Positions 1-64,000 of a DNA stretch of 64,000 bases are shown here, piece after piece. The stretch is taken from the NCBI GenBank assembly GCA_003194525.1, contig NBIV01000156.1, forward strand, positions 146,268-210,267, given 5' to 3'. The DNA comes from Gracilariopsis chorda (lineage: Eukaryota > Rhodophyta > Florideophyceae > Gracilariales > Gracilariaceae). The translations under genes and the position numbers were made by a program. Below the pieces are notes generated by a model. That model had not been told where the DNA came from, did not search any database, and worked only from the letters and a program-made list of their open reading frames with translations. Numbering within the stretch: the first letter of the stretch is position 1; each line of letters opens with the position of its first letter.

Positions 1-1416
1 TCACAGAAAGATGGAGCCATTGGAAAAAGAAGTATGAAGTGGAGCTTCTGAGTTGGGCCTCCGGAATGGAAGTCAATGGTCAAGGTCAGGTGTTCAAGAG
101 ATCTCGTTCGGCCAATGCTTTCACATCAAGAACCGTAGAGGACTTATCGATTGTCTTTAGATTGATAAGTGTGGTAGATCACGTTGTACCATCCCAAATG
201 GGTCCAAACCGCGTCCGTCATCAGTGATACTTCATTGACGACAAAATATTGCCAGACAATCTCATCGACGGAGAGCGCACATCCGAGCGCTCTTTAAGTC
301 ACGTTCTGTGTGAAATCAGACGCCAAAGAAGATGATCTCGAGAGCCTGTTATGTCTGGGAAGCACTGGAGGAATCTATTCTCATCCGCCTAGGTCAAAGA
401 TCATTAACTATCTGAATAGGAGACTGGACTATTCTGCGTTTTTTCAGGTGATGAAGACTGGTGATGTTCCCCTTTTCTCTTTATCTCCAGTTCGGTGATA
501 ACGAATTGTGAATGGATATGTTCAAAACAGAAGAATGGCAGCAATCGCTAAATTTAGAAACTTAGATGATCCTGCAAGTCGTTAAACGCGTCCAAGTGGG
601 CGGTAAGCTTATCGTTTGCTCTTGCGAACCGGAGCGAAATGTCATGAGAAGGCCCCCAACTAACTCTCTGCACGCAGTCGGCCACGAGCTTGTTGTTTGA
701 AGATGATGCAAGCGGTTGGAAACGTCTAACAAATCTAATTCTTGCGTTGCACTACAATGCTGGTTCTCTAATCAGACCCCTCCACTGCCTGCCATGTATT
801 CAAAGATAAGAATTCATAAGCGGAGGAAGAGGAGAAAGATGGAAGCTCCTACTTGGAGTGCAATCGGAAGGGTATGGTACGCTCAGATGTGTTGTATGGG
901 GAACATTTGCACTAAAGCAGGAGAGCAGCTGCGGTGCAGATGGAAGCCAAGAAGTAATAGTTCAGAACCCGATTGGAGTGCATGGGCGAAAAGCCATGAG
1001 CTGTTTGCTAAAGAACTAATTAACTATTTGCTTGAAAAGGAGTGCACATAGAGCATCTTGGAGTGTTCAGTTCCAATGTGTTTGGCGCAACATCTTTCTG
1101 CGCCTCTGAGTGGTGTGACTTTGAAACGCACCCTGATTTTGGGCTGAATGCAATTGGATAGCCAAAGCGATAAGTTGCATTCAATATGAGCTTCTGTTTT
1201 TGAAATAAATAAATTTGAAAGCGCGCTGATTTCGAGCAATAAAAATCGGGTTTTTGCACTCCTTTCGCTAACCAATTTTTGCAAAATTTCTATTAGGGAT
1301 TTTGGAGTGGAAAAACGGTTTTACGAGTGCGTGAAGTCGTTCTACTGGAAAGGGATGTAGAACGATGTCGTAAAGTATGTTAAATCATGTCTCCACTGCC
1401 AGCAGAATAAGGGAGA

Positions 1417-2010
1417 ATGGGCAAAAGAAAACGGTCTACTCCAACCACACAGAATTCCAAGAACTGTTGGGAGGTTTTGACGGTGGATGTTTTTACAGAA
1501 ATCCTAACCTCTGACAAAGGAAATGACTCAATGTTTGTCATCGTCGAAATGCTTTCAAAACGATGTATCTTTATCCCAACAAACAAAGGTATTACATCTA
1601 CTGATGTCGTTAGGTTGTTGTTTGAATATGTATGCTCTAAACATGGAATGCCAGAAAGCATAATACTGGATAGACATCCGCTGTTTACGTCGAAGTACTT
1701 TGAAAGAATTATTCACATGCTGAATATTAAGAAGAACATAGCAAGCAAAGGACATCCAAAGAGCGATGGTCAAAGTGAGAATACTATTCGGACATTGAGC
1801 CAGATGCAACGTCGTATCATTCAGAAGAAGCCAATGGAATGGTATTTCTTCCTAAGTGAACTGAAGTTTGAGTACAACGCCATAGAGCACAAGAGCACGA
1901 AGCTAACTCCATTCAAAATCGATCTGGGATACGTTTCTCAGTCTCAACTGGCGAAACAAACGGGTATTTCTTCAAATTGTCAAGCAGCAGTAAACCGTCT
2001 AGAACGATGA
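1417..2010 (+). pseudogene. Ty3/Gypsy integrase core (relic)
   Basis: A 197-codon open stretch with the retroviral integrase (rve) pattern: first Asp in LTVDVFTEIL, second Asp in ILDRHPLFTSKYF, and the catalytic Glu in SDGQSENTIRTL with the usual spacing between the second Asp and the Glu. The family joins element cDNA to host DNA in the nucleus. The CxxC zinc finger (SCLHCQQNK) lies just upstream but in another frame, so no continuous pol exists. The second motif reads LDRHPLF where functional elements have SDRDxxF, a further sign of drift. The ATG at 1417 is only the first Met of the open stretch, not a real start. Confidence 0.8.
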
Positions 2011-2115
2011 GAGAGGTTTAAGTTACTAGCGCTAGATAATCTTTGTGATGCACAAGCACAGCAAATCTACTAAGCCAATCAGAATAGAAGACACGAGTAC
2101 TTCAAAGTTGGGGAC

Positions 2116-2525
2116 TTGGTGACGTTGAATGCGGCTGGTACGGGACTATCATCTCGCACTTATTTTCCAAAGAAATGGAGGCCGAAGTTTGTCAGTCTTC
2201 TATTAGCTACCAAAGCCATGGGTCCAGTGACTTACAGAGTAGAGCTTCCTCCTACAATGAAACGGGTGCACAAGTTTTTTCAATTTAGAAAGCTGAAGAA
2301 GTACTTCAGGGCAGAAACACACAACACTAGTTTGTCGGTAGTAAGTGATGCCGAACGCAATGTGGAAAAAGAAGTCAAAGAAATTCTCGATAAGAAGAAT
2401 TCACGTCCAAAGGTCTACTACCTGGAGTAATTCGAAAATGATACTGAAGCAGGCGCTATTTGGATGGCGAAAGCGAGTTAATGAACTGCAAGGATCTCAT
2501 CAACGCATATGAAAAATCAACGAAA
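2116..2525 (+). pseudogene. Gypsy integrase C-terminus with chromodomain-like tail (relic)
   Basis: The open stretch 2116-2430 has the integrase C-terminal pattern of chromoviruses: a beta-barrel part (GPVTYRVELPPTMKRVHKFF), then a hinge and the start of a chromodomain (EVKEILDKKN). A TAA at 2428-2430 interrupts it. The next codons in the same frame, then a shifted frame to about 2525 (FENDTEAGAIW, then NCKDLINAYEKS), read as the rest of a chromodomain. In this family the chromodomain guides integration toward marked chromatin. The copy is clearly dead. Confidence 0.65.
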
Positions 2526-2540
2526 ACGTCTCATTCGAAA

Positions 2541-3240
2541 AAGAAGGTGAATTTAATATATAACTACGTGAAACCTATTCATTTTTATTACGTAGTGACC
2601 GTTTGTTACGAATTCATATGTTTGAATCCGATTCAACCATAAAGCAACAACAAAAATCTCCATATAAGCTACGCTAGTTTGTGTGACAACGAAAGACACG
2701 CGAAACTTCATCGTTGCAGTGTGTAAGCGTGAAATTCAATTGCTATAATCTCTCCTCTCTCAAAATTAGCGTTTTGCTGGATTACCACTGCGCTAATGGA
2801 TCAATTGGGAACTCCCAGTGGCCCTTACTTTGGACAAAATACATTAATCTGCCCACCTGTTTGTGCCGACCTTCCTGCTGGTGCGATTTGGAATGAAGTC
2901 AAATGGATACGCAACTGGGTCTGCCTCAAAAAATTGACCTTCATGCCAGAGACTAAGGGGCGTTCTACGAGTTGATGTGGCTGATAAGCAAAAACAGGAA
3001 AGTTAGTCTAGACCAATAGGAAGCATCCACGTCTCAGAAGATTATTTCCAAGTCTTCATCTTGTGTCAGGGCGAAGATTTCCACCGACAAGGAAACAACG
3101 ACCGTTGCATTGCATAAACCCTCTGAAACCGAAAGAACTCCAGTTGTGTTCTTCCTGTCGATAAGAGGGCAATGGAGGGCTCATAAGCGCAATATCACAA
3201 CTAGAACGCTTGGTCACAATCTGAACACAACCAAGAAAAT
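2541..3240. other. Spacer between Gypsy relic and Harbinger unit
   Basis: About 700 bases with no ORF that I recognise. It should hold one terminal inverted repeat of the neighbouring Harbinger-type element, but I could not match a repeat by eye to the other side near 6.7-7.2 kb. Confidence 0.4.
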
Positions 3241-3348
3241 GTTTCGAGCCACAACGACGGTAATAACACCCCAAACACCGACCCTCCCCATGCCAATCAC
3301 ACCGTACATCCCACAATACGTCCTACAACAGTTTCTGAAGCATTTCAA

Positions 3349-4542
3349 ATGCTCATTGATGCTTTCTTCGACAAAAACCAATGCAAGCAAGCACTAAAAG
3401 CAATTAAAATTGTTGGGGCTCCCAACGCGAAGCTTGATACAAAGGGAAAGTTGATAGCTCAGAAAATGGTACAGAAGCATATAAAACTTAAGGAAGTGAA
3501 CGATTTGATAGCATCCAATGCCACTAATGACAGCAATATTACCGTTTTTCGTCGACTTCCTTCGACAAAAGTACGAATACGACGAGGGGAAGACAAATCT
3601 GAGGTCATAGAATACATACGAGGAAACGCACCAACTACTGTTGATGGAGAACATGTGATGAATAGCTCAAATATAAGTGAACCACAGCCCACATTGAGCG
3701 TATCAATGGATGGAAGGCGTCCTGCTTTTGAAGCGGCCGAATTCTGTAGACTACTCCATGTTCTTGCAGAAAAAAGAATGACAGGTACGCGACAGAAGTT
3801 AATGCAATGCTACGATCGGGAGCAACTTGATCAAGAGATAACCGATCCGTGGACAGAAGAAATTGCTCCTCTTTTTAATGATCGCCAGTTTAAACCAAGG
3901 ACAAACACACTGTTATCGGGAGGTGTGGCACTGAGTGATACTTGCATGATTAATCCTGCCCTAAGACCTCATTTCCGTGATGGAGGTGTCTTGAAAAGAA
4001 AGTTTGGGGAATTCAAGAGTTTATATGGCACTTGTATTTCTGGATACGAGGCTTCTGGGCAAGGATATCCTGAAGCTTTTGCAACATTTGCTAACGGGAA
4101 GTCATATATTTTGTATGCGTTTTGCTTTTTAGAACAACACCCGATTCTCCAGCCACTCGCAATAAGGGCATTGGATAGTGAGGCACAAAGGGAGGAAGGA
4201 GTTGGACGTGGATATGATGGATATGGTTTTGGCGGTCCAGAGTTTCGAGCGCACAACAAGAGAAGGAAGTCAAAGAATCAGGAAATTAATGTGGTGGGAG
4301 TGGATAGTCTCGTGTCGGCATTGTGGACTCCTGATGATAGCATTTCGAGAGAGCTACAAGGTGCGGAAAGAGATAAGATGCGATTTGAGGCTCTTGACGC
4401 ACAGGCGCGTTCGGCGTGTTCTACGCTGAACGCTATTTCAAGGACGAAAGAAATGCTACAGCAGGCATCAAATGATGATGACAAAGCAGTGTTTCAAAGA
4501 ATGTTGAAGAAACTTATGGGTAATTTGGGTTCAGCAGAGTAG
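3349..4542 (+). CDS. Harbinger accessory (ORF1-like) protein, hypothetical
   Basis: 397 codons with no stop. A central region (about residues 125-270) contains RPAFEAAEFCRLLHVLAE, DPWTEEIAPLFND and a Trp-poor helical stretch. A basic patch (HNKRRKSKNQ, about residue 300) could be a nuclear signal, and the C-terminus is helical (about 340-397). Position and orientation opposite a Harbinger transposase suggest the DNA-binding/nuclear-import partner; no Myb/SANT motif is clear, so this is inferred from context. The frame stays open upstream to about 3241 with protein-like Asn/Pro/Thr-rich sequence but no ATG before an in-frame stop. The true start may therefore lie in an upstream exon or have been lost, and Met at 3349 is a fallback. 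Confidence 0.55.
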   Translation: MLIDAFFDKNQCKQALKAIKIVGAPNAKLDTKGKLIAQKMVQKHIKLKEVNDLIASNATNDSNITVFRRLPSTKVRIRRGEDKSEVIEYIRGNAPTTVDGEHVMNSSNISEPQPTLSVSMDGRRPAFEAAEFCRLLHVLAEKRMTGTRQKLMQCYDREQLDQEITDPWTEEIAPLFNDRQFKPRTNTLLSGGVALSDTCMINPALRPHFRDGGVLKRKFGEFKSLYGTCISGYEASGQGYPEAFATFANGKSYILYAFCFLEQHPILQPLAIRALDSEAQREEGVGRGYDGYGFGGPEFRAHNKRRKSKNQEINVVGVDSLVSALWTPDDSISRELQGAERDKMRFEALDAQARSACSTLNAISRTKEMLQQASNDDDKAVFQRMLKKLMGNLGSAE

Positions 4543-4573
4543 ATGTATCATCGTAAAGTACCTGGGAAAGGTT

Positions 4574-4990
4574 ATGGAAGGGGAGGTGGACACTATGAGG
4601 CTTCGATTGGCGCGGGAGACCGACTTTGCAGAAGCAGGCTGGAGGTTAACGGACGATGGTATGCTACTTTGGGATGAACAAGGGAAGCAACATGTCCGTG
4701 AAGACGAGAATAGAGCAGTGAACAGCGAAGAAGTGTACCTGTCGTACTTTTTGATGAACGCTGCACAATTGTGCGGTAATGATGGGGCTCTTGTTGGTGT
4801 TAAACTGGCAGGTCTAAAGAGAAAGGCAAAATCCGTGAGCGATGTAGGTGCAGCTATGGCACGAGTCACTGCGAAAAGGGGCCCAAGGAGGGTGGCAGGA
4901 TTGCGATCCTGCACGAAGGTGCACGGTTTGATCGATGCAGAAATGGCAGTGTACATTTCTCATACCGGAACTTGTAGATTTAACAAGTGA
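4574..4990 (+). CDS. Hypothetical small protein behind the accessory ORF
   Basis: 138 codons starting 31 bases after the accessory ORF stop, on the same strand, with ordinary charged composition (RLARETDFAEAGWRLTDDG near residue 10, basic KRKAK near residue 83). I do not recognise a domain. It could be a third ORF of the transposon, a former exon of it, or a chance ORF. Against chance: it is sizeable and tightly spaced. Against a real gene: its opposite strand is also open over 141 codons (4531-4956), so openness alone is weak evidence. Confidence 0.3.
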   Translation: MEGEVDTMRLRLARETDFAEAGWRLTDDGMLLWDEQGKQHVREDENRAVNSEEVYLSYFLMNAAQLCGNDGALVGVKLAGLKRKAKSVSDVGAAMARVTAKRGPRRVAGLRSCTKVHGLIDAEMAVYISHTGTCRFNK

Positions 4991-5291
4991 TGTCAAGCAG
5001 TACTATTTGCCTTGTCAACGGAGCTCTGCGACAAGAGCTTGACATATGATGTTGAGGAGTTGTCTAAGTCACAGGAAGCGAGTGCGATGCGAAAAGTAGG
5101 AGGTTGGAAGGTCGCAAAGGTTGCTTGGCGAGGGAAGCATGGGGCTTGAGAACAGTGGGGTGGCCAGAACAGCCTGATAAATGGAGGTCAGAGGAAGAAA
5201 GCATGCGGCAACAAAGGTAGAAGTTTTTCGGTCGCGCTGGAACGCGAAGCCAAGAACACAGGGAATAGCAGAACGGAGGCAACTCATGGAG

Positions 5292-6710
5292 TTACATGTT
5301 GTGGCGATTCTGTCTCTTGCGTACAAAACCTAGTCTGCAAAGTTGTTCAGCGAGAGAATCTCTAATCACACTGGTGTCTCTCCTCCACTGTCGTGATCTT
5401 CTGTTATCTCTTTCAGTGTGTAGCATATCTTTAAAGTGGACCATTGGGGAGCCTCTTACACTGTTCAGTTCATGAGTTGGTATCATATCAAACAGTGACC
5501 CGTCGGCATTGTTGATTATGAAATTGTGCAGCTTTACTGTCACCATAATTATAAGTATGGAATTCGCAATTGGATACCGTAGTGCCGACCAATATATTCC
5601 AAAGCAAGAAACTAACATGCCGAATGCTTGCTCGGCACAAACCCGACAAGAAGAATGATAATAATTGAATGCATCTTGCTTCCCAGTTAGTCCTTTACCA
5701 GAATATGGAGTTAGAAGTCTTCCATCATTAGGGTACGCATCTTCTGCGACCACGGTGGCCCAGATCGGAAGAAAATCACCTTTCAACAAGTCGTAAAGCC
5801 ATGTTGCAGCCAAAGCAGTCGAATCGTGCGTACCCCCCGCTTGCCGAGCGGATATAAATGAAAACTTGTAGTTTGCTTCTACTGCTGCTTGCACAACGAT
5901 GGCAAAGAATCCCTTTCTGTTATAGTACTTTTTTGGATCTGCGGCATCCGATATTGCAGGGCGATGTATCTCGATAGCAATACCATCCAGAGATGCTATT
6001 ATACCATCAAACGGAGATTTTCGTAGTTGTTGAAACTGCCTTGCGCTTATAAGACATTCCTTTTCGGTGGATGGAAAGTGCAAACCTGGAAGTACTCTAT
6101 TCAAAGCACACAAGGTTCCCTCAAATACACGATAAACAGTAGAAACGGCAATATCGTACGGCCAATACAGATCCAGATAACTAGCTCCGGCTAGTAATGG
6201 TAGCGTCATGAACAGCATTACAGCTGGTGAAACGGCACCTGCAACAGCTGAATCTGATCTTTGACCGCGTTTGAGTGTTTGGTACAAAGCAGAGTGTAGA
6301 AGAAAAAATTGCGCCTTCCTAAGTCGGTCGATGCGAGCGAAGAGTGCATCAGATATGTTACATATGTGTCTTTGGTAATTAAACGGAGGTCTTGGCAGAA
6401 TAGATTTTGTGTTATGCAGCATTTTGTTGGAGAGTGCAATCGTAAGAACAGTGTTTGGAATGTGGAGAGCTACTCGATGAATCCATTGTTGACTATTTAT
6501 TCGTGACCGTGGTTTGCGTATGCTGGATACCTGCAAAGCTTTGACAGCGTCTTGGACTCGGCGGTCCAACATAGGGTCTACAAAGCATGGACTCGAACGA
6601 GTCATATCCAGGGTTGATGGCACCCTTGCTTTCCAGACTGAGAGAACGCTTTTTTTCTTGGAAACTTGGAAAAAACGCTGCCAAAAGTTTCTTTTTATCA
6701 TCAGCGTCAA
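5292..6710 (-). CDS. PIF/Harbinger DDE transposase (DDE_Tnp_4-like)
   Basis: 472 codons, uninterrupted, about the usual length for the family. The nuclease core is readable: first Asp at D242 (IIASLDGIAIEIHRP), then YYNRKGFFAIVVQA (263-275), GTHDS (D296), VVAEDAYP (D324) and the terminal Glu in CAEQAFGML (E360), followed by the helical LRYPIANS and LHNFIINN segments. An N-terminal helical region (about 110-210) should contain the helix-turn-helix that binds the ends. The family cuts and pastes DNA in the nucleus together with a second element-encoded protein, here probably the convergent 3349-4542 ORF. The catalytic residues are present, so the protein may be active. The start could also be a later Met; the first 35 residues are basic and weakly conserved-looking. 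Confidence 0.85.
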   Translation of the reverse strand: MTLMIKRNFWQRFFQVSKKKSVLSVWKARVPSTLDMTRSSPCFVDPMLDRRVQDAVKALQVSSIRKPRSRINSQQWIHRVALHIPNTVLTIALSNKMLHNTKSILPRPPFNYQRHICNISDALFARIDRLRKAQFFLLHSALYQTLKRGQRSDSAVAGAVSPAVMLFMTLPLLAGASYLDLYWPYDIAVSTVYRVFEGTLCALNRVLPGLHFPSTEKECLISARQFQQLRKSPFDGIIASLDGIAIEIHRPAISDAADPKKYYNRKGFFAIVVQAAVEANYKFSFISARQAGGTHDSTALAATWLYDLLKGDFLPIWATVVAEDAYPNDGRLLTPYSGKGLTGKQDAFNYYHSSCRVCAEQAFGMLVSCFGIYWSALRYPIANSILIIMVTVKLHNFIINNADGSLFDMIPTHELNSVRGSPMVHFKDMLHTERDNRRSRQWRRDTSVIRDSLAEQLCRLGFVRKRQNRHNM

Positions 6711-6784
6711 CTCGTAGAGTACCCCTAAGTTCCAGCGAAAACAGAATATTGCCAGCTATGTGTCATTCTCGCAATGAAGGGTAG

Positions 6785-8385
6785 AAAGCTAGATTGCTGT
6801 ATGTTTTGGGCACTTGTCACCTCATTACAGCGGTTTCGTGTAGATTCTAACTGTAGAAGGTTAGCAGTTGCTCCTAAATGGACTAGGAACAAACTTTGAA
6901 GAAACGAAGACTACAGTTTGGCACGATAGTGAGAAAAACCGTGGCCCCTGCTTGATCAAGAAAGATTATCCTGTCCTGTAGTACCGAGCTAAGCTCTGTC
7001 TTCTAGGTACAGCGGATGAATAGTGCTTCTTCTCAACCTGCAGCAGCCGTGTTACGCTCACTACCAAATCTTCTATTTCATATATAACGCGGACAAAGAT
7101 ATCGTGTTTGTATTGGACAGCCTGAGATAACTGTTTATGCAAGCAGTTTTAGTAAACCAAAGATCGGATATCTCTAAAAAAGTATTATTTATTCCTTTAG
7201 GGTCAGTTTCATCAAATGTTTGGGTGGTTAGAGTTAGTTAAAAACTAGTCATTGTAACGGTTTAGGCTAGAAGATAGCTAAAACCTAAGCTATGAATTTA
7301 TAGAGTTGCATTATAAAACATACATTATAAAATGCTGTAACTATTAAATTACTGAAATAACGCTGGCTGTTGATAACTTTCATATATGCTCTCCGTTTCA
7401 AATTATTGAATTTTGAATATTTTAATTTAAATTTCACTTTTCAGTCTCCTATCAATAGTTTTCCTATCTATAAAAAATCGATTTCGCTCAACGCATTTAT
7501 ATTCTCGCTAGCCCAAGATACTTTAGTGACTATAGTTCAGTAAGTACAGACGCCAAACCAATCGGTTAACATCATTATAATGTTGCCACTAGTCAGTCAT
7601 AAATATCGGCCTGGAATTCTCCAAATAGATTTCCCTGAAATGTTGAGAGTACGTGCTATCAGCGAGCAGGCCTGTACCACAGTTTAGAATCAAGTATCTA
7701 CATGAGTATAAAGTTTCACTGATCAAAATTAAGCCACTGGCATTATCTTATTCGGAGGACGAACTATGTTATTCCAATCATCAGAATATTAGAAGACGCA
7801 TCTACAAACTGACCGCTCTTCTGAGCGCAACATTTACCTTTTTCTGCGACAAACGGTAACTTTTTTTGTCGACAGGTTGCGACGCTGTGATCGGAAAGTA
7901 GAGGCTCTGGTACCTTGCAACCCCCAACACAACCGTCTCTACATATCGGAAACTATGACACCGCAAGAAATGAAGCATTTTTTGTAATTGGTATCATTGT
8001 AACGAGTCCTCTGTGCGGGAAACACACAATTTAACTATCAGCAATGTTTTGCCACAAATGTCGGTGATTTTAATCTGCGAGTCTACTCAAAAGTGTAGCT
8101 CAAAAATCAGATGAAACAAGAGAACAAACCAAGACTTGTGCGTCGTGGTTGATAAATCAGAGTCGTAGAGTAATCTTAGCCCTCTATCCATAGCTCTCAA
8201 GGGCAACAGAACAGGACCCGTGGAGTTTCGAACTATATTAACACATGAGAATGAGGAGATAGAAAGTGATTCTGGAAGAAATCTTTCTTTGCCACAATTA
8301 CAGTTCTCCTTACATAAAAAGATATCAACGAAGGCAAACTGTCACTCTAGAGTATGTCCGATCCGAGGTGGCTACTCCTCTGAAT
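6785..8385. other. AT-rich gene-free stretch
   Basis: About 1.6 kb, noticeably AT-rich between 7050 and 7650, with only short ORFs on either strand and no repeats or structural RNA that I could recognise. It may include the far end of the Harbinger element. Confidence 0.5.
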
Positions 8386-9027
8386 TTAGAACGAAGGAAC
8401 CCTTCGACGACCGTAGGGAGTGTCATTATCATGGACAACACCATCCACACCTTCCTCAGCATTTTGAAAAGTCGTTCCCTGCCTAGGATTATGATGCAGC
8501 ATGTTCATGTTGTACATATCGTTAACGTCTCCCGACGAAGGCTTATTTCTCGCTCGGAGGTTTTGCAGGGCCCTTCTTTCCTCCTCCAAAGCTCTGAAGT
8601 AAGCCGCATTATGATAGTCCTCATAGCGAGCTTTTTGAGCAAACGTATTTAACAATCGTCGGAGATTATCCACCTTTCCATGCAATTCACCCACATATCG
8701 GAGCATCGGCTCGACAAAAGAAGGCTCGACATCTGCAAACTCCCTGGACTTGCGAAGTGCACAGTTCCTGAATCGACTCTGCTCTGCCCTTGAATGCAGC
8801 ATGCTGTTGATTTGTGCAAGCATGCTAATTAAAAGTCCATTCGTAATGGGGGCAGCGGCTAAGGTTAGCGAGAAAGTGTATCGAATCACTTGTTTGAGGA
8901 CAGAGTATAGTGGAAGAGAAAATGGAAAAGCATAGAGTAGATACGCCATGCTCATCGAAATGAGAATGCGAAGCATGGATGTGTTGAGCGTGACAAACAA
9001 GTTAGTGGTGAGCTTTGTCTTCGGCAA
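8386..9027 (-). CDS. Hypothetical membrane protein with coiled-coil C-half
   Basis: 213 codons, of which the first 17 may be untranslated since a better start is Met18 (8976). Residues about 18-72 form two hydrophobic segments (MLRILISMSMAYLLYAF and FSLTLAAAPITNGLLISML) separated by a short basic turn, so an integral membrane protein or a signal-anchor protein. Residues about 100-165 are charged and helical (KVDNLRRLLNTF, YFRALEEERRALQNL), consistent with a coiled coil. The tail is Asn/Gly/Met-rich. I recognise no family. It stands alone between the Harbinger unit and a gene-free region. It could be a chance ORF, but the ordered membrane then coiled-coil layout argues for a real small gene. 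Confidence 0.4.
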   Translation of the reverse strand: MPKTKLTTNLFVTLNTSMLRILISMSMAYLLYAFPFSLPLYSVLKQVIRYTFSLTLAAAPITNGLLISMLAQINSMLHSRAEQSRFRNCALRKSREFADVEPSFVEPMLRYVGELHGKVDNLRRLLNTFAQKARYEDYHNAAYFRALEEERRALQNLRARNKPSSGDVNDMYNMNMLHHNPRQGTTFQNAEEGVDGVVHDNDTPYGRRRVPSF

Positions 9028-10282
9028 AACTGCAACGGAGGAGAGAAAAAGTTTTTCTGTCGGTTGTAGGGGTAGCGTTGTGTTGACAGCTTTAAAAAGC
9101 GTTTGTGAAGAGGATGCAATGAATGAAGGTCGATATCGGAAGTGGAATCAGTGACATGGACATCGAAATGAGTTCTGAAGAAGTATTACGGATTTTGAAC
9201 TTTGTTTAGGAAGTAATGGCGGCGGTTGGGCCGGAGGAAGTGGACTGAGTAAAGGGCACAAAGCGGAGAACACGAAACTGCGGCGGACAAGACGGAGAAG
9301 TGTGCTTACAGATGAGCATCGACTGGAGCCAGGAGCAGCAAAAGGCAGTCATAGGAAATCATGAGAATCAACATAATTAAAAGAGTAGTTGTAGCTATTA
9401 ATGAACGATGCGATTTTAATGAACGAGTTTGTCTCTCTGTCAATAAGGTTGCTTGTAGTGTTGCAATTACGCGTATGAGGGTTAAAAGGGTTATCCCTAG
9501 GATAACCCTTGTGTACTTGCGGTTGTGCGCTGTATTCACGGAGCGAATAGACGTTTCGACGAGTGGCGAAATGATGGTACAGAAAATGTCGTTAATTAGG
9601 TCTTTGTTACACTTTTATGTGATTAGAAGTTGGCTGGGGGTGGGTTTCTTTAAACAAAACGGGCCGGCAGGATAGGGAGCGAAGCGGAACGAAATGTCAT
9701 TCCGAGCATTGTGTTTTAAACGCAAGATGCGGCACCGGGGGAGTAATTTTGCTGCCGAGAAAAGGGATTTCAACGGGCAGCACATGATGACGAGCGTGAC
9801 TGATGAGTTGTGGCGGGATTATAGAACTGCAGCGAGATGGGGGAGGAACAGCAGCCGTCCGAATGACAGAGAGTGCGTTCTGTTAGTGTGAGCCAAGAGT
9901 GGGGAAGGGGTGCTATGCGTGAATTTCTCGCAACAAGATGTCGGGCGAGGCGTGTGAAGAGGGAGGGGTACAAGTTGGAGAAGAAGCGAAAACGTTAGAA
10001 AGCTGTTGAAGACGGGGGCGTTGAGCTCGTTGAAGCCGGCCTTGAAGCCCGTCTAGGAACGGTTTACTAGTACAAACGGTGGCACAGCTGTGCAACGCAG
10101 GCACGTGTCACCGCTGGCTGGACCGTGGCGCAGGCTAACTAAAAACAGAAGAATCTTCTCTGATGATATGACGTCACGGCGCCAAGCGCGCGTTTCCGAT
10201 GGCGTGACGGCGTCGTCGCGCACGCGGCGGAGTCGGACGGCGCAGCTGCACCGGCGCGGGATGACCGAAGCGCCGCTTCGCC
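9028..10282. other. Gene-free spacer
   Basis: Only short overlapping ORFs on both strands. The one clear structure is the 25-base palindrome at 9486-9510, listed separately. Confidence 0.45.
9486..9510. repeat. Perfect 11-bp inverted repeat, 3-nt centre
   Basis: AAGGGTTATCC, then CTA, then its exact reverse complement. It could form a short cruciform or serve as a dimer-protein binding site. No transcription unit can be tied to it. Confidence 0.85.
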
Positions 10283-10750
10283 TCAGCCCAACTTTTCGGA
10301 CGTCAGCTCTGGCGGGATTGGTGGCGTCCTCGCCCCGTTTTCAATCATCTGGAAGAACCGCCGGTACGGTGAATTCTTATCCAGTTCCGAGAGAATGCTC
10401 CCGCCGTAGCAATACCGTGAAAAGTAATCCAGCCACATCAACGTCGCGAACACAGAGTACGGAGGCTCCGCCAGGTAGCGACAGTACTTCTTCGCGTCCA
10501 CCAAGTCTCCAAATGATTTGCAGAAGACGCGCTTTCGTCCCAGATCCGGACCAAACCCCTTTATGATTCTGAGCAGTCGTAGGTGACACAGACAACCAGC
10601 AGAGGCAACCACTTCTGCTGTAGTACAGAAAGCACCGAAGCTGTGCACATCCTTTGCGCTTTCTATAGCCAGATAAGACTTACATTCCGACGCCAGTCCC
10701 GTGGGTACTAGCGTCAGCACAATCGTCAGCAAAGCTAGCGAGCTTCGCAT
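10283..10750 (-). CDS. Small secreted Cys-containing protein, unknown family
   Basis: 155 codons from the Met at 10750 (the frame is open back to 10888, but an ATG at 10750 begins a textbook signal peptide: MRSSLALLTIVLTLVPTG, cleavage likely after ...GLAS). The mature part of about 135 residues has seven Cys (ECK, FCT, GCLC, FCK, YCR, YCY contexts) and several aromatic residues, suggesting a disulfide-stabilised extracellular or lumenal protein. No enzyme motif is seen. A TATATATA box lies about 175 bases upstream on the same strand. Overlapping plus-strand ORFs here are Ser/Arg/Pro-rich shadows. Function unknown. Confidence 0.6.
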   Translation of the reverse strand: MRSSLALLTIVLTLVPTGLASECKSYLAIESAKDVHSFGAFCTTAEVVASAGCLCHLRLLRIIKGFGPDLGRKRVFCKSFGDLVDAKKYCRYLAEPPYSVFATLMWLDYFSRYCYGGSILSELDKNSPYRRFFQMIENGARTPPIPPELTSEKLG

Positions 10751-10923
10751 TGCATACATGCTTCGATATGACGCCGAAAAGAAAGCAACTCGCCAAAGGA
10801 GCCAGTCCGCGAAGAATCTCGCAGAGCGCTTGAAACAGCGGAGCAAAAACGAACTGGAGCAGGTACGGCAGAGCGATAGCGAGAGCATCCCTTTTATAGC
10901 CCCCGTCTTCGCGCTCCCTTCCC

Positions 10924-10932
10924 GCTATATAT
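10924..10932 (-). promoter_or_regulatory. Candidate TATA box for the secreted protein gene
   Basis: TATATATAG-type run in otherwise GC-rich DNA, about 175 bases upstream of the ATG at 10750. It reads as TATA on both strands, so it could also serve transcription to the right, where no gene is evident. Confidence 0.4.
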
Positions 10933-10950
10933 AGAGGCGCGCGTCACGCT

Positions 10951-13900
10951 CTTCTATACCCCGCGTGACCGCACTACTTGTCCCCGCGAGCTCTTCTATC
11001 GCGGCCCATCGTAATTGCTCCGCTCATCGTCGTCGCCGTCGCCGTCTTCCATCGCCGCCCTCTTCGCCTCGAGACCCGTTCTTAAAGCGCCTCACGTTCG
11101 CGTATCGAAAAGCGTCTACCAGTTGCACCCTTCAACATCACGCAATTGTGTATCTTGTGCTAATTGGCCCAGCGCGAAACCGCTTTAGCCATTTGAATGC
11201 CCTGCTGTTTTGCCCGCCCCGTCCACAACTCCACAACAATGGGCAACTGCACATCCATCTTCATTTCTGCTCCTCACTACTATACGCAACCGTTCGCAGT
11301 CCTCATCAAGTTCACCCTGAAAGACTGTATACTCGTCTCGCTATGACGGCGTTATGAGCGTTCACATTGTCGATACAACTATTCTAACTGCCTATTCACT
11401 TTGCATGCTTGGGCAGTTCCACGCCCCAAACTTCATGCTTGCCGTTCTTCCTGCACTGTTCACAACCTTTTGTGGGATGCACACTACAACGCTCACCGCA
11501 AGTCACGGACGGATGGGCAGCAAAACTGCCACGGTCTTCTCATAACCCGCGCCCACCGCCACAAAAAAAAAAATAAAGACAGTGCGACGGGGTGGGTGAA
11601 AGCCTATACAAACTTTTGCGTACAGCTATAAACGACTTGGCAAGGGCATATGGACAAACCGCCAGCTCATGGGTAAGCCGCATAATGGTGTTAGCCAGCT
11701 TACAACATAACAGGCAACATCCAGCACGCAACACCCTGCTGAATACATTTCTTTTTACCACATCCCCACCACTAAGGACAGCAGCTCGTTCTCTTTAGGG
11801 CGCCCGTCCACCTTGCTTTCATTTGATTCACTCGCATTTGTTCGCGACACAAATGAAGAGGAGACGTGTAACACAACGCCCCTTATGTCACGCGCCAGAT
11901 CACTACTATTATAGTAACCATAACTGGCGTTCCACTCAGTTCGATCAGCAACGTGGTTGAAAAAGTAAGCATGAGCAGTTTGCTGTATACATCTGCTTTG
12001 GTTTGATTCGAAATCGTTTTGCTGGTTGTACACAGGCAATCAGGGTATATAGAGCTTGTGCGGTTGGTTGAGGGTCAGCTCGCCGACAGCATGTGCAGAG
12101 TCAAGCCAAGTTACCTTGCAGCATTCAGCATGAGTATATTTATGGCTGTGACACACGACATACTACTCGTGAGATGTTGTACAGGACACACCCAATCACC
12201 AACGCGAATGTCAGCACTAAATACTACGTGGAGCAGTCAACCGTAATTGGAAGCGCATGGTACGTCTCAGCACACGGCACAATACTGAAATATGCCGCAA
12301 GCTCACGCAAGAGGGCCATAACAACCACTTAAACCTGTTCTCCAGCAACCATCTCCGTTCATGTTGTGTGTAAGGAACTCCAACTGTAACAATGAGCCAA
12401 CATGCGGTCACAGTGGATTACATCAATCATGTTGCCTGAATCTCCTCCCACAATTCAATCTTCCTCTTCAGGGGAGAAAGTTTCTCCGCCCCGAAACGCC
12501 GCTCATACAACGACATGAGCAGTGGGCGAAGAGGGCATGACAACAAGCAGCAGGTGGTGACACATAATCAATGACGCGTTGCACGCAGTAACCAGAAGCG
12601 GAGGACAGAACGTGCGGACTTTTTGAGTCAATTCATGATTCGTACGAACTGTAAAGTAAACCTCGGATCTGGAGGCTTGTTGCTCATCGTTCGTCGAAAG
12701 GCGCATGAGCCACGATGTACGATTCAAGAGTTTGCAGGCCAAACTGCCGTCCCCGCAGCGCCCTGCGCCACCCTTTCGTCACAAGCCATCAGAACCATGC
12801 GCACGCTTTTCGATGCATCGCCGCCAAAAAAAAACCCAAAAAACCATCGCTAAAAACAGAGCCGCCGCATTTGCGTCGTTGGGCGAGCTCTCGTGAACTG
12901 GCTCTTTGTAGAAGTCCAAAGAGCTCATCCCCATCTTTGCTACAACTGCGCCAGCAGTTGTTGGTTTCTCTCTCCCGTCTTTTCTCGAATGCTCTCCTGC
13001 CTCCTTTCGGACTAGCGTCTCGTTGAATTTCTCTTCTGCTGCTGAGTCATGGAGCGTCATACCGACGACTCTGGGTCGGCTTCACAGTTCTCAATCAGTA
13101 CCATTTTCTCTGGTGCTCACTGTTTCCCTAAATGGCACCTCATACATTCCTCCATACGCGTGTAGAACACCAACATTCTATGATGAGTACACCATTTCCT
13201 TGTTACCTACCTGTGTAAAGAGATTCAGTAATCACTTGTACAATTGTAAACTTGCAAAGTGACTCCTTCGCGCTTCTTGACGCTATTCTCTACACCTGTA
13301 AGTTAGCCTCCAACTAACATATTCTAAAAGGCAGAGACCGAGACACACAACTGAAGAGTGGACAAAGCGCAGAACAAAGCAACGAACAAACAGAGGTGAT
13401 ATGGTGATCTATGAAATTGCGGTGTAGTACAAGGATAAGAATTGCCTCCAATTGCTAATCAGCATGGAGAACCGGATCATAGGTTAAGCTGACTCTGGTT
13501 TCGCCTGCCAATGAGTGTCCATTTCTATACGCGAAGACAACGCCAGTGCAACAATTAAACACCGTTTCTCTTGTTTGCTTTCTACTCGTACATTCGACAG
13601 TTAGCGTGACTGCTAATCACAGTCATTTGGCAAGGACTCTCGTATAATATTTCAAGTACCACGGTATCGGCTTCGAGCAAATCATCTCGTTTATACAATC
13701 TGCCATTGGTAAAGCCTTATTTGTAACAGTTCCAAATCTTTCAGACAGCGGACAACCTCATGGAAAAGTCTTAGAAATGCAGCAAAGCTTTAGTCTCGCA
13801 GTATCTATGAAAGCAATGGATAAGCCATGTTTGCCGTCCAATGCGCTTTTAAGATTCGATAGTCGTTGTAGTTCAGTAAACTGTAATGCAATAACACGGT

Positions 13901-14770
13901 GTATGCTGAACTACCATTGTTGTTGAAGAGAAAAGAATATATAAATCAGATTTCTGCGGAGAGAAAGAGAAAGACCACGTTTTTGAAACGCAAGTGATAT
14001 CAGAAGGTGCCTTTGTACAGCTGTGAGCAGGTAGACGTACAAATCAAGTGTAGGGCTTATCGGGCTTTGGAGTCCAAAGTTTGGACTGCGACACACTGTG
14101 AAATCCTACAATATGGCGCCTCTAAACCATGAACATGCTCTCTTCGTCTCAACAGAAACGAAAACCTCGAGCAAGCGGTTTCTGTTGTATCAGAAGATAA
14201 GATTTCATCACAGCGTGCAGGTTAAAGGGATGGCCACTTATCATATAGCTCGCAATACCTTCGTACCTGTGTTCACATAGTGGTCTTGGTAGAAGAGCCT
14301 TTGATGCCATCGTTTGTGTAAACTCTCCTTTTGATTATTGCCTCAAAAGCACTTATCGGTCCGAACAATCTGCAGATCAGTGAAGGTTAAAGCGCAGTGA
14401 CTTCTGAAACCAGTTTATAAACATGACAAACTTTGCCCCTGAAACGATACGTCACGAGACTACAGGAAAAAAACAATGCTGAACCAGGAAGCCATTATTC
14501 ATGACTGCTTTCTGATGGAGATGGAGCTTTTCTTGAAACGTAGCGACAAAAACTGGAATCTTCATTTCTTGTCGGTTTCTGAACAGCTTCACAGCAGATG
14601 GCACTATCAAAGGTATTGACTCTAAGGAGGGCGCATACAGCCCTGTCGCAGATATTTACAGGTCACGTTCCGACGCTACATCCAGTCTCCACTTTTCTCA
14701 ACAACAAGAAATGTTTCTGCCCGCTCGGATGTGGGCTCAACATACTTAAGTGTAGACCATTTCGTTCTTA
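10951..14770. other. Long gene-free region
   Basis: About 3.8 kb. Short ORFs occur (for example 10965-11357 and 12715-13026 on plus) but they are Arg/Pro/Ser-rich, overlap others in every frame and match nothing I know. The composition shifts from GC-rich (10.9-11.2 kb) to balanced. No repeats long enough to see by eye. Confidence 0.45.
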
Positions 14771-15101
14771 GATGCCGCGGAAGAGCGGCATCCCGGCGTC
14801 GAGAGCTCCCGCCTCTCCGAGAGAGGCAGGGCTCTGACGCCGAACCACTAGTAAGGACATGGCCAGAAAAGCTGTTGGTTTATCTAGAGAGAAGGGGTTC
14901 TTCTCAATGTAACCCCTACGGTAGTCTTGGAATTAGAGACGCGAGCTCATATGTTGTTGTTGGTTTTGGGCGGATGAAGCCTAATTCCGACTTCGACGTA
15001 CCAGCTCTATAGGAAGCTAGTCTCTGCCTTGAAGGCCAAGTTCTCGAGGCAGACCCATTGCGGATCCATTTCGCTTCCTCCTGATTCGCATCAGCAGGAA
15101 G
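14771..15101 (+). ncRNA. Candidate structured non-coding RNA, unidentified
   Basis: A run of strong hairpins in one stretch. The first is GATGCCGC/GCGGCATC with a GGAAGA loop (14771-14792). The second is an 18-bp hairpin of three consecutive helices (14795-14841; arms GGCGTC, AGAGC and GCCTCTC with their complements, loop CGA). The third is GGGGTT/AACCCC (14894-14916), which competes with GAGAAG/CTTCTC. The fourth is GCCTT/AAGGC nested in TCTGCC/GGCAGA near 15020-15055. The fifth is CTTCCT-C-CTGAT/ATCAG-C-AGGAAG with a TCGC loop (15074-15101). I compared it mentally with SRP, RNase P/MRP, snRNA and U3 hallmarks and could not place it. The coding strand and limits are unknown; plus is a convention. 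Confidence 0.35.
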
Positions 15102-15226
15102 GTCGGCATACCACGGTGGGCGGATTAATGCATTGTGCCCAAAGCGAGGGTCACTGGCGGTTCCCACCTGATCCCTCAGCGCAGTACTAATCCAGCAAGA
15201 ATTGACTTGGCACCGCAGCTCCAGTG

Positions 15227-15299
15227 ATGAGCTACGACAGCTTCAACTTCGACCCTTTTCTCCTGGACGAGTTTAACGACATCCCGGGTCGGCTCATAT

Positions 15300-15301
<2 letters not shown>
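15227..15301 (+). CDS. Possible 24-codon micro-ORF
   Basis: ATG to TAA encoding an acidic, aromatic peptide (MSYDSFNFDPFLLDEFNDIP...). The preceding in-frame stop is only a few codons upstream, so it is not the end of a longer ORF. It could be a first exon, since the composition looks protein-like, or chance. Confidence 0.15.

Positions 15302-15338
<37 letters not shown>
15302..15338. repeat. (AC)n microsatellite
   Basis: 37 bases of uninterrupted AC dinucleotide directly behind the hairpin-rich stretch. Confidence 0.97.
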
Positions 15339-15339
<1 letters not shown>

Positions 15340-16321
15340 CAGAAGACTCTAGAGAATCTCCTGCTCTGTTTCAACCAAGTAAATGAATGATCAGCATGGT
15401 ACACCTCCAACTAGTTGGGGAGCTCTGTGTGGCAAACTCGTTTGCAGAGTCCGGGATGGATGTTTGTTATTTTTCGTGCCCGAGTGCAAGTTTCAGTACT
15501 TATGGTGCCATTCGAATACTGTTCGTGAGCGAACGTGAGAACATAGGTGTTCTTGAAGCTCATGTTTTGGCATGGTAGCCATGCCGGTTAACTTTTGTAA
15601 GGTAGAATGTGGGTAGTCCGTAAGGGACGCAAAGTTGCGCCGTCTGCAAGACTGTAATGTATGCATGGAACAATTCCTCGCAAAGCCATCTTCCTGGTTG
15701 TAATCGTGACGTTGAAGCCGATTGCACGTCTGTTATGGTGCCTTTTCAAACCATGCTATTTATACCGACAGATTCTCCTTCCTCGAACATCTTCCAAGCA
15801 AAGAGGATTCCCGCCAACAAAGCAAATTCCTAGAGGATTGCTGACGTACAAAAAGGCGAGACGCACCACTCGAACGTGCAGCCTACAACATCAATCAGTG
15901 CAGCACCTCGAATCGTTTGAAATCTATGATCTCTGCAAAAACAATTGGTGGTGCTGTGACTAATGTCTATTTGTGAAGCAAATGTTGTGGAACTACAGTA
16001 ACTACGTCCGAAGAGCAAAGGCAACTACGTGTAGAAAACAATTAGTAAGGATTATGTGGCGTGATCATCAGTTGATTCGCTTTCAGTTGAAAAAGTACAG
16101 CAGTCCATCGAGAAACACATCTCACAATAGCAAGTTAACATTCGTTACACAGAAACGGTGACACTCCAAAGAAAACTCTTTGACTCGATGGACTCTGGAC
16201 ACTCTACGGCCTCCTCTCCTACCAATATCACCTTAAACTATTTTTAACAAACACATTCTGACAGGGCGCCCAAGAAAAGGGTAGGATCAAAACAAAAAAA
16301 AAGATGGGCGTTGAGAAGAGT
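15340..16321. other. Gene-free spacer before the GT61 gene
   Basis: Nothing recognised; it should contain the 3' UTR of the glycosyltransferase gene (minus strand). Confidence 0.45.
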
Positions 16322-18321
16322 CTATCCGCCAGATTGTACGTATTCCATCCAAGGGTCGATAGGATACCCCATGCGCTCAAAAGCAAACTTGATCGTTCGA
16401 ACAGCAGAAGTGATGTTCACCCACACATCAACAGATTTGATGTCATTGCAAGGGCTCATCATGTGAGGTGTATGTCTTCCACATTTTTCTTCATACCATT
16501 CTGCGGGTTTATCTGCCGTTGGGGGAGAACAGTGGCTGTAAGTAAGATGCAAAGGAAGAAGATCAAAAAAGCGATAGATAGCAAACAAAAATGGGAAAAA
16601 AGTAGCAACTTACTTGGAAGGCGCATGCTTTGAAGTTCATAGTACCATATCTTACATGATTCCGAAAGCAAATTGAAAGCATAATCAGTATAGCCCACTG
16701 GCATAACTTCAATAATAGCGCTATCCGTCACAGTAAGGACCAAACGAATAACAACAGCCGTCAGAAAAAACAGAAACCAAGTCAACACCAAAAAGAAAAA
16801 GAAAGAAAGAAGAAAAGCATACCTGTGTCTGGGCATATAAATCTGACCCATAGCTTGCGATCCATGGGGTGTGATTAAAACACCGGCACTTGAAAACACG
16901 CGAACAAACTGTTCTGCTGTTTGCAGCTGCTTTGTAGACACAAGTTGCACGTCAATGCCCTTGAGTCCAAATTGGCTGCGGAGTGCATTGAGCAATTGGT
17001 TCAAGTTAGCAAATCGTCGTGTAACATGTCGTTGAAGAACGACGATGCGCTTAGGTGGTTGCGGATAAAACGTAGATCCAAGCCGTTTCATTTGATTGTG
17101 CTCAACGCCGTAAAACTGATGCGCGCGTTGTCGAAGGGAGCGACATACACGTTCGTGAGCACCATTTCCAATTTTAGCGCCGACGGTAAGACGAGGCGTA
17201 CACACAAGGTCATACTGCGAATCAGCTTTCAGATCACGATGAAACAAGAGGGAGTCATTTTGTAACAGTTCAGGATACGCTTTGAACAAAGGTTGTGTCG
17301 GTCTTGCGTGCTGGCCGGGTTGTCTGATTTGAGAGGAGGTGAGATTTGGATACAGATGAGAAAGGTCTTTCTGGAGCACGAGTGCGTAATTAAGTCGATT
17401 GACGTCTCGAGCAGTTTGTCGTTCAAAGTCAGTTTGGGATTGAGGCAGATAGATATGCTGCGGGGTGGTTTCAAATAAGCCGTTAGTGGAAAAAGTTAAA
17501 GGGATGTTATGAACGGGAGAAACAGAAAGTGAAAGAGAGGTTTGCCAAAGTGAAATGTCCAACATCCAGATAATATCCTTCAGAAGATGATTATTATGGT
17601 TGTTATCGTGGTAATCGAGGTCGGATAACCAGATGGACGATACCCATTTGATACGTGTGGCAGCTTCAGATGGCAAGGACCCGTTTTGTAGAAGAGTTAG
17701 ACGACGGTGAAGAAGTGAGTTGAATGTACGGTATTGAGCGGTTAGACAGGATCGCTGTGGAGCGACGGTGTGATTCAAAATGGGCCAATGTCTGGAGGAG
17801 AAGTAACGTGGATCGGAAGATTGATGCCTCAAAGAACACCATTGATCGCTCGTAACAGGTTCATAATCGCGTTTAGCATCGTCCACAAAGTAAATCAACG
17901 GTCTGTCAGACTGGGTGACGACAGAGGACACATTAACGCAAGCAAAACCTTCAAAGACACAAGTTTGAGCGCCAGCATCAAACTCTCTGCACGCGGTCCT
18001 GCGTGTTTGCACGGAGCGGTTTTGATGGTGCTGTTGCAGAAAAAGCGCCCATAAGGACGGATGACTCTGTGCTTGCAGACGTTGACGCTCGTGGAGAACA
18101 AGGTGAAGAAGCGGGTCGTGGTGGGAGGAAGAAGGTGGTGATGGCGGGGGGGACTGCGATATGGAGAAGGCTGTGACCCGGTCGGAAGGGGGCGAGAGTG
18201 GCGGCAGTAGAGCTGCGGTTAGAAGAGCGGCGGCAGCAGCCGAGAGGAGCGACAGCGTCAGTGGACGCCATCGGACTACTCGATGCTTGTGCGGCTGCTG
18301 CTGCGGCGGCGGCGGCGACAT
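16322..18321 (-). CDS. GT61-family glycosyltransferase (DUF563), two introns
   Basis: Spliced from three exons: 18321-16823, 16720-16614 and 16512-16322, giving 598 residues. This is a type II membrane protein: short basic N-tail, one helix at about residues 20-40 (LTLSLLSAAAAALLTAALL), a Ser/Pro-rich stem, then a lumenal catalytic domain. The C-terminal third has the GT61 signature: a basic RHVTRRFANLNQLL stretch, ISTK-like region, VFSSAGVLITPHGSQAMGQ (HG motif), then after intron 1 SAIIEVMPVGYTDYAFN. The family moves pentoses or GlcNAc from nucleotide sugars to glycans in the Golgi. The donor here is unknown; wall or extracellular-matrix glycan or N-glycan decoration is plausible. The upstream ATG at 18528 would add 69 Gly/Ser-rich residues and lies inside a 31-bp duplication, so I prefer 18321. 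The gene is divergent from the membrane protein gene at 18804, with a tRNA gene between. Confidence 0.8.
16513..16613 (-). other. Intron 2 of the GT61 gene (101 nt)
   Basis: Donor CCAA/GTAAGT and acceptor AACGGCAG/ATAAACC on the minus strand. Splicing changes the frame so that translation continues into KPAEWYEEKC and ends at 16322. A closer upstream AG (CTTACTTACAG) would keep a different frame that stops soon after, so the downstream acceptor is the likelier one. Confidence 0.75.
16721..16822 (-). other. Intron 1 of the GT61 gene (102 nt)
   Basis: The donor reads CACAG/GTATGC on the minus strand and the acceptor GACGGATAG/CGC, with a pyrimidine-rich interior. Removal joins MPRH to SAIIEV in frame, restoring the GT61 consensus. 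The intron length is a multiple of three and it contains no in-frame stop, so unspliced RNA would encode a hydrophobic insert of 34 residues. Confidence 0.85.
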
Positions 18322-18476
18322 TGCGGTGGCGTTGAAGCCGAAGCCGCTATCGCCGCTGCCGCCGCTGCTGCCGCCGTTGCCGATGACTGCTTTGTACCTT
18401 TGGACCGGAAATGTCCTCGGTTGATTACCATCACGGTGCGTAATATGAACAAGAGGCCCTCCGACAGTGATGGTCT

Positions 18477-18538
18477 CATCTCGAAACTTCCCTTCATAAA
18501 CTTGAGTCATCTCGAAGCTTCCCTTCATAAACTTGAGT
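18477..18538. repeat. 31-bp tandem duplication
   Basis: Two copies of 31 bases (18477-18507 and 18508-18538) differing at one base, between the GT61 start and the tRNA gene. On the minus strand each copy carries an ATG, which creates the misleading upstream starts of the GT61 frame. Confidence 0.93.
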
Positions 18539-18573
18539 TAACTCTACCTGAAGCATGTGCAGTGGCTACGGAC

Positions 18574-18645
18574 GGGTCCATGGCGCAGTGGTAGCGCGTC
18601 CGTTTTGCATACGGAAGGTCGGGGGTTCAATCCCCCCTGGATCCA
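18574..18645 (+). tRNA. tRNA-Ala(UGC)
   Basis: 72 nt, no intron. Acceptor stem GGGTCCA/TGGATCC with the G3:U70 wobble pair that identifies Ala tRNAs. D arm GCGC...GCGC, anticodon stem TCCGT/ACGGA, loop TTTGCAT with anticodon TGC at 18606-18608, T arm GGGGG-TTCAATC-CCCCC and discriminator A at 18645. Decodes GCA. CCA is not encoded in full. It sits in the spacer between two divergent protein genes. Confidence 0.96.
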
Positions 18646-18650
18646 CAGAA

Positions 18651-18660
18651 GTTTTATTTT
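18651..18660 (+). terminator. Pol III terminator behind tRNA-Ala
   Basis: Two runs of four T separated by one A start six bases after the tRNA, the usual signal for RNA polymerase III release. Confidence 0.6.
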
Positions 18661-18803
18661 CTGCTTTCGAAGAAAATCCACCGCGACATGTTGTGTCCAA
18701 ACCAATTCCCTCTTCTCCAGCGCCCCCTCTTCCCCTCCTCAAACCGAGCCATGGCGTCTCTCTTTTCGCTCGTCTGCATCCTCTTCATCGTCTTCTCGCC
18801 CAC

Positions 18804-20327
18804 ATGACGCCTTTCTCCTTTCTCCATTCACTTTTCATACCGCTGATAGCCCTACACTTGCTCACCGCCCCAGCGCAAGCGTCTCTCAAACAACCGTTTG
18901 ACAATACTCAACTCCCTCGTCTAGCACCCTTTCTCAATCGCACCCACGCCTTGTCATCCGTTTCACCGTTATCGAAAGCATTATCATCAACAGTTCAACA
19001 CTCATATCACCACGCCCTTCACAACACTCTCTCCTCAATTCTCGCCACAATCGATAAACGAGTCTTGCAACAACATGCACTCGCCTGCAATATCCGCGCT
19101 CAAACATGGATCACTCAATCGATAGATGCGTCTAAAATCCTTCAAATCCTCGATCCACACCGTGAATGCCAGTCAAGTATAGATGTAAAAGCCGCGATAG
19201 CATCTTCAGAATTACATCCGTCCCTCATTCAACACCCCATCCGAATTCTTCATTCCGCCGCTCAACAACTTCAACAAGCCGCTCAACAGTCATTACCAAG
19301 CGTGATAACACTAAACAATCTTACCTTGTTCAACAAGTTTTACCCGCTTTCCGGATGGACCCACATGGAAGACGGTCAAATGTGTCGTCTTGAAAATGCC
19401 ATCGCATATAGAATCAACTCCACGCTGTACATTCAAAAATCGCTCACCAATCACCCCATCAACGCATTCGTTCCTGATTTCGAACGCGCTTACATCTCCG
19501 AGTTTATCGACCATTCCTACAAAACACTCCCTATAGTCCATCCCCGTTGGAATGATTCCGTGCTTCAATCCGCTTCAACAATCCTGCAGACCGCCCAGGG
19601 AAAAGCCGATTTCACAAGCGTGCCCATGACACCCTCCGAAAACCCCGCACTCACCAACGCAATTCGGCATAATCAAGTCGTTATAGATCTTGCAAGTGAT
19701 GCGATAGTGCCCAGTAACATTGCCGTTCTCGCTCTACCGATGGTCATGACGCTTATTCCCGTCGCTTTTGTAGCCGAGTTGAGTACATTTCCAACCTTTC
19801 TTTACGTTGTGTTCACCGATTTGTTTTCCGTTTTGCCATTTGTCATAAAAGGGTTTGAACTTTTTCATTCGTCCGAGGTTCGGAGTAAGGAAATGATTGC
19901 GTATTACGTTGGTTCCAGAACGGATGGAAAGATTGAACTTTGGGTTGCCCAATGTACGGGTGAAGAAGGTTTCAGAAAAGTCGGAATTGCGTTTCTCATC
20001 ATTGCACTATGCGTCACCACTCTCGGTATGGCGCTGGAAATCTTCGCTTGGGAGCGCATGAAAGTTCGTTCGCAACGACCTCAACAACAGCAACAACATG
20101 CACACCAAGGACCTTTTGGAGCCCTCCTTCAGGATACTGGTTTCCTCGCTCACAGGGAGTTTGAGCAAAGTCACTATGACGAATTTGAAATGCGTGGCCT
20201 TGGAGCGAGAATGAGACGACGGAGGACCGTTCAGCCATTGTCAATGCAACGTGATACCGTTGCTTATGAGTATATCGTTGGCGCCTCGGATGACCAAAGT
20301 ACCGATCTTCGACATGATTTCTATTGA
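18804..20327 (+). CDS. Secretory-pathway membrane protein, paralog A (unknown family)
   Basis: 507 residues from the ATG at 18804; the frame is open back to 18555, but that part is the tRNA gene. A signal peptide at residues 1-26 (FLHSLFIPLIALHLLTAPAQA) is followed by an ectodomain of about 275 residues. Three hydrophobic helices follow at about 304-325, 329-350 and 393-414, and a cytosolic tail of about 90 residues is Gln/His-rich then acidic. The core block (SNIAVLALPMVMTLIPVAF, TDLFSVLPF, IELWVAQC) recurs in the protein at 24742-26583, so both belong to one family. I know no function; a cell-surface or endomembrane protein is inferred from topology. It is intronless. Confidence 0.85.
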   Translation: MTPFSFLHSLFIPLIALHLLTAPAQASLKQPFDNTQLPRLAPFLNRTHALSSVSPLSKALSSTVQHSYHHALHNTLSSILATIDKRVLQQHALACNIRAQTWITQSIDASKILQILDPHRECQSSIDVKAAIASSELHPSLIQHPIRILHSAAQQLQQAAQQSLPSVITLNNLTLFNKFYPLSGWTHMEDGQMCRLENAIAYRINSTLYIQKSLTNHPINAFVPDFERAYISEFIDHSYKTLPIVHPRWNDSVLQSASTILQTAQGKADFTSVPMTPSENPALTNAIRHNQVVIDLASDAIVPSNIAVLALPMVMTLIPVAFVAELSTFPTFLYVVFTDLFSVLPFVIKGFELFHSSEVRSKEMIAYYVGSRTDGKIELWVAQCTGEEGFRKVGIAFLIIALCVTTLGMALEIFAWERMKVRSQRPQQQQQHAHQGPFGALLQDTGFLAHREFEQSHYDEFEMRGLGARMRRRRTVQPLSMQRDTVAYEYIVGASDDQSTDLRHDFY

Positions 20328-21493
20328 ACACGCTCATACTTCCTTTTGCTCCTCACGTGCTCTCCGCTCTTTGTGCTGTCATCGTGACTGACCAGCTCTG
20401 GTATGGTATGGTATGCGGGATAGAGAGTTGTTTACGCTTTACAGGCACAACTTTGCAAGCAAACGATTGTGGAGATCACCGAGACACGTTTCCCTATTTT
20501 TCTACACTTGTAGTCAGACACGTTCTTGGATCCCGACCATATTAGACATCTGACCGGCACGCGGAGAAGAACTGGTTGTGTGGGTGATGTGCTCAATCAT
20601 GTTTTTGTGCATCCCGTCAGAGGTGCGATGATGTTTACAGCTTACAACATACCAAAGGTATACTCAAACGCATGCGACTGTGTCGCACTCTCTCAACCCG
20701 TTTGCGCAGACTCATATCTATCCTTCCAGCAGAAGCGTTGATGTGCGTCCTTTCAAAAGATGTTAAGCACGAGTGAAGATACGACCAGGTACAAGAGGAG
20801 CCCGGGCTTAGTGTCGAGTACAGCCAAATGGTACTTCCGCACCTTTTTCGACGATCAGGAATGAAGAGCATGTCATCATCCAGGCCATATAACGTGGCTC
20901 TGGGCGACCGTAAATCCGGCTTCAAACTCATTAGTGTGCCGAGAATGTACCCAATAACCAATAACTGAGTTTCTCTGCACTACAATCAGTACCTCGGTTC
21001 TCCTTTTTACCCGGTATGGCCGCAGATTTCGTCATGTACGTCACCGCAGGTCTCCACGTCTCTCTCTGGCAGTGTGTTCTCATCTTAAGTATCACACTGG
21101 CTTCGGAAGAGAAGCTCGCGTTGCAAAATGTAGCGGATATCCAAGACAAAGGAACTTCGCGAGAATGAAAGGCGTCAGAAATCCTTTCCATGTGAAAGAA
21201 CAATATGTCACTAGATATGTCTCGAGAGTGAATCATCTCCTATGTCGATGAGGTGGTGAAGTGTTCTTTCTCCGATCCTCTTCCCAGTAGAAAGCCATGC
21301 TCCAATGCCAGAGTTGCACGTCGAGGGTCCTTGGTGTATATAGATAGATCAGCGTGTTGCTTCGTTTCTGAGGGGAAGCATCTCGGTCCATACGCCACAT
21401 TGCTCCATGTGACATTGATGATGAATAGGCCACTTAATGTACCTCCGACATGTTTCGTGACATAGAACGCCCGAAGACTTTTATTCAACACGA
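20328..21493. other. Spacer between convergent genes
   Basis: About 1.2 kb between the 3' ends of paralog A and the Sel1 gene. Only short ORFs with no recognisable content. Confidence 0.5.
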
Positions 21494-22978
21494 CTAATCT
21501 CCAACAATCCTGGATAGTGATTTTATGGCATCAGGATGCCCCGTGTCGTCAGCTGACTCCGTATACAACTTTGTAGCCATCGTAACATCTGCCTTGACAC
21601 CCTTTGCTCCCTTCAGCAGCAAAGCTGCCAAGCACCTCTTCGCTTCATCGCTTCCACGCTCAATAGCTCTTTTGTACAGCTTCACAGCCCGTTTCGCATC
21701 AGGCCGATGATCCGGGGTGCCTTGCTGTACCATCTTGCCCAGTTCGACTATAGCTTGTGTTTTCATTCCCGTGTCTGTAGACAATTTGACAGCCTTTTCC
21801 ATCAACGTCAGCGCTCTAGCTTCGTCTTTTGGGACCCCTTCATACCCGCGCTTGAACGTCATGGCCAAGTTATATGCAGCAGGTGCAAACTTGCGTTCAA
21901 GAGCTTGTTCGTACAAAATGACAGCTCGCTTGTGATCGGCTGGTACGCCTTCCACATCCTTCTGGAGCATGACTGCAAGGTTAGTCAGAGCGCGGACATC
22001 GCATCGCTTTTCAACAATGGTTTCATACAACTGCACTGCTCTAACAGGGTTTGCCGCAATTCCTGTCATTCCTTTAGTTAAAAGGGTTGCTAAATGAAAC
22101 TTAGCGCCGATGCCTTTCTCCTCCGTGACAGCCTCTTCAAACAGTTGCAACGCGCGAATGGGGTTCTGTGGCGCACCTCGCCGTCCGTGCAATAGCATGT
22201 TTCCCAAGCTCATCATCGCCCCAACAGATTTCCTTTGTTGCAACACTTCTTCATAAAGCTGAAGAGCGCGCATCGGATCCGCTGGGACCCCCTTGGCACC
22301 AGCGTCCAGTATGGCGGCAAGTGCTTCCTTTGCATCGATGCTGTTAGCTTCAATAGCTTTGTTGTACCACTTTACCGCACGTCTTGGATTCGAAGGCACA
22401 CCTTTACCACCCTCAAATAGCGCGCTTGCCAGATCAACCATGGACTCAACGTCGTTACCCTTTCTGATAGCTCTCCGAAACAGCTTTACTGCGCGTGGGG
22501 CATCAATAGTTGCACCATGATCACCAGACCACAGCAAGCCTGCAAGATTGTACATAGACACAATATTGTCATGCTGCACTATGGCGCGCTCATAGAGCTG
22601 AACAGCGCGATGAATATCGCGTGGCACCTGCTTGGTGCCTCTTTCAAACAAGTAGGCCAAGTTATTGGTAGCACTGCCATCCTTGCGCGCACGCATGACA
22701 GTCTCGTAAAGCAGCTGGGAACGCTTTGGGTTGGCGGGAATATCGCCGTGTCCAAAGTCGAAGATCATTGCCAGGTCAAACATTGCTCGAGGATCACGAC
22801 ATTGTTTGGCAGCGCGTTCGAGCAACTGAACGGCGCGCTTTGAATCTCGTGGCACCCCATCTGCTCCATCGAGCAGAAGGTGCGCCACTTCGACCATCGC
22901 ATTTTCGTCGTTGTAGCTGCTGATCTTGTGCTCGTAGAATTCCAGAACTTGGCGGTTCGATAAAGCGCGGGCGGACAT
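21494..22978 (-). CDS. Sel1-repeat (TPR-like) protein
   Basis: 494 residues made almost wholly of about 13 tandem Sel1-like repeats of 35-37 residues. Each has the pattern A..LG.ML..G..GV..(D/N)..RAV.LYE.A (for example GVPRDSKRAVQLLERAAKQC near residue 37 and GVPADPMRALQLYEEV further on). Sel1 repeats form an alpha-alpha superhelix that scaffolds protein complexes, known from ER-associated degradation (Sel1/Hrd3) and many signalling adaptors. There is no signal peptide or membrane helix here, so a cytosolic or nuclear adaptor is likely rather than an ER Hrd3. Repeats run from residue 20 nearly to the end. It is intronless and convergent with paralog A. Its partner is unknown. Confidence 0.9.
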   Translation of the reverse strand: MSARALSNRQVLEFYEHKISSYNDENAMVEVAHLLLDGADGVPRDSKRAVQLLERAAKQCRDPRAMFDLAMIFDFGHGDIPANPKRSQLLYETVMRARKDGSATNNLAYLFERGTKQVPRDIHRAVQLYERAIVQHDNIVSMYNLAGLLWSGDHGATIDAPRAVKLFRRAIRKGNDVESMVDLASALFEGGKGVPSNPRRAVKWYNKAIEANSIDAKEALAAILDAGAKGVPADPMRALQLYEEVLQQRKSVGAMMSLGNMLLHGRRGAPQNPIRALQLFEEAVTEEKGIGAKFHLATLLTKGMTGIAANPVRAVQLYETIVEKRCDVRALTNLAVMLQKDVEGVPADHKRAVILYEQALERKFAPAAYNLAMTFKRGYEGVPKDEARALTLMEKAVKLSTDTGMKTQAIVELGKMVQQGTPDHRPDAKRAVKLYKRAIERGSDEAKRCLAALLLKGAKGVKADVTMATKLYTESADDTGHPDAIKSLSRIVGD

Positions 22979-24741
22979 TTTGTCAAGGCTTACACAGTGC
23001 CGAAATGCGGCATGTATGACAGGATAGAACGATATGTGAACGTTGGTCAGTGGAGTGGTGCGATGGAGGTTTGTGGGGGCAGTTCAAGAGCAGTGTGTGA
23101 TTTGAGTGCTGCTCTCACGGCGGGAGCACTTGCGATGGGAAGGGGTTCAGGATATCGTGACGGGTGTAGAGAACGCAGGCAAGTGTGACGTACTGGTGAC
23201 CCTTTATCTTCTGAATCGAGCGCAGGCTCGCGGGGATGAGATGACCCAAGGGCTCGAAGGTGGAGGAGGGTCGGGGGGGAGAAACGGTCTCTGTCGGCGG
23301 TCGGGAGCCAAACAGCCGTTCGCTTTAAAGACGGCGGCGTATGGAACGCAAGTACAAAAGTTTGTTTAATCTAAGTAGCATTGATGCGCCGGAGCAAGGC
23401 ACTGTCTTGCGAGGCGGCGGTGCATCCAAACAAAACCTGCAGCCCTTGGAGGGCTGCACCGCACAGTACCAACGCTAACCCTCTTCGTTTGGTACCGTTT
23501 GTACATATGTACCGTATCATCACCAACTATGCGATTTCCTGCATCGGAGTTTGAATGTCCCGCCGGAAAAGTTTTGACTATTCTGCGGGAATGTGACGTG
23601 CGACGGTCGCGCAACCTCCGTGCATGGCATGTTGGTTAATAACCAATCTAAGTGTCTAAGATACCAAATGACGTTCCTTTGATTCCCCAAGCGCGCCAAT
23701 TGAAAGTAAGGGCTGCCAATTTGTTCAGATTTTTTTTTAGATTGATTTGGCAAAAAGGGCACGCCCAATATGCCCCACCCTTTTCAAATTGCGGGCACTT
23801 TTTGTGCTCATTAGTGCGCAACAGGCACATTCCTGGTCGCTGCGGGCACTCGTGTGGAAGTTGACACAACGGCACAAGCACTGTGCGCCTCTTTCCAGCT
23901 TCCATGGTCACTTCACTTCACGTATATGATATATGGCATATCCTGACCTTGGGGTAAGTCTGCGGCAAACAAACCGCTGCATGGCCGAACACGTGGGACG
24001 GCCACATACAAGCGTACTGCTTTCCAAATCTTTCGATCACGTGCCTGCCCCTTTGCCCTACTGCGGTGGAGCCCCACCCCCATCAGTCTTTGCGCTCAGC
24101 TTCGCCTCTCATCCACTCTCAATTCGCGCTATGGTATGAGCAATATGCAACACTCTCTGACGTAAACGACGTGTCCTCGCAGTTTGCGTAGTGCATACAC
24201 CTCTGAATTCTTGTGCATTTCTCACACGATTGCACGCGATTGCTTCACGAAATATGGCGACAGCGTCTGTAATCATGATGCTGTGTGTCGAAGTTAATTG
24301 GTATTCAACTCCATTGCATTTGCCATTCTTTGGCCACAGCCCACTCGCTACGGGGGAACTCCCCAGCAATGTGATAAACGGAAGAGCCCTTTCCGTCTTG
24401 CACGTCCATTTCCTCCACCTACGCATTCCGACTCGCAGAAACTCACACGAGCGACGCATTCGCAATTTCGTGAATGCCAACGTCAAACATCCTTCCATAC
24501 AATGTGATTGTTATGTGTGCTTTACGTGCGACAACCATTTGTGCATCAGTATGTGAACTGCACGCGACAGTCCCTCTTGCTCTACAGCAGAATCAGTGGC
24601 GTACAACACAAACGGCGGAAAAAACTATATATTGGTCACAATTAGGTCCACCGAGCCCACGAAAACCGTTGTGGCATCGGAGCAATTCCACCCCTGTGCC
24701 TCACATCCCTTGGGCCGAGACGTGCTTCGCACACCTTTGCA
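22979..24741. other. Spacer with promoter of the Sel1 gene
   Basis: About 1.8 kb without a gene I can support. It should hold the promoter of the Sel1 gene (left part) and the 3' UTR of paralog B (right part). A short perfect hairpin GCAGCCCT/AGGGCTGC sits near 23440-23458. Confidence 0.5.
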
Positions 24742-26583
24742 TTAGCTTTCCATATCGTATCTGTATGAATACCCATCAGAACCGCTGTCCCTTGCGGCCC
24801 GTTCCGCACTTGACATACCATCACTGCCGACACCCACACCAAAGTCACCTCCGTCGCCCGTAGTCTCTTCGAGCCCCAAAAAGATTAACAACTTGTCCCA
24901 TTGCCGACTAAACCAATTCTTTTCCTTCTCTTCCTCTTCAGTCGTGTCACCGCTTGTTTGCGTTTGCGCACTTGCGTCACGCGACATATACTTCGCACTC
25001 CTTCCGTCGTGCTCCACGTTCGGGACAACTTTCACGCTCATTAGCGTGGCGTCATGTGACCCCCACTGCAGCCATTTCTTCACAGTAGGTGACCTCGTGT
25101 CGGACGAAGCCTGACTCTCATCCTCAGTGTCTCGGTCAAAATCGGCTGCATCGATAGAATATCGTCTTTCGAAATCGTCTGCATCCATTCCGCTACCAAG
25201 CAAACTCATCTTGGTGATGTCGAACACAACCCGGCCAAACGGCCCTTCAGCTTCCGAGCCTTCTTTCCGCCGTCTTCTCCTCATCAACATGGTGGCAAAC
25301 GCTTCGAAAAGGACGCCCACGATAATAGCAGCAACCGCAATCACCACGAACGCAACGCCAATTGCGTGGAAACGATCATCTCCCTTACACGATGCGGCCC
25401 ACACTTCGATCTCTCCAAACTCCTTCGTCCCAAGATAGAAGGCAACTGTTTCTCTCCGTTCATGATCCACCGAGTTGATCAGTTCAACACCCTTGACGAG
25501 AAACGGAAGCGTCGAGAATACGTCGGTGAAAATGATATACGCTAACATGGCAAACGTGCTGAGCTCAGCGAGAAACGCCACAGGGATCAAATTCATAGTA
25601 AGTGGCAACGCTAAAATGGCAATGTTGCTTGGGGTAATCGCATCTTCCGCAAGATCGATCGCAACGGTGTTCTGGCGCAGAGCTTCTTTAATGGCGGGGT
25701 TTTTATCCAGAGTCATTTCGCCATGCGAGGCAAGGTTGAGCTTGCCGCCCCACTTAGTGAGAATAGTAGTCGATTTCTCGTAATCTCCGCGGTCGTCATG
25801 GGTAGCGTTTTTCGGTATCAATCGCGGCTGCGTCATTTTCATAGAACCCTTGAAGTCATCGCGGACCCATTCCATGTACAGTTGGCGCTCATAATCGAAA
25901 ACGAACTGATCCACCGGTCTGTTTGTAACGTCGACGAGCATGTGAAGTGTTCCATCAATGCGATAAGCGGAGATAGTTTGCAACTCGCATGTTTGGGAGA
26001 GACGACGGAGATCCCAGTCTGCCAACTGATGAGTTTCTTCGGTCCAGTTTCGAAGCCCCCGTGAACTTGGAGATTGAGGACCTTCCATGGCGGAGGGCAT
26101 GGTGTGCACAACGTCTTTGATAATACTCATAGAGTCTGCTGCAAGTTTCTTGAGCTCGGGATCGGAGTGCTGATCCCTAGTGAAGTCCAGTCGCGATGGG
26201 CAAGTGTCGTCCAACCCGCCCCTGCCGGCGGCAACGACTTCGCGCTTCGTAGCGGCGTCAGGACCGTCCCGAACCCACTGAAGGTCTCGGTGAAGATTGC
26301 ATGCATCGGGATGATTCTTGTCGCGACGCTTATCCATAATCTCCACCAACTTCTGTACAAACTTGAAGGCGCGCTTCATCTTATCTCCGTCATCTTCGTT
26401 CTGACGGTAATAGCGAGCTGCTGGAGCGTCGTCCGACATTGAAAAGTAACGGGGAACAGGCCATACGGTATGGCCAAATGTACGAAACACGCACTTGGAG
26501 TCATCCGTTTGTTGTTGAGCGAAGACCAGTTGCGGTACTACGACAAGGAGTACCAGTGCAGCGAGTAGAGAGGGCTGAATCAT
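24742..26583 (-). CDS. Secretory-pathway membrane protein, paralog B (unknown family)
   Basis: 613 residues from Met at 26583; an ATG six codons upstream (26601) is possible. The signal peptide (MIQPSLLAALVLLVVVPQLVFA) is followed by an ectodomain of about 290 residues. Three hydrophobic helices at about 317-337, 342-362 and 406-428 match paralog A in order and spacing (SNIAILALPLTMNLIPVAF, TDVFSTLPFLVKG, IEVWAASC). The cytosolic tail is about 185 residues, twice that of A, beginning with an Arg cluster (MRRRRRK) and ending in an acidic Ser/Gly-rich stretch. Unknown function; the conserved block around the helices is probably the working core. It is intronless. A and B are well diverged, so the duplication is not recent. 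Confidence 0.88.
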   Translation of the reverse strand: MIQPSLLAALVLLVVVPQLVFAQQQTDDSKCVFRTFGHTVWPVPRYFSMSDDAPAARYYRQNEDDGDKMKRAFKFVQKLVEIMDKRRDKNHPDACNLHRDLQWVRDGPDAATKREVVAAGRGGLDDTCPSRLDFTRDQHSDPELKKLAADSMSIIKDVVHTMPSAMEGPQSPSSRGLRNWTEETHQLADWDLRRLSQTCELQTISAYRIDGTLHMLVDVTNRPVDQFVFDYERQLYMEWVRDDFKGSMKMTQPRLIPKNATHDDRGDYEKSTTILTKWGGKLNLASHGEMTLDKNPAIKEALRQNTVAIDLAEDAITPSNIAILALPLTMNLIPVAFLAELSTFAMLAYIIFTDVFSTLPFLVKGVELINSVDHERRETVAFYLGTKEFGEIEVWAASCKGDDRFHAIGVAFVVIAVAAIIVGVLFEAFATMLMRRRRRKEGSEAEGPFGRVVFDITKMSLLGSGMDADDFERRYSIDAADFDRDTEDESQASSDTRSPTVKKWLQWGSHDATLMSVKVVPNVEHDGRSAKYMSRDASAQTQTSGDTTEEEEKEKNWFSRQWDKLLIFLGLEETTGDGGDFGVGVGSDGMSSAERAARDSGSDGYSYRYDMES

Positions 26584-26601
26584 GGTGACAGGCGTGAACA
26601 A

Positions 26602-27326
26602 GGAGACTACGTTTCACTGTATCTCCCAAACCACATATCTACTTGTTGCAGGGGGCAGTTGTGTGCGACGACTCACCGGAATGCGTAGGAGGTGAGGGAC
26701 GTCGTTTCGAGGAGGTTTGTGAGATGTTGCGGGTTGAGAAAGGAAAAACGTTCGATGATGGTGGCGTAGGCGGTACGAAGTAGAAGCTGGGCAGAGAGCC
26801 TGGGGCATTTCAAACGGGGTGAGTTTTCGGCTTCGTAAACAGGTGATTGGACATGGCAGTGTGATTGATGCGTATGACAAATTTGGCGTTGAGAGTATCA
26901 ACTGAAGGTGGCGCGCTTTGTAATAGATAAAATAGCGCCTTGCTGTTCGTTCATGCGTGGAATGATTTGAGTTGCGCCACTTGCGCAAAAGTGCTTTCGC
27001 TGTGCAAGACAGCGACAGATTTATTTCTACTGCCGTTGGTAAACTGTATCTTAACCTACGAGCATGATCTCATCGGCGCCAAGCTATCTTGTAGATTGCT
27101 TTTCCAAGCAGTCAACCGACTCAACCGCTTTGGATTCAAGCGAACAATACTGGTCACCACTGGTGTTCAAGAAGGCGCGGTTCTACAAGGTCTACTACGG
27201 TAGGGTTGCTTGGCGTCCGTCTCTGCTCATCACTTTGTGGGGTGCGTCCCCGCATTGCTGTAGTCAGTGTCCTGCTCGCATTCCAATGGACTGCTACAGC
27301 CTGATCATGTAAGCCTCTCACCTCCC
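26602..27326. other. Upstream region of paralog B
   Basis: No gene recognised. It should contain the promoter of paralog B; an AT-rich TATTTTAT-like stretch on the minus strand lies near 26925-26935. Confidence 0.35.
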
Positions 27327-27373
27327 TGTGATTGGTCTCCAGGCCGGACGGTCCGGCCTGGAGACCAATCACA
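27327..27373. repeat. Perfect 47-bp palindrome (23-bp arms, 1-nt centre)
   Basis: The left arm 27327-27349 (TGTGATTGGTCTCCAGG...) is the exact reverse complement of 27351-27373, with G at 27350 as centre. Such a perfect near-spacerless palindrome is expected either from two transposon ends joined head to head or from a very recent fold-back duplication. It stands at the left edge of the transposon-rich tract. Confidence 0.97.
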
Positions 27374-27512
27374 TTCCTTGCAAAGGGTGGCGGAATGGTT
27401 CAGGCCAGCCCTCTTCCTCTGCACGTACAGATCACGATGACGTCAGTGTATCTCAATCTGAGCCCTCAGCGCAAAGCGCTCAGCGGTTTTCTTTACCAAC
27501 GGTACAGGTGAG

Positions 27513-27645
27513 AATTGCAACTAGTGTGGACCACACTATATCTGTATGTCCCATTCTGAGGGAGTTCACAATATATAGTGTAGACCACAGTAATACGGGT
27601 ACCCACACATTCTGGTAACGGGTTTATTAGTGTGGACCATACTAC
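27513..27645. repeat. Repeated AGTGTGGNCCACACT motifs, left cluster
   Basis: One perfect 15-bp palindrome at 27513-27527 and imperfect copies near 27571 (AGTGTAGACCACAGT) and 27631 (AGTGTGGACCATACT). Motifs of the same type recur at 35.65-35.81 kb. About 25 bases just before the first motif also recur inverted on the other side (see the right cluster). They look like subterminal transposase-binding sites. Confidence 0.6.
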
Positions 27646-28159
27646 TCAAGACTCATACAATAAGTGTCGTCATTGACCTGCCCCTTTATGAGCTCCCGCC
27701 TACAACCTGTTCATCAAACTTCTCCCTATACTTGCCTATGATGGCTTGCAGCTCCAGGAACAGTTGTCTTTCTTCCCATTGCGCGTTCATATTCAATGCC
27801 ATCCCACATCTTATAATACCCCTCCGCGCGGAGCTCACACCTTCTTCATGTTATGCACTAGCAAATCTCACTACTTCTTCCGCAAACTTCAAGAAATGGC
27901 GCTTTCTAGAGTTGGTTAGATTTCTTGATCCCCTCGGACCATGTGACCACAAAGTGATCTCTAACAATCCCCTCTTATATTCTTCCTAATGCTTTCTCCA
28001 GAGAGCTTTGAGCTTTTAAACTATTAGGCTGTCAGCAGACTGCACTAAATGCGTCGCGTTACAAAGAACAATTCTGATCTCTATTTTACTCTTTGCAAGT
28101 GCACATTTCATATCGTCCGTAATGTCGTGTCTGTTAACGTTATCAAGATACAATGAAAA

Positions 28160-28174
28160 GCGGCCTTCGGCCGC
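28160..28174. repeat. GC-rich hairpin beyond the Helitron helicase
   Basis: GCGGCC-TTC-GGCCGC, followed by another GC-rich imperfect inverted pair (GGCCTCGCGGCGCGGCC). The position fits a Helitron 3' hairpin on the minus strand, but the terminal tetranucleotide is not recognisable. Confidence 0.45.
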
Positions 28175-28354
28175 AGGCAGGGCCTCGCGGCGCGGCCAAA
28201 AGTTTGCATAAGATATCTGCACAAATTTTGGTTTACGCATAAAATAAAATATGTCAAACTAATGACACCCTTCTAAAAAGTATACAGCTTCTTTTAGATC
28301 ATATTTTTTGATGTTCACCGGCCTTGGATGGAATCACTGCGCATTTTGAGGCGT

Positions 28355-30363
28355 CTAGTCTTCAATATGCAGCAGTAACACATCATCAGATGTTCTGAAA
28401 CGCGAAAGTCCAACATAGACCTGACCCAGCGAAAAACAGTTTGTTCGAAAGTCGATTATCATTTTCTTCAGCGTTTTTCCTTGCACTTTATGCACAATTG
28501 CTGCAAATGCCAATTAGATGGGAAACTGTCCACATTGGATTTTCACGTCTGCAAACTCGAATACAAATTCAATGCGGTGCAGTAAAAAGCTTTGCTGAGC
28601 CATGTTCATGAATGCCAAAAAATCGAATCACTCTGAGAGAAATGCTGGTAACGATAACCATCTTTCCATCCAGAAAGTTTGGATGAAGTACATTTCGAAT
28701 CATCATAACAGGAACACCCAACTTCAGTTTCAAATGGTGGTGCAGGACTCCATTTGGAGCGTAATTATACTCCAGTTCAGGTCCAATGATACTCTTTGTG
28801 TGAAAGTTTTCATCGGTTGGCCCTCGGTTAGGAACGATCGTCGTTGCAGACTTCAAGTCAAACATCCTTCCCAGAAAATACTCCAATGCTTTCTGGTTAT
28901 GTTCCTCCACTAATTGGTTTGTTGGCGCAACTATCAATCGGTTGAGCTTGACATCTTCTTTCTTCCGTGTTGTAAACCATTTCCAAAGCAACTTGTATGC
29001 ATCGTTTACATCTGACGTAGACATAAGCGGAGGCCTTGCAGATGCTGGAAACGTCCTACGACCAAGACTGAGCAAACCTTTTGCAAAAACTGGATCATCT
29101 TGTTGACGAACCTGTTCTGTAAGGCGAAGAACTTTGACTCTTCTGTCCCAAAGCTCGCAAGAGTACCACTCTTCTGTCTTAAAGCTCGCAAGAGTACCAT
29201 GGAAGCCCCCTTAGGAGAGTCACTGGAATAACACGAATTGTTCCATCCCTTTCGGATACTGTTATCGTTATTGGAACGAATGGAAGCAGTTGCATATAAT
29301 CGCCTGCCATAACTAGGAACATGCCTCCAAAGTCTTTCGTAGAGTTTCTTAAGTCCTTCAATACGGTGTTCGCAATCTCGAAGAGTGTTTTCGGGCAAAT
29401 TTAAGCTTCACCAATTACCAGCAAAATAGTCTTCCGTACTAGTTCTACTCTCTGTCATTGTGGTCCATACTTGGAAAGTGTCTGACGCTCTCTACCTTGC
29501 GAATCTCTGTTTTCGTCAACTCCCAATCCAAGCAAACTATGTAAAGTTCTTCCACCTTCATATAGGGCAGCAGCAATACCTGTTGTGGCTGTCATCTTCA
29601 CCAATAAGCCTTCGTGCTCAACAATATCTCTCAGCAAAGATAGGAGATAGGTCTTCTCTGTCCCCGCTCGTCCTTGTAAGAATAAAACGCTTCCGTGTGT
29701 GTTGCGTCTTTCAGACTCTCCCATTCTATCTCAGTATTGTATTTCTCTCATTATCTTGTCAAAAACTTGCTTCTAGCCTTCTTTTAGATCATCATATCTC
29801 TCTTTTAACCTTCGCCTGGACCTCAAAGAAGAGCTGCGACGTACTTCAGCTTGTTCCTCTGCTACTTGCAGTTCGCTCTCTCTGAGATGAAGTTGTAATA
29901 AAGTACGATGAAAGAATGGATCATTTCTCATAAGCCGACCGCCATGTTTGTCCGAAATCTCAATGATTCTTCGATGTAGTTCTTCTCTTCTTTGTGCTCT
30001 GATTCCTTCGGTTATATCTGCAGTTAGAGGTCGTTCGTGCTTTTCAATCACAGTTTTAGGATTTATCCCTTGTTGAAAGGAAGTGACGACCAAGTAAGGC
30101 AGCTCAGCAGGAGTAGCATGTTATCTTACTTCCTCATCAAAGGCCGTTTCGTACTCGTCACCATGGATATATAGTCCACGGGCTACTGCCGCTTCTCTAT
30201 AAGTTGAGTAGGATTTGCTCCCAACACGTTTCGGATCATCAAAGGAGCTGAATGTAGAGTTCATGAGCAATATTAGAAGAGCGAAGAGTTCGTGATTTGC
30301 GGGAGAAGCAAATCTAATTCGAGTCACAGTTCGATCATTTTCGGATCGCTGCACTACGTACAT
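28355..30363 (-). pseudogene. Helitron Pif1-like helicase, fragmented
   Basis: Pieces on minus in order: 30363-30121 and 30093-29773 (linker); 29724-29455 with the Walker A region (LQGRAGTEKTYLLSLL, Glu in place of the usual Gly before KT) and motif Ia (TATTGIAAALYEGGRTLHSL); 29398-29179 with the Walker B region (MAGDYMQLLPF); 29075-28569 with PTNQLVEEHN and LKLKLGVPVMMIRNV. A last piece, 28520-28355, has the motif V/VI stretches AIVHKVQGKTL and GQVYVGLSRFRTSDDV, ending at the TAG at 28355-28357. The family unwinds DNA during rolling-circle transposition. At least four frame changes kill it. Confidence 0.85.
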
Positions 30364-30662
30364 TCGTGGACTTCCTCAATCCCGAGTGGAGTCAGACTCT
30401 GGTACAGAGCGGGGTAGCTTATCATATGCACGTATAGTCTCGTAGTATGTCATGTAGTCCAAATTCATATACCGGGAGGGTCTTCTGAAATATCTTTCCA
30501 GCAGGGAAGACTTCAGACGTCTAGGCAGTCTCACGTTTCGAATCAAAACCTGTCGCTCTCAACGGAGATGTATGTCAAGTGCCTGTAAAGTTGGATTGAT
30601 GCGAAAATGCCTGACCTCAAAGAGGATTCATGCAGCTTCAACTGCACCCACCACTCTCGCTC

Positions 30663-31676
30663 TCATATACGCCCTGATCTCATTTTGAAGCATGTCGCTC
30701 TGTGAACTTCATTGGCTTTCCTTCGACTTGATACAACCAAATCCTGTTCTTTGGCACTCTTGAAGGCATACTTCATCAGGTATGAAACGGCGCTGCCAAC
30801 TTGGGTTCTTTCAACATTGATGTGAGCCTTGTACTTCATTGTGAGATCAGGATTATACGGAACCACTTTCAAATCTTCTGTCCTTCTTCGTCGGTAGGTC
30901 ACTCGATTTTTGTACTCATTTATCGTTGTTTCAGCCACAATTTCTTGTCGATCATACCCAAATCTGCACCTCCCGTCAGAGGTAGGACCACGGCAATATG
31001 GAGAGTGTCTGTGCATATTGAATTTCTTCACCAATTTTTGGAGTTCCTGGTCCTCAGTCGAGTCACCCGGAGACGGTTCGGCTTTGATCAAAGTGTCAAT
31101 GATCTCAGGATCTTCAATTACGCCCCCCTCCAAACAAAGAAGAATGTGATGATGTGGACTATTTCTCTCCTGGATCTCACGTTTGGCGGCAATCCCAATG
31201 CATTTCAAGCCAAAGAGCTCTTCTGAATTATTCTGTAGATCCTTCATGACTGAACTCGCATACTGGTTGTACACTCTTGCAATAAGATCTGGCCCATCAA
31301 AAGGACGGCATCTGTCTCCCTGTGGAGAAAATGCTCCGGTGTTTTCGTTGTCCATACTAAGCCTTTTCATCTCTTCCCGCCATACGTTCATTGTGACTGT
31401 GACGAAAAGCGTCGGAGAGCCCAGTCGAGCTACCATTGCTTGCACATGCAGTCTTTTTTTTCTCCAGTACACCGGAGAGTTTTTGTTATTACTGGGAAGG
31501 AAGAGTTTACCGGAAGGGCCAAGTTCATCCATTTCGGTATGGGTTCCAGCCTGCAGCTCCTGTTCTTCAACCATTCTCGTCTGTTCTGTTTCCAAGTAAC
31601 GAAGTCTCAAGTCTCCAATGTTTGTGCTGGTACGAAGCAACCATTGCTGAAGAAGAGTACCAGAGTTCAGCAGCAC
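30663..31676 (-). pseudogene. Helitron HUH Rep endonuclease domain
   Basis: 337 open codons holding the three Rep motifs: motif 1 GSPTLFVTVTMNVW, motif 2 ERNSPHHHILLCLEG (the metal-binding His-hydrophobic-His core), and motif 3 AVSYLMKYAFKS, which in active Helitrons supplies Tyr nucleophiles for nicking and strand transfer. Between motifs 2 and 3 a HRHSPYCRGPTSDGRCRFGY stretch is the usual cysteine-bearing insert. Motifs are recognisable, but the protein is cut off from its N-terminus and helicase. It is the best-preserved part of the element. Confidence 0.85.
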
Positions 31677-31963
31677 ATTATCGGTGTACAGTCTTCGCTT
31701 AGAGTGTTCTGCCCATGTTAGGCTCCCTCGTCTCGGTTGTTCGCATCCCTCGATGAAATATATGTTGCTGTATCATACGGGGCATGAATCTCACCGTAAG
31801 GGTAGAGCAGTGGAAAATCTCCCTTCTCAGCTTCCATTGAATCAGGCTTCAAACGCTTATAATTGATAAATCGACGTCGAAGATTTCCGGTTGACATGTG
31901 ATGGGATTCTCTTCCGCCTACCAGCTGCGCAACTGGGGCTTCTGACCTGAACAGTCCACTTGG

Positions 31964-32979
31964 CTATACGACGAAAGCTCTCATTGCAAGAAGTCGGCCT
32001 CGGCTGTCTTCTGGTAACGGTTCTGCACCAGAGCTCACCTCAATTCGGGCTTCATGGGCACCTTGATAATTCCGGACAGCTATTCCTTCCTGAATATCGT
32101 CTGCAGAGATGTCCAGAGTAGACTCGTCCGCGTTTGATCTCCTGCGAACAATTTCGTCTGGTCTGAACAAATTTCTATATCTCTGTCGGACAATATCTGG
32201 TCTTGGTTGCATGATATCGTACAACTTTGGAACCAAGTATCGAAAATTCGGGTTAGACACCATTCTTCTTCTGAACGAAGAAGAATAATCTCGTGAATTA
32301 AGACTGGGAGGACCTTCCGACCACAAATATGTGTAGCGCACGTCCTGGTCTGGAACAGAAAGAGACACATTGCCTTGAAATGGAAGAAATGACGGACTTC
32401 CACCCCGAACGTACTTCATATCCATGAATGTGACAACGGTTGCATATAACACATTTAATTGTGTTGATAGCATTTGAAAAGAACGCAAGTGATATATGTC
32501 TTCAAGTTGCGAATTGATGTGCACTCGTCTGAAAGAAACTCCAAGCGATCTGGAGCTCTTATATCCACAGCATATTCCTTCGGTCTCTGCACCAAGCAGA
32601 ACTGCGCCACAATATTTGCACATACGAATACGAAGCACCCACCCCAAATCTTTGAGAGGACACGGAGGTGCTCGCGATGGCCGTTTGCACCGCACGTCCC
32701 ACAACACGCTGGAAGTGTGCCAGTGATTGGTTGGTACTCTGGATATGAAGAGCTTGGACGTGCGAGGCGTTGACGAATATTTTCTGCCCTTGCATCCCAG
32801 ACATATTTTGCTCCATAGTTAATGCCTTGGCGAGGTCTCCCAGCGAACCGCATAACCGTCCTATCTCGTTCCTGTTGAATACCGGAAGAATGAGAGGAGT
32901 TCAAGTATATCTCCTCAGGGTTATGAGGTTCCATAACATTTTGAGCAAGCTCGGTTCTAGTTCCTAGGTCCACCTGCAC
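31964..32979 (-). pseudogene. Helitron Rep/Hel protein, N-terminal zinc-binding part
   Basis: Two overlapping frames (32979-32455 and 32707-31964) share one ancestral reading. Cys-rich stretches PACCGTCGANGH and CKYCGAVLLGAETEGICC mark the zinc-binding region found before the Rep domain in many Helitrons, followed by a helical region with FRRRMVSNPNFRYLVPKLYD. A frame change near 32.6 kb and a stop at 31964 break it. Confidence 0.7.
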
Positions 32980-33394
32980 AAGCTCATCGGTTATGTCTCG
33001 TTAATGCACGGGCTCTATTTTCTCTTTTAGACGACTGCCTGCTCCTGACCGGCGACCACCACGTCGTGATGGGGGTCGATGCGAAGAAGAACTCATGTCG
33101 GACTGAGAGAACCGGACAGAGGTTGAGAGAATTGTTAATCACCTTTCAATGGAACATGTACCGTCTCTGTCCCTTAGGTAGAGAACTGGTGTTGCACAAT
33201 AGTTTCCCGTCTGACATATACGTATAAATGTTGTCTTCATTTTCTCAAGATGTTCCTGTCACCATCAGTACCTGGATAGTTGACATTCGCAGTGCTTTAC
33301 CAAGTATATATGCATTGCATTCTTATTCGGTCTTGGTTTCAGACGTCAATACATATGGAGTACGATTTACCTACGTATGAAACGTATAGTTTGC

Positions 33395-33640
33395 TCCTAT
33401 TCTTGTTACAGCGTTCTACGTTTCTAGAACTATATGGCCTACTTATGCACTACATAGATTAAAACTATTTTTGTTAGAAGGGTATACGTTTGCAACACTG
33501 CGCAGCTTGCGTATGCGCTTCGTAAACTATAATTATTTTTGTTAGAAGATTATACTTTACAGTACTGCGCAGCCTACGTATGCGCTACGTAAACTATAAC
33601 TATTTTTGTTAGAAGGATATACGTAGGTTGTACTATACGT
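33395..33640. repeat. Degenerate tandem repeat, about 68-bp unit
   Basis: The string TTTTTGTTAGAAG ends at 33480, 33548 and 33615, giving spacings of 68 and 67 bases. The intervening sequence repeats ACTGCGCAGC...GTATGCGC..CGTAAACTAT. A weaker copy precedes (33395-33460) and traces may reach back to 33330. AT-rich with an embedded TGCGCA palindrome; it lies just beyond the Helitron 5' side. Confidence 0.85.
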
Positions 33641-33818
33641 AATTTATTTTGAAGTTTGAATAGGTTACGTTTCTATTTTACCTATTGTCTAATGTGCTGA
33701 AGGTTTTTTACTAAAGCTAGAGCGTTCCCTAAAGTCACAGAAAACTTTTTTTCAAGCAGCCACCTACAACTTATTTTACTCTACTTCTTCTTTTCAACTA
33801 TTTTCTATTTCTAACACC

Positions 33819-33944
33819 ATGGCCGATATGTCCCAAACAGAGGGTCGCTACCTACAACTGTGCCGTTTGTGCGACCATAAGGATGCTATTCTACCTCGCT
33901 TGGGCACATTATTGGAAAATTGTGCATCATACAGGCTGCATTAA
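33819..33944 (+). other. Short open stretch of unknown origin
   Basis: 41 codons from ATG to TAA (MADMSQTEGRYLQLCRLCDHK...) with a CxxC. It could be a first exon or a transposon ORF start. It overlaps the decayed pogo-like element on the other strand. No family recognised. Confidence 0.2.
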
Positions 33945-35473
33945 AGCACACTGATATGCACCGTAGCAATGTCAATTGGTTTTTTTTGGAAGAGATTTTG
34001 TGCTCCATTGGCCCGAAAACCGACACCGTGTACACGATATTGGAAGAGTACCGCGTGATCGGACGCAGCAAGGATTTGCCTGTTCGCTGGCGGTCAGGGA
34101 TATCCACGTGTGACAAGGGTTCAACTAGGCTGATAGAAGTGGAGGCTGTGGAGAGTGACAGATCATACACGTGCTCGACCGATTCGCGCCAGTAGGGCAA
34201 ATTCTTTCATTACCATTGGCTGGTTGTTCGGAGGGAAATAAATGTTCGTTTATTGATGTATTCTAAGGGGTCAACTTGCTCATTGTCAGAGCAATCCTTA
34301 GGTAGGTTAGACAACACGCTTTTTCGCCCGTTTTGTAGTGGCTTGAACATCTGTTTCTCACGTAGCCATTCTACAAACACGCGCTTGTCCATCTATGCTC
34401 TCAGACCAGTGCGTTATACAACACAAGGTATATCATCTAGAACTCCGAGGATTGGGTAGTGCTTCTCCGCATTCTTGAAGATTAACATTGGAATTTCCAA
34501 TCGCGCAGATGGACCGCCCGAAATCAATACCATCGTGTTAATGCCTTCGTCGCCAGATACTACATCGACGTATTGTACGCTTTTCTCTCCTACAATCGCC
34601 AACGTTTTTTGATCATCCATGTTCAAGCAGAAATGCGTTTCATCTGCATTTAACACGTCTTCTTCTTGCAATCGGTTCGACCGAAAGGTTTGCGCTAGCT
34701 CCTCTAAGTGAAATGCTACCTCACGCTCGATTTGTTCCTGCTTTGCCGGAGACACCATCAGCTTCCCATACTGATAACGGCTTGCAACCTGGAACCCTTG
34801 CACAAATGTCTGAAGTCAGCGCGGTTTTATCGCAGATTGGATCAAAGCGTTCGTTTGTGGGTTGATCATATTTGAGTGGTACAGCCCTTTTTGTTTTCTT
34901 TTGAACAATTTATCGAGCTGGGCGACACAGCAGTGTAGCGTTGAATTTCACACCAGCTTTCCTCATCCGATTGAACATTTCAATAAGATCTAAATGCAGA
35001 GATTGTACCCACACCGCTGTTTTGTGGCCTCGCCCCGGTCTGAATTTGATTTGCAGTTCTGCCGTTTCAATCCAGTTTTATTGTTACGGGGAAGAGAGTA
35101 TGCACTTTTTTTTCGACTATCTGTCGCCTCCAATCGTCAACGCTTCTCTGGCCCTCCAGTATCGGCTGGCCTTTTGTAAATTTGCTTTGTAACTGCCGCA
35201 AAACAAAGATGGAAACTGGTCTACAGCACTGTAGATCACGTGCCTTGCATCGTTTGTGGCGGCGTAATCAATCGTCCACTTGGCTACTTTGCCTCTTTGA
35301 CTGTCGGTTACAACATTTTGTGGCAATCTTTTGGCGAAGCTTGATGCTTTGTTTGAATTTGTACGGGGCTCTTCATTTACTACGGTGGTTGTCGACTTTG
35401 AAGCGTTGACCTGCGCACTAGAGACGGAGGTGATGTTTTGAGTTCTAGAATGTCGAGCAAAGGCTGCTAGCAT
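33886..35473 (-). pseudogene. Pogo/DDE_1-like transposase relic
   Basis: On minus: an N-terminal piece 35473-35117 with a helix-turn-helix-like tail (ANLQKASRYWRAREAL), then 34803-34414 with the first catalytic Asp region (EDVLNADETHFCLNMD), GEKSVQYVDVVSGDEG and MLIFKNAEKHYPI. Next 34392-34210 holds MDKRVFVEWLREKQMF and a degenerate second-Asp region (PKDCSDNEQVD), followed in another frame by a FPPNNQPMV stretch that matches the PPN motif after the DDE core. This order is that of DDE_1 (pogo/Tigger-type) transposases. Frame changes and stops show it is dead. The residue types look algal/oomycete-like, but I cannot place the subfamily. Confidence 0.6.
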
Positions 35474-35639
35474 TCATGAGGCGTGGACGGACATGGCGGG
35501 TAGTCATGTGACGTCTGAGTCGTGATAGGCAGTGGGGAAAATCTAAAGCGCACGGATTATTTTGTGAAGTCCGCCTAAACGGTTTGGCGCTGACTGAGCA
35601 CGCACACTAATTGGTTCAACGAGCTGATGCCTTGAACAT

Positions 35640-35812
35640 TATTTATTCTGGACCACACTAAATGACGCACCCACACTAATTTTTCACCCACACTGGTTTC
35701 AGTTCTCACCTGTACAGTTGGTACAGGAGATCACTTTGATTAGTGTGGGCCACACTATTTTTGAGTACTGTCTTCTTGGGCACCTCAGACATAATAGTGT
35801 GGCCCATTCTAT
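35640..35812. repeat. Repeated AGTGTGGNCCACACT motifs, right cluster
   Basis: Copies near 35647 (TCTGGACCACACT), 35740 (AGTGTGGGCCACACT, perfect) and 35793 (AGTGTGGCCCATTCT), plus half-sites CCCACACTAAT and CCCACACTGGTTT. The stretch CAGTTCTCACCTGTAC (35698-35713) is an inverted near-copy of GTACAGGTGAGAATTG at 27503-27518. Together with the left cluster it has the look of transposon subterminal sites. Confidence 0.6.
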
Positions 35813-36397
35813 ATGGCAATCCACATAAAATGTGGTACGATCAAATTTGTGGGGGCCACTCCAATATCTGGTAGCTTTAATGGTGTGAGCTTCCTATCGA
35901 ACTATCCCACTGCTTGGCAGGGTCAGTTCGTGGGGAAGGCAGTCGTGCCCACTTTCACACTGGAAGCGATTGCAGATGACAGGATGCGGATTTGACATTT
36001 GTTTGTTGGAATGCCGGGAAGCCCTAACGACAGAAACGTACTGCAGAATTCTAGCATTCTGGATAAAATAGCTACGGGAAGATACCCAATTCCTTTGAAG
36101 TACAAAATAGCAGGACAGAAACGGAAGAAACCATACTGGTTTGGAGATGGATTTTGCCCCAGATATACTTGCTTTGTTCTTCCAGAGTCACACCCTGATA
36201 ATGCTAAAGAAGCGCATTTCTCATTGATTCAAGAAAGCATCCGCAAGGATGTTGAACGTGCATTTGGACGCCCTCAGAATAGTTTGCACGTACTAAGGCG
36301 AGCTAGTCGCTTCTGGGGCAGAGCACAGATGAAGACGATTGTGAAATATGGTGTGATACTGCATAGTATGTCGATTAACATAGATGGCTGGGAGTAA
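35813..36397 (+). pseudogene. Harbinger (plant-transposon-type) transposase, C-terminal half
   Basis: Two adjacent open stretches in neighbouring frames (35813-35995 and 35999-36397) read as the C-half of the plant_tran (PF04827-like) transposase: FVGMPGSPNDRNVLQNSS (the second catalytic Asp lies in PND), PYWFGDGFCPRY, and the terminal Glu region ESIRKDVERAFGRPQNS. The N-half with the first Asp is absent, and a stop (TGA, 35993-35995) falls just before FVGMPG. The gene is broken and 5'-truncated. Confidence 0.75.
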
Positions 36398-36805
36398 TAT
36401 GTTGGAAGGTAAACTCTCACACAACTGTTTCGCTCTCCAATGTAGTTCAGAGATGCACTCGATCCAATTTGGGTGAGAAACGGACCTACAACCAGTACAA
36501 GAGTTACGCAGGGGTCAATAGCGGCATAATGTATGACAAAAGGCTTTATGGCAGATGTTTCGGCGCACTTGGAAACGAAAGAACTACTAGCTGAGCATCT
36601 ATGGAACGTTTGTGGTGCCTCCGGGTCCCAGTTTGCATGAGAGGGGGGACGAGGTACTGTCCCTGATTCCGCTATCCTCTCTTACATCTGTGGGGATTGT
36701 CGACGGCTGCGTCTACTGCTTCTGACACGTCTTCCCATAATTGCGTACATCGTAAACAACTCGTTTGCGCATGGTGCAAATGTATTCCGCAACCTCGTCT
36801 CTGTC

Positions 36806-37859
36806 TCATCCCTGATGACTGGAAGTAGACAGCAGCATTTCATTTTGTTTATTGATTGCGACAGCTAGTTTACGCTGCACTTCCAAGCTATCTTTTGCAA
36901 CCGTGAGTTTTTCTTGGGCAGTACATTCTTTCCCAGCTTCTGTTTTCCCCCTTGTTCGTCCTATAGGACGTAAGTTATGGCTTGACTTACGTTTATTGCG
37001 TTCTTCGGACCCTTTAATTCTATCTGGATCCTTCTCAGAAGTTGAAAACTTCTCATCTAGTTGGGTTCTTGCTTTGCAATCATCCATGGCCATTGCATGA
37101 AAGGGAATAAATCTCGGATGTTCCTTCAGACCATTCAAATCTGCAGAAAACTCGAATTACTTGCCATAATCGTTGAATGCAATGCGCATATCTTTTCCGT
37201 TACAGACACTAGTAGCGAGACGCACAATATGTGCCCAATTTGTACCTGTTGGCTGTAGTCAGACGACACGTCCATAACAACCCGACAATGATGTACATGC
37301 CTTGTTTACAAGTTTAACTAGAGCTTTCAGGGATTCTGAAGAGTGACGCTGGCGAGAAAGAGGCTTGAATACGTCATTATATTTCTCCGTTACGTCAGAG
37401 AAGAATGTTTCGGTTTTTTGTTCGGATCCTTGGATGGAGTTTTTGGAGCAATGAATGAAAGCTTTGGTGACAGCTTCATATTCAGAGGAAGTAAAATTTA
37501 ATGCTCTAATTTTGGAATTCTTTGCAGGGCCAAAGGTAAAGTCTGACTTGTGTGAGAAGGAGCTTGATTCTGGCGTTGGTTGGTCCATTTTGTTCCCTTT
37601 GATAGATGCTCTCGAGCAAGAGGTCCTTTGGAGCTGGGCAGGCCATCTTCAATGGCCTTTTCGAAAGGAAGCAGGATAGATAGTGGCGCCTTTGTAGTGC
37701 GGACATACACACGCTGCTGTTTCGGTTCAGTCCTGGCGGGAGATGATGCCAACCGGCGAGTTCCACTTGGTAGGTTTTTTGCTCATCGGAGAACGTATCT
37801 GAGGCAAATTCTTCCGATTGCACACTGATTTTGCTCTGGTGTAAAAATTTGCCTCTCAA
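36806..37859 (-). pseudogene. Harbinger Myb/SANT-like accessory protein (broken)
   Basis: Three overlapping minus-strand stretches. 37588-37259 carries the trihelix/SANT pattern typical of Harbinger ORF1 proteins: NFTSSEYEAVTKAFIHCSK, GSEQKTETFFSDVTEKYN, SLKALVKLVNKAC and SGCYGRVV, ending in a stop. 37138-36806 carries the downstream RPIGRTRGKTEAGKE and a helical tail that normally follow. 37859-37506 is an upstream fragment in another frame. The protein binds transposon ends and brings in the transposase. Stops and frame changes show decay. Confidence 0.7.
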
Positions 37860-38313
37860 AGTTTACCGGTGGGAAACGTCAGCGGCAGCAAAAAGGATAT
37901 TATTTCCTAGTTTGATGGTTTACTCCAACCGGTGGAGATGTCCTAAAAGGTTAATTTCCAGGTACCTTCTATTCTGGATACACGTGGTAGCAACTTCAAT
38001 CAATCTACCCTTGCAGTTTGCAACATGATTGCGACTGTTTAACAATATCCCTAATGCCAGAAGTTTATGATCAGTATACGTCTCACTACATTTGACAGCT
38101 CAGTTGTTCGGCGCAGGAAACCCGATCTCGGATCTGATTAAATAAGGCTCAGCCGGACGCCATCAGCTGAGATTGTATAAAGTTTCAGATTCTTTCAATA
38201 AAAATTGTGGCCACAGTTTGGTGTTCAAATTGGGGAATTATGACAAGCTGACGAAGGCCAAAAACAGGGTTTTGATCGTTAAACCGATCCCTAGCACAAC
38301 TTCATTTACCATG

Positions 38314-41059
38314 CTACAGGGGCTCTGTATCCACTACGCCTAACTTTCTTCTCCTCCCTGTAGTGCGTCCTAGTTGCTCTGCAGATGCCAGTGCCTTCCT
38401 TTTCCTCACGCGTGGAGGAGCAGCCCGAGTTGGTCTCGGGGTATTTTCATGTTCTGGTGGTGTAGTGCTCGATTTGGCAGCAGGTTTCCACTTAGTTTGG
38501 TTTCTGTCGCGTATTTCACTCGCAGCTTGAAATCTGACTTCCATTACAGCAGCTGGGTCGCTTCGTTCTTCGCCTTGCTCAGAAGATGCCCTTCTGCCAT
38601 CCGCACTACTCATGACACGCCTAGTTGCCCCACTACTACTCCCCGTGCGGGAATGTTCCGTACTTCTACGGAAAGGAGTTAGATTCTCCGGAATCATTCT
38701 CAACGAAAGCTCCCTCTGCAAGTGCCTCATACTGCAGCACGTCTTCCGCAAACCTGGGTGTACACGCAAACACAGATTAACCCCGTAGATTGTACAATTG
38801 TACGAAGATCTTTGGCCGCGTTTTGCCCCAGGATTCTGCCCACAGAGAGAACAGTAGAGCGACTTTCCTAGTTGCGAATCGTGCCCTTGAACGAAAAGTA
38901 GCAAAACACGCCCATCTTTGTTGTTGAGAAAAGCAATACGCTTGTTTCTTGCGGTTATGCGCAAGAAGAACCAGACGCCTGAGCTCTTCCTTTGACAGCG
39001 CCGCGGCTTGTGCGCGTGCTTCAACACCTTCAGTCTGACTGGGGTTGTTGCTTCCCCCAGACGCTATTCGTAGTGTCACGGCATGTGTGAGCAGCTCTTG
39101 GGATACATCTAACAAGTACTCGAATGTCCGTTGAACTTTGTTCAACAAATTCCTGTAGCTGTCCAAGGAACCAAAGAAAATAGAAGATTCCAATAGATCC
39201 CGACGCCCATACATCAGCCAGCCTAGAAACGCATTAACGGCTATCATCATGATGATCTGCGAGACGTTCTTCTACTCCCATTAGAAATGGGATGTTGAAG
39301 ATCTCATCACGGCTCGCCACTGTATGGCTCCATGGACACCGGCCTTTGTCTTAGAGCAAAAACTCTGAGAGCCATGTTTGAAAACCTTAAACGGCGGGAA
39401 CACCTTTTGTCTTGACATGCTCATCAATTTTCTGGCAGAATTGCCAACGCTACAAGGGCATATCTTTGCAATGATGCTTGAAATGAGAAGGTAGTTCTGG
39501 CACTCGTTCGTGAGCCCAAGAAACGGCTGGGATGACAAAAGTCATAATGGCATCACGACAGCACTGAAGCACTTCATGACCACCATGTACAGTATTCCCG
39601 TTTCTGCCGCACAAATTTACAACGCCAGGCCAAAGTTTAGTAAAACTAATTGATGAATTACCTGCGTCATGTGCTCCCTCGAGATGTAATTCTGAAATTT
39701 GTCGTCGCCAAACTCGCACTGAATCAACTCAGTTGTTGATAGCATTGTAGCTGCCCCGAGACTGGAAACTGCAACTCGATTTTTGATTTCAACAGCTGCC
39801 AATACAAATGGCTCGTCTCCCACTTCCAAATCTGTACTAAGATCTGCTTCCCAATCTTGAACTTATTCCTTGTGGAGAACTACAACACCATCAGGGGAGC
39901 AAGCCAAGTATTGCCCGTCCTTCAATGCGACCATTCCAATCTAGAAGACCTCTTTGAAAAACTTCTTAGCTGTTAGCGCGCTTAAGAAAGCTTGCTCATT
40001 GATCGTGCCTCTCATCATGCGTTCCGCTGAAACATTTGAGTTGAACCAGCCACTTTACAATAACTCAAACCAGATCGCTACACCTCTTTCCTCGCCAGAA
40101 TTGCCAACCTCCACCCCCAGTATTTATCTTACCTCCACCAGGCTTAATAAGACTTATCCTGCATTGGTTCTGGTGACGCGAAATTGTCGCAGTACGAACC
40201 AGTCAGCGCATCGTTGACCAACTGGGAGGGGTTGGCAATTCACCAGTATCACATTCTGTGCTAGCTCCTTAAATTCCCAGTGGCTGCCCCCCTCTCCTCT
40301 GATTTCGTGAAACAAAGCTTTTGTCAAGTCAACGCTGGGTATGGAAACTGCCAACCAAGTGTTCAAAGTTCCTTGAATACTTTGTGGCACAGTGTATATG
40401 AACCGAAGCACTTGGGAGAGCTTGCCTGTGCAATGCTCCCTAACAGCAACAGCTGCAATCCTGGAATGTCACACACGATGGCTCAATCCAGCGCCCACTG
40501 AATTTGTTGCAACGAAAAAAGCCCGCCCCAAAGATGGTCTCTCGTCAATAACGAACTCTTTCCGGCGGTTGAGGACTTGCTGCATGTCTAGGGCCAGAAC
40601 CGAATCAGCAGCTGTTGCAACACCTGAGGAAAAATTTCTGCCACTTTCACTCATCACACCTCCCACACCTGCGGACTGCACGCTCATCTCGATCTTAGCC
40701 ACCCTTGTCTCTACGCCCGAATGCCCAATGGAATCTCTCACAATTTCTACTGGCGCTTCTCCCTCTCCCTCATTTGCAGCATCTTGCTCGTCACCACGTG
40801 CAGGGTCCATAAATGACGCACCGACGAACGGATGCATCCTTAAAAGGTTGTCAGACTTGACTAACACCGAGCTCAGTCCAAAATCAGAAAGCAACTTCAT
40901 AAAAATATCCTTTCCGTACCCTCTGTCCGCGGTAGCGATGGAAGTGTTCAGAGACTTCTCTTCAGGGCCATCTACCAAAGGATAGAGAAGCTGTCTGACA
41001 GATTGCACATGAGTCTCGCCCGAACGCCTAAATCTTATACCGAATACAACGCGAAACAA
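38314..41059 (-). pseudogene. piggyBac-like transposase relic
   Basis: On minus, in order: 41059-40469 with IATADRGYGKDIFMKLLSDFG (a DDE-transposase Asp region of the piggyBac-like type), 40411-40154 with ADWFVLRQFRVTRTNAG, then short pieces (39829-39617, 39719-39450, 39538-39281, 39250-38777). Last, 39027-38314 has a Cys-rich C-terminal module (SLYCSLCGQ, YNCTIYGVNLCLRVH, KTCC), comparable with the Zn-binding end of piggyBac transposases, followed by a basic Ser/Arg/Pro tail. The order fits piggyBac-derived proteins of protists as I know them. Several frame changes make it a relic. Confidence is moderate because individual motifs are short. Confidence 0.5.
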
Positions 41060-42700
41060 GGCTTAAGCTACGGCGTCAGCGGATTCTTCTTCTCTGTCCG
41101 CCTTTCTACAACTCAGTTTCTTCACTTGATTTTCCGCTGCACTGGTGCCAAACAGGTCATCATCGAGAGTTGCAAGAAGCTGCAGCAGCGTTAACAATAA
41201 TTTGCGTGTGTCCCAGAATGCCAGGTTTTCAAATTCGGTCAGTTGTCTTCTTTGGTCACGTTGTACGATTCAAGTGAAATTGCCTTCATCGCCCCTTCCG
41301 GTGGGACAGTATGCCTTCATCTTCTCTGAAATGACTTGCATCCTTTACAGCGACAACTGCATGTGCCCAAACTGTTGAAAGGTGTGAACTGTCCTTTAAA
41401 ACCCGAGACGGGTCGTGTGTGACAGCAACAGCACGGAAACGTAACAGAACATGTCGGCCAGTGTAACAGTGCTTTAGGACAACTTTTTGTGCACAATAAA
41501 CTCATTTCGACATTCCATGAGCTGAGTGTAAAGACGTTCAATCAATAGGACCAAACAACCAGCTCTTTTTGGAAGGATAACATGGATATTTCACCACACT
41601 TCCAAGTTACTCACAGCATTCTAAAAGAACATTCGCGCCCGATCTTCTACCATTTATTCAGTTAAATCCTTTTCCCTGACCACATTGCTATACGGTGAAA
41701 CCTCTAAAGCCCAACCTCGGGTTGTATCCGGCCCGCGCTCTGCCCGTTCACCTCTTGTCTTGCCTCTTCTACTTCTCCTCGAAGAAAGACGAACCAACAC
41801 CACCAGTAACACCAGTTTTTCTTCCCCTGCCCCTCACTCGAACCGATGTAGTCCGACCACTTCTCCTTCCCTGTATTCCCCTTACACCAACCTCTTCCCC
41901 TGATACCTCCGCTTGGTTGAGATGCTGTCAGCAGGAGAAGGCTATTCCGTACACGGAGGCCGGAAATGTCTGCTGGAGTGGCATTGACGCGCTGCCTCAG
42001 CCACGTTGTTCGTACTGTACTCGTTTGGGCATCTGCTATGTTGCCTGTTATGTTGTTTCATTATGGAGTTAGCGACAGCAGTCACTGTTGGAGGTTGCGA
42101 AGGGTTGAAGGACTTTGGGGTGGCGTAGGGATTGCGAAGTCACACGACAAAGGTAGGTTGTGAACGCTTGAGCGAGGTTCGTCCATCATGGAAGGTGCCT
42201 TGTGCGCAACCACGGATAGATCCGGTTCTACACATCGGATTTATGATGTTGAACTTCGAGATCCGCACACTACAGTCGTCAGGCTCAATGCTTAATTTAA
42301 AGAACTGTAAGATTGGCTCACAGCCGTTGAGATTGCCTTCTAAACGGCTCCCCTGATCAATATTGTCGGTCGCAAAGTTGTTAGAATGTTTTAGCAATGC
42401 TGGAACACACGTTTAGAGTGCTCTACCAGTTTCTGGAGCATTTTAAGCTTCGCTGGCCCAGCATTACTACTTTATTTGGGTGATGCAGGCGCCAGTTGCT
42501 AAATTACTCTTGGTTAGTGTGCAGCTCCAGAGGCTTCTGGAAGCCAATGGAGTAACCTAGACGCACACATGAGTAAGTAGAAAGCAGTAATGCGTTTCTG
42601 TGTTGTTTTGCATGCTTCTTGTCTCTAAAAGGGCTAGTTGAGTCTCGGACTTCGGTCTGGACTCATCTCAAAGAACGACATCTAAAAGTCCTCACCCCCA
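41060..42700. other. Gene-free stretch
   Basis: Only short unremarkable ORFs on both strands. It probably contains old transposon ends, but I see no repeat pair. Confidence 0.4.
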
Positions 42701-43403
42701 CAACTGTCTCAACTTTTATTATCAAACATCAACTCTCAACGGCACTTAGTGAGGCGCTTGCCACTTGGTGGGGCATTACCGTCGCTGAGACCGGTTGAAG
42801 CGCCCTTGGCGTGGACGGAAGACGGGTAGTGTGTACCAAAGGCGCTTCGTTCGTCTGTGAGCCCGCACCGGAGCTTTGCTCAGATAACGGTGACGGTCGA
42901 AAGACCTGGTGGTTTCCGGACACAGGTGGTTGACGGGAAGCTGTCCGCAGGCGACGAGCCGTGCAACCTCTCCTGCAAAGGACCAGATTGGGTATAGAGT
43001 GACAGCATATCTCGCTGTTAGTAGCTCTCCTTTGAAAGCCCTGTAAGGATGGTACGCACCTGCTTCTGGTTGGCGCAGAAGTGGGTAGGCGGCGGAAATC
43101 ACTTCACATCCGGAGTGTCTTACCAGAAGCCGGGAGTCTGACTCCTAGTGACCCTTGAACTAATTCTTGGGTTGTGCGCCGTTTCAAGAAGTATCAAGAA
43201 GTTTGTGTTTGGATTGAGCCTTGTGCTCTCCTTTTTTATTTGTTGTTATCGTTGCAAGTTGAGTCCTTTTGGTCCCTGCATTGGTTGTTCGTTTGATATT
43301 TTGTTTGTGTCGTTTTTTTTTTGGGGCTTCGAGCTACGAGGAACACCCGTTTTAGGCTAATTTGTCATTTATTTTGGCCCCCTGCGTCACCGTCTCGTGA
43401 TGG
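42701..43403. other. Possible LTR or end of an older retroelement
   Basis: Open minus-strand stretches (43102-42776, 42923-42729) without known domains, then an AT-rich, T-run-bearing tract (43200-43370) that ends just before a TGGCGCC primer-binding-like sequence. The tract may be the LTR of the element whose gag begins at 43415. Not proven. Confidence 0.25.
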
Positions 43404-43570
43404 CGCCCACAAATATGTCGATCAAGGGCGCAGTTTGGCCAAAACCGTCAAACTTTGATGGAGATCGATTTATTGATCACCAGTGGCATTAGAGATATAG
43501 AGCTTATTTTCATCTTTCTGCAGAGGCTTTCTTGCCTTGCTGGCACCGGAACATCCTGATGGAGCTTCTC
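43400..43570 (+). pseudogene. gag-like scrap with primer-binding-like site, cut by the Copia element
   Basis: TGGCGCCCAC at 43400-43409 resembles a retroelement primer-binding site. An ATG at 43415 starts MSIKGAVWPKPSNFDGDRF, the type of N-terminus seen in retrotransposon capsids. After a stop the same frame continues YRAYFHLSAEAFLPCW up to 43570. The Ty1/Copia element inserted here, with its target duplication TTCTC being the last five bases, so the gag scrap predates it. I could not find the rest of the gag behind 50731. Confidence 0.35.
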
Positions 43571-43642
43571 TGTGAGAATAAATCTCCTCTCACCGTCCTT
43601 GTCGGGTGGTGAGGAAAAGGGAGATGTAGTGGGCCATCTCAT

Positions 43643-43695
43643 CATCCTTGGGGATGGTGATAAAGCGTTCTGCCTTCTCACCATCCCCGAGGATG
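43643..43695 (+). promoter_or_regulatory. 18-bp hairpin in the Copia U3 region
   Basis: CATCCTTGGGGATGGTGA pairs with TCACCATCCCCGAGGATG across a 17-nt loop, one G-T wobble. It lies about 90 bases upstream of the TATA box and is largely preserved, with extra mismatches, in the 3' LTR (near 50427-50475). Confidence 0.75.
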
Positions 43696-43782
43696 GGGCG
43701 ATGGCTGCTTACAATTTTTTTTTTGTGCAAGCATGTTAGAACTCTAATTACTAGGAGACACGACTAATGTCTTTCTCGCTGG

Positions 43783-43790
43783 TATAAAAG
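43783..43790 (+). promoter_or_regulatory. TATA box of the Copia 5' LTR
   Basis: TATAAAAG, with the same box in the 3' LTR at 50565-50572. Marks U3 and an R start some 25-30 bases downstream. Confidence 0.75.
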
Positions 43791-43943
43791 GAGGGGAAAG
43801 AGCTTGGCCTTCGCCTCTCGTCTGTTCCCCAACCCGTTTTATCATCATCAACTTTACTTCCCTAAGCAAAGGAACCTTCCTTTTTGGTCCGTCTCTAGCT
43901 ACCACTACAGGCCGCCCCTTTTTTAACGTATTATTTCACAACA

Positions 43944-45571
43944 TTCCGGAGTTATCCGTGGATAATCTTCGATTTACAACAGTTTACAAGTAAGTCATTC
44001 GACATCCAAAGACATGAAAATTCTGTTGGTACTGACTACGCGTTGTTAACCAATACGTATAAGACGTAATTAATAATCACACTTTTTTACTAATCAATAT
44101 TCTTTCAGTGTCTAAACAGCATATAGATACAATGGCTCGTAGAAAGCCAGGCACTGTTTTCTTAATAATTCAACGTATCCTACGGTAACCGTAGAGCATC
44201 CACCCTCCCCACATCTTCAACAAATTGCTGTACTCCCAGCGCCGCCAACCACCCAAGTGAAACCGTGCATCCTGGAACTTTTAACGACTTCAGAGGTAGA
44301 CAGTGAATCAGAAATGGTCTACCACTCTGTGGTAGAATGACTCTACGGGCGTCCCATGTGGTAGAACGACCGTATGGGCGTCAGATCATGATGGATGGCA
44401 GCGAACACCGATGCGCAATGACATAGAGACACTGGACGGTGGAGAGATGGCAAGAGTGCACCTGATCGGCACGGTGCACCTGGGGACTGTTGGGACGGGA
44501 TACACGTGTCCGACCGGAAGGAAGGGCAGGCTTGCCTGCAAGACCCTAGATAATGTTTAACTAATTTTTAGGTAGTGCATACGCAGGCCTGCCATTGGCC
44601 CATATGTGCCGAGGTGCTTCGTCGCCGAAGTGCACCTCGGGGCCGGCAGGTCTACTTAGGATGACAGTACCCCCCGACCCCCATGAACAAGTAAAGATAG
44701 ACGTCATCCCACCAAATGGACTAGCTTCTTGTTCTAATTGGCGATACAGACTGCCTACTAGCTTGTACTACCACTCCGCACGGTAAACCACGAGTGGTAC
44801 ACGACCGCCAACACTGTAAGCGTGCTTTTTTACCACGTTTGACGCAGTTTGCCGTCCGGTTCCGCAGCACTCGACCGGCGTCTCCTGACTCCAACCGTTT
44901 GGATCACCGAGCCCATCTTCCACCCGGGCTTTCTAGCAAATCCTTCTACTGACCGCTGCAGCACGTCCGACTGGTCAGCGTCTTGTGCTAAAGCATTGCG
45001 CTTCCCCACACACTCAACTGTATCCAGCTGCAACCCGCCAAGTGTCATTGAACATGAAGCCAAAGAAGTACCAGTGCCCCGCCGCCGCCAACATGTACAA
45101 GTGCCAGTGCAGCCGAGCACCAGTGGCATACAGAAGCTCTGCAGGAAAAAAGCCAAGTGTTTGGCTGACCAATTACAACTGAAGAAGAAGAACAAGCGTG
45201 TGGCACGTGGCAAACGCTTCTCCACGTTGTGCAAAATTCAAGGCAACAGTGCAAAAACCTTTTTTTGACCACTTTCAGTCTAAAACACACCGCAACCGCG
45301 TGCGGTGCGAACTTACTCTGCCTTACTGTGCTATCTGTAAGTGCTAGTTTGAGTTGCATCATCATTTGACCCGTCAGAAAAGTGGCAAAGCACACCACAA
45401 AGTGCTTTACAATCAAAATGTAAATAAATAAATACTTTTGTTTTTGCGCATTACTCTAGGACTACCTAACAATATTATTAGGCTAATTTCGTAAGATTAA
45501 AACTTAGTTAAACGCCGTACTCTATTTCGTTAGCATACAAAACACTGTAGTAGTAATTGGTATAGTTCATT
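43944..45571 (+). other. Long Copia leader with internal repeats
   Basis: 1.6 kb between LTR and gag, much longer than usual. It contains near-direct 26-bp repeats (44328-44353 and 44357-44382, TGTGGTAGAA...GGGCGTC) and a 9-bp GC hairpin CCGAGGTGC/GCACCTCGG (near 44612-44643). The ORFs at 44849-45268 (plus) and 44830-45234 (minus) have no known content. A later insertion within the leader is possible. Confidence 0.5.
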
Positions 45572-46530
45572 ATGCCGCCACTTAATGGGAATCTTACTAG
45601 CAATGTTAGGTATGCAAATCCACAGCAACGACAGTTTATCGAAATCATTAAGAATATTCAGGAAAACAATACCCAAACAGAGCCTGGTCAAATAATTGAA
45701 CTTCTCAGAACTGAATACCCTCCAGATAAGCTACTTACTTTTACAATATTAAGTAACGGGCTGCTTATGCGTAAGTTTGCAAAGTTCTTAGAAGATCGTG
45801 GAATTAATCTCGCAGAACATGAAAGCGGTCATCTTTTAAAAAGAACTGCCCAAACTATTTTCGAGGAGTCTCATTTAGAGGATGTTTTCACTGCTATAGA
45901 TTTATTCGAGCAAATGCCGGCACCTGCTCCGCCTACCCGACAACAAACACGAAGATATGCACACGAAGAAGAAGACACTGAGGTTGAGCAACAACGTGAG
46001 CTCTCACCTCTGAAATGCATGAATGAGCAAAATCTCCAACGCCAGCCATGGCGTCCTCAAAACGTTAACAATGAGCCACAAACGAACTTTGGAGACAATC
46101 GAGACAGAACTGCTCATTATATCGGGTCTCGTTTCAAAGATGAATCTTCTAAGTTCTCAGGAGCCCTTGGTGATTGTTGGCAGGAATTTCTGGGCGAATC
46201 CAAGTATGCTGCTCTAGATTACAATCTATCCAACCATCAACGACTCCAATACTTACACCATCTTTTGCGTGGAAACGCAAAGCGTTTTACGTACAAAACG
46301 TTGATGGAAGAGTGCGAAGTTTCAGGGAAGCTTCAGTTGTAATGGAAAAGGAGCATAATTCTCTTTTCCGTCAGAACCGCATGGCTGCCTACTTACGTAA
46401 CTTAAGAATCCAAAAATTTGTTTCAAAGAGCTCTTCATTAAGCGATGCCTTGGAGAAATACCACGAAGAAATTTCGAAGTTATCCCCACAATCTATGCAC
46501 TGCCGATCCGAGCGTAACAGAATCTAATAT
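45572..46530 (+). pseudogene. Copia gag (frameshifted)
   Basis: 256 codons from MPPLNGNLTSNVRYANPQQR, with an acidic/Gln-rich middle (HEEEDTEVEQQREL near residue 130) and a capsid-like helical region (GALGDCWQEFLGESKYAAL, LHHLLRGNAKRFTY). It stops at 46342, while the next frame (to 46527) continues the helical region (NSLFRQNRMAAYLRNLRI). No zinc knuckle is visible in what follows. Confidence 0.6.
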
Positions 46531-47375
46531 TTACAGAATGCTGTAATTGGTAATTCGTGGGCGCGAGATGCCTGCAGCGGAACCAATGCGGGACTGATTA
46601 GTTATCATGAACTTTAAGGTCAGTTGGAAGCCGCAATTCAACTGGACCAAGAAGGAAAAATCGGTCCTATGCGACATCAAAAGAGCATTCCGTTGGATTC
46701 ACTTTCCACTGACGATTTTCAGAACTCTGACACGAGTGAAACGTTCTATGCTGGCCAATTCCGATACGTAAGTCACCCAAGGCAACCTTTCCTCAATCCA
46801 GAAACAAACGAAACGTTCACTATTGGAATTGTGGAAAACTCGGACACGTAGTTGCCGATTTCAGGCAACGCAAGTACCTCACCAACAGTGCTGCCAGCCG
46901 TGTGCAATATTTGCAACGCAATGGCTGTGAGGACCAGAACAAGGCATCGAAACGCGTCCTGTACGAAATCTGCCAACAAACAACTCGAGGAGGCCAGTGA
47001 TTCCAATGAATTTGAAAGCGCGGACACAATCTTTGCTTGCAACGAAACGGCAAACAATAGAGCAAATGACGAAAATTCTCATCCTTCCGAACAATTCTTT
47101 GCATCTAATTTTGGAACGCAGAGTAGCAACCATTCTCTCTCGAACTGCCTTGAAGAATTTTAACTGGGAGTACTAACAATTTCTGCCGTAGTGCTCCTCT
47201 CAAGCAGCAGAACAAGAAAGGACCAGAGAAGTCCTCCAATGGCTCACCTCGAATCATTCGTTTTTATACACGAAAGCAAGCACGATACAGATCACGAACA
47301 CCTCGTTGGAACCTTGTTGACATTCAAAACGAGAAGAAAAGCTCATTCGCCAGAAAACGACGCGAATTTCAAGGC

Positions 47376-50150
47376 ACAAGTCTGGATTCTGGCGCACAGC
47401 AATCTGTAGTAGAAAAAAAACAGGCTAAATCGTACTGTAGACTTGTAGGCATTCCATTTAAGCTGAACCAATCCAAGGAAGCTTTTAAATTTGGAGATGG
47501 CGTATACTTCAGCCGTGGAGCCATGCAAATACGCATTCCACTTCAAGGCAACACTTTTCTTCCACTCCAGAAAGACGTCGTCGACGCCTCTGTACCTCTT
47601 CTTAGTGGAATTGATATCTTGGACTTACACGCTCTTGTACCTGAAAACGTGGACGACATGTTAATCAAGAAGTAGTTCAATTGGTCGGTACAAATCACGC
47701 GGAAATTTGGTCATATGTACTTACAATGGGACTTCTCTGAGAATCTTTACACAAAGAGTGAACTCCGAAAAACGCATATGCATTTCTACCATCCAAGCGC
47801 AATCAAGCTTATCAACTTGATCTCCCGAGCAAAGCCAGAAAATGCCACGGCTGAGACCAGGAAACTCATTGAGCGTATCTCAAAATCATGTGCCACGTGC
47901 CAACGTTTTACACCCCAGCCATAGTCCATCCAAGTCTATATTCCAGTAAAAATAATATTCAACAATGAAATTGCTTGGATTTTATGCTCTTGGACAAAAT
48001 GCCAGTTCTAAACGTTGTCGATACACAAACGCACTTCAGCTCTGTAGTTTTCCTCAAGAGTCAAACTACTGAAGCAATCTGGTACGCCTTTCTCGGTTGG
48101 TGGGTCACCTTATACACCGGCTATCCAGACAAGATGAGACTGGATAATGGCAGACAATTCACATCCGCTCAATAGGAAGAACTGACAAGCATGGCTGGAA
48201 CACCATAAAATTTTCAGGCGTTGAAAGTCATAATTCCCTTGGAACCGGTGAACGGCACCATGAACACTTACGTCGTATCTACCAAAAGATTCGATAAAGC
48301 GAGCCGGATGTCCCCATCGCTTTCGCCCTCCTACTTTCATTCAAGGCTATGAACAATAAAATGAACCCCAAAGGACTTGTACTTTCACTACTCATATTTG
48401 GAGTTCTTCCCCGCTTCCTGCTCTTTAACAAAGAAATTCCAAACGATGAAGGGCGAATGAGAGCTCTTCAAATCACGCGCACTGAGATGGAAAACATCAC
48501 TTCCGAGCTTCGTTTGCGCCGTACAATCGTCGCTCGCATTCCATCTGCCGCATCGACAAACTTGACAGTTGGACAAGAAGTTCTGGTTAATCGGGAAGAT
48601 CTGAAGCCAATAAAATGGACTCGACCCTACAAACTTCTGAGAATTGATAACAAATAAGTCTTTATCATCGCAGTGGCAAAGCAGTCCTACATTCTATTTG
48701 CGCAAGTCAAACCCGTCCACTGTGACGAACTATTAAACAACCTTCATACTTGTCTCCAACCAATACTTTCTAATGATTTTGAACTCTATGATGTTCAAAT
48801 CACTGAATTGTTAGGTCCTTCCGATCACCGTCGGAATCTACCAGCATTCAATGAAGCTAAACGAAAAGAGCTGGCAGGATTAATATCGCGCGGAACGTGG
48901 AAAGTCATTAGACAAGACGAAGTGTCAGAAGACGCCAATATTCTCACTGGAACATTTTTGCTCGCCATCAAAAATCCAGAAACTGATGAAGAAATTTTCA
49001 AAGCCAGATTTGTCGCACAAGGGCACAAAGATTGAGAAAAAGCTCTTCTCGTACACAATTAACCTAATCTAAGACAATACTCAACACAAATTATCGTTAC
49101 CATCGCCGCTATTCTTGGATATATAGTATGGAACACAGATGTTCGCCAAGCATACTTGCAATCCGCAAAGAAACGCATGCGTAAAGTATACTTGAAGCCT
49201 CCAAAAGAATTGGACCTTCTAGCAGACATGTTGTTGGAACTTCTCCGCCCTCTCTATGGACTCTCAGACTCTGGAGACTATTGGTACAGAACAATAACAA
49301 CTCATTTGAAAGAAGACCTTGGAATGAAACCGACAAAAGGAGATTTGTCACTATTTATGAAACACGAAAAGTCAAAGTTACCTGGATTAACAGGTGTTTA
49401 CGTAGATGACCTTCTTCAATGCGGAACAGCTCAATTCCTGCAACAGGCAACCCTCACCATTCAGAAATTTGAATCAGAAGACTTGGAAATGAATTCCAAT
49501 TTATTTGCAGGCGTAAGAATACGCACAACCAGTAACGGATTTTCACTAAGTCAGGAACATTATGCCAAGTGATTGCGAATTCTTCCGAAAGATTGCAACT
49601 TTTCTGATTTCCGTTCATTGAGACACAAACTCGCTTGGTTGACTCACACGTGACCAGACATTTGCTGTGCTGTCAACATGGCTGCTCAAGTTACGGAACA
49701 ATGTTTCTCAAGCGAAGATGTGAAGAACATCAACAAAGTCGTAAAAAATATTCAACCAAGTCAAAATGTAAATCTGAAATAAGTGAAACTTGATATCAAT
49801 TCACTTCGCCTCAAGGTATATTCCGATTCATCATTTGCCAACAATGCAGACAATTCATCCCAGATCGGATTCATTATTCTTCTCGTAGACAAGTTCGATA
49901 ACTGCAATATTCTTCATTTATCAAGTCACAAAAGCCGGCACGCTACCAGATCCGTTTTAGGACGAGAACACTATACGCATCAGCAGATGCATTCTATGTA
50001 GCTTACGTTATCAAACATGACTTAGAATCAATAATTGGAACGAACATTCCAGTCACAATGCTCACTGACTCAAAATGTTCATTCGAGGTCATAACAAAAA
50101 GCTCATCTACATCTGAAGAGCGACTAATGATCGACATATCTGCAGTTTTT
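47376..50150 (+). pseudogene. Copia pol: protease, integrase, RT, RNase H (broken)
   Basis: Protease at about 47385-47640 (LDSGAQQSVV, then LLSGIDILDLHALVP). GAG-pre-integrase at 47715-47924 (THMHFYHPSAIKLI, with SCATCQRF). Integrase core at 47960-48300 (VVDTQTHFSSVVFL, MRLDNGRQFTS; the Glu region is in another frame). RT at 48673-49572 (FKARFVAQGHKD, WNTDVRQAYLQS, LLRPLYGLSDSGDYWY, GVYVDDLLQCG). RNase H at about 49783-50000 (LKVYSDSSFANNADNSSQIGF). The order protease-integrase-RT is diagnostic for Copia. Stops at 47674, 48175, 48655, 49035 and 49572, among others, make it non-functional. Confidence 0.9.
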
Positions 50151-50332
50151 TAAGCCTAGTCGAACAACGAAATATCTGATGTTGGGTATATCACCTCCGC
50201 CAATAACCCCACCAATTGTTTTACCAAATTTAAGAACGTTGGTGCTTTGAATCAAATTTTAAGTACCTGAAATTGCGTTTTAGATATTGATCAATTAGTT
50301 GTACGGGATTTTCTGCGACAATTGTCAGCGAT

Positions 50333-50349
50333 AGAAAAAGGGGAGGGAA
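50333..50349 (+). promoter_or_regulatory. Polypurine tract of the Copia element
   Basis: Purine run AGAAAAAGGGGAGGGAA ending at the first base of the 3' LTR; the usual primer for plus-strand DNA. Confidence 0.75.
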
Positions 50350-50726
50350 TGTGAGGATAAATGTCCTCGCACTATACTTGTCAGATAGTGCGGAAGAGAG
50401 AGATGTTGTGGACCATCTCAGTATCCTTGGGGATGGTGATAAAGCGTTCTGCCTTCTCACTATCCCCGAGGATGGGGTGATGGCTGCTTACATCTTCGGT
50501 TTTTTTTCGCAAACATGTTAGAACTCTAATTACTAAGAGACACGACTAGCGTCTTTCTCGTGAGTATAAAAGGAGAGGAAAGAGCTTGGCCTTCGCCCTT
50601 CGTCTGTTCCCCAACCCGTTTTATCATCATCAACTTTACTTCCTTAAGCAAAGGAACCTTCCTTTCTGGTCCGTCTTTAGCTACCACTACAGACCACCTC
50701 TTTTTTTAACGTATTATTTCACGACA
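50350..50726 (+). repeat. 3' LTR of the Copia element
   Basis: 377 bases, TGTGAGGATAAAT to TTTCACGACA, with the TATA box at 50565-50572. Followed by the TTCTC target duplication. Confidence 0.92.
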
Positions 50727-50731
50727 TTCTC

Positions 50732-51337
50732 TAACCCGCTTTACCACGCTGAATAGCGCCAGCACTGTACTTTCGGTGCACAGCGCAAGCGATAGCATGA
50801 GCGGGGGGGAGGGTTGGGAAAGAAAGAAGAAAGAAGAGGGCGTCAGCGCAGTTCGAGGAAACGGGCAGGCGCCGCCGCTTCGGCAAAGCCACGGCCGCTG
50901 CCGACGACAAGAGCTGCAGTAGTGCGCTCTTAAACCTACAAATGAATTATTTTTCCGCGTTGCTTGAAATCTTATTCTCTGTGCGCACGATTAGTCTCAT
51001 TCTGAATATAAGGATGGACAATTGTACAGTCCGTGAAACCAGAATAAAGCCACCCCCACTTCCACCATTCTTCTTGAACGACTCTTATCTTTTTGTAGCA
51101 CGGCCATTCAGACGGATGAAACTGACGACAGTAACCTATCTTTCAAGCCAGATTACGTTCCAACGCTGTTGGATGCCTCCAATTAACCAATAACAATTCA
51201 TACCTGCGTAATTCAATTAAAGTCCACTTACCTTAATTCCACCTCATTGAAAAGCGCGCGCACTATAAAGTAGTTCAAAACCTGTAACAGCTCCAACTGC
51301 ATCTTCCTCAGTTTCCCGAAGTCCAACAACGGTCAAG
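50732..51337. other. Spacer between Copia element and Tc1 relic
   Basis: About 600 bases; a G-run/purine-rich patch (50797-50840) and no gene. ACTATAAAG near 51261 could be a TATA of the Tc1-type gene. Confidence 0.4.
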
Positions 51338-52256
51338 ATGGGACGCGGTAAGCCTCTGTCTGACCAGGAAAAAGGCATGACTCTTGCAGCTACAGCTCAC
51401 TGTTGCTCGCAGAGAGAAATAGCTCAGACTTAGAATCGCTCCCGCACTGTTGTGCAAAACTTTTTGAAGAATCCCTGCGAGTACTATACTAAGTTTAAAG
51501 GATCTAACAACAAAACACTGACCCCTCATGCAAAAATGGCGTTACTTCGCGCCGCTTCAAACACAACTTCATTCGTGTCGTACAATGAGCGCTACGTTCT
51601 GGTTAGGAGTCGGAATGCACCAAAGTGGTATTGGACTGGCCCTGTTGGCCTTCAGACTGACGACGTGGGTGTTGATAATTTTGTATCTATTCTACTAATT
51701 TTTAGAACTACCTATATAATTTGTATAACTAGATAGATATTTAGAGACGCACGTGGTGCACCTGTACAGGTAGTGGTGCACCAGACGGTAAGTCGTACAC
51801 GTAGCATAGGTCGCGTTGACCTCGCAGCTACACTTAGGCGCTGCCGAGGTCCGCACCCTCAAGGCATTGTAAACTAAGCACCATCTTGGTAAACTCTTGC
51901 CTTTCAGGTCGAGAACTACCAGCTAGTCAGGTTTTGTACGTCTGTTACTGCCGTTGCGCGTCGTTACCAACACGGCCCCGGCTAAGTATCACACCTACTG
52001 TACCACTTGGTATTCAGGTGCTCTATTTCCCTACTGGTTCTTATTTTTATTCTTTCACTTTACAGGTTGAGCTCACCAGAGCTCCCTAGCACAGCCGCTG
52101 TCAGACCCGTTGGTTGTACGAAAATTCGCAAGAGAGCTCTGGAATGCTCTGTCACAACCGCTATCTGTCAGAAGAGTTCAACAGATTTTGAAAGATGCTC
52201 CCATTTTAATTTATAAGAAGATGAAGAAGGTACTAATGATGAAAAACCGCCATTAA
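51338..52256 (+). pseudogene. Tc1/mariner transposase N-terminal part, interrupted
   Basis: From ATG 51338: MGRGKPLSDQEKGMTLAATA, then after a stop NRSRTVVQNFLKNP and LTPHAKMALLRAASNTTS (to about 51580), the paired helix-turn-helix type of Tc1 transposases. About 530 bases later, 52113-52256 continues with VRKFARELWNALSQPLSVRR and QQILKDAPILIYKKMKKV, the second DNA-binding helix bundle. The part between is unrelated and holds GGTGCACC repeats (51755-51782); it may be an insertion or an intron. The catalytic domain is cut off by the Ty3 element at 52318 and should lie beyond the window. Confidence 0.65.
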
Positions 52257-52317
52257 TAAAATAGGGGAAGTTGGGCTCCCCATAAGATGACATTTTCTAT
52301 GGAAGAATAGAAGAAAA

Positions 52318-53142
52318 TGAAGTGCAACGCCCTCAGGGAGGGATTCTTGGTACTTGAACGCTTTCCCGATATTATCGGTTGTGTAGTGTGTATATGAACT
52401 ACGCCCCACTATGGTGGATATGGACACGTGGGACACGGTTTTGGGTCAATTGGCGGTTGGCCACAGTAGTGGATGTTGCCACGAAATGTGGAGTATTTTA
52501 GTTAATATTATTTATTATTTTCACACCCATTTCTGGGAAGCTAGTACTTAGTGCGACGGCGCACTGCCGTCACACCAGTAAACCTTCCCCAACAAGGGAC
52601 CCCAACCTGGGGAATTGGCTCTAGTTGTTGCCGCTTGCGCGCGCACTCTACTCCTCCTTGGAGGGAAACGCCGTAAACCACGGGACATCTAACCCCCTTG
52701 CACATCTAAAGAAGCCCATCCTTGGGAGTACAATTGTTCCAATCATATTGGTGTTTCGCCCTGTATAGGGTTATTGTTACCGGCATCGCCGTATCTGTTC
52801 GTCGCTCTCGCGACTCACATCGTCCTCTCTTCCTCCTCTTCGCCCTTCCTTTTTCCCCTTTTTAGGGTAGCACCTCCCGCTATCCGCGGCCCTCGTGTGC
52901 GCATCCGCTCACACACCCCCACTTACGTGGAAACATACCTCTACTGAGGATCACACCCCGCTCACGCGGATACCGATTCTTCGCCTTCACCTCCCTGCGC
53001 GAGTCGTGACAGGTGTCCCTGGTCTTACAAACCGGCTTCGCCGTGACACCTCTGGGAAGACTCTACCCAACTGGGTTCACCTCGTGAGAGGAAGATCCCG
53101 AACGTCTTTCGGTGTTTTTCCCCTTTGGGGCATTGCACCGCA
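52318..53142 (+). repeat. 5' LTR of the Ty3 element
   Basis: 825 bases, TGAAGTGCAACG to ACCGCA. Matches 63182-64000 base for base except scattered substitutions, short indels and one more divergent patch (near 52771-52800). Rich in hairpins such as GACGGC-GCACT-GCCGTC at 52555-52571 and CCCCA-ACC-TGGGG soon after. Confidence 0.92.
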
Positions 53143-53145
53143 AAG

Positions 53146-53167
53146 TGGTCTCCCGACCTAGAATCGG
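53146..53167 (+). promoter_or_regulatory. Primer-binding site of the Ty3 element
   Basis: TGGTCTCCCGACC followed by TAGAATCGG, three bases after the LTR. The reverse complement has the shape of a tRNA 3' end: T-loop tail CCGATT, T-stem, 7-nt acceptor strand TCGGGAG, discriminator A, CCA. Which tRNA is unknown. Confidence 0.6.
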
Positions 53168-53247
53168 TTTTTGTTTTCCCTCTTACGAGGTTTGTTTTTA
53201 TTTACCGGAAGTTCCGTGATCGTTTCCCGTCGTAACGGTATTTTCTC

Positions 53248-55425
53248 ATGTCGAGAAATCCCTCCGATGCGGAGCCAGTGGTTACGCGTAGTCGCTCCCG
53301 CGACAACGCGGACACTTCCGAAGTTCGGTTCGTACCCCGTATCCCTATACGTACAAGTTCCAGCCGTGCTGGCGCCGCTTCATCGCGGAATGATACCCCC
53401 GAACAGGAACCCCGGAACCTCCTTTTGCCCTCGTTATCAACCCCGCAGGGGAATGCAGCATCGACTCCGGCTGTTGCCGCAGTGCCCCAGGCACCCCGGC
53501 CTGCTCCCGCTGTCGCGGCTTCAAGTCCCCGTGGAACGGGCGATAACACCCCCCAGGGGACTTCCCTGGAATCCCAGGTCCGCGCTCTGTGGACCGCCCA
53601 TGACACCCTTGTAGGGGAACTAAAATCCCTCCAAGAGGTGGTCTCGGCAACCCCCGTAAAGGAGGTCGCCGAGGAACTCCGTATTTTACGGTCTGACGTC
53701 AACTCCGTGTTGGAGAGTTTGGGACAACCCGCCACCTTCATCGAAGGAGTTGAAGCCCGATTTGATCGGATTGGTGCCCGCCTGGAGACGCTGGAGCAGT
53801 TCGTCCTCATGGAAAAACCATCCCCGGATGATCCGGTAAACGAGGTATCGCACAACGACCAGCTTGCTGGGAAGAAGAAACGCCGTCATCGACGGAAACA
53901 CCACCGAAAAGATTCGGACTCCGATTCTTCAACATCGTCGGACTCATTCCGAAACCATTCGGTTAGCTCGAGCTCCTCGGACTCCGACTGGGAGGACGAG
54001 AAGCGAGGCTACTCCTCCCGCTCGAAGCGGTCATCGGCCACTGAAGGTGTGGTCCGAACCCACCAGAAGGGGAGAAGACACCCCGGTCTCCGGGAATTGA
54101 AACCGACAAACCCGGATTACCGGAAGCTTTTATCATACCGGTACTACCGGCTCGAAGACTCGTCACTTGGACGTACGCCCCGTGGTACGGGAAAGGTGCG
54201 AGAATGCATTAAGCGAATGCAGCTCTCGCTCCGCAACTAGTATTTTACTGGAGAGGACCCAGTCCTAGTACTGGATTTCCTATCCCACTTTGTAGCGGAG
54301 GCCGATATCCTCGGTATGAATGAGAGACAAGCCTATTTGTCTTTACCGTATTTCTTACGGGGAGTGGCGGAGGACCAATACACCTCTGTCAGAGGATCTT
54401 CTCGCGCCTCCGAGGGAGGAGTTACTTGCTGGCCGGAGGCTGTGCAGTATCTTCTGCGCTCCTACGCCACCAACACCGCTATTCAGCAGGCTATCCTCGC
54501 TTTGCGATATACACGCCAGCGTGCTGGAGAGACCGAGACCCATTACTCGGTGCGCCTTAACAAGGCTTTCCACAGATGTGGTAACGTATACCCCGCTGGG
54601 GAGCGCAGTACCATGTTCATTGATGGTCTTGACCCGGCAATCTGGAGTTTAGTTACCCGTTATCGGGAGGACAAGCGGAGGATCACCTACCTCGAGCTGG
54701 TCCAACACGCCCGAACGGAAGGGGATGCACTTCGTGCAAGAACTCCGAACAATCGGTCTAAATCCGCCAAGGCGTTGTTGCTGGAAAGCGAAGCTTCCTC
54801 TCTCCCGCTCACCGCGGATGGGAACCCTGGACAGGGATTTGATACCGTGCATTTAGTGCAGGGGGATGGTGTGTCGATACCCACCAGTGATATGCCGTCA
54901 ACGACGGAGATGACCCGTGATACGGGAACGGAAGACCCTGTTTTGTACAGTGGTAACAGTCGGGTTCAACCCCAACGACTCCCGTTTTCAAACGGTCAAT
55001 CCCGTTATCAACGGCCTGGATGGACTGACACCCGCCCTGCGGTTCGCTTCTCCGATACTCGGAATAATAACCCGCGTGTCGCGGTGCTGGCTCTCATTTG
55101 CCACCTGTGCTATGCCCATGGCCATACCTCTCCTCAGTGTATTTGTTCACTGAAGGATATGGCCAAGGTGGTGGCAAATTATGAGGCCCTCACTCCAGAG
55201 GAGAAACGTTCCGTCCGACGGCTTCCTACCTCCGTGCTAAAACGGACTTTTCCCACGCCCTACCACAGACCCCGCGTGCGCGGCAAGCTTCATACACCCC
55301 AAATCGGGAGATCACGCAACCATCCGTTGCAACCCCCGCTTATGCGGATAGAAACCCCCGTCAACGGGATGAAGCACTCGTTGTCGAGGAAACCAACCCA
55401 CCGCCGAAGGCGGAAAACTAACTGA
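53248..55425 (+). pseudogene. Ty3 gag with one in-frame TAG
   Basis: Single frame from 53248 to 55425 broken once by TAG at 54238-54240. N-part: Pro/Ser/Arg-rich (residues 1-120), a helical segment (LRSDVNSVLESL) and a Ser/Asp/Arg-rich linker. After the stop comes the capsid (VLDFLSHFVAEADILGMNER, TETHYSVRLNKAFHRC, MFIDGLDPAIW) and a zinc knuckle C-x2-C-x4-H-x4-C at 55099-55140. Gag packages the RNA in the cytoplasmic particle. Past the knuckle a different frame (to about 55422) looks more protein-like than the annotated one, so a small indel near 55.2 kb is likely. Whether the TAG is read through or is a lesion cannot be told from one copy. Confidence 0.8.
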
Positions 55426-55438
55426 GGGAGTCTCCCCT

Positions 55439-55963
55439 TTGGGAGAGGCGTCCTCAAGAACGAGGCTGTTGGCGCCAGAGGCGTCCTCGCCTCGCTCCCC
55501 GGTGAAAGTCCTCTCGAGGAAAGACACCGCTGACGCGGACTCTGCGCACCTCGGTGTGTTGCGTCGCCCGTGGATACGGAGTAAAAATCCCCGGACTCCC
55601 GGTAGAGTCTTGGTCTTGGCCAAGCGCAATTATAAGGTCTATGCCGACCTTGGCCTTGACCCCCAGTTTATGGTGAGGTTTCTCACCGTCCTGGATACAG
55701 GTGCAGGCCCCAACTTTGTTGTGGAATCATTGTTACCCCCGCTTGTGCGGTCGCGTATCCGCTCTGACGCGGTCCCCGACATTTCGGATGCGAACAACAA
55801 TCCGTTACAAACGGTGGGTACAGTGGACCTCGTCGTGAGACTTGGTACCTCTGTGGTGAAGTTGGACTTCATCGTTTGCCGTTCATTGGCAGCACCAGTC
55901 ATACTGGGATGTGATTACTGCGACAGATTTGTAGACGCAATCAGGCCCGCCTCAGGCGTGTAG
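55439..55963 (+). CDS. Ty3 protease segment
   Basis: Open from about 55373. The retropepsin active site TVLDTGAGPNF falls at residues 83-93 of the 55439 frame, and the flap/ILGCDYCDRF region at the end. The frame is offset from gag, so expression would need a ribosomal frameshift near the gag end (GGAAAAC just before a stop in one frame is a candidate) or repair of an indel. It stops at TAG 55961-55963, while the pol frame overlapping it (RRVELDDG before VPIVRRP) reads as the natural continuation, so another one-base shift separates protease from RT. Confidence 0.8.
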   Translation: MGEASSRTRLLAPEASSPRSPVKVLSRKDTADADSAHLGVLRRPWIRSKNPRTPGRVLVLAKRNYKVYADLGLDPQFMVRFLTVLDTGAGPNFVVESLLPPLVRSRIRSDAVPDISDANNNPLQTVGTVDLVVRLGTSVVKLDFIVCRSLAAPVILGCDYCDRFVDAIRPASGV

Positions 55964-55980
55964 AACTTGACGACGGATGG

Positions 55981-58900
55981 TTGGTTCCGATTGTTCGCCG
56001 CCCGCTAAAGCGGTCCTCTCGGAAACAAGTTCCGCTCCCTGCTGTGCAGGAACCACCGCCCGCGTCCCGCGAGTCCACCAAGCTCCGCGTCGCTGCCTCG
56101 GTTTCTATACCGGCTGAGTCCCAAGTCTGGGTGCAGGTAAATTCCCGTCAACACGGTCTTCGGGTTATACAACCCCTCGCCTCGTTGTACGAGAAATCCC
56201 AGCTGGCGCTGGCTTATGAAATTGTCTCCATTTCCCCGGATGTCCCTTTCCGGATATTGGTTGCCAACCTTGGCAAACACCCCCAGCATCTGGTCAAACA
56301 CCAAGTAATTGGGAGTGTAACCCCCCATCCTATGGGAATGCTGCCAACGAAGATGACAGCCGCCGATGTACTCGGAGTTACCACCTCTTCTGAGGAGTTC
56401 ACCCCGCCGTCCGAAGACGTCAAGTCTAAGGAGGGGGAGGAAACCGCTACTTCAGCGTCGAACATACCGAGTAACTCGGAATTGCGAACCACACCTGTTC
56501 CACAGGACAATGCTCCATCGAGCAATGACCGGATTGATCCGGAAAAAGCACTTGAAGCGCTGGACTTCAGCCACGTGCCAGAGTCGCACCGCGACAAACT
56601 CCGTACTATGTTACGGGAATTCACCACAATGTGGGATGGCTCCCCTAGCGAGATTAATGCAACGGAACACCGGATCGATTTAATCCCCGGTGCGCGACCG
56701 GTTGCACAACCCCCTTACAGGGCAGGTCCGAAAGCTCGGGAAGAGGAGCAGTCCCAGGTGGACAAGATGCTCCGCGCAGGTGTGATTGAGCCCGCTCAAT
56801 CGCCCTGGGCATCCCCAGTTGTACTGGCTTTAAAGGCTGACGGAACCTGGAGGTTCTGTGTCGACTACCGCCGGCTCAATGCCGTGACTGTTAGGGACAC
56901 GTACCCCATCCCTCGTATGGACGAGTGCATTGACTCCCTTGGAGACGCCACCGTGTTCACGGCCCTTGATGCCAATTTGGGATATTGGCAAGTACCTGTC
57001 AGACAGGAGGATCGCGACAAAACCGCATTCACCTGCCATGCAGGAACTTACCGCTTCATGCGGATGCCATTTGGGTTAACCAACGCCCCCGCCACCTTTC
57101 AGCGTGCAGTACATATTCTACTCAACCGCTTTAAGTGGCGGAGCTCTCTGGTCTACCTTGATGATATTATCATCTTCTCCAACTCGTTGGACGACCATCT
57201 CACTCACGTCCGAGACGTGCTGACCGTACTCCGCGATGCGGGAACTACCCTCAAGTTGAGGAAATGCGAGTTTTTCACGGATACTGTGAAGTATCTGGGT
57301 CACAATATCCGTCTTGGACGGTTAGCGATCGAGAAAGCTCGAGTCAAATCCCTCGTTGAGGCGAAAGAACCACGTACTCAAACGGAACTGCGCTCCTTTT
57401 TGGGGCTGTTCAACGTCTATCGACGGTTTATCCCGAACTTTTCGGATACTGCGGTGCCCCTAAACGCGTTGTTGCGAAAGGGGAACCCCCCAAAACTGGG
57501 AACATTTACGCCCGAGCAATCGGAAGCCTTCAACTCCTTAAAGGAGGCTGTCATATCAGCACCAATCCTACATCTCCCAAAATTTGGGTTGCCATACTCC
57601 GTAGATACGGACTCAAGCGACTACCAAGTCGGGTGTGCTCTTTTTCAAACCACCCCCGAGGGGGAACGACATCCAATTGGTTATTGGTCGCACTCGCTCA
57701 ATGTTCATGAGCGGAACTACTCCGTATCGGAGAAAGAGTGCCTCGCCGTCGTATGGGCGATGACCACTCTGCGCCCCTACCTTATGGGAATTAACTTCAC
57801 CGTGTACACGGATCATTCCTCATTGAGGTGGTTGATGAATATCTCCGACCCGTCGGGACGCCTCATGCGCTGGAGACTCCGCCTCGCGGAATATGACTTT
57901 CAAGTCATTTATAAAAAGGGTGCGCAGAACACCCAGGCCGACGCTTTGTCGCGGTTACCCACAAGTGGGGAAGCACTCCCAACGGAGGATGATGAAGTCC
58001 CATGTTTCATGGCTATAGACCCGGATGATCCGGAATATGCCGTCGAGGCTAGGCCAGAAAACTGGGACGAGGATGCTGATTTTGACGAACTACTAGCATC
58101 GCGAGATAAATCTGAGAACCCGTTACCGGGAAACTTTGTACCGGTATCACCGGAAAAAATGATCCGAGAACAATTCGGCGACCGATTCTGTACGAGGATT
58201 CGTGCCCGTATCAACGGTGGTGAAGATCTCCCTTTCGGGGTAAACGACAAAGGCTACCTCGTAAGGAAGGTGGAAGCCCGCCTACAGATTGTGGTACCAC
58301 ATTCCCTGCAATCGCGGGTGTTACATCTATCACACTACGCCCCCATTGGAGGTCACCCAGGTGGGAGGAAACTCTACCTAACCCTGCGAAGGGATTTCTA
58401 TTTGCCCGCAATGGCGGTGGATTGCTACGCAACTGTGCGGTTTTGTAGCGAATGCGCGAAGAATCGCGTCAAACTCCGCAAAAATGCGAAGAAGATGAAA
58501 CTATTCCCCGCAAGGGCGCCACTCGAGTTTATCGCAATTGATCTTCTCGGACCACTACTCACCACAAAACGTGGAAAAAAGTTTCTACTTGTCATCACCG
58601 ACCGCTTTTCTAAGCTGGTACGGACTGTCCCCCTTCGGAGGATAACCGCTCTCACGGTGGCCCAGGCTCTGGTGACGCACTGGATTTTTGTCTACGGTCC
58701 CCCTGTGGAGGTGCTCTCCGACAACGGGAAGCAGTTCGTGAGCAAGTTCTTCCAGGATGTTTGTCGCATCCTGGATGTCAAGAACTTGTTCACGACTACC
58801 TACCACCCCCAGTGTAATGGGCAAGTTGAACGGTTTAACCGGACGTTACTCGCGGCGTTACGTTCTTACGTCGCTGACCACCCAACGAATTGGGATCTCT

Positions 58901-59220
58901 ACGCTGATGCGGTAACCTACGCGTACAATACGCAGGTACACCGGACTACCGGAGTTTCGCCATTCGAGTTGGTTCTATCTAGAACACCCCCGCCTGTGGC
59001 GCTGGAACCCCAAGCTACCTTGGACAATTTCCCATCTGTGGGTATCTACCGGCAGCAATGGAAGCAATGGCTTTCCAAGCTGGTCCCCGCTGCGCGGAAG
59101 TCTATGGCACGGGCCCAAGCCGCTTACAAGCGGGATTTTGACGCTCGCTTGCGAGGGAAACCGTCCCCGATTCGGGCAAATAACTACGTCTTCATCAGGA
59201 AGGAGTACTACAACCCGTAG
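55981..59220 (+). CDS. Ty3 pol: reverse transcriptase, RNase H, integrase
   Basis: 1079 codons; the frame is open further upstream and the first codon here is TTG, so this is a polyprotein segment with no own start. RT: FCVDYRRLNAVT, ALDANLGYWQVPV, MPFGLTNAPATFQ, catalytic YLDDIIIFS at residues 392-400. RNase H: VDTDSSDYQVG (about 541), EKECLAVVWA, YTDHSSLRWL. Integrase: HHCC zinc finger (LSHYAPIGGH...CSECAKN), then D854, D914 and E950 (exact D-35-E spacing). All catalytic residues I can check are present. It ends in TAG at 59218-59220, after which the same frame goes on into the integrase tail. Confidence 0.95.
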   Translation: MVPIVRRPLKRSSRKQVPLPAVQEPPPASRESTKLRVAASVSIPAESQVWVQVNSRQHGLRVIQPLASLYEKSQLALAYEIVSISPDVPFRILVANLGKHPQHLVKHQVIGSVTPHPMGMLPTKMTAADVLGVTTSSEEFTPPSEDVKSKEGEETATSASNIPSNSELRTTPVPQDNAPSSNDRIDPEKALEALDFSHVPESHRDKLRTMLREFTTMWDGSPSEINATEHRIDLIPGARPVAQPPYRAGPKAREEEQSQVDKMLRAGVIEPAQSPWASPVVLALKADGTWRFCVDYRRLNAVTVRDTYPIPRMDECIDSLGDATVFTALDANLGYWQVPVRQEDRDKTAFTCHAGTYRFMRMPFGLTNAPATFQRAVHILLNRFKWRSSLVYLDDIIIFSNSLDDHLTHVRDVLTVLRDAGTTLKLRKCEFFTDTVKYLGHNIRLGRLAIEKARVKSLVEAKEPRTQTELRSFLGLFNVYRRFIPNFSDTAVPLNALLRKGNPPKLGTFTPEQSEAFNSLKEAVISAPILHLPKFGLPYSVDTDSSDYQVGCALFQTTPEGERHPIGYWSHSLNVHERNYSVSEKECLAVVWAMTTLRPYLMGINFTVYTDHSSLRWLMNISDPSGRLMRWRLRLAEYDFQVIYKKGAQNTQADALSRLPTSGEALPTEDDEVPCFMAIDPDDPEYAVEARPENWDEDADFDELLASRDKSENPLPGNFVPVSPEKMIREQFGDRFCTRIRARINGGEDLPFGVNDKGYLVRKVEARLQIVVPHSLQSRVLHLSHYAPIGGHPGGRKLYLTLRRDFYLPAMAVDCYATVRFCSECAKNRVKLRKNAKKMKLFPARAPLEFIAIDLLGPLLTTKRGKKFLLVITDRFSKLVRTVPLRRITALTVAQALVTHWIFVYGPPVEVLSDNGKQFVSKFFQDVCRILDVKNLFTTTYHPQCNGQVERFNRTLLAALRSYVADHPTNWDLYADAVTYAYNTQVHRTTGVSPFELVLSRTPPPVALEPQATLDNFPSVGIYRQQWKQWLSKLVPAARKSMARAQAAYKRDFDARLRGKPSPIRANNYVFIRKEYYNP

Positions 59221-61146
59221 CGGGAGAAGCGTCACAAACTCTCGCCTGTGGCGGATGGACCCTTCAAGGTCATCTCTGTTAACACCGACACTGTCGTGGT
59301 AGAGATGGGCGACACGCACGAACGGATTTCCCGTGATCATGTTGTCCTTGCCCCTCCTCCCTCGTCAGAGGTAGTCCTGGATCCAGGCAACCCCGTTTCT
59401 ACGGAGTCTGCAACACCGGAATCATCCGGTAGTACTAGGCCTACGGTACTACCACACCCCAGCCGGGGACTCTCAGACCTACCGACTCTGTCGGACACAC
59501 CGGCTCAGCCGGGTAATTCGGGCCCCTCAGCGCCCGCCCCTACCACGTCTGCCCCACTGGTGCGCATCTATACCCGCCAGGCGGGGAATGTTATCCCTTA
59601 TCCTGCCGCTCCGTCTAAGGAGGGGGAGGAGAACACTCGTTTTCGAGGAACGATATCGCCGTCGCAACGGGAAACACACCGTAACATACGGAACACTGAC
59701 CGTGGAGCACGGAGTATGTCACGCGAAACTAATCCCCCGTTCCCGGGCAGTGCTGTGCAACAGGAACCAGACGCGCAGGCCCCGCAAAAGCGGCAAATAC
59801 ACCGTTTGTCACGGGAAAACGAGAAGCCTCACTCCAATACCGCAGCAGCGGAAATGCAATCGCCCGATCCATCCCCGGAGGCATCGCCACAAACGCAGAA
59901 AATATACCGTGCTGCACGGGAAGTTGAAGCGCAACTACCGCACACCCCTGTCAGGGAAGGATCCCCGATAAGGGAGTATGGTGACGATTGCCCGCGATCC
60001 CCTGAGCAGGGCGATGCCTCCAAGCCGCCGTTGGCGGAAGTCCCCGCGGAAGCGGTTCAATCAGGTCGATCAGACCCGCGCCCTGCGGAGAAGAGGGGCC
60101 CAGATACACCAGCGCCGCTGGGAAATCCCCACACCCAACCTGGGGAAAAAGGCAGCCAAGCCGCAGTCGAAGCTTTAAGCCCTGGCTCGCAAGCACCGGA
60201 AACGCCTCCCGTCGTTGACGGAATCGAAGCCCCCGCTACGGGGAATAATTTGCGCCAACCCCTGCAACGCTGCGGCGAAGAACCGAAGAACTCGGGAAAA
60301 ACGCGCGCCATCGCACGCTCGAAACCGGTCGTATCGGACGCTGCTCCTCCTCATGGAGATGGTGCACCGCGCTTAGCGGCAATTCCCCTGAAAAGGGTGT
60401 CATCGGCACCTGCCCGGCACCCCCCAAAGGGGAATTTTGACCAAAATACCGGTGTACCGGAGTTAGCCCCAGGCAACCCGTCAGTAGCCGGGGACACCAC
60501 GGCATCGCCGGAACGTATGGTGCAGAGCGCTCGTGCGCCTGGCAGGGAGGCGGTTTGCCACCCAATCACCGTGTCGCACGGGACCCCCCAGGGGATTGTG
60601 GAAATGCCGATCCCGCAGGAGCAGTCATCTTCCCGCAAACTCGCGGTTCGTGAGCTCAACCGCGAAGGCGGAGCCCAAGTCCCCCGCCGACTGGTGGTTC
60701 GCCCGCAATACCGCGAAAGCGGAAATGAACCTGCCCCAATGGGGAATGACTTGCCGGTGAAAACGGTGGCACCACACACCCTCTTGAGGGATATCTTCCT
60801 GCATGAGCAGCGGCCGCTATCACAGCGCACGGCAACGTCGGAGTTATCGCCGAACACCCTGCTAAGGGACATTATACCGCACAGTGGGCAGCCCCCGCAG
60901 GGAAGTACAACCACCACCCGGCACGGCCGGCAGGTCTACGAACGAGAGTTCGTAGTAGACCGACTTGTCGGACACACCTGGGACCAGGATGGTATTCTAC
61001 AATACCGCGTCCGCTGGTACGGGTACGACCCCAGTGGGGATACGTGGGAGCCAATTGAACACCTCCCACGGTCGCAGGTCCTGCGATACCACCGTCAAAC
61101 GGGAACTGCAGCCCCAGCCACGCTGGTTAATGCCCAAGTTGGGTAA
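59221..61146 (+). CDS. Ty3 integrase C-tail, repetitive linker and chromodomain
   Basis: Same frame as pol, separated only by the TAG. Begins with the integrase GPF/Y-like module (HKLSPVADGPFKVISVNTDT), then about 530 residues of Pro/Ser/Arg-rich, hydrophilic linker with recurring short units (KIYRAAREVE, QIHRLSRENE, HTLLRDI twice), and ends in a chromodomain (about 60934-61104: DRLVGHTWDQDGILQYRVRW, DTWEPIEHL). Chromodomains steer integration to modified histones. The linker is far longer than in common chromoviruses and its DNA is a chain of mini-hairpins, so its peptide repeats may be a by-product of DNA-level pattern. Confidence 0.85.
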   Translation, partial: REKRHKLSPVADGPFKVISVNTDTVVVEMGDTHERISRDHVVLAPPPSSEVVLDPGNPVSTESATPESSGSTRPTVLPHPSRGLSDLPTLSDTPAQPGNSGPSAPAPTTSAPLVRIYTRQAGNVIPYPAAPSKEGEENTRFRGTISPSQRETHRNIRNTDRGARSMSRETNPPFPGSAVQQEPDAQAPQKRQIHRLSRENEKPHSNTAAAEMQSPDPSPEASPQTQKIYRAAREVEAQLPHTPVREGSPIREYGDDCPRSPEQGDASKPPLAEVPAEAVQSGRSDPRPAEKRGPDTPAPLGNPHTQPGEKGSQAAVEALSPGSQAPETPPVVDGIEAPATGNNLRQPLQRCGEEPKNSGKTRAIARSKPVVSDAAPPHGDGAPRLAAIPLKRVSSAPARHPPKGNFDQNTGVPELAPGNPSVAGDTTASPERMVQSARAPGREAVCHPITVSHGTPQGIVEMPIPQEQSSSRKLAVRELNREGGAQVPRRLVVRPQYRESGNEPAPMGNDLPVKTVAPHTLLRDIFLHEQRPLSQRTATSELSPNTLLRDIIPHSGQPPQGSTTTTRHGRQVYEREFVVDRLVGHTWDQDGILQYRVRWYGYDPSGDTWEPIEHLPRSQVLRYHRQTGTAAPATLVNAQVG

Positions 61147-61337
61147 CGTTGCCGCGCGAGCGGAGAGCGAAAGGAAAGGATAACAAGGCAAGGTCCGTCG
61201 AAGACGGGGAACTCAACCGAGAAGCACCGTTCTAAACGGGAAAGTTTATTCAAGGGAGCAGCTAGCTCCCCACAATACTACACTACACTAACTGGCATAG
61301 CCAGGGAAAGAAGAACCAGGAAACTGGACTAGAGGTT

Positions 61338-63017
61338 TCACTCACCCCCATCGTCCGGGGCGTAACCCCCAGCAAGGCGGTAGGCCAACGCGTCCGCCAT
61401 GGTGGTGACATCCCCCGATACCTCGGCAGCGCTAAGACCGGCACCCCGGAGGAAACGTGCGATGATTTCGTTTTCATTCGCCGTCACCCCGCTGGGGATA
61501 GAAGGTCCGGCACTTGCCGCCGAAGGGTCAGCAGCCGGCTCGGCCGGAGATACCCCCTCTAGGAAAGCTTCCGCGCTAGCGCCGGTTTCCTCTACGTCCA
61601 TCTCCCCGGGTTCTTCCGGTTCGTTATCGACCATTGGGTCATCCCCGCCGTATGCGCGGTAGTAGTCGTCAGAATCGACGTACCCCACCGAGTGGTCTTC
61701 CGGCACATGCCGGGGCGTATCGCGAAGCTCGCGCGCCTCCTCGGAGGAAATTTCCCGGAACTCCCAGGGGTCGAAGTAGATAAAATCCCCCGCAAGGGCG
61801 GTGTTTCTACCGAGTCCCGGACCACCGGTGTTACCGCTGCCGCCATCCAGACGACCGCTTTGCTCCAGCGGGACCTCACTCCAGCTAACGCTGTCGATGT
61901 ACCCAAGTAATTGGAGGACCTCTTCATTGTTGGCCTGGCCCCCAAGGGGGATGCGAAGATCCAGGTTTCGGATCGCTGCCCGCACACGCGGTTGAAGGAA
62001 CCAGAGACGATACTGGTCGTACGCCTCGTTGAGGATATAAGCCGCACTGCGGGCCGCCCACTCCGTAACCACTACGGACCACAAACCCCGACCGGGGATC
62101 CTGCATGAGCAGCGAACCGAGGTACGTAAGTACCGGCGGGAGTTCTATGTAGCACCCCCGGCAGGCTTCATGGAAGCGCCACCACTCGGGGAGTGCTACA
62201 TACCGACCTAGTCGGTGAGGCGGCGCAATCCGCTCTATCTCCACGTTCTGATACGGGATAAAATACCCGAATCGGGATCGCCAACGCCGCTCGTAGCGGA
62301 TGAAGTTTTGGAGAAAGTTGGACCGGTATTGCCGGGGAAGGTACCTGAACTCCGCCCGAATAATCGGTCGCTCCCAGCAAAGGGCTTCTTGCCGCGCTGC
62401 GGGGAAATTCCTCCAAGCGAGGGTCTCGAGGCGGAACAGGTTCTCGCCGTACCCAATCTCCCCGCGAGTGCGGAAGTAGCTAACGTCGAAGCCAAACTCC
62501 GGTGGGACCGGTACATCGAATGGAGCCCGGCTCTGCCGTTGATACGCCATGCGCGTCAACGCGGTCTGTGCGCAGCGACGGTCTCGCCCGAATTTCTTCG
62601 GAGGTGGTGACGCGGAATCGCAATCCGGTGACGCCAATCCCACGACGTGGTGACTGCTCTGGCAGATCCCCCGGAAGGGTGTCTGAGCCATCCGCATAAG
62701 CGGTGACCAATCCCTCATTGAGGACAGCGACCGGGTGGAAACCACGGGGCAAGGCGCAGGCGCGACGCGTGATTCCGATTCATCGGGTTGAGCCCCACCA
62801 GGGTGTTGTAGGTTGGCCAGTTGGACACCGGAGTGGTTCCGGAGGACACCACCGAAGGTGGTAGTGCGAAGGGATGGTCGGCAGCAGCAGCCATATTCCC
62901 CGGTTGTACCGGATGTCGATCGCCCTGAGGCAGGGGAACTGACCGGAAACCGGTGGTGTATCGCCCGAGAAGTCTCGGAGGTTGGCTGTGGTTGTTGATG
63001 TTGTTGTCGTCGTTCAT
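61338..63017 (-). pseudogene. Antisense gene in the Ty3 element (frameshifted)
   Basis: Between the chromodomain ORF and the 3' LTR, on the opposite strand. Protein-like sequence runs from MNDDNNINNHSQPPRLLG (63017) through three or four frames: HPVAVLNEGLVTAYADGS (frame of 62752-62480), then VPPEFGFDVSYFRTRGEIGY, RRWRSRFGYFIPYQNVEIER and EWWRFHEACRGCYIE (frame ending 61924). It finishes with SVVVTEWAARSAAYILNEAY to an acidic tail (62084-61338, ending APDDGGE). Pieced together it would be roughly 550-590 residues. No known domain. Antisense ORFs in this position are known from a few plant Ty3/Gypsy families. The number of breaks suggests it is no longer needed in this copy. Confidence 0.6.
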
Positions 63018-63167
63018 TTTTCCCTTTTGGAGGGTGGCTGTTGTTGTTGTTTGTGCGCTCGATGACTCTGGTGCAGAGGGATTTACCGGAGAACCAGAGA
63101 CAGAGCACGCGCTTTTATCACCCAATTTCGTCTGGGAATCCTCCGCGTCCGCGGTCGTTTTCCCGTC

Positions 63168-63181
63168 TTAGGGGGAGGATA
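63168..63181 (+). promoter_or_regulatory. Polypurine tract of the Ty3 element
   Basis: AGGGGGAGGATA-type purine run directly before the 3' LTR start at 63182. Confidence 0.65.
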
Positions 63182-64000
63182 TGAAGTGCAACGCCCTCAG
63201 GGAGGGATTCTAGGTACTTGAACGTTTCCCGATATTATCGGTTGTGTAGTGCGTGTATGAACTACGCCCCACAATGGTGGGTATGGACACGTGGGAAACG
63301 GTTTTTGGGTCAATTGGCGGTTGGCCACAGTAGTAGATGTTGCCACGAAATGTGGAGTATTTTAGTTAATATATTTATTATTTTCACACCCATTTCTGGG
63401 AAGCTAGTACTTAGTGCGACGGCGCACTGCCGTCACACCAGTAAACCTTCCCCAACAAGGGACCCCAACCTGGGGAATTGGCTCTAGTTGTTGCCGCTTG
63501 CGCGCGTACTCTACTCCTCCTTGGAGGGAAACGCCGATAAACCACGGGACATCTAACCCCCTTGCACATCTAAAAGAAGCCCATCCTTGGGAGTATAATT
63601 GTTCCAATCATTGGTGTTTCGCCCTGTATAGGGAGTCCTGTCCATCCGCATTGCGGTATCTGCCCGTCGCTCTCGCGACTCACACTTCGTCCTCTCTTCC
63701 TCCTCTTCGCCCTTCCTTTTCCCCTTTTTAGGGTAGCACCTCCCGCTATCCGCGGCCCTCGTGTGCGCATCCGCTCACACACCCCACTTACGTGGAAACA
63801 TACCTCTACTGAGGATCACACCCCGCTCACGCGGATACCGATTCTTCGCCTTCACCTCCCTGCGCGAGTCGCGACAGGTGTCCCTGGTCTTACAAACCGG
63901 CTTCGCCGTGACACCTCTGGGAGGGCTCTACCCAACTGGGTTCACCTCGTGAGAGAAGATCCCGGAACGTCTTTCGGTGTTTTTCCCTTTGGGGCATTGC
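63182..64000 (+). repeat. 3' LTR of the Ty3 element (truncated by the window)
   Basis: 819 bases matching 52318-53136; the final bases (ACCGCA in the 5' copy) lie just outside. Confidence 0.93.

What the first reader, a model, noticed from the sequence alone, without database searches (positions are those of the whole stretch)
52318..64000. A Ty3/Gypsy element saturated with tiny perfect hairpins from LTR to LTR
Almost everywhere in this element a 4-6-bp stem with a 3-6-nt loop occurs within the next 20-30 bases. Checked examples: GGGTT-ATAC-AACCC (56162-56175), CTCGT-TGT-ACGAG (56181-56193), CCAGC-TGGC-GCTGG (56199-56212), TTGCCA-ACCT-TGGCAA (56261-56276), CCCAT-CCT-ATGGG (56324-56336), CTCCG-TAT-CGGAG (57720-57732), CCGT-GTAC-ACGG (57800-57811), CCTC-ATT-GAGG (57818-57828), GACGGC-GCACT-GCCGTC (52555-52571, in the LTR). 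My hand count for 56001-56400 gives about 16 such hairpins, 7 of them with at least 5 bp. Random equal-base DNA would give about 6 and 1.6. The pattern crosses codons and is present in the LTR, in sense and antisense genes and in non-coding parts, so it acts on nucleic acid, not protein. Possible causes: selection for a beaded RNA fold (packaging, protection from RNA interference), or a mutational process such as template switching that turns near-palindromes into perfect ones during reverse transcription. I know of no described retroelement family with this property.
Basis: partly seen in the sequence, partly recalled or inferred. Interest (0 to 1): 0.88.

Follow-up and report, generated by a model that had tools for sequence, protein, structure and literature searches.

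The report
Retrotransposon built on a hairpin lattice
A jumping gene of a red seaweed carries, through genes and non-coding parts alike, hundreds of tiny perfect hairpins that mostly open with CC and close with GG, tend to sit about 20 letters apart and appear to be kept by natural selection, a pattern for which we found no described counterpart.

Summary
The Ty3/Gypsy element at 52318-64000 holds 434 tiny hairpins (37/kb) against 13/kb in the rest of the window. Dinucleotide, codon-preserving and second-order Markov controls do not reproduce it. The excess is sequence-specific: stems mostly start with CC and end with GG, span 11-14 nt, have 4-5 pairs, and pair strictly by Watson-Crick. There are 228 such CC-hairpins in the element, 14 in the other 52 kb and 14.6±3.9 in shuffles; equally stable GG...CC hairpins are near chance (21; 14.8±3.9). 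Neighbours tend to lie about 20 nt apart. A second family of the same genome (~70% DNA identity) repeats the excess with other hairpins. Across 20 genomic copies, shared variants avoid stems about 3-fold while private variants do not, so the hairpins were selected while the element was active. Template switching and hairpin correction do not fit, nor does plain RNA or DNA stability, because G-U pairs are no better than mismatches. My reading is a dispersed array of binding sites, probably for the element's own Gag/nucleocapsid, on its single-stranded replication intermediate. The reader protein and the strand are not shown.

The parts
52318..64000 (+). Ty3/Gypsy LTR element carrying the hairpin array: 434 core hairpins, 228 hairpins with CC...GG foot
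   Evidence: RT, RNase H, integrase and chromodomain by Pfam
52318..53130 (+). 5' LTR (ends approximate); 33 core hairpins, 19 CC-hairpins
   Evidence: direct repeat with the 3' end of the element; hairpin counts
53236..55425 (+). gag region; in this copy the frame is broken by an in-frame stop at 54238-54240; 44 CC-hairpins
   Evidence: ORFs; CC count; the open 728-aa frame of another copy (L029) has a basic/serine-rich tract, a CCHC knuckle and a capsid-like fold
55373..59220 (+). protease-like region (55373-55963; named from its DTGAGP motif, recalled, no Pfam match) and pol (RT, RNase H, integrase), in two frames in this copy; 53 CC-hairpins in 55915-59220
59221..61146 (+). proline-rich tail and chromodomain; 45 CC-hairpins
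61338..63114 (-). region with two overlapping antisense reading frames (61338-62144 and 61924-63114); 34 CC-hairpins. Its first part is present in 11 of 20 fetched copies, shortened in 2 and missing in 7
   Evidence: no Pfam match, no PDB match for the longer frame
63181..64000 (+). 3' LTR, running to the end of the window and of its contig; 29 core hairpins
56162..56175 (+). example hairpin GGGTT-ATAC-AACCC, a core hairpin without the C anchor
56324..56336 (+). example CC-hairpin CCCAT-CCT-ATGGG of a strongly over-represented class (5 bp, 3-nt loop, CC foot: 47 observed, 1.0 expected)
58707..58719 (+). hairpin with a shared pair swap: outer pair G-C in 6, A-T in 11 and the intermediate G-T in 3 copies (window included)

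Best explanation
The element carries a selected, dispersed array of small structured binding sites. Shown: strong sites are hairpins of 11-14 nt (mostly 12-13) with a CC...GG foot, 4-5 strictly Watson-Crick pairs, loops of mostly 3-4 nt without a common sequence and, on the + strand, a preference for A just 3' of them; neighbours tend to be about 20 nt apart; they run through LTRs, sense genes and antisense genes; they turn over in position between families while the density stays high; and stems were under purifying selection in active lineages but not in private, late variants. Inferred: because the loop and inner pairs are free but the two base pairs at the foot and the A next to it are not, a protein reads the foot of the hairpin; because flank preferences have one orientation along the element whatever the coding strand, it is read on a single-stranded replication intermediate (genomic RNA or minus-strand cDNA); and the likeliest reader is the element's own Gag, which has a capsid-like core, a CCHC knuckle and a basic serine-rich tract, laid down one unit per ~20 nt as beads that condense or package the genome and hold it during reverse transcription.
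For: Over-representation: CC-hairpins 228 against 14.6±3.9 in 300 shuffles and 14.6±4.1 in 200 second-order Markov sequences; class map (5 bp, loop 3) 47/1.0 and (4,4) 68/3.0, while the same classes with a GG foot are 0/0.7 and 4/3.2. Not a repeated motif: 205 of 211 CC-hairpins outside the 3' LTR are distinct sequences. Selection: shared variants in 72 of 3237 stem sites (2.2%) against 73 of 1088 loop sites (6.7%) and 349 of 5598 spacer sites (6.2%), singletons alike at 11.2, 11.6 and 10.8% (Fisher p 2.5e-15); with real copies only and the mosaic copy L025 left out, shared variants destroy hairpins in 21 of 144 cases (random 26.4 and 23.5% for the two shared classes), private ones in 128 of 442 (29.0%, random 29.7%) (p 4e-4). 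Independent family: L043+L048, core hairpins 69 and 84 against about 26 each, CC foot 37/3.2, GG foot 5/3.8. Spacing: start-to-start pair correlation 2.0 at 21 nt, 0.26 at 30, 1.26 at 42, 1.41 at 63; empty positions of the ~20-nt spacing hold partial C...G hairpins in 39% of 80 cases against 17% in shuffles and 13% off-register. Orientation: A 3' of the hairpin 114 of 228, T 5' of it 32 of 228, same direction in the antisense region (16 and 6 of 34). Gag: CCHC pattern in 29 of 42 relatives; nearest structures of the model are Arc, PNMA2 and retroviral capsid domains.
Against: RNA hairpin sites read by coat proteins normally tolerate G-U pairs (recalled), yet here G-U is at chance (52 observed, 56.7 expected; second family 28 and 24.6). 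Folding probability hardly differs between strands (0.405 on +, 0.381 on -) and the real spacers do not favour the hairpins over shuffled ones (0.397 and 0.369). In yeast Ty3, nt 429-4979 are dispensable for transposition when proteins are supplied in trans (passages of PMC4974528), so whole-length sites are not a general need of such elements. Order beyond nearest neighbours is only marginally above a gap-permuted control (0.215; control mean 0.166, 95% point 0.208), and there is none beyond about 200 nt. In the second family the 20.5-nt period is not seen at short range (0.08 in both pieces, noise about 0.1). Against the 76%-identical subfamily, stem bases are no more conserved than the rest (0.769 and 0.761). 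The Gag model is poor overall (mean pLDDT 57), and no PDB match reaches E 0.001 (best 0.0045).
Confidence: 0.42

Rival explanations
1. The hairpins are selected because both strands must fold: the genomic RNA and the minus-strand cDNA. RT pauses at each RNA hairpin, RNase H cuts the copied RNA, and folding of both freed strands helps them part, so that second-strand synthesis is not blocked. The ~20 nt spacing would be a ruler of the reverse-transcription complex.
For: A strict Watson-Crick rule is what a need on both strands gives, since G-U on one strand is A-C on the other: G-U 0.92x, A-C 0.99x, other mismatches 0.97x, Watson-Crick 6.6x. Neither RNA nor DNA energies explain the lack of G-U or G-T stems. 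Whole-length presence including LTRs fits.
Against: CC...GG anchoring is not explained. The polymerase-RNase H separation reported for Ty3 RT is ~13 bp (passage of PMC5371799), not 20. The one-sided preference for a 3' A is not predicted.
Confidence: 0.22
2. A host or element factor other than Gag (an RNA- or ssDNA-binding protein, a modification enzyme, an export factor) reads CC...GG hairpins on the element's RNA or cDNA.
Against: The density, one site per 20-50 nt over the whole element, is more than a localisation or export signal would need (inference); the rest of the window is not enriched (14 CC-hairpins in 52.3 kb).
Confidence: 0.2
3. A mutational process makes them: template switching during reverse transcription, or mismatch correction inside cDNA hairpins, turns near-palindromes into perfect ones.
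For: Explains Watson-Crick strictness. Stem conservation in active lineages would also follow from constant correction. Shared variants gain hairpins in 14 of 144 cases, somewhat above random (6.7 and 6.0%), which either selection or a mutational process could give.
Against: Changes are spread over both arms (15 of 83 all in one arm, 23.1 expected). Symmetric correction would pass about half of stem mutations on to the partner, giving two Watson-Crick states in roughly 6% of pairs by my estimate from the spacer rate; observed 7 of 1741, with 54 pairs broken in 2 or more copies. Private variants gain hairpins at the random rate (5.4 and 5.3%). The CC-foot specificity and the spacing are not predicted.
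Confidence: 0.06
4. Escape from RNA interference: siRNAs cut from the element fold on themselves and work badly.
For: Would act on both strands and on all regions; the spacing is near siRNA length.
Against: Only 29.5% of 21-nt windows hold a whole hairpin, equal to random placement of the same hairpins (29.4%), though more than in shuffled sequence (10.2%), and long gaps are not avoided (25 gaps over 50 nt, 27 expected). The CC...GG foot is not explained.
Confidence: 0.06
5. Compositional or coding artefact.
For: The element is richer in G+C than its surroundings.
Against: Rejected by dinucleotide, codon and second-order Markov controls and by the near absence of an excess of GG-foot hairpins.
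Confidence: 0.01

Closest known systems
Dispersed packaging signals of RNA viruses (MS2, satellite tobacco necrosis virus, parechovirus, HBV); seen: search listing with starts of abstracts and passages of PMC6281560
   Same: Multiple dispersed stem-loops of varying sequence that share a recognition feature; spacing matters.
   Different: In the texts seen the recognition motif is mainly in the loop (MS2 xxYA plus a bulged A, HBV RGAG). Here loops are free and the foot of the stem is fixed, G-U pairs are not used, hundreds of sites have a ~20 nt spacing, and the genome is that of an LTR retrotransposon.
Sirevirus repeated motifs (RM boxes); seen: passages of PMC2829016
   Same: Short palindromes, all but one of the 13 listed with a CGG-CCG core, in LTR retrotransposons.
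   Different: Sireviruses are Copia elements; each listed RM is a repeat of one consensus per element (66.5-100% identity, 8-32 copies), in the LTR, at the start of the env gene and in the linker. Here 205 of 211 hairpins differ, the foot is CC...GG, and they fill coding regions of a Gypsy element.
Ty3 and Ty1 genomic RNA and Gag; seen: passages of PMC4974528
   Same: Same superfamily as Ty3; Gag with one CCHC knuckle; Ty3 Gag/NC packages the RNA.
   Different: Ty3 cis signals were delimited at the two ends of the RNA; no whole-length hairpin array is mentioned in the passages seen, which also say that the structure of Ty3 RNA is uncharacterised.
Genome-scale ordered RNA structure of some RNA viruses (recalled, from no call)
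   Same: Pervasive structure over a whole genome.
   Different: That is defined by folding energy. Here energy is not the criterion.
Quasi-palindrome correction by template switching (recalled, from no call)
   Same: Turns imperfect inverted repeats into perfect ones.
   Different: Predicts one-arm clustered changes, for which there is no excess.

Membership tests
Ty3/Gypsy (Metaviridae) LTR retrotransposon | Two long terminal repeats | tested here: met
   five repeat pieces within 52362-53129 recur at 63225-63994 with 93-99% identity
Ty3/Gypsy (Metaviridae) LTR retrotransposon | pol order RT - RNase H - integrase | tested here: met
   Pfam hits in that order
Ty3/Gypsy (Metaviridae) LTR retrotransposon | Gag with capsid and nucleocapsid features | tested here: met
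   CCHC pattern in the gag of L029 and in 29 of 42 relatives; capsid-like model, but mean pLDDT only 57 and weak Foldseek E-values; no Pfam gag domain hit in this Gag
Ty3/Gypsy (Metaviridae) LTR retrotransposon | Primer binding site next to the 5' LTR | not tested
   not searched
Chromodomain-bearing Gypsy elements (chromoviruses) | C-terminal chromodomain | tested here: met
   PF00385 E 2.4e-10; no phylogeny was made
Dispersed packaging signals | Many dispersed hairpins of varied sequence under selection | tested here: met
Dispersed packaging signals | Shared recognition feature for the coat protein | tested here: inconclusive
   A shared CC...GG foot and 3' A exist; whether Gag reads them is unknown
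Dispersed packaging signals | Binding by the coat protein promotes assembly | not testable with these tools
   needs biochemistry
Sirevirus RM palindromes | Copia superfamily element | tested here: not met
   pol order RT - RNase H - integrase plus chromodomain
Sirevirus RM palindromes | Near-identical repeated palindrome in the LTR | tested here: not met
   205 of 211 hairpins are distinct and lie everywhere
Genome-scale ordered RNA structure | Excess folding energy, G-U pairs included | tested here: not met
   G-U stems in the enriched energy range are at chance (34 observed, 33.8 expected) while Watson-Crick stems are about 5x, or 9-12x with an outer C. A z-score of whole-element folding energy was not computed
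Template-switch palindromes | Arm-templated clustered changes | tested here: not met
   15 of 83, 23.1 expected

The most novel reading that the evidence does not exclude
A new kind of genome-wide cis organisation: a retroelement whose whole sequence is written on a quasi-lattice of ~20 nt, with strictly Watson-Crick micro-hairpins with a CC...GG foot at many of its positions. It is selected on its single-stranded intermediates, perhaps on both strands, as the scaffold of a nucleoprotein filament used in packaging and reverse transcription. Proteins, LTRs and an antisense gene region have all evolved around it.
Probability: 0.4. Interest if true: 0.92.

Novelty: categorically new. Interest (0 to 1): 0.86.

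Why it matters
How far nucleic-acid structure outside short terminal signals organises the genome of LTR retrotransposons is, to my knowledge, open. Here the signal is so dense that it can be read from sequence alone, with a sharp motif, a size limit, a spacing and a selection signature separating shared from private variants. That makes questions usually reserved for cryo-EM of viruses (does Gag read dispersed sites, on which strand, with what footprint) directly testable with short oligonucleotides. It also gives a sequence fingerprint to look for in other retroelements and retroviruses.

Tried and rejected
Tried and rejected. (1) Base composition, dinucleotides, codons, trinucleotides as cause: rejected. 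(2) Thermodynamic RNA or DNA stability as the selected quantity: rejected by the G-U/G-T and GG-foot controls. (3) Template switching and hairpin-templated correction: not supported. (4) siRNA self-folding: little support. (5) Strand from folding probability: uninformative; the paired test in that script did not run because the lists differed in length. (6) A global lattice: coherence ends at about 200 nt. (7) RT-RNase H distance as ruler: I recalled about 21 nt for Ty3, but the passage seen says about 13 bp. (8) Relatives in viral contigs: none. The three in bacterial genome contigs are distant Gypsy pieces without CC-hairpin excess (3/3.7, 6/5.7, 7/4.4), though L045 has 152 core hairpins against 126±10. 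(9) A first score for partial hairpins at empty positions was wrong through a rounding error and was redone. (10) Ten literature searches in the open-access library listed no report of such an array in the titles and abstract starts shown; most subscription papers are not in that library, so absence from print is not shown. (11) L044, fetched as a possible other family, proved to be a decayed copy of the same family.
Full report
What it is. The window lies in a contig of a 91-Mb genome in 1081 contigs. A host gene (24745-26604, minus) has among its named relatives proteins of Gracilaria domingensis (51%), Agarophyton chilense (55 and 47%) and Chondrus crispus (47%), and the element's pol matches an Agarophyton protein at 65% over 69% of its length; the host is therefore very probably a gracilarialean red alga (species not established). 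At 52318-64000 lies a Ty3/Gypsy element with LTRs of about 0.8 kb, RT, RNase H, integrase and a chromodomain, and two overlapping antisense frames before the 3' LTR. The window's copy is broken; copies with an open pol frame of 1875 aa exist, and one looked at for it also has an open gag frame of 728 aa. The genome search lists 71 pol matches, a lower bound.

The observation. All nine quoted hairpins exist. I used a 'core' definition (stem of at least 4 with loop 3-5, or at least 5 with loop 1-2) fixed after looking at the stem-by-loop table, so the core counts are not blind; the CC-foot definition was likewise chosen after and then applied to family C, which had not been used to define it. 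Core hairpins: 434 in the element (37.1/kb), 685 in the rest (13.1/kb). Covered sequence is 42.8% against 13.9±1.2% in shuffles. Codon-preserving shuffles give z 4.7-13.6 in six frames; the Copia stretch gives z 0.4 against dinucleotide shuffles, and six other stretches z 0.7-2.8.

The motif. The excess is mainly at spans of 11-14 nt. By foot dinucleotide, CC gives (5 bp, loop 3) 47 observed against 1.0 expected, (4,4) 68/3.0, (4,3) 27/3.6, (5,2) 23/0.9, (6,1) 14/0.3; GG and GC feet show no excess in these five classes, apart from 3 against 0.5 for a GC foot in class (5,3). Over all nine classes used, feet CG (37/12.8) and CT (26/5.3) are in excess too, less than CC (228/15.1); GG is 21, with 14.8±3.9 in shuffles. 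Since CC...GG and GG...CC stems have the same stacking terms (recalled), stability is not what is selected. CC-hairpins number 228 in the element, 14 in the other 52.3 kb; the GG control is 21 and 21. Hairpins with one internal G-U, A-C or other mismatch are at chance (52/56.7, 64/64.9, 241/247.3) while perfect ones are 385/58.5; family C gives 28/24.6, 24/24.5, 103/97.8 and 140/23.9. G-U stems in the same Turner energy range or DNA energy range as enriched perfect stems are not in excess, though numbers per bin are small.

Orientation. CC...GG reads the same on both strands, so the foot says nothing about strand; the flanks do. A follows the hairpin in 114 of 228 cases, whereas T precedes it in 32 of 228; the antisense region shows the same direction (16 and 6 of 34), and family C too (A 38, T 16 of 116). 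Short spacers (102 of 5-12 nt) are A-rich on the + strand (0.35 A, 0.24 T), long ones are not (0.23, 0.23).

Spacing. For 282 non-overlapping C-anchored hairpins the start-to-start pair correlation is 2.0 at 21 nt, 0.26 at 30, 1.26 at 42, 0.62 at 48, 1.41 at 63. The periodicity score is 0.215, against a 99.8% point of 0.143 for randomly placed hairpins of the same sizes, but only just above the 95% point (0.208) when the observed gaps are permuted; so nearest-neighbour spacing is certain and higher order marginal. Coherence fades by about 200 nt; subfamily B shows the spacing too, family C does not show the 20.5-nt period. At positions that the spacing would predict but where no hairpin stands, partial C...G hairpins occur in 39% of 80, against 17% in shuffles and 13% off-register.

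Selection. I fetched 20 copies (L017-L036) and aligned 500-bp blocks; alignments under 430 bases, blocks with fewer than 5 sequences and sites with fewer than 8 copies were dropped. Shared variants: stems 72 of 3237, loops 73 of 1088, spacers 349 of 5598; singletons 361, 126 and 606 of the same. Hairpins were called in the window copy, which by itself lowers variation in stems somewhat: stems of control inverted repeats with loops of 8-14, called the same way and lying outside core stems, have 51 of 1101 shared variants (4.6%), so part of the fall from 6.3% is this bias and the rest, down to 2.2%, is not. Those tables include L025, a mosaic copy. Without it, and scoring only real pairs of copies that differ at one base within 41 nt, shared variants destroy hairpins in 21 of 144 cases, singletons in 128 of 442 (random 29.7%); shared variants create hairpins in 14 of 144, singletons in 24 of 442; 238 shared and 583 single variants could not be scored that way. 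This is what selection during activity followed by neutral decay predicts. In pol, stems occur in invariant codons nearly as often as elsewhere (17.4% of bases, against 18.6-24.4%), so synonymous choice probably carries much of the load.

Turnover. Subfamily B (L037-L042) is 76% identical to the window copy over 1.3 kb of the integrase region; its copy L042 has 35 core hairpins there (window 42), and 10 of the window's 42 share a centre with one, 5 more lie within 3 nt. Family C (L043, L048; 70-73% DNA identity in the long aligned pieces) has 153 core hairpins against about 52 and prefers CC, TC, CT and CG feet (37/3.2, 23/4.5, 14/2.8, 18/4.3) over GG (5/3.8) and GC (2/2.1). Where a hairpin is absent in the other family, both arms have changed about equally (5' arms 134, 3' arms 154), and all-in-one-arm cases are 15 of 83 against 23.1 expected. 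Two Watson-Crick states occur at 7 of 1741 pairs, two of them shared, one with G-T as the intermediate in 3 copies. So the hairpins seem to arise and vanish by ordinary substitutions; density is kept, positions mostly are not.

The antisense region. Its first part is full-length in 11 of the 20 copies, shortened in 2 and missing in 7, where the tail is followed closely by the stretch before the 3' LTR. It carries CC-hairpins at the density of the rest (34 in 1.8 kb).

Mechanism. What is shown: a sequence-anchored, size-limited, strictly paired, oriented, spaced and selected hairpin array. What is inferred: a protein reads it on a single-stranded intermediate. Gag is the natural candidate: of its 42 listed relatives 29 have the CCHC pattern; in 15 aligned sequences an arginine/serine-rich tract and a conserved basic stretch lie ahead of the capsid-like helices; and the model's core resembles Arc, PNMA2 and HIV capsid domains, with weak E-values. 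The strict pairing rule is the main thing this reading does not explain; a need for both RNA and cDNA to fold would explain it, and I keep that as first rival. Mutation, siRNA escape and artefact are much less likely for the reasons in the rival list.

Known or new. Dispersed packaging signals of RNA viruses work in a similar way if the Gag reading is right (passages of PMC6281560), and Sirevirus palindromes are the nearest thing I know in LTR elements (passages of PMC2829016); neither, in the passages seen, has a whole-length, spaced, foot-anchored, Watson-Crick-only array. My ten searches of an open-access library listed no report of one; that is a limited search. I rate the feature categorically new, provisionally, and the element itself an ordinary Ty3/Gypsy element.

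Noticed in passing
window 61338-63114: The antisense region is full-length (its first 0.7 kb) in 11 of 20 fetched copies, shortened in 2 and missing in 7, yet is as rich in CC-hairpins as the rest; if it was captured from elsewhere, it has acquired the array.
   Followed up: partly
L025 (element positions about 5740-7020): A mosaic copy: most is close to the window copy, but an integrase segment is 76% identical and belongs to a subfamily whose 40 listed copies are 99-100% identical to it there, so recombination between subfamilies and a very recent burst are likely.
   Followed up: partly
L043, L048 (G000:C84:1400-5832): Family C accepts CC, TC, CT and CG feet more evenly than the window's family, as if its reader had a wider specificity.
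   Followed up: partly
L029:988-3174 and 3126-8753: gag and pol overlap by 49 nt in different frames in a copy with both frames open, which suggests frameshifting.
   Followed up: no
window 52318-52817 and 63318-63817: Among the blocks with at least 6 near-full copies, the LTR blocks are the most diverged from the window copy (median identity 93.5 and 88.6%), while most internal blocks are at 96-98%.
   Followed up: no
window 1411-2010: A frame that reads to me like an integrase fragment of another element (not tested); the surrounding kilobases have 1 CC-hairpin or fewer each.
   Followed up: no
L045, L046, L047: Gypsy-like pol sequences in contigs filed under bacterial metagenome-assembled genomes, perhaps eukaryotic contamination.
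   Followed up: no
window 38001-40000: The richest 2-kb bin outside the element for hairpins (45 of 4+ bp, 21 of 5+ bp), with no CC-hairpin.
   Followed up: no
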